From Raineyella sp. LH-20 (GTDB lineage Bacteria > Actinomycetota > Actinomycetes > Propionibacteriales > Propionibacteriaceae): 64,000 bases of DNA. The stretch's first letter is position 1. Every line of letters begins with the position of its first letter. A program made the position numbers and the translations under genes. Under the pieces are notes generated by a model. That model was not told the DNA's origin. It was given only the letters and a program-made list of their open reading frames with translations, and made no database searches. Positions 1 through 64,000 of this stretch are shown here, in pieces. Location: assembly GCF_033110965.1 (NCBI RefSeq), contig NZ_CP137003.1:3100001-3164000 (forward strand), read 5' to 3'.

Positions 1-119
1 GGGCCCATCACCGCAGTGACGGTCCCCGCGTGGAAGCTGAGGGAGACCTCCCGAAGGGCGTCGGCGTCGCTCCGCGGATAGCGGTAGGACACGTCGACCA
101 GGTCGAGGCAGTCCCGCAT
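1..119 (-). CDS. ECF transporter ATPase subunit (EcfA-like), 3' part beyond window
   Basis: The ATG at 119 opens a frame reading MRDCLDLVDVSYRYP, then a stretch ending in TAVMGP at the window edge. This is the usual beginning of an ABC ATPase just before its Walker A loop (GxxGxGKST), which itself lies outside. The gene follows the S component with a 7-bp gap, so it most likely energises that vitamin-type ECF importer. Only about 39 residues are visible, so the ABC assignment rests on the beta-strand pattern and the context. Confidence 0.7.
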   Translation of the reverse strand, partial: MRDCLDLVDVSYRYPRSDADALREVSLSFHAGTVTAVMG

Positions 120-126
120 CAGGGGG

Positions 127-651
127 TCAGTCCACGAACCTGGTGTTGCGTACGGCGTAGTAGGCGACCGCCGCGATCACGAGGTTGACCACCGCCCCCG
201 CCAGCAGGGACGGGACCGCAGCCACATACATCCCCCAGCCGCCCACCGGCAGGACGACCAGGCCCAGCCCGACGCTGTTCAGCAGTGCGGTGACGACCAG
301 CCCGACCACCATCCCCACGGTCCCCCGGCGGGCGAGCCAGGAGAACACCAGCGCGCACACGCCCATCCCGACCGCGATCAGCAGGTGCAACGGCAGGGTC
401 AGCGGGAACCCGGTGAGCGCCGCGGTCAGCAGGTGGCCGACGGCCGCGACGACGAAGCCGACCCACCCGCCGAAGGCGACCGCGGCGAAGAATCCGGGGG
501 CCGAGTCGAGCGCGACCGTGCCGAGCGGGCTGGGGAGCTTGACCAGCGACCCGACGGCGCTCAGGGCGATGAAGATCGCCATCACGGCGACCTTCCGTGC
601 GGATACTGCCGGGCGTGCTGCGCGGTCCGGTTGACGGTCGGCCAGGCTCAT
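127..651 (-). CDS. ECF transporter substrate-binding (S) component
   Basis: A 174-residue very hydrophobic protein with about five to six membrane segments. It has the ECF S-component features of an early conserved A-x-x-x-A-L-S-A-V-G helix and a PLGTVALDSAPGFFAA loop. The loop resembles CblT-type (alpha-ribazole/cobalamin precursor) S components, but the substrate is not proven. The ATG at 651 is preceded by GGAGGAG; the frame continues upstream without coding character, so this start is preferred. It is followed directly by an ABC ATPase gene. No cobalamin riboswitch fits in the 109 bp upstream. Confidence 0.8.
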   Translation of the reverse strand: MSLADRQPDRAARPAVSARKVAVMAIFIALSAVGSLVKLPSPLGTVALDSAPGFFAAVAFGGWVGFVVAAVGHLLTAALTGFPLTLPLHLLIAVGMGVCALVFSWLARRGTVGMVVGLVVTALLNSVGLGLVVLPVGGWGMYVAAVPSLLAGAVVNLVIAAVAYYAVRNTRFVD

Positions 652-760
652 GGGCTGCTCCTCCAGGATGGTCGGACCATCGGACGATCCCGACGGCCCG
701 TGTGAGACTAGCGCCCACCCGACCTGCCTCGATCGGCGGGGAGGCCGGGAACTTCCTCGG

Positions 761-2206
761 TCAGTCGTCGTGCGCCCCGGACCGTGCGTCGAGGAACTGG
801 TAGACCTGCGCGTCCTCCACCCCGGGGAAGGTGCCCGGCGGGAGCGCGGCGAGCAGGTGGGCATGCGCCCGCGCACTCGGCCACGCGTAGCCGGCCCAGC
901 GCTGCGTCAGTTCCGCCGGCGCCCGGCGACAGCAGCTCGGATCGGGGCACCGGGAGACCGAGTGTTCCTTGGTGTCGCGCCCCCGGAACCACTTCGATTC
1001 CTTGTAGGGCACACCGATGCTGGTGGAGAACGCGCCGGTGGCGTCGGCCCGGTCGACCCGGGCGGTGCACCAGAAGGTGCCGTCCGGGGTGTCGGTGTAC
1101 TGGTCGAACGCGTTGAACTTGTCCGCGACGTCGAAGACCTGCCGGGAGGTCCAGTAGCGGCACAGCGGCTGACCCTCGATCGCCCCCAGGCTGTCCTTGG
1201 GGAAGGTGACGCCGTCGTTCTCGTACGCCTTGTAGATGACCCCGGACTCGTGGACCCGCTGGAAGTGGATCGGGATGTCCAGGTGTTCGGTGGCGAGGTT
1301 GGTGAGCCGGTGACAGGCGCCCTCGTAGCTGACCGCGAACGCGTCGCGCAGGTCCTCCGGTGCCAGCTCCCGCCGGTCCTTGGCCTGCTGCAGGAACCGT
1401 ACGGCCGGCTCCTCGGGCATCAGCAGTGCCGCGGCGAAGTAGTTGGTCTCCACCCGCTGCCGCAGGAAGTCGCCGTAGCTCGTCGGCGGCGTGTGGCCGA
1501 GGATGTGGTGCCCGAGCGCCTGGAGCAGCACCGACTTGGGGTCGTGGTCCCCCAGCCCGGCGGCAGGCAGGTAGATCCGCATGTTCCGCAGGTCGGTGAC
1601 CGAGCGGGTCGAGTGCGGCAGGTCGCTGGCGTGGTGCAGGGTGAAGCCGAGATGCTCGGTGATGTCGCCGATCAGCCGCTGTGACAGCGGCCCGGAGGCA
1701 TAGCCGACGCGCTTCAGCAGCTTCGCCGCCTCCGCCTCCAGCTCCGCGTAGTAGTTGTTGCGGGCGCGCATCTCGTCGCGCAGCACCGAGTTGGCGCGCC
1801 GCGCCTCCTCGGGGGTGGCGACCCGTTCGGCGGCCTCACGGGCGAGTTCGCGATGCAGCTCGACGAGCGCCTCCAGCACGTCCAGCGGCATCCGGGGGGA
1901 GATCCGGACCGTCGGCAGGCCCTTGGACCGGGCCAGCGGGGAGTGCATGTGACGGTCGAGCTCGATCTCGAGCTGGGCTCGCCGACTGGGCACCGGGGCG
2001 GTCAGGTCGTCCAGCGACGCGTCGTAGACCCGGGCGATCCGCTGCAGCGTCGACAGCTTCGCCTCGCGCTTGCCGTTCTCGAGCAGGGAGAGCTGCGACG
2101 CCGAGACGCCGGACTGCTCGGCGACCTGGCCCAGCGTCAGGTTGTGCTCCTTGCGCAGGTGCCGCAGCCGTCGGCCGAGCGAAAACGGATCGAAAGCATC
2201 TGTCAT
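761..2206 (-). CDS. ramB: RamB/ScfR-family short-chain fatty acid (acetate) metabolism regulator
   Basis: A 481-residue XRE-type regulator. An N-terminal helix-turn-helix (GRRLRHLRKEHNLTLGQVAEQSG) is followed by an IrrE/ImmA-like domain carrying ALGHHILGH and a cysteine-containing C-terminal DUF2083-type domain (CxxPxCC region near the end). In Corynebacterium RamB controls aceA, aceB and acetate activation genes. Here the gene is divergent from isocitrate lyase and malate synthase, which strongly supports the same role. The start is ambiguous: ATG at 2206, or GTG at 2245 adding 13 residues; neither has a good Shine-Dalgarno. Confidence 0.88.
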   Translation of the reverse strand: MTDAFDPFSLGRRLRHLRKEHNLTLGQVAEQSGVSASQLSLLENGKREAKLSTLQRIARVYDASLDDLTAPVPSRRAQLEIELDRHMHSPLARSKGLPTVRISPRMPLDVLEALVELHRELAREAAERVATPEEARRANSVLRDEMRARNNYYAELEAEAAKLLKRVGYASGPLSQRLIGDITEHLGFTLHHASDLPHSTRSVTDLRNMRIYLPAAGLGDHDPKSVLLQALGHHILGHTPPTSYGDFLRQRVETNYFAAALLMPEEPAVRFLQQAKDRRELAPEDLRDAFAVSYEGACHRLTNLATEHLDIPIHFQRVHESGVIYKAYENDGVTFPKDSLGAIEGQPLCRYWTSRQVFDVADKFNAFDQYTDTPDGTFWCTARVDRADATGAFSTSIGVPYKESKWFRGRDTKEHSVSRCPDPSCCRRAPAELTQRWAGYAWPSARAHAHLLAALPPGTFPGVEDAQVYQFLDARSGAHDD

Positions 2207-2280
2207 CTGGGTCACATTGGAGAGGGCATCATCGTTGACATCCACGGAGTTGACGATACCGGAAGATCTGCATTTCTTCT

Positions 2281-2295
2281 CCAGAAAATCTCTGG
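2281..2295. promoter_or_regulatory. Candidate RamB operator (inverted repeat)
   Basis: CCAGA-N5-TCTGG, a perfect 5-bp inverted repeat in the AT-richer part of the 170-bp gap between the divergent ramB and aceA genes. Position and symmetry suit autoregulation plus control of aceA. It is not identical to the published Corynebacterium RamB motif, so this is inference. Confidence 0.35.
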
Positions 2296-2376
2296 ATCAT
2301 CGTTGCTGCGTCTCGCAAGGTAGTTCCAACGGGCCCACAGCAAGGGTGCTGGCCCGACGGACCGAAGGACATCGTC

Positions 2377-3648
<1,272 letters not shown>

Positions 3649-3678
3649 TCGTCACGATGCGCGAGTGAGGAGACCACC

Positions 3679-5907
3679 ATGACGACTTCGACAACGACCC
3701 CGGCGGGCCTCGGCACCGAGACCCATCAGCCGATCGGCGATCTGCTGGTCGACCGCAGACTGGTGGCGTTCCTCGACGAGGAGGCGCTGCCCGGCGCCGG
3801 CGTCCCGCAGGAGACGTTCTGGGACGGGTTCGTCCGCCTGTTCCACGACTTCGCCGACCGCAACCGCGCTCTGCTGGCGGAGCGCGACCGGCTGCAGACC
3901 GCCCTCGACACCTACCACCGCCGGCAGCCGGGCCTGCCCGAGCCGGTGGCGTACCGACAGTTCCTGCGCGAGATCGGCTACCTGCTGGACGAGCCGACCG
4001 GCGTGCAGGCGCGGACGGTCCAGGTCGACACCGAGATCGCGGAGGTCGCCGGGCCGCAGCTGGTGGTGCCGGTGATGAACCGCCGCTTCGCGATCAACGC
4101 GGCCAACGCGCGGTGGGGCTCGCTCTACGACGCGCTCTACGGCACCGACGCGATCAGCGAGGAGGGGGGCGCCGAGCGGGGTCGCGGCTACAACCCCGAA
4201 CGCGGCCAGCGGGTGATCGCCTGGGCCCGTGGGTTCCTGGACCGGGCGGTGCCGCTCGCCTCCGGGTCTCACACCGACGTGGTGGAGTACCGCGCCGGCC
4301 AGCGGCTCCAGGCGACGCTGCGGTCCGGTGACGTGGTCGGCCTGGCCGACGAGGACGCGTTCGCCGGCTACACCGGTGCTCCCGGGGTGCCGAGCAGCAT
4401 CCTGCTGCGGCACCACGGGCTGCACATCGAGCTCCGGTTCGAGGCGGACAGCGCCATCGGCCGGTCCGACCGGGCCCACATCAGCGACATCGTCCTGGAG
4501 GCCGCGATCACCGCGATCATGGACTTCGAGGACTCGGTCGCGGCGGTCGACGGGCCCGACAAGGTCACCGGCTACCGCAACTGGCTGGCGCTCAACGACG
4601 GCTCCGCGGCCGAGGAGATGTCGAAGGGTGGGCGTACGTTCACCCGTACGCTCTCCGACGACCGTTTCTGGATCGCTCCGGACGGTTCCCAGGTGCGCCT
4701 GCCGGGACGCTCGCTGATGCTGTGCCGCAACGTCGGTCACCTGATGACCACCCCGGCGGTGCTCGACGAGCGCGGCGAGGAGCTGCCGGAAGGCATCCTC
4801 GACGCCCTGGTCACCAGCCTGTGCGCGATGCCCGGTCTGCTGGCCGGCAACGAGCGGTCCAACTCCCGCGCCGGCTCCATCTACATCGTGAAGCCCAAGC
4901 AGCACGGGCCCGCGGAGGTGGCGTTCACGTCCGACGTGTTCGGCGCGGTCGAGGACATCCTCGGCCTGGAGCGGCACACCATCAAGATGGGCATCATGGA
5001 CGAGGAGCGCCGTACGACGGTGAACCTGATGGCCTGCATCGGGGAGGCGCTCGACCGGATCATCTTCATCAACACCGGGTTCCTCGACCGGACCGGCGAC
5101 GAGATCCACACCTCGATGGCGGCCGGCCCGATGATCCGCAAGGCGGAGATGAAGTCGGCCACCTGGATGACCAGCTACGAGGACTGGAACGTCGACGTCG
5201 GCCTGGCCGCCGGGCTGCCCGGGCACGCCCAGATCGGCAAGGGCATGTGGGCGATGACCGAGCTGATGGCGGACATGCTGGAGTCCAAGATCGGCCATCC
5301 GCGGGCCGGGGCGAACACCGCCTGGGTGCCCTCGCCGACGGGTGCCACCCTGCACGCCACCCACTACCACGAGGTGGATGTGCGGGAGCGCCAGGCCGAG
5401 ATCGCCCGGGAGGGCCGCCGCGCCACCCTGGACGGGCTGCTCCAGATCCCGCTGGCCCCGAACACCGACTGGACCCCGGAGGAGCGCCGCCGCGAGGTGG
5501 ACAACTCCTGCCAGTCGATCCTCGGCTACGTGGTGCGCTGGATCGAACAGGGCGTCGGCTGTTCCAAGGTGCCCGACATCAACGACATCGACCTGATGGA
5601 GGATCGTGCGACCTGCCGGATCAGCTCGCAGATGCTGGCCAACTGGATCCACCACGATGTCGTGTCGGCGGAGTTCGTGGTGGACGCGTTCCGCCGGATG
5701 GCGGTGGTCGTGGACACGCAGAACGCCGGGGACCCGGACTATCTGCCGATGACGCCGTCGACACCCGAGGGATCGTACGAGGACTCGATCGCCTGGTGCG
5801 CCGCGCGTGACCTGGCCCTGCACGGCACGGAGTCGCCCTCCGGCTACACCGAGCCGATCCTCCACGCGCGTCGCCGCGAGTTCAAGGCCCGCCACGGACT
5901 CGTCTGA
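3679..5907 (+). CDS. glcB: Malate synthase G
   Basis: A 742-residue enzyme condensing glyoxylate with acetyl-CoA to malate, completing the glyoxylate shunt begun by the upstream gene. Length and sequence are of the monomeric G isoform (about 720-740 aa), not the shorter AceB (A) form. Signatures are [10 protein letters not shown], the [18 protein letters not shown] stretch (residues ~394-411), and [23 protein letters not shown] precedes the ATG. A strong hairpin lies just downstream. Confidence 0.97.
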
Positions 5908-5954
5908 CGCTTCTCCACCCCGCCTGACCTCTCCCGTTCGGCAGGCGTGCTCAC

Positions 5955-5994
5955 CCTGCGGCCCCGCCGGTCGACCGACCGACGGGGCCGCAGG
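5955..5994. terminator. Bidirectional terminator between glcB and the NUDIX regulator
   Basis: A perfect 12-bp GC-rich stem (5955-5966 with 5983-5994) and a 16-nt loop sit between two convergent genes. There is no long T-run, as is common in high-GC actinobacteria. Confidence 0.6.
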
Positions 5995-6019
5995 TCTGTC
6001 CGGGGCGCCCCGGGATGCC

Positions 6020-6709
6020 TCAGCGGCGCATCACCGGCGGATACAGGGTGTCGGCGGGGCCCGACCGGTAGACCTTGGCCGGTCGCCCGCGACCGTGGAC
6101 GACGTCGCCGGTCTCCTCGACGAACCCGTCCGCACCGAGCACCTTGCGCTGGAAGTTGCGCGGGTCGACCTCGGCGTCCCACACCGCCTCGTAGACCCGT
6201 CGCAGCTCGGGCAGGGTGAACGTACGGCCGCAGAAGGCGGTGGCGACGGTGGTGTACTCCAGCTTCGAGCGGGCACGTTCGATGCCGTCGCGCAGGATCC
6301 GGTCGTGGTCGAACGCCAGCTCCCGGCCGAACGCCTCGTCGACCGGCACCCACTCGGCACGGTCGGCGTCGGTGTCGGGGGTCGGCTGCGGCAGTCCGGC
6401 GCCCAGGGCGAGCCATGCCACCGACACCACCCGCTCGGGTCGCGGGTCGCGGCCGGGGTCGCCGTACGTCCGCAACTGCTCCAGCACCACGGCGTCCGCG
6501 CCGATCCCGGCCTCCTCCCCCAGCTCGCGATAGGCGGCCTGTTCCAGCGACTCCTCGATCCGGACGAATCCGCCCGGCAACGCCCACCGGCCGGTGAACA
6601 CCTCGCCGGCGCGGCGCACCAGCAGCACACACAGCCGGTCGTCGCGCAGGGTCAGCACCACGATGTCGGCGGCCACAGCGAAGATCGGAAACCGGGACTC
6701 GTACGTCAC
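6020..6709 (-). CDS. NrtR-like NUDIX-domain transcriptional regulator
   Basis: A 229-residue protein with an N-terminal NUDIX fold (PGGFVRIEESLEQAAYRELGEEAG, close to GX5EX7REUXEEXGU) and a C-terminal winged helix (FTLPELRRVYEAV ... DPRNFQRKVLG). This two-part architecture is that of NrtR, which senses ADP-ribose and represses NAD-synthesis genes; in other family members the regulated pathway differs. No NAD gene is adjacent, so the target is unknown. GTG starts at 6709 and 6718 are both possible. A good palindrome sits immediately upstream, suggesting autorepression. Confidence 0.75.
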   Translation of the reverse strand: MTYESRFPIFAVAADIVVLTLRDDRLCVLLVRRAGEVFTGRWALPGGFVRIEESLEQAAYRELGEEAGIGADAVVLEQLRTYGDPGRDPRPERVVSVAWLALGAGLPQPTPDTDADRAEWVPVDEAFGRELAFDHDRILRDGIERARSKLEYTTVATAFCGRTFTLPELRRVYEAVWDAEVDPRNFQRKVLGADGFVEETGDVVHGRGRPAKVYRSGPADTLYPPVMRR

Positions 6710-6720
6710 CCTCCGCACCT

Positions 6721-6741
6721 TACATGTGCTCTTGACATATA
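6721..6741. promoter_or_regulatory. Candidate operator of the NrtR-like regulator
   Basis: Half-sites TACATGT and ACATATA separated by 7 bp (6 of 7 symmetric positions match), directly upstream of the regulator's start codons. Spacing and AT-rich symmetric arms suit a dimeric winged-helix protein. Inference only. Confidence 0.4.
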
Positions 6742-6851
6742 GCGAGACGTGGCGCTGGGCTTCGTCCCCGCACCGGACCGACCGACTCAGCGGCCGCCGC
6801 ACTCCGGCCCCCATCGAGCCCCTCGCACCGCCGGGTATAGCGTGGGCACAT

Positions 6852-6937
6852 TCCCACGGGTGCCCCAGCAGGGGCTGAGATCGCGCTGACGCGCGTGGAA
6901 CCGTCGAACCTGTCCGGATCATGCCGGCGTAGGAAGT
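6852..6937 (+). promoter_or_regulatory. TPP riboswitch (THI box)
   Basis: Conserved THI-box blocks occur in order: GGGTGCC (6858-6864), GGGGCTGAGA (6871-6880), GAACCTG then ATCATGCCGGCGTAGGAAG, matching the consensus CUGAGA ... ACCUGAU ... GC-CGUAGGAA. It is immediately followed by thiG. The final GGAAG of the aptamer lies where the thiG Shine-Dalgarno is needed, so ligand binding probably blocks translation initiation when thiamine pyrophosphate is plentiful. Confidence 0.93.
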
Positions 6938-6950
6938 GAGTGCACCTCAA

Positions 6951-7769
6951 ATGTCTGACACGTTCACCCTCGGTGGACACGAGTTCTCGTCCCGTTTCAT
7001 CCTCGGGTCGGGCAAGTACAACCTCGACCTGATCAGGGCGGCCGTCCACCAGGCCGGGGCGCAGATGATCACCCTCGCGCTGCGCCGGGCGACGGCCGGC
7101 ACCGAGAACATCCTCGACCACATCCCCGAGCACGTCACCCTGCTGCCCAACACCTCGGGCGCCCGCACCGCCGACGAGGCGGTGCACATCGCCCGGCTGG
7201 CCCGCGAGCTCGGCTGCGGCGACTTCGTCAAGGTCGAGGTGATCCGCGACGCCAAGTACCTGCTGCCGGACAACCAGGAGACCCTTCGGGCGACCGAGAC
7301 GCTGGCCGCCGAAGGGTTCATCGTGCTGCCGTACATGCACCCTGATCTGACGGTGGCCCGCGACCTGGTCGCCGCCGGCGCCGCGGCGGTGATGCCGCTG
7401 GCCGCTCCGATCGGGTCGAACCGTGGTCTGGCCGCCAAGGAGTTCATCCAGATCCTGATCGACGAGATCGACGTGCCGGTCATCGTCGACGCCGGCATCG
7501 GCCGGCCCTCGCAGGCCTGCGAGGCGATGGAGCTGGGCGCCACCGCGATCATGGCCAACACGGCGATCGCGACCGCCTCCGACGTTCCCGCGATGGCCCG
7601 AGCGTTCCGGCTCGCCATCGAGGCCGGCCGCGCCGGCTACCTCGCCGGGCCGGGCCGGGTGCTCGATCGCGGTGGCGAGGCCTCGAGCCCGCTGACGGGT
7701 TTCCTGGACGACGACCCGCTGGACGGGGCAGGCCTGGACGGGGCAGGCCTGGACGGGGTGGCCCGATGA
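6951..7769 (+). CDS. thiG: Thiazole synthase ThiG
   Basis: A 272-residue TIM-barrel enzyme that builds the thiazole phosphate of thiamine from DXP, dehydroglycine and ThiS thiocarboxylate. The conserved FVKVEVI holds the Schiff-base lysine (about Lys94), and GSGKY and [13 protein letters not shown] are present. The ATG at 6951 is chosen because GGAAGTGAG lies just upstream; a GTG at 6936 would sit inside the riboswitch. The C terminus carries an unusual tail coded by three 15-bp repeats. thiH overlaps by 4 bp (ATGA). No thiS or thiF is nearby. Confidence 0.95.
7719..7763 (+). repeat. Three 15-bp tandem repeats in the 3' end of thiG
   Basis: The unit CTGGACGGGGCAGGC occurs at 7719 and 7734 exactly, and once degenerately at 7749. 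It encodes LDGAG repeats at the extreme C terminus of ThiG. Being in multiples of three, copy-number change would preserve the frame and the ATGA overlap with thiH. Confidence 0.85.
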
Positions 7770-8917
7770 GGCACACCGACCACATGGGCTACTACCCCCG
7801 GCAGGAACGGCTCGGCTCGGGGCTGATGGACCAGGTGCTCACCCGGGTGGCGGCGACCGACTTCTCGGTCTACACCAGCCGTGACGTCAGGGCGGCGCTG
7901 AGCCACCGGACCCGTACGATCGACGACTTCGCCGCCCTGCTGTCCCCCGCCGCCGCACCGCTGCTGGAGGACCTGGCCGTGGCGGCCAGGCGCGCGACGT
8001 GGGAGCACTTCGGCACCTCGATCCAGCTGTTCACACCGCTCTACATCGCCAACTACTGCGCCAACCTGTGCACCTACTGCGGCTTCGCCGCCGACAACAG
8101 GATCCAGCGGATGCGGCTCTCTCCGGAGGGCATCGACGCCGAGCTGCGGGCGATCGCCGACGCGGGCTTCGAGGAGATCCTCATCCTCACCGGCGAGAGC
8201 CCGAAGTTCTCCGACACCGATTACATCGCCGACGCCGTCCGCCGGGCCTCCGCCCTGTTCCGGACCGTCGGGGTGGAGATCCAGCCGGTCAACACCGACG
8301 AGTACCGTACGCTCCACGAGGCGGGCGCCGACACCGTCTGCGTCTACCAGGAGACGTACAACCCGGTGGCGTACGATCCGCTGCACCCGGGTGGCCGCAA
8401 ACGCAGCTTCCCCTACCGCTTCGAGTCGCACGAGCGGGCGCTGCGCGGCGGGATGCGCGGCGTCGGGTTCGGGGCCCTGCTGGGCCTCGACGACTGGCAC
8501 GCCGACGCGCTGGCCACCGGCCTGCACGCCGCGCTGGTGCAGAAGGCCTATCCGGCCGCGGAGATCAGCCTGTCCTGTCCCCGGCTGCGGCCGACGGTGG
8601 CGGACGCCACCGTCAACCCCCAGGACGTCCACGAGCGCCAGCTCCTGCAGATCCTGTGCGCCTACCGGCTGTTCCTGCCGTACGCCGCCATCACCGTCTC
8701 GACCCGGGAACGCGCCGGCTTCCGCGACAACGTGATCGGCGTCGTGGCGACCAAGGTCTCGGCCGGGGTCAGCACCGGTGTCGGTGCGCACGCGGAGGGG
8801 CTGGCGTCGGGCGACGAGCAGTTCGAGATCGCCGACGGTCGCAGCCTTCCGGAGGTGTGTGCCGCCATCCGGGCCCGGGGCCTGCAGCCGGTGATGAACG
8901 AGCACGTGCTGGTCTGA
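7766..8917 (+). CDS. thiH: 2-iminoacetate synthase ThiH (radical SAM)
   Basis: A 383-residue radical SAM enzyme that splits tyrosine to give dehydroglycine for ThiG; the oxygen-sensitive alternative to ThiO. The iron-sulfur motif C-x3-C-x2-C is visible as CANLCTYC (Cys98, 102, 105). The family sequences GESP and VYQETYNP follow. The start codon overlaps the thiG stop (ATGA), implying translational coupling and joint control by the TPP riboswitch. Confidence 0.96.
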
Positions 8918-8989
8918 GGCCATCGGCTCCGCGGCGGCACAGCGGTCCGTGGGCCGGAGCCGAGGGAGCGCCGTGCCGCGAGCCGGGGA

Positions 8990-9835
8990 TCAGGCCCGGG
9001 TGCGGAGGGTGTCCGCGATCGGCGCCGTCGGGTGTCCGATGAGCGCGGCGAGCTCGCCGGTGCGATCAGCGAGCTCCCCGGCGGCGATGGCGTCGTCGAC
9101 GGCCACCAGGAAGCCGACCAGACCGGAGTCCAGACCTGCCCCTTCGAGGGCCGCCGCCTTCTCCTCCGGTGACACCCGTACGGCGCTGACCTCGCGCTCG
9201 AGCACCGCCGCGAAATCCCCCGCCAGCTCGTCGAAGCTCCACGCGATGTCGCCCGTCAGGGTGTACGTACGCCCTGTCTCCTCGCCGGCCAGCACGACCG
9301 CCGCGGCCTCCGCGAGATCGCTGCGCGAGGCGCTCGCCACCCGACCGTCCCCGGCCGCGGTGAGAACCTGCCCCGTGTGGGCCGCAGCGTCGAGGTCGGC
9401 CAGGAAGTTCTCGTGGTACCACCCGTTGCGGAGGATGACATGAGGCAGGCCCGAGGCGCCCAAGTACTCCTCGGTCGCCTTGTGATCCGGCGCGACCGGA
9501 TTGATCGACGCATCCGCGCGTGGGGCGCTCGTGTAGACGACGCGGCCGACTCCGGCCTCCACGGCGGCGTCGACGACCGCCGCGTGCTGCGCCAGACGCT
9601 GTCCGACCGCCGTCCCGGAGATCAGCAGCATCGAGTCGACGCCGGCGAGGGCGGAGGCTTCGGGTCGGTCGTAGTCGAACTGCCGCACCTCGATGCCCCG
9701 GGCGACGAGGTCCGATGCCTTGGCGGTGTCACGGACGAGGGCGACCACCTCGTCGGTGGGCGTGCCACGGTCGATGAGGTGGTCGATGACGAGGCCGCCG
9801 AGGTGGCCGGTGGCGCCGGTGACTGCGAGGGTCAT
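8990..9835 (-). CDS. NmrA/QorB-like NAD(P)H-dependent quinone oxidoreductase
   Basis: A 281-residue atypical short-chain dehydrogenase. N-terminal TGATGHLGG is the nucleotide-binding glycine motif; RVVYTSAPRAD and HVILRNGWYHENF are typical of the YtfG/QorB branch of the NmrA family, which reduces quinones with NADPH. It is divergent from a HxlR-type regulator, the arrangement known for qorA-type genes and their QorR regulator, so redox or quinone-stress control is likely. The exact substrate is not known. Confidence 0.8.
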   Translation of the reverse strand: MTLAVTGATGHLGGLVIDHLIDRGTPTDEVVALVRDTAKASDLVARGIEVRQFDYDRPEASALAGVDSMLLISGTAVGQRLAQHAAVVDAAVEAGVGRVVYTSAPRADASINPVAPDHKATEEYLGASGLPHVILRNGWYHENFLADLDAAAHTGQVLTAAGDGRVASASRSDLAEAAAVVLAGEETGRTYTLTGDIAWSFDELAGDFAAVLEREVSAVRVSPEEKAAALEGAGLDSGLVGFLVAVDDAIAAGELADRTGELAALIGHPTAPIADTLRTRA

Positions 9836-9870
9836 GGATGGTCCTTCCGAAGAGCACGTACGGACGATGA

Positions 9871-9908
9871 GTACTTACAAACAGTAAGCACTATACTCAA
9901 GTAAGTAC
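9871..9908. promoter_or_regulatory. HxlR operator region with three GTACTTAC-type half-sites
   Basis: In the gap between the divergent genes, GTACTTAC (9871-9878), GTAAGCAC (9884-9891) and GTAAGTAC (9901-9908) form overlapping inverted repeats; the outer pair is a perfect 8-bp inverted repeat. This is consistent with binding of a HxlR dimer that controls both genes. Confidence 0.6.
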
Positions 9909-9931
9909 CAAGCACCAAGGGGACCAGGACC

Positions 9932-10294
9932 ATGACTCGTCCATTCGATGTGTTCGACCACGACTGCCCGTCGCGCGGGATCGTCGACGATGTCGTCGAC
10001 CGGTGGTCGGCACTGGTCCTGGTCGCCCTCATCGACAGTCCCCATCGGTTCTCCGAGACGGCGCGAACGGTCGGGGGGATCAGTGACCGCATGCTGGCGC
10101 GGACCCTCACCACACTGACCGCCGACGGCCTCGTGACCCGGATCGAGCACTCCGGACAGCGCGTCGAGTATCGGCTCACCGACGCCGGGCGCCGAGTTGC
10201 CGTGGCCCTGCGGGGGGTGGTCGAGGCGATCTACGACGTGATGCCCGACGTGATGCGCGTCCACGGCGCCGCGACGGTGGCCGACCCCGCCTGA
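9932..10294 (+). CDS. HxlR-family winged-helix transcriptional regulator
   Basis: A 120-residue protein. A conserved cysteine near the N terminus (HDCPSR) is followed by the HxlR winged helix (DRWSALVLVALIDSPHRFSE ... ISDRMLARTLTTLTADGLVTR). The N-terminal Cys is the thiol-sensing residue in QorR/HypR-type members. It is divergent from the quinone-reductase-like gene and probably represses it and itself through the repeated GTACTTAC sites. Confidence 0.88.
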   Translation: MTRPFDVFDHDCPSRGIVDDVVDRWSALVLVALIDSPHRFSETARTVGGISDRMLARTLTTLTADGLVTRIEHSGQRVEYRLTDAGRRVAVALRGVVEAIYDVMPDVMRVHGAATVADPA

Positions 10295-10385
10295 TCGCCC
10301 GGAGCCGGCCACCACGCGCTGGTGCGACCAGGCGACGTACGCATCCTGCGCTGGGCACACTGGAGGCGAGGAGAGGGGATGGGTC

Positions 10386-10739
10386 ATGAAAGCCCGCCTG
10401 GTGCGCTTCGGCGCTGTCGAGATCGACGGCCACACGTACGAACACGACGTGGTGATCAACCGGGGCCTCGTCCGGAAGCGCGACAAGAGCGCGTCCAAGG
10501 CGTTCCGCGGCCGGCTGGGTCACACGCCGCTGACCGTGGCAGAGGACCTGCCCTGGGGAGGCGACCGACTGATCATCGGGACGGGGGCGGACGGCGCGCT
10601 GCCGATCCTGCCCGAGGTCGAGCGGGAGGCGACCCGTCGGGGAGTCCGGTTGGTCGCCGTGGTCACCGACGAGGCCTGCCGTCTGATCGCCGCCACCAAG
10701 CGCCACCGGGTGCACGCGGTCCTGCACGTCACCTGCTGA
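10386..10739 (+). CDS. Mth938-like domain protein
   Basis: A 117-residue protein of the Mth938/DUF498 fold. Features are an N-terminal FGAVEIDGHTYEHDVVI strand pair, a central RLIIGTGADG loop, and the C-terminal VHAVLHVTC ending typical of the family. Biochemical function is unestablished for bacterial members. It stands alone between the HxlR gene and an ATPase gene, with GAGAGGGG before the ATG. Confidence 0.75.
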   Translation: MKARLVRFGAVEIDGHTYEHDVVINRGLVRKRDKSASKAFRGRLGHTPLTVAEDLPWGGDRLIIGTGADGALPILPEVEREATRRGVRLVAVVTDEACRLIAATKRHRVHAVLHVTC

Positions 10740-10955
10740 CCGCCCCACTCGCCGTACGCCTCAGGACTTCCGGAAGCGGACCCGCGGCGCGATCTTCCGG
10801 CGGGTCGCGTTCATCCCTGCGCAGAGGATCACCACCAGAGGCGGAGTCCAAGCCGGTAGCCTCCTTCAGACCGAGCCCTGGGCCCAGGCTCCGCGTGATC
10901 ACCACGCCGCGGGCACCGCGCGGACAGGTCCGGATCGGTGACCTACGGTGAAGCC

Positions 10956-11672
10956 ATGACCGCGTTCAGCTCACTGCCTATCCGCGAGGTGATCGGTGAG
11001 ACATCGGTCGAGGACAGTCACTGGCCGTTCACCATGGCCCCGGTGGCCCAGCTGCTCCGCGACGGGCTGGAACTGTCGGAGTTGACCGTCCTGGTCGGCG
11101 AGAACGGGGTCGGGAAGTCGACCATCATCGAGGCGATCGCGATGGCGTACGGTCTCAGTCCCGAGGGCGGCAGCACGTACGTACGGCCCTCGGATCGGCC
11201 CACGGAGTCACCGCTGTACGAGCGGATCCGGCTCGTCCGTGGCGTCGGCCGCTCCCGGTGGGGCTACTTCCTCCGCGCCGAGACGATGCACGGGCTGCTG
11301 ACCTTCCTCGAGGAGCATCCGGGCGCCGACGGCCCCTACCATGAGCGCTCCCACGGGCAGGCGTTCGGCGAACTCCTCGCGACGAAGCTGGCGCACATGG
11401 CCGGCCGTGGCGGCTTCCTCGTGCTGGACGAGCCGGAGTCAGGGCTGTCGTTCCTGTCCCAGATCAAGCTGGCGAACCAGCTGGCCGCCCTGCGCGATGA
11501 CGGCATCCAGGTGCTGATGGCCACCCACTCCCCGATCCTGTCGGCCACTCCGGGGGCACGGATCGTCGAGGTGGACGAGGATGGCTTCCAGCACCGGCGG
11601 TGGGACGAGCTGATGACTATCGCCCTGTACCGCCGGTTCCTCGCCGATCCCGGCTACTTCGGTCTGGAGTGA
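10956..11672 (+). CDS. AAA/ABC-type ATPase of unknown role
   Basis: A 238-residue stand-alone ATPase. Walker A is GENGVGKST, Walker B is FLVLDEPESGLS, and the switch histidine is in MATHSPIL, a layout shared with RecF/OLD-like and "AAA family" ABC ATPases. No signature nuclease domain is visible. Convergent with the RNA-repair operon. An in-frame GTG at 10938 would add six residues. Function unknown; lone ATPases of this type occur with defence genes but also in ordinary chromosomes. Confidence 0.7.
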   Translation: MTAFSSLPIREVIGETSVEDSHWPFTMAPVAQLLRDGLELSELTVLVGENGVGKSTIIEAIAMAYGLSPEGGSTYVRPSDRPTESPLYERIRLVRGVGRSRWGYFLRAETMHGLLTFLEEHPGADGPYHERSHGQAFGELLATKLAHMAGRGGFLVLDEPESGLSFLSQIKLANQLAALRDDGIQVLMATHSPILSATPGARIVEVDEDGFQHRRWDELMTIALYRRFLADPGYFGLE

Positions 11673-11687
11673 GTCGCCACCGGTCCG

Positions 11688-14192
11688 TCACAGACGCGGG
11701 TCGACGGGTTCGGATTCGAGGGCGAGCACCCCGAACACGGCTTCGTGAACGCGCCACAGGGGCTCCCTGGCGACCAGACGGTCGATGGCCTCCAGCCCGA
11801 GGGCGTATTCGCGCAGGGCGAGGGACCGCTTGCGGCCGAGGTTGCGGTCGCGGAGCCGGCCGAGGTTCGCCGGCTCGGTGTAGTCCGGCCCGTAGATGAT
11901 GCGGAGATACTCGCGACCACGGACCTTGAGTCCGGGCTGGGCGAGCTGGCCCTTGGTCGTACGGGTCAGGTTGGCGAGCGGTTTGACCACCATGCCCTCG
12001 CCGCCGGCGTCGGTGAGCGCCTCCCACCAGGCGACGCCGGCGGCCCGTCCGGCCGGGTCGGCGGTGTCGACGCGGTGCCGGCGGGTCGTCCGGAACAGGC
12101 CCGGGTCCGCGGCGACCAACCGGTCCGCGACCCCCAGATGCCAGTCGTGGTCGCGATCCGCGAAGGACGCGCCGGCGGCCCCGAGCACCTGGAAGACGGC
12201 GAGTTCGACGCCGTCGAGCCCATCGGTCGGCCACGCGTAGCGCTGCCAGGCGGCGTCGTACGCACGGGCGTTCTCCAGACGTGCGGTGGTGCGGGCGAGC
12301 AGCGGTCCGACGTCGAGGCCACGAGCCTGGGCTGCGGCGAGCGCCCCCACAGCCGGGGGAAGTGACATCAGCGCGGCGGCGCCGACGGGGGCGTACTGCT
12401 CGCGCAACAGCGGCCCGGCCTTGGCCGACCAGGGCAGCAGTTCGGCATCCAGCAGCAGCCAGTCGGTCGCCAGCTCGTCGAACACGCCCGCCCGGGACAC
12501 CGCGTCGCGGACGCGGCCCAGCAGGGTCGCAGTGAGGCCGGGGGTGAAGAAGGTCCGACCCGTGCGGGTGTAGACCGCTCCGCCGTCCGGCGTGACGTAG
12601 ACCACCGCCCGCGAGCCCATGTGCTTCTCCTCACACACGACCCGCCCGATCCCCCACTCGGCGAACTGGCTGAACGCCTCGTCGGGATGTTCGAGGTAGC
12701 CGTCGCGGTGCGAGGTGGCGACCGGCGACATCGTGGGCGGCAGGTACGGCAGGAGCCGCGGGTGGAGCGCGAACCGGCTCATCACCTCCAGGGCGCCGGC
12801 GGCGTTCTCGGCGGTGATGGTGACCCGTCCCAGCGCAGCGGTCTCGATGCTGCGCTTGCCGACGACGTCGTCGAGGCGGAGTTCGTCCGCACCGCGCGGA
12901 GTGGCCGTGGCGGCCGGGAACGGCTTGGCCGGTTCGTAGTGGACGGCGAGTGCGTCGACCTGGACGGTCTCGCGCTCCGGGTAGCGCAGCGCGGTGAGCC
13001 GTCCGCCGAACACGCAGCCGGTGTCGACGCACAGCGTGTTGTTGACCCAGTCGAGGGTGGGCGTCGGGCTGTGCCCGTAGACCACGGTCGCCCGGCCGCG
13101 GTACTCCTCTGCCCACGGGTAGCGCACCGGCAGGCCGTATTCGTCGGTCTCACCGGTGGTGTCGCCGTACAGCGCGAACGCGCGCACCCGGCCGGACGTA
13201 CGGCCGTGATAGGCCTCCTTCAGCCCGGCGTGCGCGACCACCAGCCGGCCGTCGTCCAGGACGAGGTGGGACACCAGCCCGTAGCACCACTCCCGCACCG
13301 CGACGCGGAACTCCGCAGACTCCTCGGCCAGCTCCGCCAGGGTGCGCTCCAGCCCGTGGGAGACGGTGACCGCACGACCGTCCAGGGCACGGATCAGCTT
13401 GCTCTCGTGATTGCCCGGCACCGCCAGGGCGTGACCAGCGGCGGTCATCCCCATCGCCAACCGCAGCACACCGACCGACAAGGGGCCACGGTCGACCAGG
13501 TCGCCCACGAAGACCACCCGTCGACCATCCGGATGACTGGCGTCGACGGCCGTGCCGTCCCCGTCCCGACGGACGGTGTAGCCGAGCCGGTCGAGCAGCT
13601 GCAGGAGTTCGTCGAGGCAGCCATGCACGTCGCCGATGATGTCGAACGGGCCGTGCTGGTCGCGGTGGTCGTTCAACAACCGGTCGCGGACGATCCTCGC
13701 CTCCGCCACCCCCGCGTCGCTCGACAGCACGTGGACCGTACGGAACCCCTCCCGGCCCAGCCCCCGGATGGACTTCCGCAACTGGGCGGCCTGACGCCGG
13801 ATCGGGCCGTCACCGAAGGCGCGGTCGGGCCGCGTCCGGTTGCGCTCGATCGCGATGTCGGTCGGCACGTCCAGGACGATCGCCACCGGCAGCACATCGT
13901 GGTCGCGGGCCAGCTTCACCAGGCCGGCACGGGCCTCCCGGGAGGTGTTGGTGGCGTCCACCACGGTCAACAGGCCGCGGTCCAGCCGCTTGCCGGCGAT
14001 GTAGTAGAGGACGTCGAAGGCGTCGGTGGTGGCCGACTGATCGTTCTCGTCCCCGCTCACCAGCGCCCGGCAGTAGTCCGAACTGAGCACCTCGAACGGC
14101 GCGAAGGCCTGCGCGGCGAAGGTCGACTTCCCGGAGCCGGAGACGCCGACCAGGGCGACCAGGGCCAGCGCGGGGATGTGCAGATCGCTCAC
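11688..14192 (-). CDS. pnkp: Bacterial RNA repair enzyme Pnkp (kinase-phosphatase-ligase)
   Basis: An 834-residue trifunctional protein. The N-terminal P-loop kinase carries GVSGSGKST (16-24). The central metallophosphatase has GDVHG (187-191), GDLVDRG (230-236) and GNHE (260-263). The C-terminal ligase/adenylyltransferase has nucleophile Lys523 in EEKHMGSR. It heals and seals RNA ends left by ribotoxins, together with Hen1, which is encoded immediately upstream with a GTGA overlap fixing the GTG start at 14192. Length is close to the ~870 aa clostridial Pnkp. The pair is a complete Pnkp/Hen1 repair cassette. Confidence 0.95.
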   Translation of the reverse strand: MSDLHIPALALVALVGVSGSGKSTFAAQAFAPFEVLSSDYCRALVSGDENDQSATTDAFDVLYYIAGKRLDRGLLTVVDATNTSREARAGLVKLARDHDVLPVAIVLDVPTDIAIERNRTRPDRAFGDGPIRRQAAQLRKSIRGLGREGFRTVHVLSSDAGVAEARIVRDRLLNDHRDQHGPFDIIGDVHGCLDELLQLLDRLGYTVRRDGDGTAVDASHPDGRRVVFVGDLVDRGPLSVGVLRLAMGMTAAGHALAVPGNHESKLIRALDGRAVTVSHGLERTLAELAEESAEFRVAVREWCYGLVSHLVLDDGRLVVAHAGLKEAYHGRTSGRVRAFALYGDTTGETDEYGLPVRYPWAEEYRGRATVVYGHSPTPTLDWVNNTLCVDTGCVFGGRLTALRYPERETVQVDALAVHYEPAKPFPAATATPRGADELRLDDVVGKRSIETAALGRVTITAENAAGALEVMSRFALHPRLLPYLPPTMSPVATSHRDGYLEHPDEAFSQFAEWGIGRVVCEEKHMGSRAVVYVTPDGGAVYTRTGRTFFTPGLTATLLGRVRDAVSRAGVFDELATDWLLLDAELLPWSAKAGPLLREQYAPVGAAALMSLPPAVGALAAAQARGLDVGPLLARTTARLENARAYDAAWQRYAWPTDGLDGVELAVFQVLGAAGASFADRDHDWHLGVADRLVAADPGLFRTTRRHRVDTADPAGRAAGVAWWEALTDAGGEGMVVKPLANLTRTTKGQLAQPGLKVRGREYLRIIYGPDYTEPANLGRLRDRNLGRKRSLALREYALGLEAIDRLVAREPLWRVHEAVFGVLALESEPVDPRL

Positions 14193-15598
14193 TGGACCTC
14201 CCGGGAGAACAGCGCCAGCTGCGTGGGCGGGCCGGCCTCGGGGTCGACGGCGCCGACCGTACGGAACTCCACCCGGTAGCCCCGACGCCCGGCGACCCCG
14301 TCGGCCCAGGCGGCGAACTCCGCCCGCGTCCACTCGAACCGGTGATCGGGGTGACGCCGGCTGCCGTCCGCCAGACCGTAGACCGGGTTGTAGTCCCGAT
14401 TCGGGGTGGTCACCACGACATGGGCGGGACGGGCGGCGCCGAACACACCGGCCTCCAGCGACTCGATCCGGTCCGGCTCCAGGTGCTCGACCACCTCCAC
14501 CAGGAGGATGGCATCGAAGCCGGCCAACTGATCGTCCCGGTAGGTCACCGACGACTGTCGCAGGGTGATCTTCTCGCGCTGGTGGTCGGGGAGCCGGTCG
14601 AGGCCCAGCCGCCGTTCCGCGGCCGCCAGCACCCGGGGTGACACATCCACCCCGATCACCTCGGTGACGGCCGGATCGGCGAGCAACGCCCGCAGGTAAT
14701 AACCTTCGCCGCAGCCCAGGTCGACCACGCGCCGGGCACCGATCTCGCGGAGCAGGCCCAGCACCGTCTCCCGACGCTGCACCTTCAACGGGGCAACCGT
14801 CTCCTCCTCGGTGTCGTCCCCCGGCTCGTCGACCACGGAATCGTCCAGCGCCGCCAGCCGCACGGTGGCGGCCTCGACGTAGTCGCGGCGTGAGGCCAGG
14901 TAGCGCCGTACGATCAGCTCGCGCAGCGGATGGTCGGCCAGCCAGCCCTCGCCGCGGCGCACCAGCTTGGTGACCTCGTCCGACCCCACCCAGTAGTGCT
15001 TGGCGTTGTCCAGCACCGGCAGCAACACGTACAGGTGGGACAGCGCATCCGCCAGCCGCACCGACCCGGTCAAGGTCAGATCGACATACGGTGCCGGCCC
15101 CCAGCTACCGTCCGGTCCGAACGGAGCCTCCAGCGCCCGGACGTGCCAGCCCAGCGGCTCGAACAATTGCTGCACCAGCTGCGTGCCCGTCAGCGGATCA
15201 CCGTCCGTCGTCGCGCGGGCCGGGACGTACGGGACGCGGATCTCCAGCGGCAGGGGCGAGGCAGCCAGCTCGGGGAAGGAGTCGCAGCGCCCGTTCATCG
15301 CCGTGGTGAAGACCCTGCCCAGCGCGACGGCGAGCATGGAGGCCGCGGCGTACGGGCGATCGGTGACGTAGTCGGTCAGCGCCAGACCCTCGCGTGACGT
15401 CAGTCGCCGTTTCACCATCCCGATCGGATCGACCTCCAACAGCAGCGCGGCCGTGACCCGCTCCGCGGAGGACTCCGGATAGAACACCGTCGCCTCGCCG
15501 ACCGGCAGCGCGAAGGTCTGCACCCGGTCGGGATGCTTGTGCAGCAGGTGGCCGAGCGCCGGAGCGTCCGGGCCCGTCAACGACAGAGTCACCAGCAC
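14189..15598 (-). CDS. hen1: Hen1 3'-terminal RNA ribose 2'-O-methyltransferase
   Basis: A 469-residue protein. The N-terminal half (about 1-240) is the Hen1-specific domain that activates Pnkp ligase. The C-terminal half is a SAM methyltransferase with VVDLGCGEGYYL, the metal-site sequence EVVEHLEPDR, and VVTTPNRDYNPVY. It adds a 2'-O-methyl to the cut RNA end so that the repaired site resists the same toxin. GTG start; the stop overlaps the Pnkp start by 4 bp, so the two are coupled. Confidence 0.95.
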   Translation of the reverse strand: MLVTLSLTGPDAPALGHLLHKHPDRVQTFALPVGEATVFYPESSAERVTAALLLEVDPIGMVKRRLTSREGLALTDYVTDRPYAAASMLAVALGRVFTTAMNGRCDSFPELAASPLPLEIRVPYVPARATTDGDPLTGTQLVQQLFEPLGWHVRALEAPFGPDGSWGPAPYVDLTLTGSVRLADALSHLYVLLPVLDNAKHYWVGSDEVTKLVRRGEGWLADHPLRELIVRRYLASRRDYVEAATVRLAALDDSVVDEPGDDTEEETVAPLKVQRRETVLGLLREIGARRVVDLGCGEGYYLRALLADPAVTEVIGVDVSPRVLAAAERRLGLDRLPDHQREKITLRQSSVTYRDDQLAGFDAILLVEVVEHLEPDRIESLEAGVFGAARPAHVVVTTPNRDYNPVYGLADGSRRHPDHRFEWTRAEFAAWADGVAGRRGYRVEFRTVGAVDPEAGPPTQLALFSREVQ

Positions 15599-15627
15599 GC
15601 GCTGAATCTAGCAGCGGCCGGACGGTC

Positions 15628-16584
15628 TCACGCCTGGTTTCGCGCGCCACCGACCAGCGGGAGATCAGGGCGAGGGAGCCATTCGTCGCTCCGCCGGGCG
15701 ATGTCGAAGAGCGCCCGGGCGGCGGGTGATGGGTCTCCCCCGGTACGCCAGGAGACCCCGATCTCACGGATGGCGCTCTTCTCCGCAATGGGGATCTCGA
15801 CGACGTCCGGGAACGGCTGGTGGGCCGGCGGCAGGATGGCGACGCCGAGGCCGACCGCGACGAGGCCGCGCACCGTGTAGGCGTCTTCGCCCTCGAAGCC
15901 CCGCTCGGGTTCGACGCCGGCGGTCCTGAGGATCGAGTCGACCTGGCCGCGGAGTCCGAACTCAGGACGCATCTGGAGCATGCGCTCGCCGGCCAGCTGG
16001 CGCAGCCGAACGCGCTTGCGGTGGGCGAGGGGATGCGACAGCGGCACGGCCAGGACCAGGGGCTCGTCATACAGCCGGACGGTCTCGGTGTCGCGCCCTC
16101 CGGCATAGGGCGGCGAGACGAGCACGATGTCTGCTTCGCCGGCCTCCAGCATCTCGACGCAGAGTTCGTGCGGCCGCTGGTGCAGTTGGAAGCGTGTGCT
16201 GGGACGGACGTCGAGGACGGCTCTCAGCAGCGCCGGGACGACGGTTCGCCCCAGGGTGTTCTGGAAGGCGACCGAGGCGGTGTCCGCCCGCTCGGCAGCG
16301 CGCTTGCTCACGACGTCGGTGCCGGCGGTGACGGCATCAAGCGCTCGGCGTGCGTACGGAAGGAGCTCGCGGGCTTCCGCGGACAGCTCGACACCGCGCC
16401 CGTCGCGCGTCAGCATCGAGGCCCCGACCGTACGCGCCAGCCGTGCGAGTCCCCTGCTGACGGTCGGTTGGGGAACGCGGAGTTCATCGGCGGCCGCGGT
16501 GACACCGCCGGACTCTGCCACTGCGACGAGGTAGGGCAAGTCGGCGAGCACGTCCCGCAGGTCGGTCGTCGTCAGTTCATTCAT
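15628..16584 (-). CDS. LysR-family transcriptional regulator
   Basis: A 318-residue regulator. The N-terminal winged helix (LPYLVAVAESGGVTAAADELRVPQPTVSRGLARLAR) is followed by a LysR effector domain. The ATG at 16584 was chosen; the frame is open for nine more codons. Divergent from an MFS transporter with a 53-bp gap containing the direct repeat CGTATG, so it probably controls that exporter. Confidence 0.9.
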   Translation of the reverse strand: MNELTTTDLRDVLADLPYLVAVAESGGVTAAADELRVPQPTVSRGLARLARTVGASMLTRDGRGVELSAEARELLPYARRALDAVTAGTDVVSKRAAERADTASVAFQNTLGRTVVPALLRAVLDVRPSTRFQLHQRPHELCVEMLEAGEADIVLVSPPYAGGRDTETVRLYDEPLVLAVPLSHPLAHRKRVRLRQLAGERMLQMRPEFGLRGQVDSILRTAGVEPERGFEGEDAYTVRGLVAVGLGVAILPPAHQPFPDVVEIPIAEKSAIREIGVSWRTGGDPSPAARALFDIARRSDEWLPRPDLPLVGGARNQA

Positions 16585-16637
16585 GCCACTATCGTATGGG
16601 AGTGATCTCACGTATGCATTAGTGCTATGAGCGTCCG

Positions 16638-17912
16638 GTGCCTACCGTCGTACAGGTGACAACAACAGATAGCATCACCACGTGGGAGGGGCACCTCCGC
16701 GAGTCACCCGAATACCTTCGCATCCTGATGGCACTGGCATGTGCGGGAGTGGCGACGTTCGGACAGCTCTACTCACCGCAGGGCATCCTCCCCGAGATCG
16801 CCACCGCTCTCCACGTCAGCCCTGACCGGTCCGCCTTGCTCGTCTCCGCAGCAACGATCGGACTCGCGATCGGCGTACTGCCGTGGTCGTGGTTCGCCGA
16901 CCGTGTCGGGCGACTTCAAGCGATGAGATTCTCGTTGATCGCCGCGACGGTCTTCGGCATCGCCGTGGTCCTGTGCCCGACCTTCACCGGGATCCTCATC
17001 CTCCGCGTCTTGGAGGGCATCGCCCTCGGCGGCCTCCCCGCGCTGGCGTTGACCTATCTCCAGGAGGAGATCCACCCGGCGCACACCGCGGCGGCAGCCG
17101 GAACGTACGTGGCCGGGACCTCGGTCGGCGGACTGATCGGGCGCATCATCGCCGCCCCCGTGACCGCATGGCTCGGATGGCGGTGGGGGGTCGGACTCGT
17201 CGTCGTTCTCGCGGCCCTGGCATCCACCGGATTCATCCTGCTCACACCGAAGGCCCGCGGCTTCCAGCGCGCCGCCGCGAGCGAGCGCGGGTCACTTGCC
17301 CGGATCATCTGGACGAACCTCCGGACCCCGGCGCTGCTCGTGCTCTTCGGCCAGGGCTTCCTGCTCATGGGCGGCTTCGTCACCATCTACAACTACCTCG
17401 CGTTCCGCCTGCAGGACGCCCCGTTCAACCTCTCGACGACCGCCACGTCGCTGCTGTTCCTCGCCTATCTCGCCGGCACGTGGTCGTCACGTCAGGCAGG
17501 CCGGGCCGCAGGCACGCATGGCAGACTCCGGGTGCTGCTCGTCGCGATCGCGGTGATGATTCTCGGCAGTCTGCTCACGCTGATCCCCTCCATTCCGTTC
17601 GTACTCGCCGGGCTCGTCACGCTCACCATCGGCTTCTTCGGAGCGCACTCCATCGCTTCGGGGTGGACCGCTGCGCGCGCGACCATCGGGCGGGCACAAG
17701 CGACCTCGCTCTACAACCTCTTCTACTACCTCGGCTCGAGCATCGTCGGATGGCTCGGGGGCTACGTCTTCACCGGTCTCGGCTGGGACGCCACCGCTCT
17801 GACCGTCGCGGGTCTCGCCGTCGTCGCTGCAGTATGGGCCGCCGTGGCAGCGGGGACCGGCACGCGCGCACCGCGTCGAGATGCAGTACGTCAGCGTGCC
17901 GTACGTCAGTGA
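16638..17912 (+). CDS. MFS transporter (YnfM-like)
   Basis: A 424-residue protein with about 12 membrane helices. The MFS motif between helices 2 and 3 reads WFADRVGRLQAM, and YSPQGILPEIA near the N terminus is typical of the YnfM/arabinose-efflux-like drug exporter branch. Start is uncertain: GTG at 16638 or at 16656. Divergent from the LysR gene; substrate unknown. Confidence 0.85.
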   Translation: MPTVVQVTTTDSITTWEGHLRESPEYLRILMALACAGVATFGQLYSPQGILPEIATALHVSPDRSALLVSAATIGLAIGVLPWSWFADRVGRLQAMRFSLIAATVFGIAVVLCPTFTGILILRVLEGIALGGLPALALTYLQEEIHPAHTAAAAGTYVAGTSVGGLIGRIIAAPVTAWLGWRWGVGLVVVLAALASTGFILLTPKARGFQRAAASERGSLARIIWTNLRTPALLVLFGQGFLLMGGFVTIYNYLAFRLQDAPFNLSTTATSLLFLAYLAGTWSSRQAGRAAGTHGRLRVLLVAIAVMILGSLLTLIPSIPFVLAGLVTLTIGFFGAHSIASGWTAARATIGRAQATSLYNLFYYLGSSIVGWLGGYVFTGLGWDATALTVAGLAVVAAVWAAVAAGTGTRAPRRDAVRQRAVRQ

Positions 17913-18010
17913 ACTGCCATCGATGGGCCGGCCGTCGATCGGTCCGCCCGGATGTCGAACTCAGGGATGCGCGCCGACCGTCTGCTCATCGGACTGATCG
18001 CGGGTGGCCG

Positions 18011-18298
18011 TCAGGCCGACGCCAACGTCGTACGGCCCGGCGTTCCCGTCGCGGAGACGTGACGGAGGTCGGCCCAGAGCTCATCCAGCGACAACCCCAG
18101 CACATCGGCGATCGCCGCGATGGTGGGGAAGGACGGTGTGGCCACCCGCCCGGACTCGATCTTCCGCAGCGTCTCGGGGGAAATGCCCGCCTCCAGGGCG
18201 ACATCCAGGATCGTACGGTCGCCTCGCGCGTGACGCAGCAGCGCGCCGAGCTGCTCGCCGCGCTGGATGTCCTCCGGCGTGAGGGGAAGTCTGACCAT
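18011..18298 (-). CDS. XRE-family HTH regulator paired with methionine aminopeptidase
   Basis: A 95-residue protein consisting of one XRE helix-turn-helix (LGALLRHARGDRTILDVALEAGISPETLRKIESG) and a short C-terminal tail. Its ATG lies only 9 bp from an AT-rich -10-like sequence, so the mRNA may be leaderless. It is divergent from map, with a perfect 8-bp inverted repeat between the two, which it probably binds. Confidence 0.85.
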   Translation of the reverse strand: MVRLPLTPEDIQRGEQLGALLRHARGDRTILDVALEAGISPETLRKIESGRVATPSFPTIAAIADVLGLSLDELWADLRHVSATGTPGRTTLASA

Positions 18299-18311
18299 GT
18301 GCCCGATTCTA

Positions 18312-18335
18312 ATACCGGTGTAGTTTGACCGGTAT
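18312..18335. promoter_or_regulatory. Perfect inverted-repeat operator between XRE gene and map
   Basis: ATACCGGT (18312-18319) and ACCGGTAT (18328-18335), an 8-bp perfect inverted repeat with 8-bp spacer. It overlaps a TATAAC -10 candidate for map (18332-18337) and the -10 region of the divergent XRE gene, so one bound dimer could repress both. Confidence 0.7.
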
Positions 18336-18361
18336 AACTATTGGGACTGAAAGGGGTCACC

Positions 18362-19135
18362 GTGATCGAGATACTCACCACCGACGAGCTCGCCCGCGCC
18401 AGGCAGACCGGGCGCCTCGTCGGCACCATCCTCCAGACCCTCAAGGCCCGGTGCGCGGTCGGCACCAACCTGCTGGAGATCGATCAATGGACGCACGAGA
18501 TGATCCTCCGTGCCGGCGCCACCTCCTGCTACATCGACTACGCGCCCTCTTTCGGGCGGGGGCCGTTCGGGCACTACATCTGCACCTCGGTCAACGACGC
18601 GGTGCTGCACGGCCTGCCGTACGATCACCGGCTCACCGACGGCGACTTGTTGACTCTCGATCTCGCGGTGGTCAAGAACGGTGTCGCCGCGGACGCCGCG
18701 ATCAGTTTCATCGTCGGCAACGCGCGCCGGGATGAGGATGTGGCGATGATCGCCGCGACCGAGCGTGCGCTGGCCGCAGGCATCCGCGCCGCCGCGCCGG
18801 GCGCCCGCATCGGCGACATCTCGCATGCGATCGAGCGCGTACTCTCCGCGGCCGGATATGCGATCAATCGCGAGTTCGGCGGTCACGGCATCGGCTCCAC
18901 CATGCATCAGGACCCCCATGTGGCCAACGCGGGCCGCCCCGGGCGTGGATACACGCTCCGTCCGGGGCTTCTCCTGGCCCTCGAACCATGGGTGATGGCC
19001 GACACCGACGAACTCGTCACCGACCCCGACGGCTGGACCCTCCGCAGCGCCACCGGACGTCGGACCGCGCACAGCGAGCACACCATCGCGATCACCGAGA
19101 CCGGCGCGGAGATCCTGACCCTCCCGACCGCGTGA
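18362..19135 (+). CDS. map: Type I methionine aminopeptidase
   Basis: A 257-residue metallopeptidase that removes initiator methionine. The ligand set of the family is visible: TLDLAVVKNG with the first Asp pair (D-x10-D), GHGIG with the histidine, and the Glu residues in LALEPW and SEHTIAI. GTG start at 18362, preceded by AAAGGGG. It sits beside a dedicated XRE regulator in an accessory region, away from the ribosomal operon where housekeeping map is usually found, so it is probably a second copy with a specialised role; this is inference. Confidence 0.88.
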   Translation: MIEILTTDELARARQTGRLVGTILQTLKARCAVGTNLLEIDQWTHEMILRAGATSCYIDYAPSFGRGPFGHYICTSVNDAVLHGLPYDHRLTDGDLLTLDLAVVKNGVAADAAISFIVGNARRDEDVAMIAATERALAAGIRAAAPGARIGDISHAIERVLSAAGYAINREFGGHGIGSTMHQDPHVANAGRPGRGYTLRPGLLLALEPWVMADTDELVTDPDGWTLRSATGRRTAHSEHTIAITETGAEILTLPTA

Positions 19136-19173
19136 GTGGTCCTCCCAGCATGGGAACCGACTCGTGACCCGGG

Positions 19174-19225
19174 TGTTCAAAATTACCATCCGTTCAGATA
19201 TATTGAACATGTGAGTCTTTTGAAC
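19174..19225. promoter_or_regulatory. AbiEi operator/promoter with four TTGAAC-type half-sites
   Basis: TGTTCAA (19174-19180) and TTGAACA (19203-19209) form a perfect 7-bp inverted repeat. Further half-sites are GTTCA (19192-19196) and TTGAAC (19220-19225). A -10-like TATATT (19199-19204) lies six bases before the GTG, so transcription is probably leaderless and repressed by AbiEi binding, as known for AbiE systems. Confidence 0.6.
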
Positions 19226-20233
19226 TACCAAGGCGACGTGTTGGCGCATCGCGTCCAGCAGGGGTTGGCGCGCGCCGGGATGAAGGACATCACGGTCTTG
19301 TCTGTGCAGCCCGCCAGCGGACGCCGCCTCATCCTGCGCTACGGGCCACTCATGTACCGACTCCATGTTCACCCCGTCGAGCGCCGGCTTCGCGCACCCG
19401 CTGAAGAGCCCGGGTGGCTCCCGCTTCTTGTGAGCACCCGCGTCGACGAGGCTACGGCGGACGAGTTGGCCGAAGCACACGTCAGCTTCCTCGATGACCT
19501 CGGCAACGCACACGTGTCGCTGGACGGGCGCACTGTCCTGTTCACGCGCCGCAATGAGCCGGGAGGTCCCGACGTGCGCGACACGCCAGCGACCCCGCCT
19601 ACAGCCAAACGGGCCGCGGGAGCGCTGGCCCTGAACCGCGCCAGCCATCGCGTGGCCTTCGCCCTCTTGGCTGATCCCGAACTGGCCGCCCGCCCGGTCC
19701 GCGCGCTGGCCGCAACCGCCAGAGTGTCGGTCGGCACCGTCCACAACACCGTTGTTCAGCTCACCGAAGCCGGGCACCTGCTGGACGGGAGACTTCACCA
19801 CGCCGGCCGCCTGCTCGACGCCTGGGCTGACGCCTACCGCAGAGTGACCATCCGCCCCCTCGCGCCCCGCGCTCTGTATGCACCCGACGGGACCTGGCCC
19901 GACAAGACGCGGCTCGAACCCACAAGCGGGGTCCTCCTTGGCGGGATCGCCGCGGCAGCCGTCCTGGACAGCCACGTCCGCGCCACTGACGGCATCGTCT
20001 ATGCCCCAACTCTCGGGCCCGCCGTGACGCTGTTGCGACTCACGCCCACGCCCACGGCGTTCCGCGTCGAGGTGCGGCAGCGCTTCTGGGGGGATGCCCT
20101 GCCCTCCTCCCAGCCCGGAGTGGTGCCCTCGGTGCTGATCTACGGCGACCTGCTCCGCGACGGCGACGCCCGTTCCCTCCATATCGCCGCTGACCTCAGG
20201 AAGAACGATGCGCACCTTCGCACCCTTGACTGA
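19211..20233 (+). CDS. Type IV toxin-antitoxin AbiEi-family antitoxin
   Basis: A 340-residue protein. The N-terminal part resembles a PD-(D/E)xK-like or DUF domain of this family. A central winged helix (RPVRALAATARVSVGTVHNTVVQL, about residues 165-190) and the C-terminal ending SVLIYGDLLRDGDARSLHIA are typical of actinobacterial AbiEi antitoxins. GTG start at 19211, probably leaderless. It overlaps the nucleotidyltransferase gene by 26 bp. In studied AbiE systems AbiEi neutralises the toxin and represses the operon. Confidence 0.75.
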   Translation: MSLLNYQGDVLAHRVQQGLARAGMKDITVLSVQPASGRRLILRYGPLMYRLHVHPVERRLRAPAEEPGWLPLLVSTRVDEATADELAEAHVSFLDDLGNAHVSLDGRTVLFTRRNEPGGPDVRDTPATPPTAKRAAGALALNRASHRVAFALLADPELAARPVRALAATARVSVGTVHNTVVQLTEAGHLLDGRLHHAGRLLDAWADAYRRVTIRPLAPRALYAPDGTWPDKTRLEPTSGVLLGGIAAAAVLDSHVRATDGIVYAPTLGPAVTLLRLTPTPTAFRVEVRQRFWGDALPSSQPGVVPSVLIYGDLLRDGDARSLHIAADLRKNDAHLRTLD

Positions 20234-21011
20234 CAGCGACCTTCCCGTCCCGGGCGAACTGTTGGACACCCTCGCCGACGCCCTCGGTGCCTCCGGCCGG
20301 TGGGTGCTCATCGGCGCGACCGCAAGGGATCTCATGCTCATCCTCGGTGGAGTCTCCCTGCCCCGCCGTGCAACGAACGACGTCGACATCGCCGTCGCCG
20401 CCCACGACGCTTCCGACTTCGACACGACGCTGGCGAGGCTGGGCGAACCCACCCGGGCGTGGCAACGCCGCCGACTCTTGGGCCAGCAGGTGGACGTGGT
20501 GCCTTTCGGTGACGTGGAAAGCGACGGCGACGTCGTCATCCACGAGTCCAGCCTCACCGTGCTCGGCTGCGCTGAGGCAGCCGAGCACGCGGACCTCCTC
20601 ACTCTGCCGTCCAGGAGACTGCTGCCCGTTGCGCCCCTCGAACTCATCGCCGTGCTGAAGCTGATTGCGTTCAACGGCCGCCAGCCTGCCGAGACCAAGG
20701 ACGCCGACGATCTCGTCACTGTGCTGCGCGCATCCTCACAGGGCGTCTACGGCGACGAGACCTGGGACGACGAACTCGCCCTGGCGGCTACCGACTTCGA
20801 CCATGAATTGGCCGGCGCCTACCGACTCGGACGTCGAGCCATCACTTGCTTCAGCCCCGATCGCGCCGAGCAAGTCCTCCAGGTGGCGATGAAGGCTCAG
20901 TCTGCCCTGCGGCTGGCCTGGCGGGGAGCCTACGACGAACTCCTGGAGGCATGGCTGGCCGGACTCCGAGTAGAGGGTCGACCCAGCGCGGTCAGAGGGA
21001 GGCCAAGGTGA
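20208..21011 (+). CDS. AbiEii-type nucleotidyltransferase toxin
   Basis: A 267-residue protein of the DNA polymerase beta-like nucleotidyltransferase superfamily. LIGATARD (about 34-41) corresponds to the GS/T-x-x-RD motif, and TNDVDIAV (56-63) is the catalytic DxD strand; a third acidic strand lies near VDVVPFGD. MenA/AbiEii toxins transfer nucleotides to tRNA ends or otherwise arrest growth. Translationally coupled to the upstream antitoxin gene. It ends 70 bp before a decayed recombinase gene. Confidence 0.75.
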   Translation: MRTFAPLTDSDLPVPGELLDTLADALGASGRWVLIGATARDLMLILGGVSLPRRATNDVDIAVAAHDASDFDTTLARLGEPTRAWQRRRLLGQQVDVVPFGDVESDGDVVIHESSLTVLGCAEAAEHADLLTLPSRRLLPVAPLELIAVLKLIAFNGRQPAETKDADDLVTVLRASSQGVYGDETWDDELALAATDFDHELAGAYRLGRRAITCFSPDRAEQVLQVAMKAQSALRLAWRGAYDELLEAWLAGLRVEGRPSAVRGRPR

Positions 21012-21084
21012 TCGGCGCCGGATGCGCGACCTACACATCCTTAACCAGCCTCCGACAAGGAAATTCATTGGTCGGGGTGCTGGG

Positions 21085-21472
21085 AAGCAGCCAGCAGGCG
21101 CGTCAGACGACTGAACTCATCGGGCTGCTCAGCGATGCGCGGGAGTCGAGCAGGGTTGTCGATGGCCGCCCGCTCCCGCGGCAGCAGGCAGTCAATCGGG
21201 CGGTCGTGGCGCTGCTCTAGAGGACTTCAAGGCTGGCGTATCACCCTACGAGTTGGCTAAGCGGTACAACCAGCAGCGCAACACGGTGCGAGCTGTGCTG
21301 CGCCGACAGACCTCGACACCAGCGCCGGAGGGAAGCCAGCACTGCTGACCGATGCCGACAAGGTCAATATCCGAGCGCAGTATGCCGCTGGGAAACCCAG
21401 CGGGAGCTTGCGACGACGTCTGGGGCAAGCGTGTCGACGATCCGGCGAGCGCTGCAGGCGGACCGCAAGTGA
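21085..21472 (+). pseudogene. Decayed recombinase-like double-HTH gene, copy A
   Basis: Fragments read in three different frames: ...QQAVNRAVVALL, stop at 21218, then EDFKAGVSPYELAKRYN QQRNTVRAVLRR from 21220, stop at 21346, then LLTDADKVNIRAQYAAG, then ELATTSGASVSTIRRAL to a stop at 21470. Joined, they form two helix-turn-helix units like the C terminus of serine-recombinase/Hin-type proteins. At least three frameshifts make it non-functional. It is homologous to copy B at 22844. Confidence 0.75.
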
Positions 21473-21535
21473 AGTGACGCGCCGCTTCCTGTCGGATCGG
21501 CGGAGCAACGATCGCATATTCGTTCCACATCCTGT

Positions 21536-22687
21536 CTATATCTCCGCGCTTTGACCGAATGGACGGTAGAGGCCGGAACAGTGCGCCAGACAGAAATCGC
21601 AACTCACGTCCATGCCCGGCTTGAACTCGGGTCCAAGTGCGCTCTCGAGATCCGCAAGATTGACTGTTTGACTATGGATGCGGGCGTCGGGCATCGCGGG
21701 CTTGCCGACAAGGCTGATCTCGTTCAGATCGCCTTGGTCGATGATGGAGACGACGCCGGCGCGGTAAAGCTGAGTCGGCACATGCTCGCAGCGTTCGCGG
21801 GTCAGACAGACACGGCACCAGCCGAGGTCGGCTGTGCCGCCCGGGACGAGGTAGTCGCGTCCGGGGACGTGTTCACACTCAGACAAGTCCTGCCCGCACA
21901 GCGAACACGTCCTGTGTGCCCGCCCGCCGATGCTGAGCCCGACGCGCGTGTGAGCGAGCCTCACTGGGCACGTCAGAGAGTAGGTCCGCCCCTCGCGGGC
22001 AAGTCGGCAGCCGAAAGTCTCCCGGACCCAGCGACCGGCCAGATCGAGAGCTGCGTGAGTGTCAGATTCCGACGGGCCGTCCTCGGCCCAGTCGAGTGCT
22101 GATCGGAGGCGTTCCAGGGCGCTGCGGGCATGCGATTCTGCATCCTGCCCATCAGCCTTCAGCGATAGGGCCGCTTCGCCGATTAGCGCCTTCCCCTCGA
22201 GGGTGAGCCGCTTGATCATGCGGGCGACGTGTGCGCTCGGCGTCGGCATGCTGGACGCCGTGGTTTCGGATTGTTCGGTGCGGTGTGTCGATGAGATGGC
22301 CTCGACCTGAGGCGCAGGGCTTCGGTAGAGTTCATGCACTCGGATATCGACCTTGTTGTGTGCTTGGCGGAACTTGGTAATGATCGCCTTGCAGCTTTCC
22401 CAGATTGCTGTACCAGCCAGCCCCGTGCCGATGTTGATCGCGACGTTGATGACGATGTCAGCAAGGTCAGCGCTCTTCCTGACCTCGAAGGTGCGAGACT
22501 CTGATGGGTCCAAGAAGTCGACCCGCAGACCGGCCTCTCGCAAGGCTTTCGCAAGTGCGATCGAATGGCTGTCGTACTCACCCGCCTCGCCGTCAGTACG
22601 TCTGGTGGGCAGAACGACCATATCCGCGTCCAACTCAGCGGCCGCACGCAGGTCTACAGCCAGTCGCCCATCCGGTGACTCTGACAT
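21536..22687 (-). CDS. Orphan cysteine-rich protein of unknown function
   Basis: A 383-residue protein I do not recognise. The N-terminal third (MVVLPTRRTDGEAGEYDSHSIALAKALREAGLRVDF is split by strands and helices) looks like a small alpha/beta nucleotide- or phosphate-binding fold. It is followed by a hydrophobic segment (IVINVAINIGTGLAGTAI). The C-terminal third holds paired cysteines (CSLCGQDLSEC, CRVCLTRERC, CDFCLAHC), suggesting zinc ribbons. GGGGGAGG seven bases before the ATG fixes the start. GC is lower than in neighbours, and it lies between two decayed recombinase copies, so it was probably acquired. A defence role is possible but unproven. Confidence 0.6.
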   Translation of the reverse strand: MSESPDGRLAVDLRAAAELDADMVVLPTRRTDGEAGEYDSHSIALAKALREAGLRVDFLDPSESRTFEVRKSADLADIVINVAINIGTGLAGTAIWESCKAIITKFRQAHNKVDIRVHELYRSPAPQVEAISSTHRTEQSETTASSMPTPSAHVARMIKRLTLEGKALIGEAALSLKADGQDAESHARSALERLRSALDWAEDGPSESDTHAALDLAGRWVRETFGCRLAREGRTYSLTCPVRLAHTRVGLSIGGRAHRTCSLCGQDLSECEHVPGRDYLVPGGTADLGWCRVCLTRERCEHVPTQLYRAGVVSIIDQGDLNEISLVGKPAMPDARIHSQTVNLADLESALGPEFKPGMDVSCDFCLAHCSGLYRPFGQSAEI

Positions 22688-22843
22688 CAAGGACCTCCCC
22701 CTCATGGCCGCAGGCGTGCACGACCGGCTCCACCGCCACAACGGTAAGCCTCGGAGCGAACCAGCGCACGGCGCTCCCATCTGAACCTCGTCTGCACAAC
22801 AGTCACGAGATCTCACTGAGCTGACACCCCACTGATCCCCTGA

Positions 22844-23047
22844 ACCAGACGCAACACGGTGCGGGCCGTCCTGCGCCGCGATGGCCTCGCCACCGGCGCC
22901 GGAGTCAATCGGTCGCTGTTGAGCGAGACTGATAAGGCTGAGATCCGCAAGCAGCGCGCGGCTGGTGTGAGTCCGCGTCAACTCGCGACCGCCTACGGCC
23001 TGGGCGTGTGGACTATCCGGCGCGTCTCCAAGGCTCGTCGCGGGTGA
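22844..23047 (+). pseudogene. Recombinase-like double-HTH gene fragment, copy B
   Basis: An in-frame remnant RRNTVRAVLRR ... LLSETDKAEIRKQRAAG ... RQLATAYGLGVWTIRRVSKARRG. Its 5' end is cut by an in-frame stop at 22841, and it has no ribosome site. Protein and DNA resemble copy A (14 identical bases CGCAACACGGTGCG at 21277 and 22850). Probably the 3' third of the same type of recombinase gene. Confidence 0.7.
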
Positions 23048-23371
23048 CGCTGCCGTGTCTCCCCAAACGTCCATCCCCGAAGCGGTCATCGAGGTCGGTC
23101 AAGCCTTGCGCTTCAAGGCGACTCTACTAGCCATCTACCTAGCGCGCTGGTCGTGAAGTCCGCAACAGACCATCGAGTCTGTAACAAGGCAGACCAGATC
23201 AGTCCTAAACACGGTAGCCCGCTTCGCGGAGCGCCGCTCGAACGGCGCCAGGCTCCGGAGGCAACGAATGACTCGAACCTACGCACCGCAGGTTCGAGCC
23301 ATTCCGATGTCCTGAGACATCACATCGTGGCGGGGGCAGTGTGTGATTTCAGGACATCCCGGACGATGTGT
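23048..23371. other. Non-coding stretch left of the IS element with strong inverted repeats
   Basis: No convincing gene. It holds a 15-bp stem with one mismatch (23266-23280 with 23290-23304, 9-nt loop) and two interleaved inverted repeats (23306-23314 with 23349-23357; 23322-23328 with 23362-23368). The latter block, GATGTCCTGAGACATCA, looks like a terminal repeat of an IS481-type element, perhaps a solo remnant. Confidence 0.45.
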
Positions 23372-23398
23372 CTGAACCGCCCCGGCATGTCCGGAGAC
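23372..23398 (+). repeat. IS3 left terminal inverted repeat
   Basis: A 27-bp sequence exactly complementary to the right end. Confidence 0.93.
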
Positions 23399-23423
23399 TC
23401 CGAACCTTGGGAAGGTTGGAGTC

Positions 23424-23750
23424 ATGGCAGGGAACACGTCGAAGAGGTATCCGGCTGAGCTGAAGGCCAGGGCGGTGAGGATGTATGCCGAGATCAGGCC
23501 GGATCAGGACACCGATTGGGGTGCGATGGCCCGGGTCGCGGAGCTGCTGGGGATCTCCACGGCCGAGACGGTGCGTAAGTGGGTGCGGCAGGCCGAGGTC
23601 GACCAGGGCGCCCGGCCGGGGGTCACGTCGGAGGAGTCGGCCGAGGTCAAGCGGTTGAAGCGGGAGAACGCCGAGTTGCGGCGGGCGAACGCGATCCTGA
23701 AGGCGGCGTCGGCTTTCTTCGCGGCCGAGCTCGACCGGCCCGGGCAGTGA
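23424..23750 (+). CDS. IS3-family transposase OrfA
   Basis: A 108-residue DNA-binding subunit. A helix-turn-helix (RVAELLGISTAETVRKWVRQAE) is followed by a leucine-zipper-like helix (VKRLKRENAELRRANAILKAASAFF). It is expressed alone or, by -1 frameshifting near its 3' end, as the OrfAB transposase. The frame ends at 23750, overlapping the OrfB GTG by 4 bp. Confidence 0.93.
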   Translation: MAGNTSKRYPAELKARAVRMYAEIRPDQDTDWGAMARVAELLGISTAETVRKWVRQAEVDQGARPGVTSEESAEVKRLKRENAELRRANAILKAASAFFAAELDRPGQ

Positions 23751-24682
23751 TCGTGGACTTCATCCGCGAGCACGCCGACCACCAGCCCGCCACCGGTGGG
23801 TTGCGATGGGGGGTAGAGCCGATCTGTGCCGTGTTGTCCGAGCATGGTGTGAAGATCGCCCCGTCGACCTACTACGAGTGGCGCGACCGGCTGCCCTCCA
23901 AGCGCGAGCAGCGCGACGAGGTGCTGCTGGCACATATCCGGCGGATCCATGCCGACAACTTCGGGGTGTACGGACCCCGCAAGGTGTGGCTGGCGCTGAA
24001 CCGGGAAGGCATACCCGTCGCCCGCTGCACCATCGAGCGGCTGATGCGCCAGGCGGGGCTGGCCGGGGTGGTCCGCGGCAAGGTGAAACGGACAACGATC
24101 GCCGGGATCGGGCCCAAGCCGGCCGACCTGGTGAATCGCAACTTCGAGCCGCTCGCGCCGAACCGGTTGTGGGTCGCCGACTTCACCTACGTGTCGACCT
24201 GGGCCGGCTGGACCTACGTGGCGTTCGTCGTCGACGCCTACGCCCGCCGGATTATCGGCTGGCGGGCCGCTACCACGATGACCGCCGACCTCGTCCTCGA
24301 CGCGGTCGAGCAGGCCATCTGGGTGCGTGAGCGGGAGGACCGTGCCGACTTCACCGCCCTGGTCGCCCACCACGACCACGGCAGCCAATACCTCTCCCTG
24401 GCCCACAGCCAACGCCTCGCCGACGCCGGCATCACCCCCTCAGCCGGCGCCGTCGGATCGAGCTACGACAACGCCCTGGCCGAGAGCATCAACGGGATGT
24501 ACAAGACCGAGGTCATTCGCCGGCAGGGACCCTGGAGGGACGTGAACGCCGTCGAGATCGCCACCGCAAAGTGGGTCGACTGGTACAACCACCGCCGCCT
24601 CAACGAGTACTGCGGAGACATGCCACCGGTCGTTCTCGAGCAGGCCCACTACGCTCAACAACAACCCTCAGCAGCAAGCTGA
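23747..24682 (+). CDS. IS3-family transposase OrfB (DDE integrase)
   Basis: A 311-residue catalytic part. The HTH_21 segment (HADNFGVYGPRKVWLALN) is followed by an rve/DDE integrase core: Asp in VADFTYV, Asp in HHDHGSQY, Glu in ESINGMYKTE. The GTG at 23747 overlaps the orfA stop (GTGA). The frame is also open upstream into orfA in -1 register, so the fusion OrfAB can be made by slippage around CTTTCTTC (23713-23720). No inactivating lesion is seen. Confidence 0.93.
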   Translation: MIVDFIREHADHQPATGGLRWGVEPICAVLSEHGVKIAPSTYYEWRDRLPSKREQRDEVLLAHIRRIHADNFGVYGPRKVWLALNREGIPVARCTIERLMRQAGLAGVVRGKVKRTTIAGIGPKPADLVNRNFEPLAPNRLWVADFTYVSTWAGWTYVAFVVDAYARRIIGWRAATTMTADLVLDAVEQAIWVREREDRADFTALVAHHDHGSQYLSLAHSQRLADAGITPSAGAVGSSYDNALAESINGMYKTEVIRRQGPWRDVNAVEIATAKWVDWYNHRRLNEYCGDMPPVVLEQAHYAQQQPSAAS

Positions 24683-24697
24683 GGAGTCAAACCAGCG

Positions 24698-24724
24698 AGT
24701 CTCCGGACATGCCGGGGCGGTTCA
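24698..24724 (+). repeat. IS3 right terminal inverted repeat
   Basis: Exact reverse complement of the left 27-bp end; finishes 5 bp before the lexA SOS box. Confidence 0.93.
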
Positions 24725-24729
24725 CACCC

Positions 24730-24745
24730 TCGAACAGGTGTTTGA
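24730..24745. promoter_or_regulatory. LexA-binding SOS box of lexA
   Basis: TCGAACAGGTGTTTGA matches the actinobacterial/Bacillus-type SOS box TCGAAC-N4-GTTCGA with one deviation (GTTTGA). It lies 32 bp upstream of the lexA ATG, as expected for autoregulation. Confidence 0.85.
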
Positions 24746-24776
24746 TTGGGGGATTCGTTCGCGATAACGTGGCCGC

Positions 24777-25604
24777 ATGGCCGATGGACCGGACGACACC
24801 ACGACTCCCCGGCGGGGTCGCCCCCGCACCAGCACCGTCGAGGCGCAGGTCCGAGCGGCGCGCCGGGCTCAGCAGCAGGGCCTGACCGAGCGCCGCGACC
24901 ACCGCCACACACCGCCGGTTCCGGAGCGCCGGGAGCTGACCCCGCGCCAGCAGCTGATCCTCGACATCATCCGGGCCACCGTCGAGGACCGCGGCTATCC
25001 TCCGACGGTCCGGGAGCTGGGTGACGCCGCCGGGCTGTCCAGTCCGTCGAGCGTGTCGCATCAGCTGAAGGTGCTGGAGGAGAAGGGCTACATCCGCCGC
25101 GATCCGAATCGCCCCCGGGCAATGGAAGTCGTGGTCCCCGACCAGGACAGCTCGGCGCCGGCGGCATCCTCCCGGCCCGCTGCCGAGGTCGCACCGTTCG
25201 ATCCCACCGGCCTGCACGACGCGCTGCCGTCGGCGGTCAATGTCCCGGTCGTCGGTAGGATCGCCGCCGGAGTGCCGATCACCGCCGAGGAACACATCGA
25301 GGACGTCTTCGCCCTACCGAAGCAGTTGGTGGGTGAGGGGAACGTCTTCATGCTTGAGGTGCGCGGCGATTCCATGATCGACGCGGCCATCTGTGACGGC
25401 GACTGGGTCGTGGTGCGCCAGCAGCCGGACGCGGTGAACGGCGACATCGTCGCCGCGATGCTGGACGACGAGGCCACCGTGAAGACGTTCAAGCGAACCG
25501 CCGACAAGGTCTGGCTGATGCCGCACAACAGCGCGTACGAGCCGATCGACGGCACCCACGCAACGGTCCTCGGCAAGGTCGTCGCGGTCCTCCGTCGGGT
25601 CTGA
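24777..25604 (+). CDS. lexA: SOS repressor LexA
   Basis: A 275-residue repressor-protease. The winged-helix DNA-binding domain is at about 54-118 ([28 protein letters not shown]). The self-cleavage bond is Ala164-Gly165 in RIAAGVPI, catalytic Ser199 is in RGDSM, and Lys236 is in DEATVKTF. About 50 extra charged N-terminal residues are unusual compared with typical ~220-240 aa actinobacterial LexA; a later start is possible but no good alternative is seen. Its promoter region has been cut by the IS element just upstream of the SOS box. Confidence 0.96.
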
Positions 25605-25620
25605 CCGCTGTCCCGACGCC

Positions 25621-25666
25621 CGAGGTCCTCCCGGCGTCACCGCCACGGCTTGCCAGGAGGACCTCG
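25621..25666. terminator. Inverted repeat downstream of lexA
   Basis: CGAGGTCCTCC (25621-25631) and GGAGGACCTCG (25656-25666), a perfect 11-bp stem with a 24-nt loop, between the convergent lexA and dinG genes. Probable bidirectional terminator. Confidence 0.55.
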
Positions 25667-25769
25667 CCCGGCAGCGGGACCTCACCTGACAACAGGACTC
25701 ACCTGACAGCAGAACAGTTCCTGACAACCGACCAGGGCCGGCAGGAGGAAGCTCTCCCACGCCGGAGGC

Positions 25770-27926
25770 TCAGACCCCCCGGGTGTCCCCCTTCTCGGTG
25801 TCGTGCTGCTCGGTGTCCTCCTGCTGGGTGTCGTCCTGTTCGGCGTCCGCCGCGAGCCGCTGGAGCGCCCGGACCGCCACGTCGGAATCGGTCGTGGTCC
25901 ACATCGATGGCAGCGAGGCCCTCAGGAAGCTGCCGTAGCGGGCGGTGACGATCCGTGGGTCGAGTAGTGCGACCATGCCTCGGTCAGTGGTCCGACGGAT
26001 CAGTCGGCCGGCGCCCTGGGCCAGCAGCAGCGCGGCATGCGTGGCGGCCACCGCCATGAACCCGTTGCCACCGTGCTGCTCGACCTCCTGCTGGCGGGCC
26101 TGCATCAGCGGTTCGTCGGGACGAGGAAAAGGGATCTTGTCGATGATCACCAAACGACAGGTGTCCCCCGGCACGTCGACGCCCTGCCACAGCGACAGCG
26201 TCCCGAACAAGCTGGTCTGCGGCTCGGTGACGAACCGACGGGTGAGCTCGGCCAGATGAGCGTCGCCCTGCAGCAGGATCTCCATTGCGGGCAGCTCGTT
26301 GCGGACATGCTCGGCGGCCGCCTGCGCGGCACGCTGGGAGGAGAACAGCCCCAGGGTGTGCCCGCCGGCCGCCCAGACCAGCTGGGCGATCTCGCCCAGC
26401 ACGGCCGGATCCGTGCCGTCCCGCCCGGGGCGCGGAAGATCCCGGGCGAGGTAGAGGATCCCCTGCTTGCGGTAGTCGAAGGGCGAGCCGACGTCGAGCG
26501 CCCGCCACGGCAGCACGCCCTCCATCGCCGCGGTGAAGCCGGCGCCCATCACCTCGTCCGCCGACGGTCCGCGGTCGGCCGACGGTTCGTTGCCATCGAC
26601 CAGCTCCGCGGCGCGCAGGCCGAACGAGCCGGCCACCTTGGTGAAGCCGCCGCCGACCTTCAGGGTCGCGGAGGTGAACACCGCCGTACGGTCCGAGAGG
26701 ATCGAGCCGCGCATCAGCCCGGCCACGGACAGCGGAGCGGCGCGCAGCTCGCGGCCGGAACGTTCCCGGTCGATCACCCAGACGACGTCCCCGTCCGCCG
26801 GAGTGGCCATCCGCTCGGCCACCTCGAACACCTCCTGGAGGGCCGCCTGCGCCTGGCGCCGCTCGTTGCTGTCCGCGTCCTTGCCGTCCTTGCCTTTGCC
26901 GAGTTGGGAGACACCGTCGCGGGCCAGGTCGCGGACCTGCGCGAGCGCGGTCAGCAGCGCGGACTCCCCCGGCTCCACCCGGGCCAGCGCCGCGCCGTCG
27001 AGGGCGGTTCCCAGCGACTCCCCGGCGTCCATCAGGTCCAACGCGGTGTCGTCGTCCATCCAGGCCATCGCCCGCTTGGCGACCCGCTCCACGATCTGCG
27101 AGCTGAGTTCCGCCGAGGCCGCCCCGGTCACCCGGGAAACAAGCTCGTGCGCCTCGTCGATGATGACCGCCGAATGCTCCGGGAGCACCGACCCCTCCTG
27201 CATGGCGTCGATCGCCAACATCGCGTGATTGGTCACCACCAGATCCGCAGCGCGGGCCCGCTCCCGCGACTTCTCCACGAAACACTCCGCCCCGAACGGG
27301 CAGCGCTGCGCGCCCAAGCACTCCCGCGACGAGATCGACACCTGGGCCCAGCCGCGGGCGGTGTGAGTCGGGGCTTCGTCACGGTCGGCGAGTCGGTCGC
27401 GCTCTGCCTGGTCCTCGGCCCACTCGCGCAATGCCAGGACCTCCGCGCCGAGGACGGAGACCTCGTCGGCCCCCGAGTCACGGATCTGGTCGGCGACGTC
27501 TGCGCCACCGAAGAGCCCCTGCTGCTCCACCGCCCCGTTCCCCCGCACCCGCAACAGACAGGCGTAGTTCGTCCGGCCCTTCAGGACGGCGGACCGTACG
27601 CGCTTGCCGGCCACCTTCTCCATCGCAGCCAGCGCGTGCGGGATGTCACTGTCGGCCAGCTGCGCCTGGAGCGCCAGTGTGGCGGTCGCGATGACGACCC
27701 GGTCGTCCGGATGGGCGGCGAGATGGGCCAGCACCGGCGCGAGGTAGCCCAGCGACTTGCCGGTGCCGGTGCCCGCCTGGACCAGCAGGTGCTCCCGACC
27801 GGCGAGGCACTCGGCGATCGCCCGCGCCATCGCCTGCTGCCCCGGACGGGGGCTGCCGCCGATCACGCCGACCGACGCCTCAAGGAGGTCGTCGGCGGTC
27901 ACCGTGGGCGCGTTCTGGGATGGCAC
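25770..27926 (-). CDS. dinG: ATP-dependent DNA helicase DinG
   Basis: A 718-residue XPD/DinG-family superfamily 2 helicase. Walker A is AGTGTGKSLGY, the DEAH-type box is VIIDEAHEL, and the iron-sulfur cysteine cluster is represented by NYACLLR and CLGAQRCPFGAEC. It unwinds DNA 5'-3', including D- and R-loops and G-quadruplexes. The last 20 residues are an acidic DT/E-rich repeat tail. No SOS box is evident upstream. It is the last gene of the miaA-dapF-hflX-dinG series, 99 bp after hflX. Confidence 0.92.
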   Translation of the reverse strand: MPSQNAPTVTADDLLEASVGVIGGSPRPGQQAMARAIAECLAGREHLLVQAGTGTGKSLGYLAPVLAHLAAHPDDRVVIATATLALQAQLADSDIPHALAAMEKVAGKRVRSAVLKGRTNYACLLRVRGNGAVEQQGLFGGADVADQIRDSGADEVSVLGAEVLALREWAEDQAERDRLADRDEAPTHTARGWAQVSISSRECLGAQRCPFGAECFVEKSRERARAADLVVTNHAMLAIDAMQEGSVLPEHSAVIIDEAHELVSRVTGAASAELSSQIVERVAKRAMAWMDDDTALDLMDAGESLGTALDGAALARVEPGESALLTALAQVRDLARDGVSQLGKGKDGKDADSNERRQAQAALQEVFEVAERMATPADGDVVWVIDRERSGRELRAAPLSVAGLMRGSILSDRTAVFTSATLKVGGGFTKVAGSFGLRAAELVDGNEPSADRGPSADEVMGAGFTAAMEGVLPWRALDVGSPFDYRKQGILYLARDLPRPGRDGTDPAVLGEIAQLVWAAGGHTLGLFSSQRAAQAAAEHVRNELPAMEILLQGDAHLAELTRRFVTEPQTSLFGTLSLWQGVDVPGDTCRLVIIDKIPFPRPDEPLMQARQQEVEQHGGNGFMAVAATHAALLLAQGAGRLIRRTTDRGMVALLDPRIVTARYGSFLRASLPSMWTTTDSDVAVRALQRLAADAEQDDTQQEDTEQHDTEKGDTRGV

Positions 27927-28025
27927 CCGTCAACACTAGACGCTCCACCCGGCTCGGCCGGGACCGCGCGCGGAGCGGTCGCCCGGCCGGCGCCTCCGGC
28001 ACCGACGGAACGGTCGTCGCCGGGC

Positions 28026-29438
28026 TCACTCCTCCACGTACGCGCGGAACTCCCCCGCCAGGTCGGCGTTCACCAAGGCGACGATCCGGGTGCCTTCGGG
28101 GGTGAACTCCTGGGTGACGAACTCACCGTGCTGGTGCACCTTGTCGAGCAGGTCTCCCCGCGAGTACGGCACCAGGGCGCGGACCTCGATCTCCGGTCGG
28201 GGCAGCGCAGCCTCGACGGCCTCCCGGACCGCGTCCACGCCGACGCCGGTGCGGGCCGAGCAGAACAACGCCGATGGATAGGCGGTGGCCAACTCCAGCC
28301 GGGTGGTCGCATCGACCAGGTCCATCTTGTTGAAGACCAGCAGCTCCGGCACGTCGGTCGCCTCGATCTCGCCGAGTACCTGGCGCACCGCATCGACCTG
28401 GCCGGCCGGATCCGGATCGGCCCCGTCGACGACGTGGACCAGCAGGTCCGCCTGGGAGGACTCCTCGAGGGTCGACCGGAACGCCTCGATCAGCTCCGTC
28501 GGGAGGTGACGGACGAAGCCGACGGTGTCGGTCAGCGTGTAGATCCGGCCGTCGGCGGCCTCGGCACGCCGGGTGGTCGGGTCCAACGTCGCGAACAGGG
28601 CATCCTCGACCAGCACCCCCGCCCCGGTCAGCCGGTTCAGCAACGAGGACTTGCCGGCATTGGTGTAGCCGACGATCGCCACCGACGGGATCCGGTGACG
28701 GTGTCGCTCCGACCGCTTCGTCTCGCGAGTGACGTCCATGTCGCGCAACTTGCGCCGCAGGATCGCGATCCGGGTGTTGATCCGGCGACGATCCGTCTCG
28801 ATCTTCGTCTCACCGGGACCACGCCCACCGATGCCGGCACCGCCCGCGGCCTGACCACCGGCCTGCCGGGAGAGGTTGCCACCCCAGCCACGCAGGCGCT
28901 GCTTGCGGTACTGGAGCTGGGCCAGCTCGACCTGGGCCTTGCCCTCGGCGCTGCGGGCGTGCTGGGCGAAGATGTCGAGGATGAGGATCGTACGGTCGAC
29001 GACCTTGACCTTGATCTCGTCCTCCAGGTTGCGCAGCTGGGAGGCGGACAGCTCGCCGTCGCAGATCACCGTGTCGGCACCGGTCGCCTGGACCACCTCG
29101 CGCACCTCGGTGACCTTGCCCCGGCCGATGTAGGTCGCCGGATCGGGCTGCTTGCGACGCTGGATCAGGCCCTCCAGCACCTCGGAGCCGGCCGTCTCGG
29201 CGAGCATCTTGAGCTCGGTCATCGCGTTGTCCGCGTCGGCCTGGCTGCCGGTGGTCCACACGCTGACCAGCACGACCCGCTCCAGCCGCAGCTGGCGGTA
29301 CTCGACCTCGGTGATGTCCTGCAGGTCGGTGCGGATGCCCGCCACCCGGCGCAGCGACAGACGCTCGGCCAGCTCGAGCTGGTCGCCGTCGTACGCCTCC
29401 GGATCGTTGCCCTCGATGCCGATGAACTCGTCGGTCAT
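28026..29438 (-). CDS. hflX: Ribosome-associated GTPase HflX
   Basis: A 470-residue GTPase that splits stalled or hibernating ribosomes. The N-terminal HflX domain has RQLRLERVVLVSVW, ATYIGRGKVTEVREV and GADTVICDGELS. The G domain has GYTNAGKSS (G1), DTVGFVRHLP (G3) and NKMD (G4). The ATG at 29438 aligns well with where mycobacterial HflX begins relative to LRRVAG. However, the same frame stays open and codon-biased back to 29633, leaving the true start uncertain (see findings). Confidence 0.93.
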   Translation of the reverse strand: MTDEFIGIEGNDPEAYDGDQLELAERLSLRRVAGIRTDLQDITEVEYRQLRLERVVLVSVWTTGSQADADNAMTELKMLAETAGSEVLEGLIQRRKQPDPATYIGRGKVTEVREVVQATGADTVICDGELSASQLRNLEDEIKVKVVDRTILILDIFAQHARSAEGKAQVELAQLQYRKQRLRGWGGNLSRQAGGQAAGGAGIGGRGPGETKIETDRRRINTRIAILRRKLRDMDVTRETKRSERHRHRIPSVAIVGYTNAGKSSLLNRLTGAGVLVEDALFATLDPTTRRAEAADGRIYTLTDTVGFVRHLPTELIEAFRSTLEESSQADLLVHVVDGADPDPAGQVDAVRQVLGEIEATDVPELLVFNKMDLVDATTRLELATAYPSALFCSARTGVGVDAVREAVEAALPRPEIEVRALVPYSRGDLLDKVHQHGEFVTQEFTPEGTRIVALVNADLAGEFRAYVEE

Positions 29439-29633
29439 CAACGTGGGCCCGAACTCCTCGGTGTCCTCGGACAGTTGCTCGGCCCGGTCATCGACGGACT
29501 CGTCGGGTCCGGCGTCCTCCGGAAGGTCCTCGGGGTGCAACCGGCGGGCGCGGATCTGCGCCGCCCGCTCTCGTGTGGGCCAGTACCCGTCCTGAGCGTC
29601 TGCCGGACCGGGTCCGGTCGGGGTGATGGCGAT
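29439..29633 (-). other. Possible N-terminal extension of HflX with non-standard start
   Basis: In frame with hflX and free of stops; 65 codons, mostly ending in G or C, encoding an acidic stretch (EDLPEDAGPDESVDD). No ATG or GTG opens it, but AGGAGG (29640-29645) lies six bases before an ATC at 29633. A TTG is another candidate inside. Without this extension the gap to dapF is 329 bp, unusually large for this operon. Confidence 0.4.
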
Positions 29634-29767
29634 GGTGGTCCTCCTCGGTCTCCGATTCCCCCAGTGTAGGAGGTGGCACCGACAGCGAGCAGGTGTCCGC
29701 TCGTCCGGGGGGCCTGCCGCAGACGGGGAGGGGCGGCGGCCGCCGCGGCGCGGGTGTCCGGCGGCCG

Positions 29768-30643
29768 TCAGCCGAGGTCGGGGATGACGATCGATCCGCG
29801 GTAGACCAGTTCCGCCGGTCCGGTCAGCGTCGCCACCACCGGGGCGTCGGCGGTCGCCCTGCTGAGTCCGACCACCACCACACCGCCGGGCACCTCCACC
29901 CGGATCCGGCGCTCCTCGGCCCCGATCCGCAGGCCCAGGCGGGCCGCGCTCGCCGCGGCCACCGCGACCGTCCCGGTGCCGCAGGACTCGGTCTCGCCGA
30001 CGCCTCGCTCGTAGACCCGCATCGCCACATGGCCCTCGTCGTGGATCCGGACGAACTCGGCGTTGACGCCGAGTGGGAACTCCCCGGTCGGCCAGACCGG
30101 CTGCCGAGTCAGGTCGAGAGCCCCGATGTCGTCGGTGAAGGACACCGCATGCGGGTTGCCGACGTCGACCGGCTGGGCCTCCCAGGTGCGCGGCCCGCCC
30201 CCGTCGATCGCCGTGATCGGGACGGTCGGCGCGAGCAGGCCGTCGTGCAGCCGGACCGGGCCCATCTCGACCCGCACCCGCTCGTCGGGCAGCAGCGCCG
30301 CGTGCCGGGCGCCGGCGCGGGTGCCGATCGTCATCTCCCGGTCGTTGACCAGCCCGCACTCGGCGAGGTAGCGGACGAACACCCGCACCCCATTGCCGCA
30401 CATCTCGGCCACGGATCCGTCGGCATTGCGGTAGTCCATGAACCAGGCGTCGGGGTCGCCGTCCCACTCCGGGATGTGCTTGCCGCGCACGGCCCGCAAC
30501 AGGCCGTCCGCCCCGACACCACCCCGCCGGTCACACAGGTACCGGACCTCGACCGGGGCGAGGTCCAGCAGGCCTGCCTGGTCGGTGAAGACCACGAAGT
30601 CGTTGCGGGTGCCGTGGCCCTTGACGAAGGTGATGTCACGCAT
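29768..30643 (-). CDS. dapF: Diaminopimelate epimerase
   Basis: A 291-residue PLP-independent racemase converting LL- to meso-diaminopimelate for lysine and peptidoglycan. The two catalytic cysteines are in MCGNGVR (about Cys82) and ESCGTGT (about Cys221). HGTRNDF near the N terminus is the family signature (usually GxGNDF), with Thr-Arg in place of the more common Leu/Gly. The ATG at 30643 is preferred over an upstream in-frame ATG. It follows miaA after 30 bp. Confidence 0.95.
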   Translation of the reverse strand: MRDITFVKGHGTRNDFVVFTDQAGLLDLAPVEVRYLCDRRGGVGADGLLRAVRGKHIPEWDGDPDAWFMDYRNADGSVAEMCGNGVRVFVRYLAECGLVNDREMTIGTRAGARHAALLPDERVRVEMGPVRLHDGLLAPTVPITAIDGGGPRTWEAQPVDVGNPHAVSFTDDIGALDLTRQPVWPTGEFPLGVNAEFVRIHDEGHVAMRVYERGVGETESCGTGTVAVAAASAARLGLRIGAEERRIRVEVPGGVVVVGLSRATADAPVVATLTGPAELVYRGSIVIPDLG

Positions 30644-30673
30644 GGCGACCATCATGGCACGGGGGATGTCACC

Positions 30674-31642
30674 TCACCGGCGGCCTTCCGGTCGGCCGGC
30701 CTCCAGCCCGCGCAACGGTCCCGCGAGCAGGGCACCCGCCAGCTCCGCGGTGGGGCGAGTGGCGTCGACCCAGACGATCCGGTCGTCGCGACGGAACCAG
30801 CCGAGCTGCTTGCGGGCGAAGCGCCGGGTCCGGGTGATGGTCGTCTCCTTGGCGGTCGCCTCGTCGATCGTGCCGGCCAGGAAGTCGAGCACCTGACGGT
30901 AACCGAGGGCCCGGCAGGCGGTACGTCCCTGGCGCAGGCCCTGCGCCTCCAGTCGGCGCACCTCGTCGACGAAACCGTCGGCCCACATCCGTTCCACCCG
31001 CGCGGCGATCCGCTCGTCGAGCACGTCACGCTCCAGAGACAGCCCGATCTGCACCACGTCGGCCACCGCGTAGCGGTGCTCGGGCAGCGTCGAGGTGTAG
31101 TGCCCGGTCAGCTCGATCACCTCCAGGGCCCGGATCACGCGGCGCGCGTTGTTCGGCTCGATGCCCGCCGCGGCGGCCGGATCGGCGGCGAGCAGCCGGG
31201 CGTAGAGCTCCGCAAGGCCACTGTGGTCGGCCTCGGCCTCCAGACGGAACCGGACGGCGGGATCAGTGCCGGGGAACTCGAACTCGTCGAGGATCGCCCG
31301 GATGTAGAGCGACGAGCCCCCGACCAGCAGCGGGACCACCCCACGGTCCCGACAGTCCGCGATGGCGGCGCGGGCGAGCCGCTGGAAGTCAGCGACCGTG
31401 GCGGTCCGGTGGATGTCCCAGACGTCGACGAGGTGGTGGCGTACGGCAGCGCGTTCCTCGGCAGTCGGCTTGGCGGTGCCGATGTCCATGCCGCGGTAGA
31501 CGAGCATCGAGTCGGCGTTGACGATCTCGGCAGCCCGACCGGCCGCGCCCAGCCGACGGGCCAGTTCGATCGCCAGGGCCGTCTTGCCGGAGGCGGTCGG
31601 TCCGATCACGGCGATGACGGGCAGGAGAGAGGCTTCGGGCAC
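30674..31642 (-). CDS. miaA: tRNA dimethylallyltransferase
   Basis: A 322-residue enzyme that adds an isopentenyl group to A37 of tRNAs reading UNN codons. The P-loop GPTASGKTALA starts at about residue 14. NADSMLVYRGMDIGTAKPT and VGGSSLYIRAI are diagnostic. The GTG start at 31642 was chosen because the frame upstream lacks conserved residues. Its product is the substrate for MiaB, encoded just upstream. Confidence 0.96.
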   Translation of the reverse strand: MPEASLLPVIAVIGPTASGKTALAIELARRLGAAGRAAEIVNADSMLVYRGMDIGTAKPTAEERAAVRHHLVDVWDIHRTATVADFQRLARAAIADCRDRGVVPLLVGGSSLYIRAILDEFEFPGTDPAVRFRLEAEADHSGLAELYARLLAADPAAAAGIEPNNARRVIRALEVIELTGHYTSTLPEHRYAVADVVQIGLSLERDVLDERIAARVERMWADGFVDEVRRLEAQGLRQGRTACRALGYRQVLDFLAGTIDEATAKETTITRTRRFARKQLGWFRRDDRIVWVDATRPTAELAGALLAGPLRGLEAGRPEGRR

Positions 31643-32112
31643 CCCACCAGCTTGCCGCAGCGAGCGGCCCGGACGCGACCCGACGGGCGGCACGCCGGTG
31701 CCGGGGAGATCTACGAGGCGGTCGACGGGCCCCCTCGACGAGTCCGCCGGCCGTGTCGGTGATCCCGCAGCCGTGTCCGTGATCCCATTGGCCGGCGGAT
31801 CGACCGCCGCCCGTCAGGGAGACGTGAGGATCCGCAGGCCGCCCCGGCGCCGTACGGTCCTCCCCCCGGCGCCGCCCGGCGAGCGGTTCGTCCCCTTGTC
31901 AGCGGGCGTTACGACGTTGTGTCGAGCGGCGTACGGTGCGGTGACGATGCCGGCCCGGGCCGTTACGGGTCCGTGAAGTCCCTTTCCTCCGGGCCGGCCG
32001 CTGCGTCTACTGGAGGCAGGGCTCCCCGGAGCGTCCCCGACATCGCGGGACGCGGACCGGCGGGACCCGGTCGGACGCCACTCGGACGCCCGGTGCACGA
32101 AAGGACACTGCC
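31643..32112. other. 470-bp region without a clear gene
   Basis: Lies between miaA and the small membrane protein gene. It holds a near-exact 20-bp direct repeat (31750-31769 and 31770-31789, unit GCCGTGTCGGTGATCCC...). The last part must contain the promoter for the 61-residue protein. No RNA gene recognised. Confidence 0.5.
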
Positions 32113-32298
32113 ATGGATCCCGTGAACATCATCGGTGTCAGCCTGCTCGCCATCACCATTCTCCTGATGGTGATCGATGCGGTCCGCACCTGGTACCAGG
32201 ACCGTACGGCGCCGGTGCGCCGTACGGACCGGCGCGCTCAGGAACGCCTCGCCGGCATCCCGAGCTGGACGCTGGTCGGCCGCAACGACCCGTTCTGA
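32113..32298 (+). CDS. Small single-pass membrane protein
   Basis: A 61-residue protein with one hydrophobic helix ([20 protein letters not shown], about 5-24) followed by a basic cytoplasmic tail ([19 protein letters not shown]). AAAGGA lies nine bases before the ATG. Its last 61 bp overlap the convergent miaB 3' end. No family recognised; the ribosome site, TM helix and codon use support a real gene. Confidence 0.6.
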
Positions 32299-33809
32299 TC
32301 CGCCGTCGGCAGGTCCGCGAGCGATCCCGCCGCGGCCTGCCGGGCCGTCCAGGCGTCACCGCCGCGAGTGCGCCGCAGCCCGCTGATGCCGGCATCGGCC
32401 GTCAGGTGATGGGGCGCCGCGTACGTGATGACGGTCTCGGCGATGTCGCCCGGCCGCGGACGCAGCGCCGGATCGTCCGGGACAGCCACGTGGACCAGCC
32501 GGTTGTCGCGGGCCCGACCGGACATCCGGTGGGTGTCGCCGTCCTTCTTGCCCTCCCCGTCGGCGAACATCACCTCGACGGTCTGTCCGACGAGCTTCGT
32601 GTTCTCCGCCCAGGCGATCTCGTCGACCAGCGCGACCAGCCGCTGGTAGCGGGCGTGCTTGACCTCGTCCGGCACCTGGTCGGGCATGGTGGCCGCCGGG
32701 GTGCCGGGGCGGATCGAGTAGAGGAAGGTGAACGCGGCGCTGAACCGAGCCCGGCGGACCACCTCCAGGGTCTGTTCGAAGTCCTCCTCGGTCTCCCCCG
32801 GGAAGCCGACGATGATGTCGGTGGTGATGGCCGCCTGCGGCAGGGCCGCCCGCACCCGGTCGAGGATGCCGAGGAAGCGTTCTGACCGGTAGGAGCGCCG
32901 CATCCGCCGCAGCACGTCGTCGGAGCCGGACTGCAGGGGCATGTGCAGTTGCGGCATCACGTTCGGGGTCTCGGCCATCGCGGCGATCACGTCATCGGTG
33001 AAGTCCTTCGGGTGCGGGCTGGTGAACCGGACCCGCTCCAGGCCGTCGATCTCCCCGCAGGCGCGCAGCAGCGACGCGAAGGCGCCCCGGCCGGCGTACG
33101 GTCCGGAACCGTCGCCGTCATCCCCGGCGGACCAGCCGGTGCCGTACGCGTTGACGTTCTGTCCCAGCAGCGTGACCTCCTGGACGCCCTGGTCGACCAG
33201 CGCGCGGACCTCGCCCAGGATGTCGCCCGGGCGGCGGTCGCGCTCCTTGCCGCGCAGCGACGGGACGATGCAGAAGGTGCAGGTGTTGTTGCAGCCGACG
33301 CTGACCGACACCCACGCCGCGTAGGCGGAGTCGCGGTGGGTCGGCAGATCGGACGGGAAGGTCTCCAGCGCCTCTTTGATCTCGACCTGCGCCTCGTGCC
33401 GGATCCGGGACCGCTCCAGCAGCACCGGCAGCGCGCCCAGGTTGTTGGTGCCGAACACCACGTCCACCCAGGGGGCCCGCCGGACGATGACGTCGCGGTC
33501 CTTCTGCGCCATGCAGCCGCCGACGGCGACCTGCATGCCGGGCCGCTCGGCCTTGACCGAGGCGATGTGGCCGAGGTTGCCGTAGAGCCTGTTGTCGGCG
33601 TTCTCCCGCACGGCGCAGGTGTTGAACACGACGACATCGGCCGGTGTCCCCTCGGGCGTGGGCCGATAGCCCGCCTCGTCGAGCAGACCGGCGATCCGTT
33701 CGGAATCGTGCACGTTCATCTGGCAGCCGTACGTCCGGACCTCGTACGTACGGGGCGCGGACGGGCCTGGACCGGCGGACCGGTCGGCCGTGGTGGGGGT
33801 GTCGTTCAT
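32238..33809 (-). CDS. miaB: tRNA-2-methylthio-N6-dimethylallyladenosine synthase
   Basis: A 523-residue radical SAM methylthiotransferase acting on i6A37 made by MiaA. The N-terminal UPF0004 domain has cluster cysteines at 29 (TYGCQMN), 65 (NTCAVRE) and 99 (GGCMAQ). The radical SAM motif CNNTCTFC gives Cys173, 177 and 180. A C-terminal TRAM domain is followed by a long Arg/Ala-rich tail. It is divergent from gluA with a 131-bp gap. Confidence 0.96.
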
Positions 33810-33940
33810 GGCGCGCCCACTCTACAGGAGACACCCAGGAAGGCCCGGCCGCGACGGCGGGGATGACAGCCTGATGACGATCAGGAGTGGGGACGTCGGA
33901 ACCTCTGTGCAATCGGCCTGATGGGCCCTATCGTGCGAAC

Positions 33941-34726
33941 ATGACATCAATCCAGCCCGAGGCAACCGGCCCGCTGGTCCACGAGACGGATGCACCGGTC
34001 GTCCTCCTGCAGGACGTGAACAAGCACTTCGGCGAGTTGCACGTCCTGCGGGACATCAACCTGTCGGTGGCCAAAGGAGAGGTTGTCGTCGTGCTGGGGC
34101 CGTCCGGCTCGGGCAAGTCCACCCTGATCCGGACGATCAATCGCCTGGAGACGATCGACTCCGGCACCATCGCCGTCGACGGACGTACGTTGCCCTCAGA
34201 GGGCAAGCAACTGGCCCAGCTGCGCGCCGAGGTCGGCATGGTGTTCCAGTCGTTCAATCTCTTCGCCCACAGGACGATCCTGGAGAACGTCACCCTCGGC
34301 CCGACCAAGGTCCGCAAGACGGCCAAGGCGACCGCCGAGTCCGAGGCGATGGCGCTCCTCAAGCGGGTCGGAGTCGCCGACCAGGCGAAGAAGTATCCGG
34401 CCCAGCTCTCCGGCGGCCAGCAGCAGCGGGTAGCGATCGCCCGGGCACTGGCGATGAAGCCCAAAGTGATGCTCTTCGACGAGCCGACCTCCGCCCTCGA
34501 CCCGGAGATGGTCCAGGAGGTCCTCGACGTGATGATCAACCTGGCCGGCCAGGGCATGACGATGATCGTGGTCACCCACGAGATGGGCTTCGCCCGCAAG
34601 GCGGCCAACCGGGTCGTCTTCATGTCCGACGGGCAGATCGTCGAGCAGGGCGATCCGAACGCCTTCTTCACCGCCCCGAGGACCGACCGGGCCCGCGACT
34701 TCCTGTCGAAGATCCTCCCCCACTGA
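33941..34726 (+). CDS. gluA: Glutamate-type ABC transporter ATP-binding protein
   Basis: A 261-residue polar amino acid importer ATPase. Walker A is GPSGSGKST, the Q-loop is MVFQSFNLF, the signature is LSGGQQQR, Walker B is [12 protein letters not shown], and the H-loop is VVTHEMGFA. It heads a four-gene operon with a lipoprotein and two permeases, the gluABCD order of actinobacteria. A -10-like TATCGT ends six bases before the ATG, so the mRNA may be leaderless. Confidence 0.93.
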
Positions 34727-34811
34727 ACCTTCCGGCCACCCACCCCGCGTACGACTCCCGTACGCACCCACCCGGGCTTCGACGCCCGGACACCACCGAA
34801 AGGAACCCCCG

Positions 34812-35648
34812 ATGCAGCATCGCAGGATCGGCCTCGCCGTCGGCGCCGCTGTGATGAGCCTCGCCCTGTCCGCCTGTGTGGCGGGCGGGACGGGCGGCTC
34901 GTCCACCGGAGGCACTGGCCAAACCATCACCATCGGCATCAAGTTCGACCAGCCCGGTCTCGGCCAGCAGGTCGGCAGCGAGTACAAGGGCTTCGACGTC
35001 GACGTCGCCCGCTACGTCGCCAAGGAACTGGGCTATCAGGAGAACCAGATCAAGTGGATGGAGGCCCCGTCGGCCCAGCGCGAGACGCTGATCCAGTCCG
35101 ACCAGGTCAAGCTGGTCTTCGCCACCTACTCCATCACCGACGCCCGCAAGCAGAAGGTCGACTTCGCCGGCCCGTACTTCATCGCCGGTCAGGACATCCT
35201 GATCCAGTCGAACCGTACGGACATCCACGGCCCGGCCGACCTGAAGGGCCACAAGCTCTGCTCGGTGGTCGGCTCGACCTCGGCCCAGAAGATCAAGGAC
35301 ACCTATCCCGAGGTCCAGCTCCAGGAGGTGGACACCTACTCGAAGTGTGCCGAGGCCGTCGCGGCAGGTTCGATGGACGCACTGACCACCGACGACATCA
35401 TCCTGGCCGGTTACGCCGCCCAGGACCAGTACAAGGGCAAGCTCAAGGTGGTCGGCGCGCCGTTCACCCAGGAGCGCTACGGCGTCGGCCTGAAGAAGGG
35501 CGACACCGAGCTCCAGAAGAAGGTCAACGACGCCCTCACCAAGATGATCGACGACGGGTCGTGGCAGAAGTTCCTCGACGCCAACGTCGGCGCCTCGGGC
35601 TACAAGCCCAACGCGCAGCTGAACCCGCCGAAGCCCGGCACCGCCTAG
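34812..35648 (+). CDS. gluB: Glutamate-type ABC transporter substrate-binding lipoprotein
   Basis: A 278-residue extracytoplasmic protein. The signal peptide ends in the lipobox LSAC (Cys22). A glycine/serine/threonine linker and a type II periplasmic binding fold (FDVDVARYVAKELGY, FATYSITDARKQKVDFAGPYF) follow. AAAGGA precedes the ATG. It captures the amino acid for the GluCD permease; glutamate is assigned from operon order, not from residues seen. Confidence 0.92.
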   Translation: MQHRRIGLAVGAAVMSLALSACVAGGTGGSSTGGTGQTITIGIKFDQPGLGQQVGSEYKGFDVDVARYVAKELGYQENQIKWMEAPSAQRETLIQSDQVKLVFATYSITDARKQKVDFAGPYFIAGQDILIQSNRTDIHGPADLKGHKLCSVVGSTSAQKIKDTYPEVQLQEVDTYSKCAEAVAAGSMDALTTDDIILAGYAAQDQYKGKLKVVGAPFTQERYGVGLKKGDTELQKKVNDALTKMIDDGSWQKFLDANVGASGYKPNAQLNPPKPGTA

Positions 35649-35839
35649 TCCGACGGCTGCGGGTGGGGCGCGACCGCGCGCACCCCACCCGCGGCCCCGG
35701 CGCAGCCGTCCCCTCTCTTCCGGACGGCGTGACCGCTCTTCCGGACGGCCTGACCGCCGGTCCTGACCGGGCGGCACCGACCCCGTCGCGGACGCGACCC
35801 GGCGCTTCCCGGGACCCCGATCCCCGGAGGTGATCCACC

Positions 35840-36523
35840 GTGCAAGGCCTGATCGAGCTCCTCCAGCAGTACAACGTCCTGTCCGCCTTCTGGATGACGA
35901 TCCGTCTGACGTTGCTCTCCGCGCTGGGTGCGTTGGTCATCGGCACGGTGATCGCCGTGATGCGGGTCTCCCCCATCCCGTCACTGCAACGCTTCGGCGC
36001 CGCGTACGTCACCCTGATCCGGAACACCCCGCTGACGCTCATCGTGACCTTCTGCGTGCTCGGCCTCTACCTCTTCATGAACCTGCGCCTGTTGCCACCG
36101 ACGGTCGATCCACGGGCGCAACTGTTCATCTGGGCGATCATCGCCCTGTCGGGCTACCACGCGACGTTCGTCGCCGAGGGGATCCGTTCGGGCATCAACA
36201 CGGTGCCCAGCGGACAGGCCGAGGCCGCCCGGGCGGTCGGCCTGACCTTCGGCCAGTCGCTCACCCAGGTCGTGCTCCCCCAGGCGATGCGGGCGGCGAT
36301 CACTCCACTGGGCAACACATTCATCGCGCTCACCAAGAACACCACGGTCGTGTCGGCGGTGGGCGTGGCCGAGGCCTCCTACCTGATGAAGAACATGATC
36401 GAGTTCAGCCCCCAGCACCTGTACGCCATCTTCTTCCTGATGGCGCTGGGCTTCGTCATCCTCACCCTGCCGGCCGGCCTGCTCTTCTCCTGGGCCTCGA
36501 CGAAGTGGCAGGTGCAGCGATGA
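35840..36523 (+). CDS. gluC: Glutamate-type ABC transporter permease
   Basis: A 227-residue His/Glu/Gln/Arg/Opine-family permease with about five helices and the EAA loop EAARAVGLTFGQSLTQVVLPQAMRAA (around residues 130-155). The GTG start is preceded by GGAGGTGATCC (35826-35836), an almost full complement to the 16S rRNA 3' end, an exceptionally strong ribosome site. The stop overlaps gluD (ATGA). Confidence 0.93.
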   Translation: MQGLIELLQQYNVLSAFWMTIRLTLLSALGALVIGTVIAVMRVSPIPSLQRFGAAYVTLIRNTPLTLIVTFCVLGLYLFMNLRLLPPTVDPRAQLFIWAIIALSGYHATFVAEGIRSGINTVPSGQAEAARAVGLTFGQSLTQVVLPQAMRAAITPLGNTFIALTKNTTVVSAVGVAEASYLMKNMIEFSPQHLYAIFFLMALGFVILTLPAGLLFSWASTKWQVQR

Positions 36524-37428
36524 GTACCCGGGAAGCGACCGTCCTGTTCGATGCGCCGGGACCGCGAGGGATCGTCCGCAACCGGATCATCGGCCTCGTC
36601 GGCATGGTCCTGATCGCCGCCCTGGTGGTCGGCCTGGTCTGGGGGTTGCGGGCCCAGCTGACCGGCGCGAAGTGGTCGCCGTTCCTGCGTGCCGACACCT
36701 GGCTGGCCTATATCGTGCCCGGCATCATCAACACCGTCCAGGCCGCGGCGATGTCTGTGGTCACCGCCTCGCTGCTCGGTCTCGCCCTGGCTCTCGGACG
36801 GATGTCGTTCAGCCGACCGCTGTCGTGGGTGAGCACCGTGATCATCGAGTTCTTCCGGGCCGTGCCGGTGCTGATGATGATGCTGTTCGTCTACTTCATG
36901 ACGATCTTCGCGCCCTTCATCGCCGATCTCTTCCCCGGCCAGGCGGTCCAGATCAAGCCGCTGGTCGCGGTGGTCGCCGGCCTGACGTTCTACAACTCCG
37001 CCGTGATCGCCGAACTGCTCCGCTCCGGTGTGAGCAGCCTGCCGCGCGGCCAGACCGAGGCCGGCCTCGGCATCGGTCTCAGCATCGGCCAGACCCGGCG
37101 GCTGATCCTGCTGCCGCAGGCGATCACCGCGATGCTCCCGGCGCTGGTCTCCCAGCTGGTCGTGATCGTCAAGGACTCCGCACTCGGCTACATCATCAGC
37201 TACCCCGAGTTGCTGCGTTCCTCGCAGACCCTGGCCGCCCGCTGGTCGAACTCCATCGCGGCGTTCCTGGTCGCCGCGGTGCTGTTCATCATCATCAACT
37301 ACACGTTGACGCGACTGGCCGGTTACCTGGAAGGCCGCTCCCGGTCACGCCAGGCCGGCCGGATCCTCCGACTCGAAGCCCTCGACATGGAGGACCACAC
37401 CCACCAGGAGGTGCCGTTCAAGGAGTGA
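36520..37428 (+). CDS. gluD: Glutamate-type ABC transporter permease
   Basis: A 302-residue second permease, with an N-terminal helix and the same five-helix domain. The EAA loop reads EAGLGIGLSIGQTRRLILLPQAI. It has a hydrophilic C-terminal tail of about 30 residues. The start codon overlaps gluC by 4 bp. The gene ends 7 bp from the convergent rny stop, leaving no room for a separate terminator. Confidence 0.93.
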   Translation: MSTREATVLFDAPGPRGIVRNRIIGLVGMVLIAALVVGLVWGLRAQLTGAKWSPFLRADTWLAYIVPGIINTVQAAAMSVVTASLLGLALALGRMSFSRPLSWVSTVIIEFFRAVPVLMMMLFVYFMTIFAPFIADLFPGQAVQIKPLVAVVAGLTFYNSAVIAELLRSGVSSLPRGQTEAGLGIGLSIGQTRRLILLPQAITAMLPALVSQLVVIVKDSALGYIISYPELLRSSQTLAARWSNSIAAFLVAAVLFIIINYTLTRLAGYLEGRSRSRQAGRILRLEALDMEDHTHQEVPFKE

Positions 37429-37435
37429 GGGTCGA

Positions 37436-39211
37436 TCAGCGGGCCACTTCGGTGGCCCGGGACTCCCGCACGACCGTCACCCGGATCTGACCGGGGTAGG
37501 TGAGTTCCTCCTCCACCTGCTTGGCGATGTCGCGGGCCAGCACCTGGGCCCCGATGTCGTCGACCGCGTCGGGCTCGACCATCACCCGGACCTCACGCCC
37601 GGCCTGCATGGCGAAGACCTTCGACACCCCCTCGTGGGCGGCGGCCAGCGTCTCCAGGCGCTCCAGGCGCTGGACGTACGATTCCAGGGACTCCCGGCGG
37701 GCGCCGGGACGACCGCCGCTCATCGCGTCGCAGGCCTGGGTGAGCACCGCCTCCACCGAGTGCGGCTCGACGTCGTTGTGGTGGGCCTCGATGGCATGCA
37801 CGACATCGTCCGACTCGCCGTACTTGCGGGCCAGGTCGGCGCCGATCACCGCGTGCGGGCCCTGTACCTCGTGGGTGAGCGCCTTGCCGATGTCGTGCAG
37901 GAACGCGCCGCGCTTGCAGCTGGCGACGTCCAACTGCAGCTCCGCGGCCATCACCCCGGCGATGTTGGCGCACTCGACCAGGTGCTTGAGCACGTTCTGG
38001 CCGTACGAGGTGCGGTAGCGCAGCCGTCCCATCAGGGTGACCAGTTCCGGGTGCAAGTCGTGGATGCCGACCGCCAGCAGCGCGTCCTCGGCGGCCTGCT
38101 GGCAGCGGTCGGCGATCCGGCGCTGGGACCGCTCGTAGACCTGTTCGATCCGGGCCGGGTGGATCCGGCCGTCGGCGATCAGCTCCATCAGGGTCAGCCG
38201 CGCCGTCTCGCGGCGCACCGGGTCGAAGCAGGACAGCAGCACCGTCTCGGGGGTGTCGTCGATCAGGACGTTCACCCCGGTGATCTGCTCGAAGGAGCGG
38301 ATGTTGCGGCCCTCGCGACCGATGATCCGGCCCTTCATCTCGTCACCGGGCAGATCGACGGTCGACACCACCGATTCGGCCGTCTGCTCCGGCGCCAGCC
38401 GCTGGATCGCCTCGACGATCACCGCCTGGGCCTTCACCTCGGCGTGCCGGCGGGCCTCCGTCTCGATGTCGCGGGCGATGATCGCGGCCTGCCGCTTGGA
38501 GTCCTGCCGGGCGACGGCAAGGACCTCTTCGCGGGCCTGGTCCGCGCTGAGCCCGGCGATCCGCTCCAGCGCCTCCCGCTGCTCCGTCTCCGCCGCGGTC
38601 AGTGCCGCCGCCCGCTCCTGCAACGCCTCGCTCTGTTCTTGGGCCTCGGCACGACGCCGTTCCAGCTCCGACCCGTCCCGGTCCAGGCGCTCCTCGCGCT
38701 CGGTGAGACGGTGCTCCCGGCGTTCCTGGCTCAATCGGATCTCGCGGATCTCGTCGTGCTGGGTCTGGGAGAACGACGCCGCCTCGCCGCGCAGCCGCTC
38801 CCCTTCGAGCTGCGCCTCCTCCGCCTCACGCAGGGCGGTCTGGGCCTTCAGCCGCAGTTCCTCGGCGATCGACCTGATCGACTGGTCGTAGCTGTCCGCC
38901 TCGTCACGCACGGTGCGCTGATAGGTCTCCGCCTCGGCTCTCAGCCGGGTGGCCTGGGAGCGCACCGCCTCGGCCTCGGCCTCGCCGTCCGCGCGCAGAT
39001 CACGAGCCTCTTCCAGCGCCCTGACCCGCAGCGCCTCGATCTCCTGCTGGGCCTCGGCCCGCAGTCTGGCGACCTCCTCCAGCTGCGCCGGCGTCGGGCC
39101 CTGCGGCCCGGCCGCCCGGGAACGGCGCAGCAGGATGGCGGCGAGCACCCCGATGGCGATCAGGACGATCACCAGAAGTCCGAGGACCAAGAACCCGACC
39201 GTCGAGTTCAT
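37436..39211 (-). CDS. rny: Ribonuclease Y
   Basis: A 591-residue membrane-anchored endoribonuclease that starts mRNA decay. The N-terminal helix (VGFLVLGLLVIVLIAIGVLAAIL is within residues 4-26) is followed by a long coiled coil rich in Glu/Ala/Arg (about 40-270). Then come a KH domain (GRIIGREGRNIRSFEQITGV) and an HD domain with HDIGKAL. The ATG at 39211 is preceded by GGGAG and places the membrane helix at the N terminus. Confidence 0.95.
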   Translation of the reverse strand: MNSTVGFLVLGLLVIVLIAIGVLAAILLRRSRAAGPQGPTPAQLEEVARLRAEAQQEIEALRVRALEEARDLRADGEAEAEAVRSQATRLRAEAETYQRTVRDEADSYDQSIRSIAEELRLKAQTALREAEEAQLEGERLRGEAASFSQTQHDEIREIRLSQERREHRLTEREERLDRDGSELERRRAEAQEQSEALQERAAALTAAETEQREALERIAGLSADQAREEVLAVARQDSKRQAAIIARDIETEARRHAEVKAQAVIVEAIQRLAPEQTAESVVSTVDLPGDEMKGRIIGREGRNIRSFEQITGVNVLIDDTPETVLLSCFDPVRRETARLTLMELIADGRIHPARIEQVYERSQRRIADRCQQAAEDALLAVGIHDLHPELVTLMGRLRYRTSYGQNVLKHLVECANIAGVMAAELQLDVASCKRGAFLHDIGKALTHEVQGPHAVIGADLARKYGESDDVVHAIEAHHNDVEPHSVEAVLTQACDAMSGGRPGARRESLESYVQRLERLETLAAAHEGVSKVFAMQAGREVRVMVEPDAVDDIGAQVLARDIAKQVEEELTYPGQIRVTVVRESRATEVAR

Positions 39212-39498
39212 GTGGCATGCACTCCCTTTCAACACGCGTCCGTGCAGGTTGGGAGGGCGCTACAGCGTGGTGCACCGAATGGCCGGACATCTGCCGATGC
39301 CGGCCACCTCGGTAACCATCTCTATCGTGCGTGGGGTCGTACGACCCCGATATGCATCACGTACGTCGGTGAAGGATCACGCGTCGGTGAAGGATCACTG
39401 CACTACCCTCAGCCGGCATTTTACTGAGGGTCGCCAAACTGTGCTGAACCTTGGCTCCGTCGATGGGCCGTGTCGGACCCAGATCGCCGCGGCGAGCC
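39212..39498. promoter_or_regulatory. rny upstream region with palindrome and tandem repeat
   Basis: Contains a perfect 16-bp palindrome GGGGTCGTACGACCCC (39333-39348) and a 17-bp direct repeat CGTCGGTGAAGGATCAC at 39364-39380 and 39382-39398. Either the recX terminator, an rny operator, or both. Confidence 0.45.
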
Positions 39499-40128
39499 TC
39501 AGTGGTCGTCGCCGAACCCGGCGGACCCACCGGTCCCCGGCCTGGTGCCGAACCCGCCATCGGCGTCGAACCCGGCCGAGTCGATTCCCTCGCTCGACTC
39601 GAACCCGGAGGACTCGTCCAGGTCGAGGTCGACGGCAGAGGCCACCCGCGAGGTCACCGAGGCGGAGAACCCGCGGCGGGCCAGGGCCGCGACCAGCCGT
39701 CGGCGCCGGACCTCGGGAGCCAGTCCGGTCATCGACCGGACCTTGCGCTCGGCCAACGCCAGGGCGGCGTCGTACTCCGCGTCGGCGTCGACCACCTGCA
39801 GCACCTCGTCGAGAATGTCCCGGTCGATGCCCTTCTTCACCAGTTCGTCCCGCAGAGCCCGTACGGACAGGTGCTTGCGCTCCTGCCGGGAGGCGACCCA
39901 GGCCTCGGCGAAGGCCCGGTCATCGACCAGTCCGACCTCGGTCAGCCGGTCGAGCACGACCGCGGCCACCTCGGGATCGGTGCCCCGTTTCGCCAGGGCC
40001 TGCTCCAGTTCCCGACGGGAGTGGGCGCGGTCGGTGAGCCGACGGAGCACGATCTCCCGCGCGATGTCGTACGGATCGGCCTCCGGGTCCGGATTGTCCT
40101 CCGGACCCGGTGCGCGGCGTCCTGACAT
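39499..40128 (-). CDS. recX: RecA regulator RecX
   Basis: A 209-residue protein with three-helix RecX repeats (REIVLRRLTDRAHSRRELEQALAKRG ... LVDDRAFAEAWVASR ... AALARRGFS). It modulates RecA filaments. It begins 2 bp after the recA stop, so the two are co-transcribed. The last ~45 residues are a low-complexity Gly/Ser/Asp tail not part of the RecX fold. Confidence 0.93.
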   Translation of the reverse strand: MSGRRAPGPEDNPDPEADPYDIAREIVLRRLTDRAHSRRELEQALAKRGTDPEVAAVVLDRLTEVGLVDDRAFAEAWVASRQERKHLSVRALRDELVKKGIDRDILDEVLQVVDADAEYDAALALAERKVRSMTGLAPEVRRRRLVAALARRGFSASVTSRVASAVDLDLDESSGFESSEGIDSAGFDADGGFGTRPGTGGSAGFGDDH

Positions 40129-40130
40129 GC

Positions 40131-41192
40131 TCAGAACTTCACCTCGCCCGTCTCAGGGTCGATGTCCTCCTCGGCATCGCCCGCGACGGCGTCAGGATCG
40201 ACCCCGATGCCCATCTTGGCCTTGATCTTGGTCTCCAGCTCGGTCGCCACCTCCGGGTGGGTCTTGAGGAAGTTACGGGCGTTCTCCTTGCCCTGACCCA
40301 GCTGGTCGCTGTCGTAGGTGAACCAGGCGCCGGCCTTGCGGACCAGGCCGGTCTCCACACCCATGTCGATCAGCGAGCCCTCGCGGCTGATGCCCTCGCC
40401 GTAGATGATGTCGAACTCGGCCTGCTTGAACGGCGGGGCCACCTTGTTCTTGACCACCTTGACGCGGGTCCGGTTGCCGACCATCTCGGTGCCGTCCTTC
40501 AGCGTCTCGATCCGCCGTACGTCGAGACGCACCGAGGCGTAGAACTTCAGCGCCCGGCCGCCCGTGGTGGTCTCGGGGTTGCCGAACATGACGCCGATCT
40601 TCTCGCGGAGCTGGTTGATGAAGATCGCTGTGGTGCCGGCGCTGCTGAGTGCACCGGTCATCTTGCGCAGTGCCTGGCTCATCAGTCGGGCCTGCAGGCC
40701 GACGTGCGAGTCACCCATCTCGCCCTCGATCTCGGCGCGCGGGGTCAGCGCGGCGACCGAGTCGATGACGATGAGTGCCAGCGCGCCGGAGCGGACCAGC
40801 ATGTCGGCGATCTCCAGGGCCTGCTCGCCGTTGTCCGGCTGGCTGACCAGCAGCGCGTCGGTGTCGACGCCGAGCTTCTTGGCGTACTCGGGGTCGAGCG
40901 CGTGCTCCGCGTCGATGAAGGCGCAGATGCCGCCCTGCTTCTGCGCCTGGGCCACCGCGTGCAGAGCCACGGTCGTCTTGCCGGAGGACTCCGGACCGTA
41001 GATCTCGACGACCCGGCCGCGCGGCAGGCCACCGACGCCGAGCGCGATGTCCAGCGCCACCGACCCGGTGGGGATCACCTCGATGTTGGCGTGCGTCCTG
41101 TCCCCCAGACGCATCACCGACCCCTTGCCGTACTGCTTCTCGATCTGGCCGAGCGCGGCGTTCAGCGCCTGCTCGCGGTTGTTGACTGCCAT
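40131..41192 (-). CDS. recA: Recombinase RecA
   Basis: A 353-residue strand-exchange protein and LexA co-protease. It begins [20 protein letters not shown] and has Walker [10 protein letters not shown] (66-74), Walker [13 protein letters not shown] and the [22 protein letters not shown] stretch. AAAGGGCGAG lies before this ATG, and the length is standard. The frame is open 101 codons further upstream, but that part is rich in rare AGG/AGA/CGA codons and is probably leader. The SOS box is at 41580. Confidence 0.97.
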
Positions 41193-41579
41193 CGGCTCGC
41201 CCTTTCGTCTCCCCGTCGCCGGGACGTTCGTTCCCCGCTTGGCGGGTAGGTCGGGGGCGCCGCGCCTCGTGCCCGAGCCCCGTTGTCGTCGGTCGTCACC
41301 GTCACCGCTCTTCGCGGTCACCGTTCTCCCTGTGGCCACCTTCCGGGTGACAGTCCTGCGCGCTGCCGGCTGTCGCGTCGCCCGTCCCGGTGGTGTCGAT
41401 CCTGCAGTTGTCGATCCTGTTGCGCCCCCGTCGCTTCGCTCGGGTCCGCCCTGTCCTTCGGTCTTCCTCGCCGTCGTCGTCATCGCCGACAACATTAGGC
41501 TGGACCACTGACAGTGCCGCGGCCCTCTTGTCTGCTGGGGACAGATGACGGGGACACCACGTCCTCCGTGAACAACTTA
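41193..41579 (-). other. Long recA leader with an open but poorly coding frame
   Basis: About 390 nt separate the SOS box from the recA ATG. The frame is open from 41495 and would encode a Thr/Arg/Gly-rich stretch with many rare codons and no ribosome site. More likely a long 5' untranslated region than an N-terminal extension. Confidence 0.45.
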
Positions 41580-41595
41580 GCGAACAGGTGTTCGA
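41580..41595. promoter_or_regulatory. LexA-binding SOS box of recA
   Basis: On the minus strand TCGAACACCTGTTCGC, matching TCGAAC-N4-GTTCGA at 11 of 12 positions. Located between recA and DUF3046, pointing to SOS induction of recA-recX. Confidence 0.88.
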
Positions 41596-41670
41596 TCCTG
41601 CACAATTCCGTCGGCGTGTCGGCACGGATCGTACGACGGTCCCGGCGCCGTGCCGGCAACGGCAGCCGCG

Positions 41671-41865
41671 TCAGCGCTCCGAGGCGGGGAGCTCCAGAGC
41701 GGCCCAGCAGGCCCGCCAGACCGTCTTCGGTGGCACTCCTGCGGCCAGCGCTTCGACCGCGGTGCGTCCGGCGAGGTCGGCCATCACGTGTTGCTCCGCC
41801 CACACCCGGGCGTACGCCGACCCGAGATGATGCTCGAGTCTGCGCCACAGTTCCGTCTCCCGCAC
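41671..41865 (-). CDS. DUF3046 protein
   Basis: A 64-residue protein: WRRLEHHLGSAYARVWAEQHVM, GRTAVEALAAGV, KTVWRACWAALELP. This matches the actinobacterial DUF3046 family, which is regularly encoded next to recA. Function unknown. Confidence 0.85.
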   Translation of the reverse strand: MRETELWRRLEHHLGSAYARVWAEQHVMADLAGRTAVEALAAGVPPKTVWRACWAALELPASER

Positions 41866-41918
41866 CCGGACACAGTACCCGCCCGCGCACGTACCGTCGG
41901 TCCTCCGACCGGGATCGG

Positions 41919-42233
41919 TCAGGCAGCGGTCGCGGTCGCCTGGGGCCGCAGCGGAAGCGGGGTGATGGTGCGCTCGGTGACGGCCATCCGCTCGGCGACG
42001 TCGCCGATCACGTGGGACATCGGCACGTTGAGCGCACCGCAGATCGCCGCGAGGAGCTCACTGGAGGCTTCCTTCTGGCCCCTCTCGACCTCCGAGAGGT
42101 ACCCCAGACTCACCCCGGCACGCCGGGACACGTCCCGGAGTGTCTTGCCCTGTGTCACACGCTCGGAGCGCAGAGCGGCACCAAGGTGCTCGCGCATCAA
42201 CGCGGGCCTGGCGATGTCGGTGACAGGGGTCAT
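41919..42233 (-). CDS. clgR: ClgR-type XRE regulator of Clp protease genes
   Basis: A 104-residue regulator. The helix-turn-helix [36 protein letters not shown] is near-diagnostic of ClgR/PopR, which activates clpP/clpC and DNA-repair genes after proteotoxic stress. It usually lies between cinA/pgsA and recA, exactly as here. Ends in AA, a typical ClpP-degradable C terminus (ATATAA), consistent with ClgR being a Clp substrate. Confidence 0.9.
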
Positions 42234-42287
42234 GGCGTCAGCTTACCCGCCGGGCGATCACCCGCCCACCCGGACGCGCGCGCCGAT

Positions 42288-43079
42288 TCAGTGGCTCCGC
42301 CACGCCTCGACCAGCTGTCGGAGGGCGGCCTCGACGGTCTGCGTACGGATCGCATGGCGGTCGCCGTCGAACCGATACTGCTCGACCGCCGCGCCCACCC
42401 GATCCGCCACCGCGACGTAGACCGTGCCCGCCGGATGGTCCTCCTGCGGGTCGGGCCCGGCGACACCGGTGACGGCCACGCCCCAGTCCGCGGCGCAGGT
42501 CTCGCGCGCACCGGCGGCCATCGCCAGCGCCGTGGACGGGGCGACCGCGCCGTCCCGGGCCAGCTCGCCGGGATCCACCCGGGCCAGGGTGTGCTTCAGG
42601 TCGGTGGCGTACGTGATCAGACCGCCGCGGAAGACCGTCGAGGCACCGGGCACGGAGGTCAGCGTCGCTCCGAGCAGGCCGCCGGTCAGCGACTCGCAGG
42701 TCGCCAGGGTCGCCGCCCCGCGCTCGAGGAGCGCCAGCACCGTCATCGCAAGGGCGTACGCCGCATCGCTGGGGGCCGCCCCGCGGGAGACCCCGGCCGC
42801 CCCGCCGGATCCGACCGCGCGGTCGATCGCCGTCGCGCGCCCCACTGCGGCGGACCGGACGTCGGCGGTGCGGACCGCGGTCCGGCCGGTGAGCAGGTCC
42901 ACCGGAGACCGGTCCCGGGGCGCGAACACCACCGGTGCGAGGCCGCTCACCGGACCGTCCGTAGTGGCAGGACAGGGCGTCGGCGGACAGGGCGTCGTCG
43001 GACAGGACCGGGGCATCGCCGCCGGATAGCTCCAGGGCGCCGGATCCAGGCGGTCCGTGGGAAGGTCGGGGCGGATCAT
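42288..43079 (-). CDS. cinA: CinA C-terminal (PncC/NMN amidohydrolase-like) domain protein
   Basis: A 263-residue protein. The C-terminal ~160 residues are the CinA/PncC domain (LATCESLTGGLLGATLTSVPGAS, GGLITYATDLK, GVAVTGVAGPDP), which deamidates nicotinamide mononucleotide in studied members. The first ~100 residues are proline/cysteine/arginine-rich and match no domain. The ATG at 43079 overlaps the pgsA stop (ATGA), which favours this start even though the N-terminal part looks unusual. Confidence 0.85.
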   Translation of the reverse strand: MIRPDLPTDRLDPAPWSYPAAMPRSCPTTPCPPTPCPATTDGPVSGLAPVVFAPRDRSPVDLLTGRTAVRTADVRSAAVGRATAIDRAVGSGGAAGVSRGAAPSDAAYALAMTVLALLERGAATLATCESLTGGLLGATLTSVPGASTVFRGGLITYATDLKHTLARVDPGELARDGAVAPSTALAMAAGARETCAADWGVAVTGVAGPDPQEDHPAGTVYVAVADRVGAAVEQYRFDGDRHAIRTQTVEAALRQLVEAWRSH

Positions 43080-43687
43080 CGTGCGTCGGGATGGTCGGCC
43101 AGGTAGGCGGCCCGCATCCGCACCGCCTCCCGTAGGTAGTCCAGACCGGTCAACACGGTGAGCAGGAAGGCCGCCGCCATCAACACCCAGGAGATGACCT
43201 CGACGACACCACCGAGGGACAGGCCCGCTGCGGGCAACGGCAGCAGGTAGAGCACCAGTGCCGCCGACTGGGTCATCGTCTTCAGCTTCCCGCCGCGGTT
43301 GGCCGCCATCACCCCGTACTTCAAGATGAAGAACCGCATCACGGTGATGCCCCACTCGCGCAGCAGGATGACGATCGTCACCCACCACCACAGTTCGCCG
43401 ATGATGCTCAGGCCGATGAACGCCATGCCGGTGAGCGCCTTGTCGGCGATCGGGTCCATCAGCTTGCCGAAGCTGGTGATCAGGTGGCGCGAGCGGGCCA
43501 GGTGGCCGTCGACGAAGTCGGTGGCCATCGCCACGATGAAGACGCCGGTAGTGGCCCACCGCCAGCCGGCCGCCTCCGGGTGGGAGAGCAGCATCCAACC
43601 GAACAGCGGCACCAGCAGGATGCGCAGGACGGTCAGGGCGTTGGGGACGTTCCAGGGGGACGGCTCGGCACCGGGCTCCGCGCTCAT
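43076..43687 (-). CDS. pgsA: CDP-alcohol phosphatidyltransferase (PgsA-type)
   Basis: A 203-residue membrane enzyme making phosphatidylglycerol phosphate (or a related lipid) from CDP-diacylglycerol. The full family motif is visible: DFVDGHLAR, then eight residues, G-x3-D-x3-D (GKLMDPIAD). About five to six membrane helices. It overlaps rimO by 4 bp and cinA by 4 bp, so the three are coupled. Confidence 0.92.
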   Translation of the reverse strand: MSAEPGAEPSPWNVPNALTVLRILLVPLFGWMLLSHPEAAGWRWATTGVFIVAMATDFVDGHLARSRHLITSFGKLMDPIADKALTGMAFIGLSIIGELWWWVTIVILLREWGITVMRFFILKYGVMAANRGGKLKTMTQSAALVLYLLPLPAAGLSLGGVVEVISWVLMAAAFLLTVLTGLDYLREAVRMRAAYLADHPDAR

Positions 43688-45153
43688 CGGAGGCCCGCCA
43701 GCGGTCGGGCCACCAGGTCGATGCCCTCGGCGTCGGTCACCCGCGCCCGGACGAGGTCGCCGACGGCGTACGACTCGCCGTCCGGTCCGTCCGGGGCGGA
43801 AAGGTCGAGACTGGTCACCCCGTCGACCTCCGGTCCCTGGTGGGCGGCACGGCCCACCCAGCTGCCGTCCTCCTCGTCACGCCCCTCGAGCAGGACGGTG
43901 ATCTCGTCACCGACCCGGTCGGCGGCACGGTCCTCCATCACCTCCATGACGAGGTCGGCGAGCATCGCCCGACGGTCCTCGATCTCGTCCTCGGGCAGGT
44001 GCCCGTCGAGGCGTACGCCCTCGGTGCCCTCCTCGTCGGAGTAGGGGAAGACGCCGCACACGTCGAGCCGTGCCGCGCGCAGGAAGTCCGCGAGCAGTTC
44101 GACGTCCCGCTCGGTCTCGCCGGGGAAGCCGGCGATGACGTTGGCCCGGATGCCGGCCTGCGGGGCGGCGGCGCGGACCCGGCCGATCAGGTCGAGGAAG
44201 GACTCCGGGTCGCCGAAGCGGCGCATCCGGCGCAGCACGTCCGGCGCGGCGTGTTGGAAGGACAGGTCGAAGTAGTCGACCACCGTGTCCAGCCGGGCCA
44301 TCGTCTCGACCAGCCCGGGGCGGATCTCGGCCGGCTGCAGGTAGCTGACCCGGATCCACGGAAGCTCGTCGATCCTCGACAGCTCGCGGAGCAGTGCCTC
44401 CAGATCGTGTCCGGCGCCGAGATCCTTGCCGTACGAGGAGGTGTTCTCGGAGACCAGGAAGGCCTCGCGCACCCCCTGGCTCGCCAGCCAGCGGGCCTCC
44501 GCGACGACATCGTCGAGAGTACGGGAGACGTACGATCCGCGGAAGGACGGGATGGCGCAGAAGGCGCACCGTCGGTCGCAGCCGGAGGCGATCTTCAGCG
44601 GCGCGGACGGCGCCCCGGAGAGCCGACGGTGGAACGTACGCGGACCACTGGCCGGCGCGGCGGCATCGGCGTGGGTCACACCGGGGACGACGATGCCGGC
44701 CGCGGCCGCCTGGCGCTCGACCGGGGTGATCGGCAGCAGCTCGCGGCGGTCGCGCGGGACGTGCGGGGTGGGCCGGGCGCCCTGCAGGATGCCCTGCAGA
44801 CGGGCGGCGATGTCGTCGTAGTCGTCGAAGCCGAGGATGTCGGCCTCCGGCAGCTCGGCGGCCAGGTCGGCACCGTAGCGCTCCGCCATGCAGCCGACCG
44901 CCACGACGGCCTTCGTACGACCCTCTGCCTTCAGGTCGGCGGCCTCGAGGAGCACCTCGACGGACTCCTGCTTCGCCTGGGTGATGAAGCCGCAGGTGTT
45001 GACCATCACCGCGTCGGCGCCCTCGGCGTCGTCGACGAGGCGGAAGCCGCCCGCGGCCAGCCGGCCGGCGAGTTCTTCGGAATCGACGTCGTTGCGTGCA
45101 CAGCCCAAGGAGACCAGGTGCACCGACAGCAGGTCTGATGTTTCGCCACTCAT
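43684..45153 (-). CDS. rimO: Ribosomal protein S12 methylthiotransferase
   Basis: A 489-residue radical SAM methylthiotransferase that modifies an aspartate of ribosomal protein S12. N-terminal cluster cysteines are Cys18 (SLGCARN), Cys54 (NTCGF) and Cys88 (GCMAER). The radical SAM motif CDRRCAFC gives Cys192, 196 and 199. A C-terminal TRAM domain is present. SLGCARN distinguishes it from MiaB (encoded at 32-34 kb). Heads the rimO-pgsA-cinA set. Confidence 0.95.
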   Translation of the reverse strand: MSGETSDLLSVHLVSLGCARNDVDSEELAGRLAAGGFRLVDDAEGADAVMVNTCGFITQAKQESVEVLLEAADLKAEGRTKAVVAVGCMAERYGADLAAELPEADILGFDDYDDIAARLQGILQGARPTPHVPRDRRELLPITPVERQAAAAGIVVPGVTHADAAAPASGPRTFHRRLSGAPSAPLKIASGCDRRCAFCAIPSFRGSYVSRTLDDVVAEARWLASQGVREAFLVSENTSSYGKDLGAGHDLEALLRELSRIDELPWIRVSYLQPAEIRPGLVETMARLDTVVDYFDLSFQHAAPDVLRRMRRFGDPESFLDLIGRVRAAAPQAGIRANVIAGFPGETERDVELLADFLRAARLDVCGVFPYSDEEGTEGVRLDGHLPEDEIEDRRAMLADLVMEVMEDRAADRVGDEITVLLEGRDEEDGSWVGRAAHQGPEVDGVTSLDLSAPDGPDGESYAVGDLVRARVTDAEGIDLVARPLAGLR

Positions 45154-45184
45154 GATGCCGTCCAGTATCCCCCACGTCCGCCGT

Positions 45185-47833
45185 TCAGGCCTGCTGCAGG
45201 TTCTCCAGCACCTCGTCGAGGTCGTCCGGGGTCACCATCACCTCGCGCGGCTTGGAGCCCTCCGACGGCCCGACGATCCCGCGGGTCTCCAGGATGTCCA
45301 TCAGCCGGCCGGCCTTGGCGAAGCCGACCCTCAACTTGCGCTGCAGCATCGACGTCGACCCGAGCTGGAGGTTGACCACGAGCTGGGCGGCCTCGAGCAC
45401 CAGCTCCATGTCGTCGCCGATGTCCTCGGCGACCTTCTTGGCGGCGGCCGGCGCGGTGACGTCCTCGCGGTAGCTCGGCTGCAGCTGGGTCTTGACGATG
45501 TCGACGACGTCGCGGATCTCCTGCTCGGTGACCCAGGAGCCCTGCACCCGGACCGGCTTGGAGGCGCCCATCGGCAGGAACAGGCCGTCGCCCTGGCCGA
45601 CCAGCTTTTCGGCGCCGGGCTGATCGAGGATGACGCGGGAGTCGGTCATCGATGAGGTGGCGAAGGCGAGCCGGGAGGGCACGTTGGCCTTGATCAGGCC
45701 GGTCACCACGTCGGTCGACGGGCGCTGGGTGGCGAGCACCAGGTGGATGCCGGCGGCGCGGGCCAGCTGGGTGATCCGGACGATCGAGTCCTCCACGTCG
45801 CGGGGGGCGACCATCATCAGGTCGGCCAGCTCGTCGACGATCACCAGCAGGTAGGGGTACGGCCGGACCTCCCGCTCCGAGCCGGCCGGCGGCTGCACCT
45901 GGCCGGCCCGGACGGCCTTGTTGAAGTCCTTGACGTGCTTGAACCCGTACTCGGCCAGGTCGTCGTAGCGCTGGTCCATCTCCTTGACCACCCACTGCAG
46001 CGCCTCGGCGGCCTTCTTCGGCGAGGTGATGATCGGGGTGACCAGGTGCGGGATGCCGTCGTACGCGGTGAGCTCGACCCGCTTCGGGTCGACCAGGATC
46101 ATCCGGACCTCGTCGGGGGTGGCCCGGATCAGGATCGAGGTGATCATCGAGTTCACGAACGACGACTTGCCCGAGCCGGTGGCACCGGCGACGAGCAGAT
46201 GCGGCATCTTGGCCATGTTGGCCAGCACGTAGCCGCCCTCGACGTCCTTGCCGAGGCCGACCGTCATCGGCTCGTGGTCGTTGCGCGCCTTGGTGGAGCG
46301 CAGCACGTCGCCGAGGGAGACGATCTCCTTGTCCTTGTTCGGGATCTCCACGCCGATGGCGGACTTCCCCGGGATCGGCGAGAGGATCCGGACGTCGGCG
46401 CTGGCCACCGCGTACGCGATGTTCTTGGAGACGTTGAGGACCTTCTCGACCTTGACGCCGGGGCCGAGCTCCACCTCGTAGCGGGTGACCGTCGGGCCGC
46501 GGGTGTAGCCGGTGACCCGGGCGTCGATGTCGAATTCGTCGAACACCTCGGTCAGCCGGTGCACGATCTCGTCGTTGGCCGGCGTACGCGGCTGCGGCGG
46601 GGTGCCGGCCTTGAGCACGGTCATCTCCGGCAGCCGGTACTCGACATCGCCGACCTGTTCGACGCGCTGCGGCAGCGGCGAGTCGTCCGGCACCTCGGCC
46701 GGCGGGTTGACGGTGACCTTGGCGGGCAGCCCGGCGGTGACCGGGCCGGTCTTGGCGGCCTCCACGGCGGTCGCCGGCTTCGGCCGCGGGACCGGACTGG
46801 CATCGATGATGCCGGTGTCGAAGGCCATCGGGTCGATGTCGGTGAGGTCCGGCCGTTCCCGCGGCTCGGGCGCGCGGGCGATCACCACGCTGTCCTCGCG
46901 CGACCGGCGGCGTCGGCGCGCCGGGGCAGGCGTCGCGCTGGTCTCCTCGTCCTCCGCGCCGTCCTCGGGGTGCGTCTCGCGGACCGTACGGCCGCGTCGA
47001 CGCTCGCCGACGATCGGGGTGTCGTACGCCTGCTCGTCGACGCCGTACTCGGGCCGCGGCAACGCCCCCAGCCGGCGCTCGCGGGCCTCGGCGATCCGGG
47101 TCGGGATCTCATGCAGCGGGATGCCGACGATCAGGATGACGCCGTAGAAGGTGAGCAGCACCATCAACGGCACCGACACCCAGGCGGTCATCAGGTCGGT
47201 CAGCACGCTCGACGACACGAACCCGAGCACGCCGCCGGCCTCCCGCAGCGCCACCGGGTCGGCGGGGCGGGGCAGGCCGTGCGCCACACTGACCAGGCCG
47301 AGCAGGCCGAGCGCACCGGTCAGCCAGCCGACCACCTGGCGGCCGGCCGGACCGGTGGTGTCGGGGTGCCGGATGGTCCGCCAGGCCATCGTGCCGGTGA
47401 GCAGCGGCGAGGCGTACGCGGCCATCCCGATGACGGAGGTGACGGCATACGTCAGCCAGCCGCCGACCGGCTCGGGCAGACCCCACCAGAACTCGGCGGC
47501 CAGCACGATGGTGGCGCCGATCAGGGCCAGACCGATGCCGTCGCGGCGCAGGTCCGGCGGAACGTCGCGGGCGGTGGTGCCGATCGAGCGCACCCCGGCG
47601 CCGACCAGCCCGGCCAGACCGTCCCAGAGGACGGTGAGCGGGTTGCGCGGCCGCGGCGGGGGCGTACGACGCCCGCTCGCGGGACGCTTCTGCGGCGCAC
47701 GGGACGACGAGCCGCCCTTGCGGGTGCTCGCCGAGGATCCCTTGGATCCCCCGGAGCGCACTCCACCGGAGCGGGCCTGCGAAGAGGTCCGCCCGCCGGA
47801 AGAACGCGCAGGGGAAGTCGCGCGTGTCGCCAT
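45185..47833 (-). CDS. ftsK: DNA translocase FtsK/SpoIIIE
   Basis: An 882-residue septal DNA pump. A basic Ser/Gly/Arg-rich N terminus (first ~65 residues) is followed by four membrane helices (about 90-240), an acidic/basic linker, and the motor domain with [29 protein letters not shown] and [12 protein letters not shown]. The C-terminal gamma winged helix ([25 protein letters not shown]) reads KOPS-type sequences. It ends 31 bp before rimO. Confidence 0.95.
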
Positions 47834-47996
47834 GGCACCGACCCTAGGCCATCGACCCGAATCGGCCCCGGCGCACACGCCGGGCGGGCCACGCCGGAGC
47901 GCCCGCGGACCGGACGCCCCGGCGGATCCACACCCCGGCGAGGCCCCCGGGCGGGCGAGAGCCTCCGGGCCGGCCGGACGAGAGAGCCGCCGGGAC

Positions 47997-48917
47997 TCAG
48001 CCCTCCGCCGTGCGCAGCCGCGGCCCGGGGGTCCAGCCGCCGTCGGCCAAGGCCTCGCGCAGGTGCCACAGCGGATCCACCGGCCCGATCCCGGCACCGA
48101 GGGCGTAGCCGGCCGGGATCGCCCCGATCATGAACCGCTTCGCCAGACCGACCGCCTCCGGCGCGGTGAGGCCCTGGCCGAGGCCGGCGGCGATCAACGA
48201 GGCCATCGTGCAGCCGGTGCCGTGGGTGTGGGTGTTGTCGGCCCGCGCGGCGCGGAACAGGTGGCGTTCGCCGGTGTAGGACACCAGCAGGTCGTCGGCG
48301 TCGCCCTCCTTGTGCCCACCCTTGATCAGCACCCAGTCGGCGCCGAGCTCCAGCAGTGCCCCGGCCAGGATGGTCGGTGGCGTCGCGGTCGACATCCCGG
48401 CCAGCAGTGCCGCCTCGGGGATGTTCGGGGTGAGCACCGTCGCCAGCGGCACCAGTGCGGACCGCAGGGTGGCGATCGCGTCGGCCGCCAGCAGTGGATC
48501 GCCGTGCTTGGACATCGCCACCGGGTCGACGACGAGCGGGACCCGCGTGCCGTCGGCGCGCCGCGGCACGGTGTCGACCAGTTCCGCCACCGTCGCGACG
48601 ATCTCGGCGGACGCGAGCATCCCGGTCTTCAGGGCATCCACGCCGATGTCGTCGACCACACTGCGGAACTGCCCGCGGATGGCGTCGAGCGGCAGCGGCC
48701 AGGCGCCCTGGACGCCGACGGAGTTCTGGGCGGTGACCGCGGTGACGACACACATCCCGTGCGTGCCGAGCGCCATCATCGCCTTCAGGTCGGCCGGCAC
48801 CCCCGCTCCCCCACCGGAGTCGGTGCCGGCGATGGTCAGCACCCTGGCGGTGGGCAGCGCGACGGGTCGTGCGTCGGCGGCCCCGGCTGGGGCGGTCCGC
48901 TCAGTGGAAGTGGTCAT
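47997..48917 (-). CDS. thiD: Hydroxymethylpyrimidine (phosphate) kinase
   Basis: A 306-residue ribokinase-fold enzyme phosphorylating HMP to HMP-PP for thiamine. [19 protein letters not shown] is the family signature, with [13 protein letters not shown] and the C-terminal [10 protein letters not shown] anion hole. It overlaps the end of thiL by 17 bp, so thiLD forms a unit, here without its own TPP riboswitch. Confidence 0.95.
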
Positions 48918-49935
48918 AGCCCTGCTGTCCTTCCCATCGCCGGCCGTCCACCGTGACGGACGGTCGTCCTGCTGTCGGTGCGTCCCCGACCGTACCGATC
49001 ACGGTCCAGCCCTCCGGCACCACCCCGGGTGGGAACGTCGCGGCCAGCGCGTGGTCCTCCCCGCCGGTCAGCAGGAAGACGTACGGGTCGACGCCGGTCG
49101 CCTGCCCGACCGACCGGATCGGCTCGGGCATGCCGAGGGCGGAACGATGCACGTCGATCGACACCTGCGACCGCTGCGCGATGTGACCCAGGTCGCCGAG
49201 CAGGCCGTCCGAGATGTCGATCATCGCGGTCGCCCCGGCCCGGGCGGCCTGCTGCCCCGCGCCGTACGGGGGCTGCGGCACCTGCTGGGCCTCGACCACC
49301 GCCTTGGGCGTACGGAACCCCTTGCTCAGCGCGGCGAGTCCGGCCGCTGCCCAGCCGACGCGCCCCTTCAGGGCGACCAGGTCGCCGGGCCGGGCACCGG
49401 ACCGCAGCACCGGCCCCTCCGGCCCGACGTCGCCGAGGATCGTCACCGAGATGGTGATGTCGCGGGACTTGGTGATGTCGCCGCCGATCAATGCCACCCC
49501 GGCCCGGTCGCACTCCTCCCGGATGCCCTGGACGAAGAAGCGCACCCAGGTCAGGGCCAGGTCGCCCGGTGCGGAGAAGCCCATCACGATGCCGATCGGG
49601 CGGGCCCCCATCGCCTCGAGGTCGGCCACGTTGACCGCGACCGCCTTGCGGCCGATGTCCGTGGCCGACGACCAGTCGCGGCGGAAGTGGACCCCTTCCA
49701 CCAGCACGTCGACGCTGCACAGGGTCCGGCCACCACGGCTGTGGATGATCGCCGCGTCGTCGCCCGGGCCCAACTCCACCTGGTCGTTGCCGGGCAGTCC
49801 CCGGGTGATCAGGTCGATCAGCTCGAACTCGCCGATGTCGGCGATGGTCTGCTGGGTGGCCGCCGGCTCCTCCTGCCCGGGACGTGGACCGGGATAGGGC
49901 CAGGGGGTGCGCCCGGAGGTGGCGATGTGGTTCAT
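48901..49935 (-). CDS. thiL: Thiamine-monophosphate kinase
   Basis: A 344-residue PurM-like kinase making thiamine pyrophosphate. GPGDDAAII binds ATP/metal; [14 protein letters not shown] and [14 protein letters not shown] are signature stretches. GAGGAG lies just before the ATG. It completes the pathway served by thiGH (7 kb) and thiD; the final product TPP is the ligand of the 6.85-kb riboswitch. Confidence 0.95.
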
Positions 49936-50034
49936 CGGGACTCCTCGTCGGTGTCGTTGTCCTCGACACGGTAGCGTGAGGCCACCCGGGGTCGCCCCCC
50001 GGCGCAGGAAACCGGCGCAAGGAAAGGGGAAACC

Positions 50035-50280
50035 ATGGTCGGCACGGCGAAGGTCGAGGCGTACGTCCTGGTGCAGACCGAAGTGGGGCGCAGCGAGGAG
50101 GTGACCGCCGCGATCCGCAGCATCGGCGGTGTCGCCGACGCCGACGGGGTGACCGGCCCGTACGACGTGATCGTCCGCGCGCACGCCGACGACATGCTGG
50201 CCCTGGGACGACTGATCCGGGCGGTCCAGGAGGTGGACGGCATCACCCGCACCGTCACCTGCCCGGTGATGGCCGAGTGA
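50035..50280 (+). CDS. Stand-alone Lrp/AsnC ligand-binding (RAM) domain protein
   Basis: An 81-residue protein comprising only the RAM domain (AYVLVQTEVGRSEEVTAAIRSIGGV ... VTGPYDVIVRAHADD) without the DNA-binding helix-turn-helix. Such proteins may sense amino acids and partner with full-length Lrp. Preceded by AAAGGGG. It overlaps the DUF3515 gene by 4 bp. Confidence 0.88.
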   Translation: MVGTAKVEAYVLVQTEVGRSEEVTAAIRSIGGVADADGVTGPYDVIVRAHADDMLALGRLIRAVQEVDGITRTVTCPVMAE

Positions 50281-50735
50281 GGGACCCGCGGCCCGCCGCT
50301 GTCGTGGCCGCAGCAGGCCTGCTCCTGCTCGCCGGCTGCAGCGCCCCGGTGCAGCTGCCCGATCCGCCGGTCGACGACGCGACCCGTGCCGTCTGCACGG
50401 CCCTGGTGTCCGATGCTCCCGCCACCGTGTTGGGCTCGCCACGGCGGCCGACGACCGGGTCGCTGTCGGTGGCCTGGGGGGACCCGCCGATCACCCTGGC
50501 CTGCGGCGTGCCGCAGCCGGCAGAGCTGACCCCGACGAGCCAGTGCCTCGAGGTCGACGGCGTCGGTTGGTGGTCCCAGGACGGCGTGACCGGGACGGTG
50601 TTCACCACCGTCGGCCGGGCGGCGTACGTCCAGGTGGGGGTGCCGAACTCCTACGGCAACACCGGCGACGCGCTCGCCGAGCTGGGCCCGGTGGTGTCGC
50701 GTCACGACACCCTGCTGCGACCCTGCGCCGGCTGA
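50277..50735 (+). CDS. DUF3515 lipoprotein
   Basis: A 152-residue protein. The signal peptide has lipobox LAGC (Cys21); conserved pieces are WGDPPITLACGVPQP and a C-terminal DTLLRPC, typical of DUF3515. Secreted and probably lipid-anchored; function unknown. The GTG start overlaps the upstream stop (GTGA). The family is usually encoded near ddl and thiL in actinobacteria, as here. Confidence 0.85.
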   Translation: MRDPRPAAVVAAAGLLLLAGCSAPVQLPDPPVDDATRAVCTALVSDAPATVLGSPRRPTTGSLSVAWGDPPITLACGVPQPAELTPTSQCLEVDGVGWWSQDGVTGTVFTTVGRAAYVQVGVPNSYGNTGDALAELGPVVSRHDTLLRPCAG

Positions 50736-50800
50736 CGGTCCCCGACCGCCCCTGGACCGGCGTACCGGAGGCAATGTCAGGCAGTCGGCGGGCCCGACTC

Positions 50801-50870
50801 AGTGCAGGGCGATACGACTCAGCGCAAGGCGATACGACTCAGCGCAGGGCGAAACGACTCAGCGCAGGCC
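50801..50870. repeat. 20-bp tandem repeat between DUF3515 and ddl
   Basis: Three near-identical 20-bp units (AGCGCAGGGCGATACGACTC) at 50801, 50821 and 50841, plus half a unit. The repeat runs into the ddl stop codon (50859-50861); each unit carries a TGA in the ddl orientation. Confidence 0.9.
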
Positions 50871-51977
50871 GACCGGACGGGCCAGCGCCAGCTCGATCAG
50901 CCGGCTGATCAACTCGGGGTAGGCCACCCCGGCGGCGGCCCAGACCTGCGGAAACATCGAGAACCGGGTGAAGCCGGGCATGGTGTTGAGTTCGTTGACC
51001 AGCACCCGGTTGTCCTCGGTGAGGAAGCAGTCGACCCGGGCCAGACCCTCGCAGTCGAACGCTTCGAAGACCCGGATGGCGACCTCACGCACCTCGTCCG
51101 CGACCGCCGGGTCGAGGCTGGCCGGCACATGCAGACTGACCTGCTCCTCGGGCAGGTACTTGGCGTCGAAGTCGTAGAAGCCGGACTCGGTGTGCATCTC
51201 GATCTCGGCGACCACCGACGCCTCCGGACGGGCGCCGGCGACCCCCTCCAGCACACCACACTCGATCTCGCGGGCATCGCAGATGCCCTCCTCGACGATC
51301 ACCCGCGGGTCCCAGCGCTGCGCCTCGGCGATCGCTGCGGGCAGCCCGGAGGGATCCACCACCTTGGTGATGCCGACGCTCGACCCGCCGCGGGCCGGCT
51401 TGACGTAGACCGGGAACCGCAGCGCCTCGATGGCCGTCAGGCAGGCCTGGGGATCGGCTGCCCACTCGGCCGGACGGATGCCGACCCACGGGCCGATCGG
51501 CAGGTCGCTGAGCGTCATCACCTGCTTCATCCGGATCTTGTCCATCGCCAGCGCGCTGGCCGTCACGCCGGAGCCGACGTAGCGCACGCCGTACATCTCG
51601 AACAGACCCTGGATCGTGCCGTCCTCGCCCATCGGGCCGTGGAGCAACGAGAAGGCCAGGTCGATGTCGTGGATGTCCACCAGCCCGTCGCCGTCGACCG
51701 AAGCGATCCGAGCGCCGTCCGCCGTCCGCACCAGCACCGCGTCGGCCCGGTCCTCGGGCACCTCGGGGAGCACGCCGTCGACGGTGGTCAGCGCGACCAC
51801 CTCGTCGACGCCCAGCTGGACCCATCGGCCGGACCGGGTGATGCCGACGGCCACCAGGTCGTAGCAGGTCCGATCGATCGCGGACAGCACGCCCGCCGCG
51901 GTCAGGCACGAGACCCCGTGCTCGGAGCTGCCACCGCCGAAGACGACGGCGACGGTCGGGCGGGCGGGCGTGGTCAT
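50859..51977 (-). CDS. ddl: D-alanine--D-alanine ligase
   Basis: A 372-residue ATP-grasp ligase for peptidoglycan precursors. VVFGGGSSEHGVSC near the N terminus, VKPARGGSSVGITKV for ATP binding and ELNTMPGFTRFSMFPQ at the metal site. AGGAGG lies 6-7 bases before the ATG. The 3' end is formed by a tandem repeat. Convergent with the DUF3515 gene; gpsA lies 76 bp upstream in the same direction. Confidence 0.96.
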   Translation of the reverse strand: MTTPARPTVAVVFGGGSSEHGVSCLTAAGVLSAIDRTCYDLVAVGITRSGRWVQLGVDEVVALTTVDGVLPEVPEDRADAVLVRTADGARIASVDGDGLVDIHDIDLAFSLLHGPMGEDGTIQGLFEMYGVRYVGSGVTASALAMDKIRMKQVMTLSDLPIGPWVGIRPAEWAADPQACLTAIEALRFPVYVKPARGGSSVGITKVVDPSGLPAAIAEAQRWDPRVIVEEGICDAREIECGVLEGVAGARPEASVVAEIEMHTESGFYDFDAKYLPEEQVSLHVPASLDPAVADEVREVAIRVFEAFDCEGLARVDCFLTEDNRVLVNELNTMPGFTRFSMFPQVWAAAGVAYPELISRLIELALARPVGLR

Positions 51978-52053
51978 GGGACCTCCTGGGACGGCAACGG
52001 GCAACACCCTACCGCCGCCCGCTTGGTGCCCCCGACCGGCGAACGGGCACCGG

Positions 52054-53061
52054 TCACAGCTCCGGTTTGGGTTCGCGTTCCATCAGGATCGGCACCATCG
52101 CCGCCGGGGTCGTACGGCCCTCCAGCACCGCCACCACCCCCTCGACGATCGGCATGTCCACGCCGTACGCCCGGGCCAGGTCGCGGACCGCCTGACTGGT
52201 CGCCACCCCCTCGGCCACCCCGGCGCTCTCCCGGGACGCCTCCGCGACGTCGAGGCCCCGCCCCAGCCGTTCCCCGAAGGTCCGGTTGCGCGACAGCGGG
52301 GACATGCAGGTGGCGATCAGGTCGCCGAGCCCGGCCAACCCGGCGAAGGTGGTCTGCCGCCCGCCGAGCGCCTCACCGAGCGCGGCCACCTGGTGCAGGC
52401 CGCGGGTGATCAGCGAGGCGAGGGCGTTGTGCCCGTAGCCGAGGCCCTCCCCCATGCCGACGGCCAGCGCGATGACGTTCTTGGCCGCCCCGGCGAACTC
52501 CACCCCGACCACGTCGTCGACGGTGTACGTACGGAACGAAGGGGTCAGGCAGAGCTGCTGGATCCTTACGGCGACCGACGGGTCGTGGGCAGCGACGACC
52601 GACAGCGAGGGCTGACGTTCGGCGATCTCCCGGGCGAGGTTGGGGCCGGACAGCACCGCGATCCGCTCGGGGGCCACTCCGCCGGCCTGGGCGATCACCT
52701 CACTCATCCGCATGTCGGTGCCGGTCTCGATGCCCTTGACCAGGCTGAGCACCGGCGCGGTCGCGTCGCGCCACACCGGCAGGGTGGCCAGGTGACGCAG
52801 GTAGCCGCGCAACTGCTGGGCGGGCAGGGCGAGGACGATCAGGTCGGCACCTGCCAGCCCGCGGACCGGGTCGGTGGAGGCGTCGACCCGGTCGCCGAGG
52901 TCGATGTCCGACAGGTAGTCGGGGTTGCGGCGGTGCTGGTTGATCGCGTCGGCGACTGCCGGGCGGCGGGCCACCATCGTGACGTGGTGGCCGGCGTCGG
53001 CCAGCACCCGGGCGAACGCGGTCGCCCAATTGCCGGCCCCGAGGATGCAGCACTGTGCCAT
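52054..53061 (-). CDS. gpsA: Glycerol-3-phosphate dehydrogenase [NAD(P)+]
   Basis: A 335-residue enzyme making sn-glycerol 3-phosphate for phospholipids. GAGNWATAFA is the dinucleotide motif; KGIE, SGPNLAREI, EFAGAAKNVIALAVGM and GLAGLGDLIATC are all diagnostic. No ribosome site is obvious upstream of the ATG. gpsA followed by ddl is a common actinobacterial order. Confidence 0.96.
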   Translation of the reverse strand: MAQCCILGAGNWATAFARVLADAGHHVTMVARRPAVADAINQHRRNPDYLSDIDLGDRVDASTDPVRGLAGADLIVLALPAQQLRGYLRHLATLPVWRDATAPVLSLVKGIETGTDMRMSEVIAQAGGVAPERIAVLSGPNLAREIAERQPSLSVVAAHDPSVAVRIQQLCLTPSFRTYTVDDVVGVEFAGAAKNVIALAVGMGEGLGYGHNALASLITRGLHQVAALGEALGGRQTTFAGLAGLGDLIATCMSPLSRNRTFGERLGRGLDVAEASRESAGVAEGVATSQAVRDLARAYGVDMPIVEGVVAVLEGRTTPAAMVPILMEREPKPEL

Positions 53062-53219
53062 CCCGCCAGCCTATCGTCGCGAGCGGGATCGCCGGGCCTC
53101 TCCCGCGCCTGCTGTGGTCCTCCTCGCCCCGGGCCTCCCCTCGCCCCGCCGGCCCGTCCCTTCGCCGCCGGCCATCCCCTCGCTGGCGGCCGCGCGCGGG
53201 GTGTGCCAGCATCCGAAGC

Positions 53220-53792
53220 ATGACCGACCTCGCCGATCCCGTCCACTGGCTGCTGCCGCCCGATCCGGATCGGGCCCCGGCGTTCCGGGGCTGGCCCGCG
53301 CCGGCGCGGCACCGGCTCGCCCTGTGCGCACTGCTGGATCGGATCGAGGAGCTGAGCCCCTCCGGGGCGGGGATCGGCGTCGTGGTGGCCGACGCGATGG
53401 GCTCTGCGTGGATCGGGCTCGGCGCGCTGCTGCGGTCGTACGGTTCGCAGGCGCAGGTCGGCGGCCCGGTCAGTGAGCAGGTCGAGCACATCGAGCAGGT
53501 CGAGCAGGTCGAGATGCCGGCCGATGAGGGCCGTGCCCGGGAGGGACGGCATGGCGCGGCGATGCTGGGCCCGGCCGACACGCCCGTACGACACCTCGGG
53601 GTGACGGTGACGGGCACACCGGACGCGACATCGTGGACAGGGCCGTGGACCGTGGTGACCGACGAGGGGTGGCGGGTCGACCTCTCCCCCGACGCTCTGC
53701 TGGACCCCGTCGTCGGACTGCGCCCGGGACAACGGTTGCAGGCGATGGTCACCCTCGGCGCCGGGCCGCGGGTCGTCAGCGCCTGGCACTGA
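53220..53792 (+). CDS. Hypothetical protein
   Basis: A 190-residue protein I do not recognise. The N-terminal half looks globular (LADPVHWLLPPDPDRAPAFRGW ... HRLALCALLDRIEELS). A middle glutamate/valine/glutamine repeat (EQVEHIEQVEQVE) may be a short coiled coil, and the C-terminal part is strand-rich (VRHLGVTVTGTP, GWRVDLSPDALLD). Divergent from gpsA. Confidence 0.55.
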   Translation: MTDLADPVHWLLPPDPDRAPAFRGWPAPARHRLALCALLDRIEELSPSGAGIGVVVADAMGSAWIGLGALLRSYGSQAQVGGPVSEQVEHIEQVEQVEMPADEGRAREGRHGAAMLGPADTPVRHLGVTVTGTPDATSWTGPWTVVTDEGWRVDLSPDALLDPVVGLRPGQRLQAMVTLGAGPRVVSAWH

Positions 53793-54272
53793 GCCGGTCC
53801 CGGTCCGAGGACAGCGTGACCCGCCTTCGGGTGGTCGCCGAGGCCACGCCAGTGCGGGCACTGGGATCGCATGATCAGGCCCCTTGGCGTGGTTCCCGGC
53901 GCGGTTCCTCACGTCCCGCAGGCCGTGGAACCTCCCTGCGCAGCCTCCCTCACGCACAAACGCTCAGCTCTTCACCTCGCCCGTACGTTGGCGCTGAATG
54001 ACGGACACCTCTGCACGGACGAAATGCAGAGGTCTTCACCTGTACCTGAGCCGGCGCAGTGGGGCCGCCCCGACGATTCTCAGGAACCCCGACCCTCGCA
54101 AGGAACCCCGCCCTTCTACGGCCGAATAGCGTCGGGGAAGACGGCCACCATCGGCCGACCTGAGAATGATCGGGGATCCGAGACCACGCCAGGGACCTGA
54201 GACGACGCCGGAGACCTGAGACCACACCCACATGGGGTCACCCCGCCCCCCACCCATCGCGACGACGACTAC
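53793..54272. other. 480-bp region without a clear gene
   Basis: No convincing gene. A 9-bp inverted repeat ATTCTCAGG/CCTGAGAAT (54076-54084 with 54159-54167) encloses direct repeats of GGAACCCCG. Downstream, degenerate repeats of GACCTGAGAC occur to 54230. Possibly a structured RNA or regulatory region. Confidence 0.4.
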
Positions 54273-55055
54273 GTGAGGAACCGGAAGCTCTTCGCCGCTG
54301 CCACAGGTGATGATCGTCGCTCAGTACTTGGGGCGCCACACTTGAGTAGCGTTGAGAACGTGCACCAGGCGGAGAAATTCAGCAGCGGCGGGTCCGGCAG
54401 CACAAGCGGAGGTCGGACTCACCGGCGGATCAGGACTCTGCTCAGGTACACCGCAAGCGTAGGTGTGGGCGTGGTGATCTGCCTGTCAGTGGCCGGCATC
54501 CGTACGCTCGCCACTCCTGAGGACACCCCGATGACTGAGGAGTCGATCCTGCGGGAGTCACCACCGGCGCTCCGGGAGCACGTCAGTGGGAGGGTGCCGG
54601 CGGACGAACTCGCCTCGGCCGAGGTCGGCCTGCGGATGTCATACGTCGCCGATGAAGTGCGCACGATGTCCGACCCGCAGGGTTTTGCGGGATTGGTGAC
54701 CGACTGGGACCGGTCGGCCATGACCGTCCACTGGCGCGGTGATCCCAGCCCCGAGCTCCTGGACCACGCCCGAAGCGTGCCCTACGGCATCACGATCGAG
54801 GTGGTGCACGACGCCCGCTTCACCCGGGTGGAGCTGATGCGCGCGTCATCGGCACTCCTCGGCGATCGGGCCCTGGTCGCGGAACTGGGCATCGTCACCA
54901 CCTCGGTGCGTCCCGACGGTTCGGGTCTCGCGGTCCAGGTCTCCGGCAAGGCACCCGACAGCACTACTCGGACACAGTTGGAGGGGCGATTCGGCCTCCC
55001 CGATGGTCTGTTCTTCGAGCCCGATTCCCCGCCGCTGGTGCTGCAGCAGGGCTGA
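54273..55055 (+). CDS. Membrane-anchored hypothetical protein
   Basis: A 260-residue protein with one hydrophobic helix after a basic stretch (RYTASVGVGVVICLSVAGI, about 58-76), then a mostly soluble extracytoplasmic domain. No family recognised. Start uncertain: GTG at 54273 used, with an in-frame GTG at 54360 also possible; neither has a good ribosome site. Confidence 0.5.
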   Translation: MRNRKLFAAATGDDRRSVLGAPHLSSVENVHQAEKFSSGGSGSTSGGRTHRRIRTLLRYTASVGVGVVICLSVAGIRTLATPEDTPMTEESILRESPPALREHVSGRVPADELASAEVGLRMSYVADEVRTMSDPQGFAGLVTDWDRSAMTVHWRGDPSPELLDHARSVPYGITIEVVHDARFTRVELMRASSALLGDRALVAELGIVTTSVRPDGSGLAVQVSGKAPDSTTRTQLEGRFGLPDGLFFEPDSPPLVLQQG

Positions 55056-55148
55056 TCCGGACCAGGGATCGCCGGGCGTCAAGGGTGGCGACGGCGCTCG
55101 AAAACTGGACGGTCTCGGCGGAGCGTCGACGCGGGATCGGGTCTCGTG

Positions 55149-55997
55149 TTACCGGTCCCGCGACGACCACCCTGCCGCGTCGAGCCGCCGGAACGCCTCG
55201 AGCAGCAGGTCCAGCGTGAACACGAACTCGAACTCCTCGTCACACCCGGGCACCTCGGGGACCCGACCGCGCGCCGATTCCCTCGCGATCGCGACGATGT
55301 GCGGATAGGTCGCCGTCACCTGGCGCACCGCCTCCTCCCGCTCCACGGGGTCGGTCGGGAGCGCCAGCGCGTCCGGGTCCTCGAACGCCTCTGGGCTGAA
55401 GCCCCAGATCCGGTGTCCGAGCGCATGCATCGCGTGGTGGGTGAGATCGACCGACAGTCCGCCGCCGATGAACATCCCCGCGAGCGAGTCCATGTAGGCG
55501 AGGACCTGCGGCGTACGCGTCCTGCGTGACTCGATCACCAGTCGGGCCCACGGATGCCGGAGCAGCACCCGCCGCGCCGACAGGATCCGGTCCCGTACGG
55601 CCGTCTGCCAGTCGCCGCCCGCAGTCGGCGGGTCGTACGACGCGATGATCGTGTCGATCATCCCGCTGAGCAGATCCTCCTTGTTGGCGACGTGCTTGTA
55701 GAGCGCCATCGGGGTGACGCCGAGTCGCGCGGCGAGGTTGCGCATGCTGACCGCGTCGATGCCGTCACCGTCGGCCAGCGCCACGGCGGCGCGCAGCGCG
55801 CGTTCACGGGTCAGTGCGGGGCGCGCAGGGTGGCTGGGGTCCTGGTCGGTGGAAGGCGGATCGGTGGAGGGCAGATCGATGGACGGCGGATCGGTGGAGG
55901 GCAGATCGATGGACGGCGGGTCGGTGGACGGCGGGTCGGTGGGCGTCAGGGTGCTGGGCTCACCCCGGACGGGCACAGGGCGTGTCGATCGGGGCAT
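55149..55997 (-). CDS. TetR-family transcriptional regulator
   Basis: A 282-residue repressor. An unusual Pro/Ser/Thr/Asp repeat forms residues ~20-50. The TetR helix-turn-helix follows (ALRAAVALADGDGIDAVSMRNLAARLGVTPMALYKHVANKEDLL), then a TetR_C-type ligand domain. GAGGGAGG precedes the ATG at 55997. Divergent from a DUF4386 membrane protein; two identical-architecture palindromes lie between them. Confidence 0.9.
   Translation of the reverse strand: MPRSTRPVPVRGEPSTLTPTDPPSTDPPSIDLPSTDPPSIDLPSTDPPSTDQDPSHPARPALTRERALRAAVALADGDGIDAVSMRNLAARLGVTPMALYKHVANKEDLLSGMIDTIIASYDPPTAGGDWQTAVRDRILSARRVLLRHPWARLVIESRRTRTPQVLAYMDSLAGMFIGGGLSVDLTHHAMHALGHRIWGFSPEAFEDPDALALPTDPVEREEAVRQVTATYPHIVAIARESARGRVPEVPGCDEEFEFVFTLDLLLEAFRRLDAAGWSSRDR
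55846..55950 (-). repeat. 15/30-bp minisatellite inside the TetR gene
   Basis: Seven 15-bp units encoding DPPST/DPPSI/DLPST variants; a 30-bp higher-order unit is repeated exactly at 55861-55890 and 55891-55920. In-frame, so length variation would only change the N-terminal linker. Confidence 0.85.
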
Positions 55998-56069
55998 GGT
56001 CCTCCCTCGGTGCAGGTCTTCGTGTGCTCGGGGCGATGTGCCGATCCTCGGGCGCCACACCACTTGACT

Positions 56070-56086
56070 GGTGTACACCGTACACC
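56070..56086. promoter_or_regulatory. TetR operator 1
   Basis: GGTGTAC-ACC-GTACACC, a perfect 7-bp palindrome with 3-bp spacer in the divergent promoter region. Confidence 0.8.
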
Positions 56087-56096
56087 ACACACTGAA

Positions 56097-56113
56097 GGTG
56101 TACGGCGTACACC
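56097..56113. promoter_or_regulatory. TetR operator 2
   Basis: GGTGTAC-GGC-GTACACC, identical arms to operator 1, centre 27 bp away. Confidence 0.8.
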
Positions 56114-56146
56114 ACCGTGTCCCGACGCCCGAGAGGAACCCACGTC

Positions 56147-56860
56147 ATGTCCCACCCACGTCGCCTCGCCCTGATCGCCGGCCTGCTCTACCTCGCCACG
56201 GTCGTGACGTCGATCCCCGCGCTGGCGTTGAAGGCGCCCATCCTGAAGGACCCTGCGACGCTCGCGAGCCCGACTGTCCGTACGGCCCTGCTCGGCGCCA
56301 CCCTGCTGGAAGTGGTCCTGGCCATCAGCTGCATCGGCACGGCGGTGGCGCTGTACCCGATCGCCCGTCGCCAAAGCGAGATCGCGGCACTCGGTTTCGT
56401 CACCTCGCGAGTGGCGGAGGCGGGCCTCGTCCTGCTGGGCGTCGTCGCCATGGCATCCCTGACGACGGTCATCGGCGGCGAGACCGGGACGGCATCCGCT
56501 GCGGTCCCAGGCGCAGCGTCGGCTCTGGTGGCGGTCCACGACTGGGCGTTCCTGCTCGGTCCGGGTCTCGCCCCGGCGGTGAACGCGCTACTGCTCGGCT
56601 CGGTGATGTACCGCTCCGGCCTGGTGCCGCGGATCATCCCTGCCGTCGGACTGATCGGCGCTCCGCTGCTGATGGCGTCGGCGGCCGGCACGGTGTTCGG
56701 CCTGGTCGACCAGGTCTCCGCGCTCGGCGGACTCGCGTCGCTCCCGGTGGCCCTGTGGGAGATCTCGCTCGGTCTGTGGCTCACCGTGAAGGGCTTCCGA
56801 CCCGAGGCCGTCGCACGGCTCGTCGACCGATCCGTGGAGCCGGTGCCGGTCACCGCCTGA
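56147..56860 (+). CDS. DUF4386-family membrane protein
   Basis: A 237-residue protein with about six membrane helices. LALIAGLLYLATVVTSIPAL near the N terminus and GLVPRIIPAVGLIGAPLLMAS are typical of DUF4386. Function unknown. GAGAGGAAC precedes the ATG at 56147. Its promoter carries the twin GGTGTAC palindromes, so it is probably repressed by the divergent TetR protein and induced by that protein's ligand. Confidence 0.82.
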   Translation: MSHPRRLALIAGLLYLATVVTSIPALALKAPILKDPATLASPTVRTALLGATLLEVVLAISCIGTAVALYPIARRQSEIAALGFVTSRVAEAGLVLLGVVAMASLTTVIGGETGTASAAVPGAASALVAVHDWAFLLGPGLAPAVNALLLGSVMYRSGLVPRIIPAVGLIGAPLLMASAAGTVFGLVDQVSALGGLASLPVALWEISLGLWLTVKGFRPEAVARLVDRSVEPVPVTA

Positions 56861-56949
56861 CGCGCCGCCGTGGCACGCACGAGTGACCGATCCACACCGC
56901 GGCCGACCCGAGATCACGACCATCCACAGGGGACGGCAGCGCACACCAC

Positions 56950-56996
56950 GACGCGCCTCGGCCGGGAGCCATGACAGCTCCCGGCCGAGGCGCGTC
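56950..56996. terminator. Very strong bidirectional terminator
   Basis: A perfect 20-bp stem (56950-56969 with 56977-56996) and 7-nt loop, between the convergent DUF4386 and leuD genes. The longest uninterrupted hairpin I found in the window. Confidence 0.75.
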
Positions 56997-57136
56997 AGCG
57001 AAGGGCAACCCCTGACATCCGAACGCAAGCGAGGGTCGCCTGGAGGTGACGGCGGCGTACGCCGGACAACCAGGCCCTCGGTTCGTGACGGCCGCCGTAC
57101 ATGACGGCCCTCCGGACATGACGGACGCCGTGTGGC

Positions 57137-57742
57137 TCAGTCCTGCGTACGCAGCGGAAGAGTGGTGACCTTCCAGCTCGGCCGCTTCGCCTCGTACGCA
57201 GCGATCTCGTCCTCGTGGGTGAGCGTGACGCCGATGTCGTCCAGCCCGTTCATCAGGCGGTAGCGGGTGTAGTCGGGCACGTCGAAGGACGCGACCAGGT
57301 CACCGGCGGTGATGGTCCGCGCGTCGAGGTCCACGGTCACCTGCAGGGAGGGATCGGCCTCGGTGGCGTCCCACAGCTGCTCGACGACCTCCTGCGGGAC
57401 GACCGCGACGAGCAGGCCGGACTTGCCGGCGTTGTTGCGGAAGATGTCGCCGAAGCGGGAGCCGATGATGACCTTGAAGCCGTAGTTCTGCAGCGCCCAC
57501 ACCGCGTGCTCACGCGACGAGCCGGTGCCGAACTCCGGACCCGGGATCAGGATGGTGGCACCCTGGCGCTCCGGCTTGTTCAGGATGAACTCCGGGTCCT
57601 GGCGCCAAGCGGCGAACAGGCCGTCCTCGAAGCCGGTCTTGGTGATCCGCTTGAGGTAGACCGCCGGGATGATCTGGTCGGTGTCGACATTGCTGCGGCG
57701 CAGCGGCAGCGCCGTGCCGGTGTGCTCGATGAACTTCTCCAT
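57137..57742 (-). CDS. leuD: 3-isopropylmalate dehydratase small subunit
   Basis: A 201-residue subunit that shapes the substrate pocket with Leu[17 protein letters not shown] at the N terminus and [16 protein letters not shown] are diagnostic. It begins 12 bp after leuC. Leucine pathway. Confidence 0.96.
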
Positions 57743-57754
57743 GGCGATGACTCC

Positions 57755-59170
<1,416 letters not shown>

Positions 59171-59261
59171 CGAATGTCCTCCATCCGGATCAACCAGGAC
59201 CGTACGGACGCCGTCCTGCGAGACCGCCGACGCCGCGACACCGCAGCAACCAACCCGACTC

Positions 59262-59299
59262 ATCTCACAATGAAAGACCGTGGTCCCATTTCGTGAGAT
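59262..59299. promoter_or_regulatory. Candidate operator of the IclR regulator upstream of leuC
   Basis: ATCTCAC (59262-59268) and GTGAGAT (59293-59299), a perfect 7-bp inverted repeat, with inner ATG/CAT symmetric as well. It lies in the leuC-regulator gap, where LtbR/NdgR proteins bind in other actinobacteria. Confidence 0.5.
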
Positions 59300-59376
59300 C
59301 AGCGTAGCAACACCTCCACCGTTTCCGGTAACGATGGCGACTTGCGTTTCACATCCCGAGACTGCAATATCGATAT

Positions 59377-60105
59377 ATGGATAACGGAAGCGGAGTCGGC
59401 GTCCTCGACAAGGCGGCATTGGTGCTGAGCGCCCTGGAGACCGGTCCCACCACGCTCGCGGGACTCGTCCAGAGTACGGGCCTGGCGCGCCCGACGGCTC
59501 ATCGTCTGGCGGTCGCGCTGGAGCACCACCGCCTGGTCGCCCGCGACCTGCAGGGCCGGTTCGTGCTCGGCCCGCGACTCGCCGAGCTGGCCGCCGCCGC
59601 CGGTGAGGACCGGCTGGTCGCCACTGCCGGCCCGGTGCTGGCCCGGCTGCGCGACATCACCGGGGAGTCGGCACAGCTCTTCCGCCGCCAGGGCGACATC
59701 AGGATCTGCGTCGCCGCCGCCGAGCGCTCCTCCGGACTGCGCGACACCGTCCCGGTCGGCAGCCAGCTGACCATGTCGGCCGGCTCCGCCGCGCAGGTCC
59801 TGCTCGCCTGGGAGGACCCGGACCGGATGCAGCGGGGCCTGGAGTCGGCCGAGTTCACCGCCGTCGCCCTGACCGGCGTACGTCGGCACGGCTTCGCCGA
59901 GTCGGTCGCCGAGCGCGAGCCCGGGGTCGCCTCGGTGTCGGCGCCGGTCCGCTCCCCCTCCGGCAAGGTGATCGCGGCCGTCAGTGTCTCCGGACCGATA
60001 GAGCGTCTCACCCGTCAGCCCGGCCGACTGCACGCGCCGGCCGTGATGGCCGCGGCGGATCGGCTCAGCGAGGTGCTGCGGCGCTCCGGCGGCCAGGAGT
60101 CCTGA
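59377..60105 (+). CDS. IclR-family regulator of leuCD (LtbR/NdgR-like)
   Basis: A 242-residue regulator. The N-terminal winged helix ([39 protein letters not shown]) is followed by the IclR effector domain. Divergent orientation to leuCD is the conserved arrangement of LtbR (Corynebacterium) and NdgR (Streptomyces), which control leucine and tryptophan genes. A CAATAT -10 candidate ends six bases before the ATG, suggesting a leaderless transcript. Confidence 0.92.
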
Positions 60106-60221
60106 CCGCGGCCCACGGGTGACGGGCGGGGCCCCGGCGCGGTGAACGCTCCGAGACCGACCGGCGTCAGCGCACCGCGGCCGACGGCGATCGGCCCGGC
60201 GTCAACCGACGAACCTGCCGG

Positions 60222-62543
60222 TCAACCGACGAACTTGCCGCGAGCCCGACGCCGGCCGGCCTTCTCGCCCCGGGCCTGGGCCGCGGCGAGCTCGCCCGGC
60301 GCGGTCCCCAGCGGCTGGTCGGCGAACGAGCGGGTGTTGACCTTCGCCGCCACCTCCCGCAGGCTCAGCCACCACTGGTCCGTGGGCCGGCGGGCGACCA
60401 TGTCGACCATGTCGTCGAACTCCTTGAACGGCGTCATCGCGTACGCCTCGTCGCTCTCCGTCGCGAAGACGTAGCCGGCGGTGCCCGCGGCGAACTGCCG
60501 GTCGAGTTCCTCGATGGCGACGGCCGCCAGCCGGGTCGCCACCAGTCGGTCGAACGGGGTGGGATTGCCGCCCTGTTGGATGTGTCCCAGGATCAGCGGC
60601 CGTACGTCGAACAGGTCGCCACCCTCCGCCTCGAAGAGCCGGGCGAGGAAGTCGGCCGTGTAGTACTCGGCCGCCTCCTCGTTGCGGACCGCGAGGTAGA
60701 AGCGCCGGCCCTGCTCGAACGCTGCGCGCATCTGGCGGACGTCCTCCTCCAGCATGGAGATGGTGATGCCCTCCTCGTTGAGATACACCCGCTCGGCGCC
60801 CGCGGCCAGTCCGCTGGCCTGGGCGAGGAAGCCACAGTTGCGGCCCATCGTCTCCACCACGAAGCAGCGCCGGCTGGCGGCCGCCGACTGCTTGATCCGG
60901 TCGAGCGATTGCATCGCCGCGTTGAGGGCGGAGTCCGCGCCGATGGCCATCCGCCACCCGGGAAGGTTGTTGTCGATGCTGGCCGGCACCACGACGATCG
61001 GCAGGTCGAACGCGGGATAGCGTCGCCGTTCGGCCATCATCAGCGCGACGGCCTCGTACGCGTTGAAGCCGCCGATCACCAGCAGTGCATCCATCGCGTT
61101 CTCCTCGATGGTGCGGGCGATGCCGTAGAGCTCCTCCGAGCCAGGCACCTCGCGGCGGGTGCCCAACTCGGCCCCGCCCATCCCGGTCCAGCCCTCGACG
61201 TCGCCCCAGGCGAACTCGCTGACCCGGCCCCGCATGAAGCCGGGGAAACCGCCCTGGATGCCGAGCATCGTGTGGCCGGCGTCGATGCCCAGGCGGACCG
61301 CCGCCCACACCGCCGTGTTCATCCCCGGCGCCAGGCCGCCGGCGTGCACGATGCCGATCCGCTTGGTGCGCTGCCCGTGGGTGACCCGCGGTTCGGCCTC
61401 GGCGAGGGCGTGGAAGATGTCCACCATCCGCCGGAAGCCGTGTCCGCGCCCCTCCACCGCAGCGTCGAAGTCGTGGGCGTGGACCTGGTCGGCGATCGCC
61501 CGGGTCGCCTGGACGGCGTCGGCCAGCGGACGTCGGGTGATCCGGTTGCGATGCACCCCGATGACGACCGGGACGGTGGTCCGGGCCGCGGTGAGCAGTT
61601 CATCGGCGGCCGCCACGCCCACCATGGATGACATCCACCGGTCGTACGCGGTGGGCGAGCCGCCGCGCTGGACATGGCCGAGGATGGTCACCCGGGCGTC
61701 CTGGCCCAGGTTGTCACGCAGCGCCTGGCGGACGTCGTCGCAGCTGATCGGGTTGCCGGACCGATCCCGGGCGCCCTCCGCCACGATGATCAGCGAATCG
61801 CGCCGTCCGGCCTCGCGGCCGCGCACGATCAGCTCGCACATGTGCTGCTGCCAGCCCTCTTCCGGCGGTGCCTCGGGGATGAACATGAAGGCGGCGCCGC
61901 CGGCGACCGCGCTGTTCAACCCCAGGTAGCCGCACTCGCGGCCCATCACCTCGACGATGAAGATGCGTTGGTGACTGGCGGCGGTGGAGGCGATCGCGTC
62001 GACCGCCTCCATGATCCGGTGCAGAGCGGTGTCGGTGCCGATCGTCATGTCGGTGCCGACCATGTCGTTGTCGATCGAGCCGACCAGCCCGGCGATCATC
62101 AACTCAGGGTGGGCATCGGCCACCTCGCGCTCCAGCCGCCCCTCGGCGACGAGTTCGTCGAGCAGTTCGCGCCACTCCTGGCGCAGCATGTCCGCCCCGG
62201 TCAGCGACCCGTCGCCGCCGATCACGGCGAGCCGGTCGATGCCGTGACTGACCAGGTTGAGCGCTGCCGTCCGGCGGCCGTCGCGCTCGCGGAACTCCTG
62301 GCACCGGGCGGTGCCGATCACCGTGCCACCACGCTGCAGGATGCCCGAGACGTCGTCCCATTCCAGCGCGACGATGTCGTCGCCACCGTTGACCGCGCCC
62401 TGCCAGCCCTCCCTCACCGCAAAGACTTCGGCGCCGGCCGCGATCGCCGACCGGACGACCGCGCGGATCGCCGGGTTCATGCCGGGGGCGTCACCACCGC
62501 TGGTGAGAACACCGATACGTACGGGTCCGGAATGCTCGAGCAT
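60222..62543 (-). CDS. pfkA: Eukaryotic-type tandem-domain 6-phosphofructokinase
   Basis: A 773-residue protein made of two PFK domains. The N half has ATP-type GGDGS (109-113), the catalytic loop GLVGSIDND (152-160), TDMTIGTD, MGRECGYL (200-207), and closely resembles the N half of animal PFK-1. The C half (about 395-740) keeps the fold (APGMNTAVW, LGHIQQGGNPTPFDR) but has GGFNA instead of GGDGS (491-495) and SIDNN instead of SIDND (522-526), so it is probably non-catalytic and regulatory. Bacterial PfkA is normally ~320-340 aa in one domain. The ATG at 62543 is chosen over open frame further upstream. Confidence 0.93.
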   Translation of the reverse strand: MLEHSGPVRIGVLTSGGDAPGMNPAIRAVVRSAIAAGAEVFAVREGWQGAVNGGDDIVALEWDDVSGILQRGGTVIGTARCQEFRERDGRRTAALNLVSHGIDRLAVIGGDGSLTGADMLRQEWRELLDELVAEGRLEREVADAHPELMIAGLVGSIDNDMVGTDMTIGTDTALHRIMEAVDAIASTAASHQRIFIVEVMGRECGYLGLNSAVAGGAAFMFIPEAPPEEGWQQHMCELIVRGREAGRRDSLIIVAEGARDRSGNPISCDDVRQALRDNLGQDARVTILGHVQRGGSPTAYDRWMSSMVGVAAADELLTAARTTVPVVIGVHRNRITRRPLADAVQATRAIADQVHAHDFDAAVEGRGHGFRRMVDIFHALAEAEPRVTHGQRTKRIGIVHAGGLAPGMNTAVWAAVRLGIDAGHTMLGIQGGFPGFMRGRVSEFAWGDVEGWTGMGGAELGTRREVPGSEELYGIARTIEENAMDALLVIGGFNAYEAVALMMAERRRYPAFDLPIVVVPASIDNNLPGWRMAIGADSALNAAMQSLDRIKQSAAASRRCFVVETMGRNCGFLAQASGLAAGAERVYLNEEGITISMLEEDVRQMRAAFEQGRRFYLAVRNEEAAEYYTADFLARLFEAEGGDLFDVRPLILGHIQQGGNPTPFDRLVATRLAAVAIEELDRQFAAGTAGYVFATESDEAYAMTPFKEFDDMVDMVARRPTDQWWLSLREVAAKVNTRSFADQPLGTAPGELAAAQARGEKAGRRRARGKFVG

Positions 62544-62628
62544 AGGGTGTCCTTCCGCAGGTGACGACGAACGCGCCCAGTGTATGGACCTCCCGTGTCC
62601 CCCAGCTGGGGTGGGGTGGGACAGTGGC

Positions 62629-63225
62629 GTGGTGCTGCCCGATCTGTCCCGCCCTGCCCTCGACGTGGCCCCACTGCTGGTGGGCTGCCGCCTGCAGGCC
62701 GGCCCGGTCACGGTCCGGCTGGTCGAGGTCGAGGCGTACGAGGGGAGCGCCGACCCGGCCTCCCACGCCTACCGTGGCCGGACCTCCCGCAACGCGGTGA
62801 TGTTCGGCCCGAGCGGGCACCTCTACGTCTACACGCTGCACGGGTCGGTCTGCTGCAACGTGGTGTGCGGCCCGGAGGGGACCGCCACCGCGGTGCTGCT
62901 GCGGGCCGGTGAGGTCGAGGCCGGCCGGGAGGTGGCCCGGGCACGGCGGTTGGCGCATCGGGGCTCACCGCTGCCCGACCGGGACCTCGCCCGTGGTCCG
63001 GGGAATCTCTGCCGGGCGTTGGGGATCACCGCAGCGGACAACGGCGCCGACCTGCTCGGGGGTGGCGCCCTGCAGCTGTTGCCGGCGGAGCGCTGCGCGA
63101 TGGACCTGAGCACGGGTCCCCGGGTGAACGTGTCCACCGCGGCCGACCGGCCCTGGCGGTTCTGGGATGCCTCCTCCGGATCGGTGTCGCTGTTCAAACG
63201 TCATCCGCAGGCCGCGAACGGCTGA
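62629..63225 (+). CDS. Alkyladenine (3-methyladenine) DNA glycosylase, AAG family
   Basis: A 198-residue base-excision enzyme. EVEAYEGSADPASHAYRGRT holds the catalytic Glu and the family signature; NAVMFGPSGHLYVYTLHG and GPGNLCRALGI follow, with C-terminal RVNVSTAADRPWRFW. GTG at 62629 used; ATG at 62584 would add 15 residues not seen in the family. Divergent from pfkA. Confidence 0.92.
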   Translation: MVLPDLSRPALDVAPLLVGCRLQAGPVTVRLVEVEAYEGSADPASHAYRGRTSRNAVMFGPSGHLYVYTLHGSVCCNVVCGPEGTATAVLLRAGEVEAGREVARARRLAHRGSPLPDRDLARGPGNLCRALGITAADNGADLLGGGALQLLPAERCAMDLSTGPRVNVSTAADRPWRFWDASSGSVSLFKRHPQAANG

Positions 63226-63281
63226 GGTGGGCCGGAGCGCGGAGGCGCCCAGGAGCCCTGGGTGCAGCCCTGTGCCGCGGC

Positions 63282-64000
63282 TCAGCGCTGACCGGCTGCC
63301 GCGCCGGTCACCCCGAGATGCGCATCCGGGTCGCCGACGCCCGGGCCCACGTCGATGCCGTACGCGGTGAGCCGGGCGCGGTCGGCGAGGTCGCCGGAGG
63401 CCTGCAGGGCCAGCAACTCGGCGTAGATGCCACCGGAGACGGCGAGCTCGGCCGGGCTGCCGATCTCGTCCACCGCCCCGTCCCGCAGGGTGACGATCCG
63501 GTCGACGGTGGAGATGGTGGACAGCCGGTGGGCGATGATCAGCGTCGTACGGTCCGCCATCAGTTCCTCCAGCCCCTCCTGCACCAGCCGCTCGGACTTG
63601 GTGTCCAGCGAACTGGTCGCCTCGTCCAGCACCAGCACCGGCGCGTCCTTGAGCAGCGCGCGAGCCACCGCGACCCGCTGCTTCTGGCCGCCGGAGAGCT
63701 TGACGCCGCGCTCGCCGATCACCGCCTCGTACCCCTCGGGGAACCGCCCGATGAACCGATCGGCGTTGGCGCGCCGGGCAGCCTCGGCGACCTCGTCATC
63801 GGTGGCGTCCGGGCGTCCGTACGCGATGTTCTCCCGGATCGTCCCGGAGAACAGCGACGGGTCCTGGAAGACGACGCCCGTCGTCCGTCGCAACTCCTCG
63901 ACCGGCATCGTGGTGATGTCGCGGCCCTGCAGGCTGACGATGCCGCCGTCCGGCGGGTAGAGGCCGAGCAGCAGGTTGACCAGGGTCGACTTTCCACCAC
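63282..64000 (-). CDS. ABC exporter ATPase domain, 5' part beyond window
   Basis: At least 239 residues of the C-terminal nucleotide-binding domain of an MsbA-like multidrug/lipid exporter. The end of Walker A is GGKSTL at the window edge, Q-loop VVFQDPSLFSGTIRENI, signature LSGGQKQR, Walker B VLVLDEATSSLD, H-loop AHRLST. The membrane domain is expected just outside the window, in the same reading direction. Confidence 0.92.
   Translation of the reverse strand, partial: GGKSTLVNLLLGLYPPDGGIVSLQGRDITTMPVEELRRTTGVVFQDPSLFSGTIRENIAYGRPDATDDEVAEAARRANADRFIGRFPEGYEAVIGERGVKLSGGQKQRVAVARALLKDAPVLVLDEATSSLDTKSERLVQEGLEELMADRTTLIIAHRLSTISTVDRIVTLRDGAVDEIGSPAELAVSGGIYAELLALQASGDLADRARLTAYGIDVGPGVGDPDAHLGVTGAAAGQR

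Follow-up and report, generated by a model that had tools for sequence, protein, structure and literature searches.

The window, by which we mean the whole stretch of 64,000 nucleotides that was analysed, carries on its minus strand a gene for a protein of 383 amino acids, here called P0001, in which two parts designated A and B are joined. The gene and the features around it are as follows.

19136..21011, plus strand: AbiE-like pair, an AbiEi_2 antitoxin-like gene (Pfam AbiEi_2, 4.7e-16) and an adjoining gene
21277..21305, plus strand: left copy of an imperfect direct repeat of 29 nt, a remnant of a decayed recombinase
21536..22687, minus strand: fused A-B protein P0001, 383 aa, recognised by its open frame and homologues
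22694..22701, minus strand: Shine-Dalgarno-like GGGGGAGG, upstream of ATG 22687
22850..22878, plus strand: right copy of this 29-nt repeat; a resolvase-like HTH remnant comes after it
23370..24727, plus strand: IS3-type element with IS3-type transposase and 31-nt inverted repeats (23370-23400 and 24697-24727)

The gene and its surroundings

The frame of P0001 starts with the ATG at 22687 on the minus strand and is open for 383 codons to 21536, and the plus strand of 21536-22687 is closed because it contains seven stops. The frame also remains open 5' of this ATG up to 23089 (517 aa); comparison by eye with the starts of gene A in the relatives supports ATG 22687, or a position close by, as the true start. 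Since homologues with the same pattern exist and the B part shows an excess of third-position differences from its relative at locus L008 (88/74/143 at codon positions 1/2/3 over 228 codons), the frame goes beyond chance, and it is a genuine gene of the minus strand. The A part has an identity of 0.29 to the same relative, with 61/64/87 differences by codon position over 128 codons.

The sequence-only reading had described a well-formed gene with a strong ribosome site, surrounded by two decayed recombinase copies, an AbiE pair and an IS, with lower GC than its neighbours, and this description is confirmed. The direct repeats are 90% identical and lie one on each side of the gene, the right recombinase copy giving HTH matches only, all of them under cut-off. 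GC is 0.626 over 21500-22499 against about 0.66-0.73 across most of 14000-29000, and the IS belongs to the IS3 type. For the AbiE pair, the antitoxin half stands on its AbiEi_2 match; the adjoining gene has no Pfam family match, and PADLOC assigns no family to either of the two genes.

Synteny around lexA with two congeners begins at 24724, which is the right end of the IS3-type element. Because an nrdR-like gene that is near lexA in both congeners sits about 282 kb away in the genome of the window, the junction at 24724 is a rearrangement and an "empty site" is not definable. A few kb to the left of P0001, at 11688-15598 on the minus strand, lies a bacterial pair for RNA repair, Hen1 (Hen1_L, 4.4e-95) and Pnkp with a PNKP_ligase domain (3.1e-162).

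A rare two-gene module and its relatives

Neither Pfam nor NCBIfam had a family whose cut-off P0001 reached, and matches to LysR (NCBIfam, 0.0021), HGTP_anticodon and T4-Gluco-transf (Pfam) were far under their cut-offs; a housekeeping family, which would have spoken against an accessory gene, was thus not found in these two libraries. In PHROG it matched phrog_16951, a family of unknown function (2.4e-5). PADLOC 2.0.0 assigned no family to P0001, P0002, P0004, P0005 or P0006, and its sole match to P0003 (Cas5b, 1.2e-4) was taken as noise. No match was obtained to P0001, P0012 or P0008 in the plasmid collection or to P0001 in the phage collection, and no relative was found among viral contigs. 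Among PDB sequences P0001 was unmatched, and the family profiles gave nothing below E 0.05.

Relatives were few in every set of genomes searched. Five of the 391 genomes of the order matched, four of which are real (the own genome, G144, G117 and G355) and one (G025) was judged noise. In the class, three of 394 matched (the own genome and G423 real, G721 judged noise); in the phylum, three of 396, all real (own, G957 and G1061); and among 57 genomes of relatives, three, the own genome alone being real. None of the three congeners carries the gene, and searches around G957 (24 genomes) and G423 (three genomes) returned only the starting genome. The 84,980-species collection gave nothing with P0001 alone as query, and with an alignment as query it gave six loci out of 53 pattern stretches, from Ilumatobacteraceae, Propionibacteriaceae, Chloroflexi, Cellulosimicrobium, Arthrobacter and Ornithinimicrobium; the Propionibacteriaceae locus is a contig of G144, and both G144 proteins were found within it. 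L002 and L003 were set aside by eye as noise, the matches crossing other frames or genes, as was L020/L030, which has an internal stop and adjoins, rather than lies inside, a glutamine-synthetase-like gene; in the L030 match region the gene caller gives only a short doubtful frame. Twelve distinct loci were retained: the window, L008 (the same as L013), L009, L010, L012, L014, L015, L016, L017, L022, L028 and L029. The family is rare and mobile, has no housekeeping match and is patchy over two phyla, Actinomycetota and Chloroflexota, in agreement with the accessory character first proposed for the gene.

When aligned with its relatives, P0001 proves to join the products of two genes that form a module: A, which is small and alpha/beta, and B, which has a helical bundle and a zinc domain. 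This goes beyond the sequence-only reading, as does the kinship of the zinc part to phage head-maturation proteases described below. The parts of the protein are placed as follows.

22313..22687, minus strand: A part, a small alpha/beta domain covering aa 1 to about 125
22400..22465, minus strand: hydrophobic stretch of A with glycines, about aa 75-96, seen in the translation; helix predicted at low confidence
22019..22240, minus strand: three-helix bundle of B, aa 150-223, in an MIT-like arrangement of no proven meaning
21932..21934, minus strand: Ser252 in H-x-R-x-G-x-S-x-G, aligning with the invariant Ser of phage proteases
21869..21907, minus strand: zinc knuckle 1 (C261, C264, C271, H273), common to phage proteases
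21782..21817, minus strand: zinc knuckle 2 (C291, C294, C300, H302)
21677..21721, minus strand: EISLVGKPAMPDARI motif, common to phage proteases
21578..21601, minus strand: C-terminal cysteine cluster (C363, C366, C370)

In nine of the 11 loci outside the window, A is followed by B as a separate gene, with an overlap of 1-23 nt in eight loci and a gap of 92 nt in L029; the lengths are 151-176 aa for A and 198-357 aa for B. L017 has A followed by a frame-broken B spread over three frames, and L010 lacks A and has just a B-like zinc part whose N terminus is of another kind. The fusion was seen in the window only, among the 12 loci, and by eye about 15-20 residues present at the C-terminal end of the other aligned A proteins are missing from the window A. 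Distances among A proteins correlate with those among B proteins (r 0.816, computed on 10 pairs with L017 and L010 excluded), a value that none of 5000 label permutations reached and to which shared ancestry of the organisms adds, though the loci are scattered.

Genes of defence, restriction or toxin-antitoxin families were found nearby in seven of the 12 loci, as a raw count over chosen neighbours that were scanned; by this count the homologues often sit beside defence genes. AbiEi_2 of the window, as a toxin-antitoxin family, is counted among the seven. At L012, A is immediately preceded by type III genes, the methylase Mod (2.1e-126) and Res (2.1e-51); L014 has ApeA_NTD1 and HEPN_Apea (Cas13-ApeA, 1.2e-33) with a type IIG enzyme (7.7e-257); and L022 has a C5 methylase (2.3e-60) before A, and ArdA (9.7e-7). 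At L029, Multi_ubiq (6.5e-6) and ThiF/E1 (3.8e-26) lie on the other strand, 2-4 kb away. A single same-strand run at 3683-6232 of L028 contains ThsB_TIR (1e-5), 8xMP (4.7e-39), DUF7701 (6e-31), A and B, and has the appearance of a TIR defence operon not described before. At L010 a type I REase (6e-172) directly precedes and a UG13a reverse transcriptase (RT; 1.8e-115) directly follows the B-like gene.

The other five loci (L008, L009, L015, L016 and L017) have no clear defence family: an Hsp70-like gene is near L008, a relaxase near L015 and DUF5677 near L017, and a YhcG PDDEXK nuclease near L016 was left out of the defence count. Around 6131-10246 of L009, the A/B pair lies by a small ORF and other-strand genes that appear ATP-grasp-like and methyltransferase-like, surroundings resembling, by eye, a peptide-modification cluster.

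The zinc core of B and phage head-maturation proteases

Three C-terminal cysteine clusters had been noticed earlier in P0001, and all three are present, in a C terminus of zinc type. Along B the order H-x-R-x-G-x-S-x-G, then C-x2-C…C-x-H twice, then E-x-S-x-V-x2-P-x2-P-x-A-R is invariant in eight aligned rows, the window included, as are C363 and C370. In the H-x-R-x-G-x-S stretch of 10 B proteins, His and Ser are present in 10/10, Gly in 9/10 and Arg in 8/10; the L010 copy has neither the Ser strand nor the His six residues before Ser. The L029 copies have only one C-x2-C…C-x-H knuckle and, like the phage proteases, Y-x-G-x-x-C-like letters at the place of zinc knuckle 2. They are encoded by two tandem single-knuckle B genes at 11644-12923 of L029, nearer to the phage proteases in their Y-D-G-x-x-C stretch.

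Profile comparison shows, at the level of sequence, homology between the zinc core of B and the C-terminal half of the proteases that mature phage heads. With a profile of 10 B proteins, from which the window was left out (its domain is 62% identical to P0008), hhalign against the phage proteases gave a probability of 97.4 and a score of 87.1, over 66 columns only and with much of the score coming from cysteines; the maximum of 60 column shuffles was 17.0, and two controls scored 12.1 (A with the phage protease) and 11.9 (B with EACC1). The Ser strand, the CxxC…CxH knuckle and ExSxVxxPxxxA fall in register. The alignment begins at the Ser strand, and the protease half with the invariant His (H78 of the phage set) was not found in B. 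Family models agree: Peptidase_S78 matched three of nine members, P0008 being the best and the sole one to pass (22 bits against a cut-off of 21), phrog_80 (head maturation protease) matched three of nine (best 1e-5), and phrog_16951 five of nine (best 2.2e-7). P0001 itself had no Peptidase_S78 match.

One His and one Ser are invariant across the seven aligned phage proteins, which also share the cysteines of the knuckle and the motif ExSxV…P…A; we take that Ser to be the catalytic residue. A search of the phage collection with P0008 gave one weak place (E 0.3), in a gene lying by eye between portal-like and capsid-like genes. Among the relatives of this phage gene, the one in phage Cormatin is annotated "major head and protease protein" and separates the portal gene from the gene of the major head protein, and one in a Moorella phage follows a portal gene; all three genes whose surroundings were read sit in head gene clusters. 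No head genes adjoin B in the 12 loci, as judged by eye from gene lists of which the scanned neighbours are a subset. A "CxxC motif protein" with the layout of B is encoded at 1120-1983 of L044, from Halorubrum virus Humcor2, an archaeal pleolipovirus, beside a putative Rep gene.

The model of P0001 (12 rows) has a pLDDT of 59.7, with good local confidence in the three-helix bundle (150-223) and the beta zinc region (261-315). Of the two features earlier assigned to the N-terminal part, the alpha/beta fold is predicted, yet at low confidence. The glycine-containing hydrophobic stretch is indeed present, and its reading as a membrane or pore-like segment was not sustained, the models giving low-confidence elements there. 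The proposed sensor role of the N terminus is conjectural. The bundle matched MIT chains with Z 7.8-8.0 and rmsd 2.0-3.1 over 73-81 aligned residues, ranking below PtcA (Z 8.2) and below a bundle made by design (Z 9.1); the MIT-like match would thus be generic for helical bundles. Foldseek of the P0001 model against PDB and BFVD gave no E below 0.001 and no head protease among the matches listed. The model of A is poor (pLDDT 57.5), and no recognised fold was found for A by PDB profile search or by structure search of its model; its best Z to Cap2 chains, 3.3, was treated as meaningless.

Interpretation and comparison with known systems

The A + B module may well belong to the anti-phage defence of bacteria as a component not described before, a role that is plausible and unproved. 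Our main reading, to which we give a probability of about 0.45, is that P0001 is the one-chain form of a rare, horizontally spread A-B module having an anti-phage role, with phage-partner binding by B and signalling by A. B would bind a partner in phage morphogenesis (prohead protease, scaffold or capsid precursor) via its protease-related core, and the binding would sense phage assembly or jam it. A, a small alpha/beta protein with a hydrophobic stretch, would act as relay, either towards the membrane or towards an effector encoded nearby. Against the defence reading stand the five loci with no clear defence family, the failure of PADLOC to see the AbiE-like genes of the window, the other-strand position of the ubiquitin genes in L029, the shortened A of the window and the missing Ser strand of L010.

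The window copy may be impaired, since the end of A appears to be missing. That it is a decaying fusion, in which a deletion joined A to B and removed the end of A to leave passive cargo, is possible, if somewhat doubtful; it concerns the window copy and is compatible with a defence role for the family. The lost residues, a codon-position pattern against L008 that is weaker in A than in B, and the decayed recombinase copies on either side are consistent with decay, but 383 open codons, a good ribosome site and the preserved zinc ligands and motifs speak against it.

It seems improbable, though worth stating, that B is a captured zinc-bearing half of a phage head-maturation protease serving as a mimic which detects or blocks head assembly and is linked by A to effectors that can be exchanged (TIR/8xMP, HEPN, RT, restriction). 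If this is true, a host immune component has been built from a piece of a viral capsid-maturation enzyme, giving a direct handle on bacterial sensing of virion assembly; even otherwise, A + B is a two-gene family marking defence islands in Actinomycetota and Chloroflexota.

We regard it as unlikely that the module is a mobile-element accessory with no defence role, for example a zinc-knuckle binder of nucleic acid or protein for upkeep of the element. The relaxase by L015, short genes of excisionase look (by eye) near L012 and L022, and the B-like gene beside Rep in the archaeal virus point that way, but such elements overlap with defence islands, and tight runs on one strand (ThsB-TIR/8xMP; UG13a RT) point to something more specific than mobility in general.

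B is rather unlikely to be an active peptidase in which the His six residues before Ser replaces the lost protease half and which cleaves an effector or A: the His and Ser are invariant in the 10 B proteins, but relatives without that His or Ser (the L010 copy and the Halorubrum virus protein, both without that His) make such a role less likely, and a His six residues before the Ser is, to our knowledge, not the known protease geometry. The weak profile similarity of A to EACC1, which also favours a peptidase, gave a score of 22.8 with 11 rows (P 0.0043, hhalign probability 8%, maximum of 60 shuffles 18.9), but it was gone with a 5-row A alignment (12.0, under a shuffle maximum of 14.9). EACC1 (PF19953) matched none of nine A proteins and nothing in the own genome, and no caspase or cyclase family matched in the nine members scanned.

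The A + B family is unnamed in the curated libraries searched, save for the B protein P0008, which narrowly exceeds the threshold of Peptidase_S78. In the open literature, nothing related was found among the records listed on prohead protease with anti-phage and zinc, or on 8xMP, DUF7701 or octameric membrane protein; nothing was found on UG13 with reverse transcriptase, or joining TIR defense system, head maturation protease and zinc.

As far as the available part of its description goes, the EACC1 two-gene conflict system, in which a caspase partner is proposed to cleave an effector, has like our module a small 5' component with a hydrophobic Gly-bearing segment followed by a larger, often peptidase-bearing one, an order that parallels a small protein before a peptidase-like protein, and it is prevalent in actinobacteria (PMC7159879). 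The word "prohead" is absent from that part (PMC7159879). The module differs from EACC1 in that A is unmatched by the EACC1 Pfam model, its profile similarity is marginal and B has no caspase.

The Humcor2 protein (MW344764) resembles B, by eye, in a helical-looking part, SPG, CSICGED…CxH and EVSFVxxPxxxxARV, whereas it comes from an archaeal virus and has no second knuckle, no identified A gene and no His six residues before Ser. A small gene at L010 (in G355; 8531-9241 and 6576-8528 cover the gene and the UG13a RT that it directly precedes) has the second zinc knuckle and a VxxxPxxPDAR motif as B does, but its N terminus differs, the Ser strand and the first knuckle are absent, and no A gene accompanies it; it may be a partner of the RT. 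Compared with the phage head-maturation protease (Peptidase_S78/phrog_80), B has a helical bundle instead of the N-terminal half with the invariant His, usually carries a second CxxC…CxH knuckle and lies, by eye, outside head gene clusters, while it shares the S-x-G strand, CxxC…CxH, Y and ExSxVxxPxxxA in the same order.
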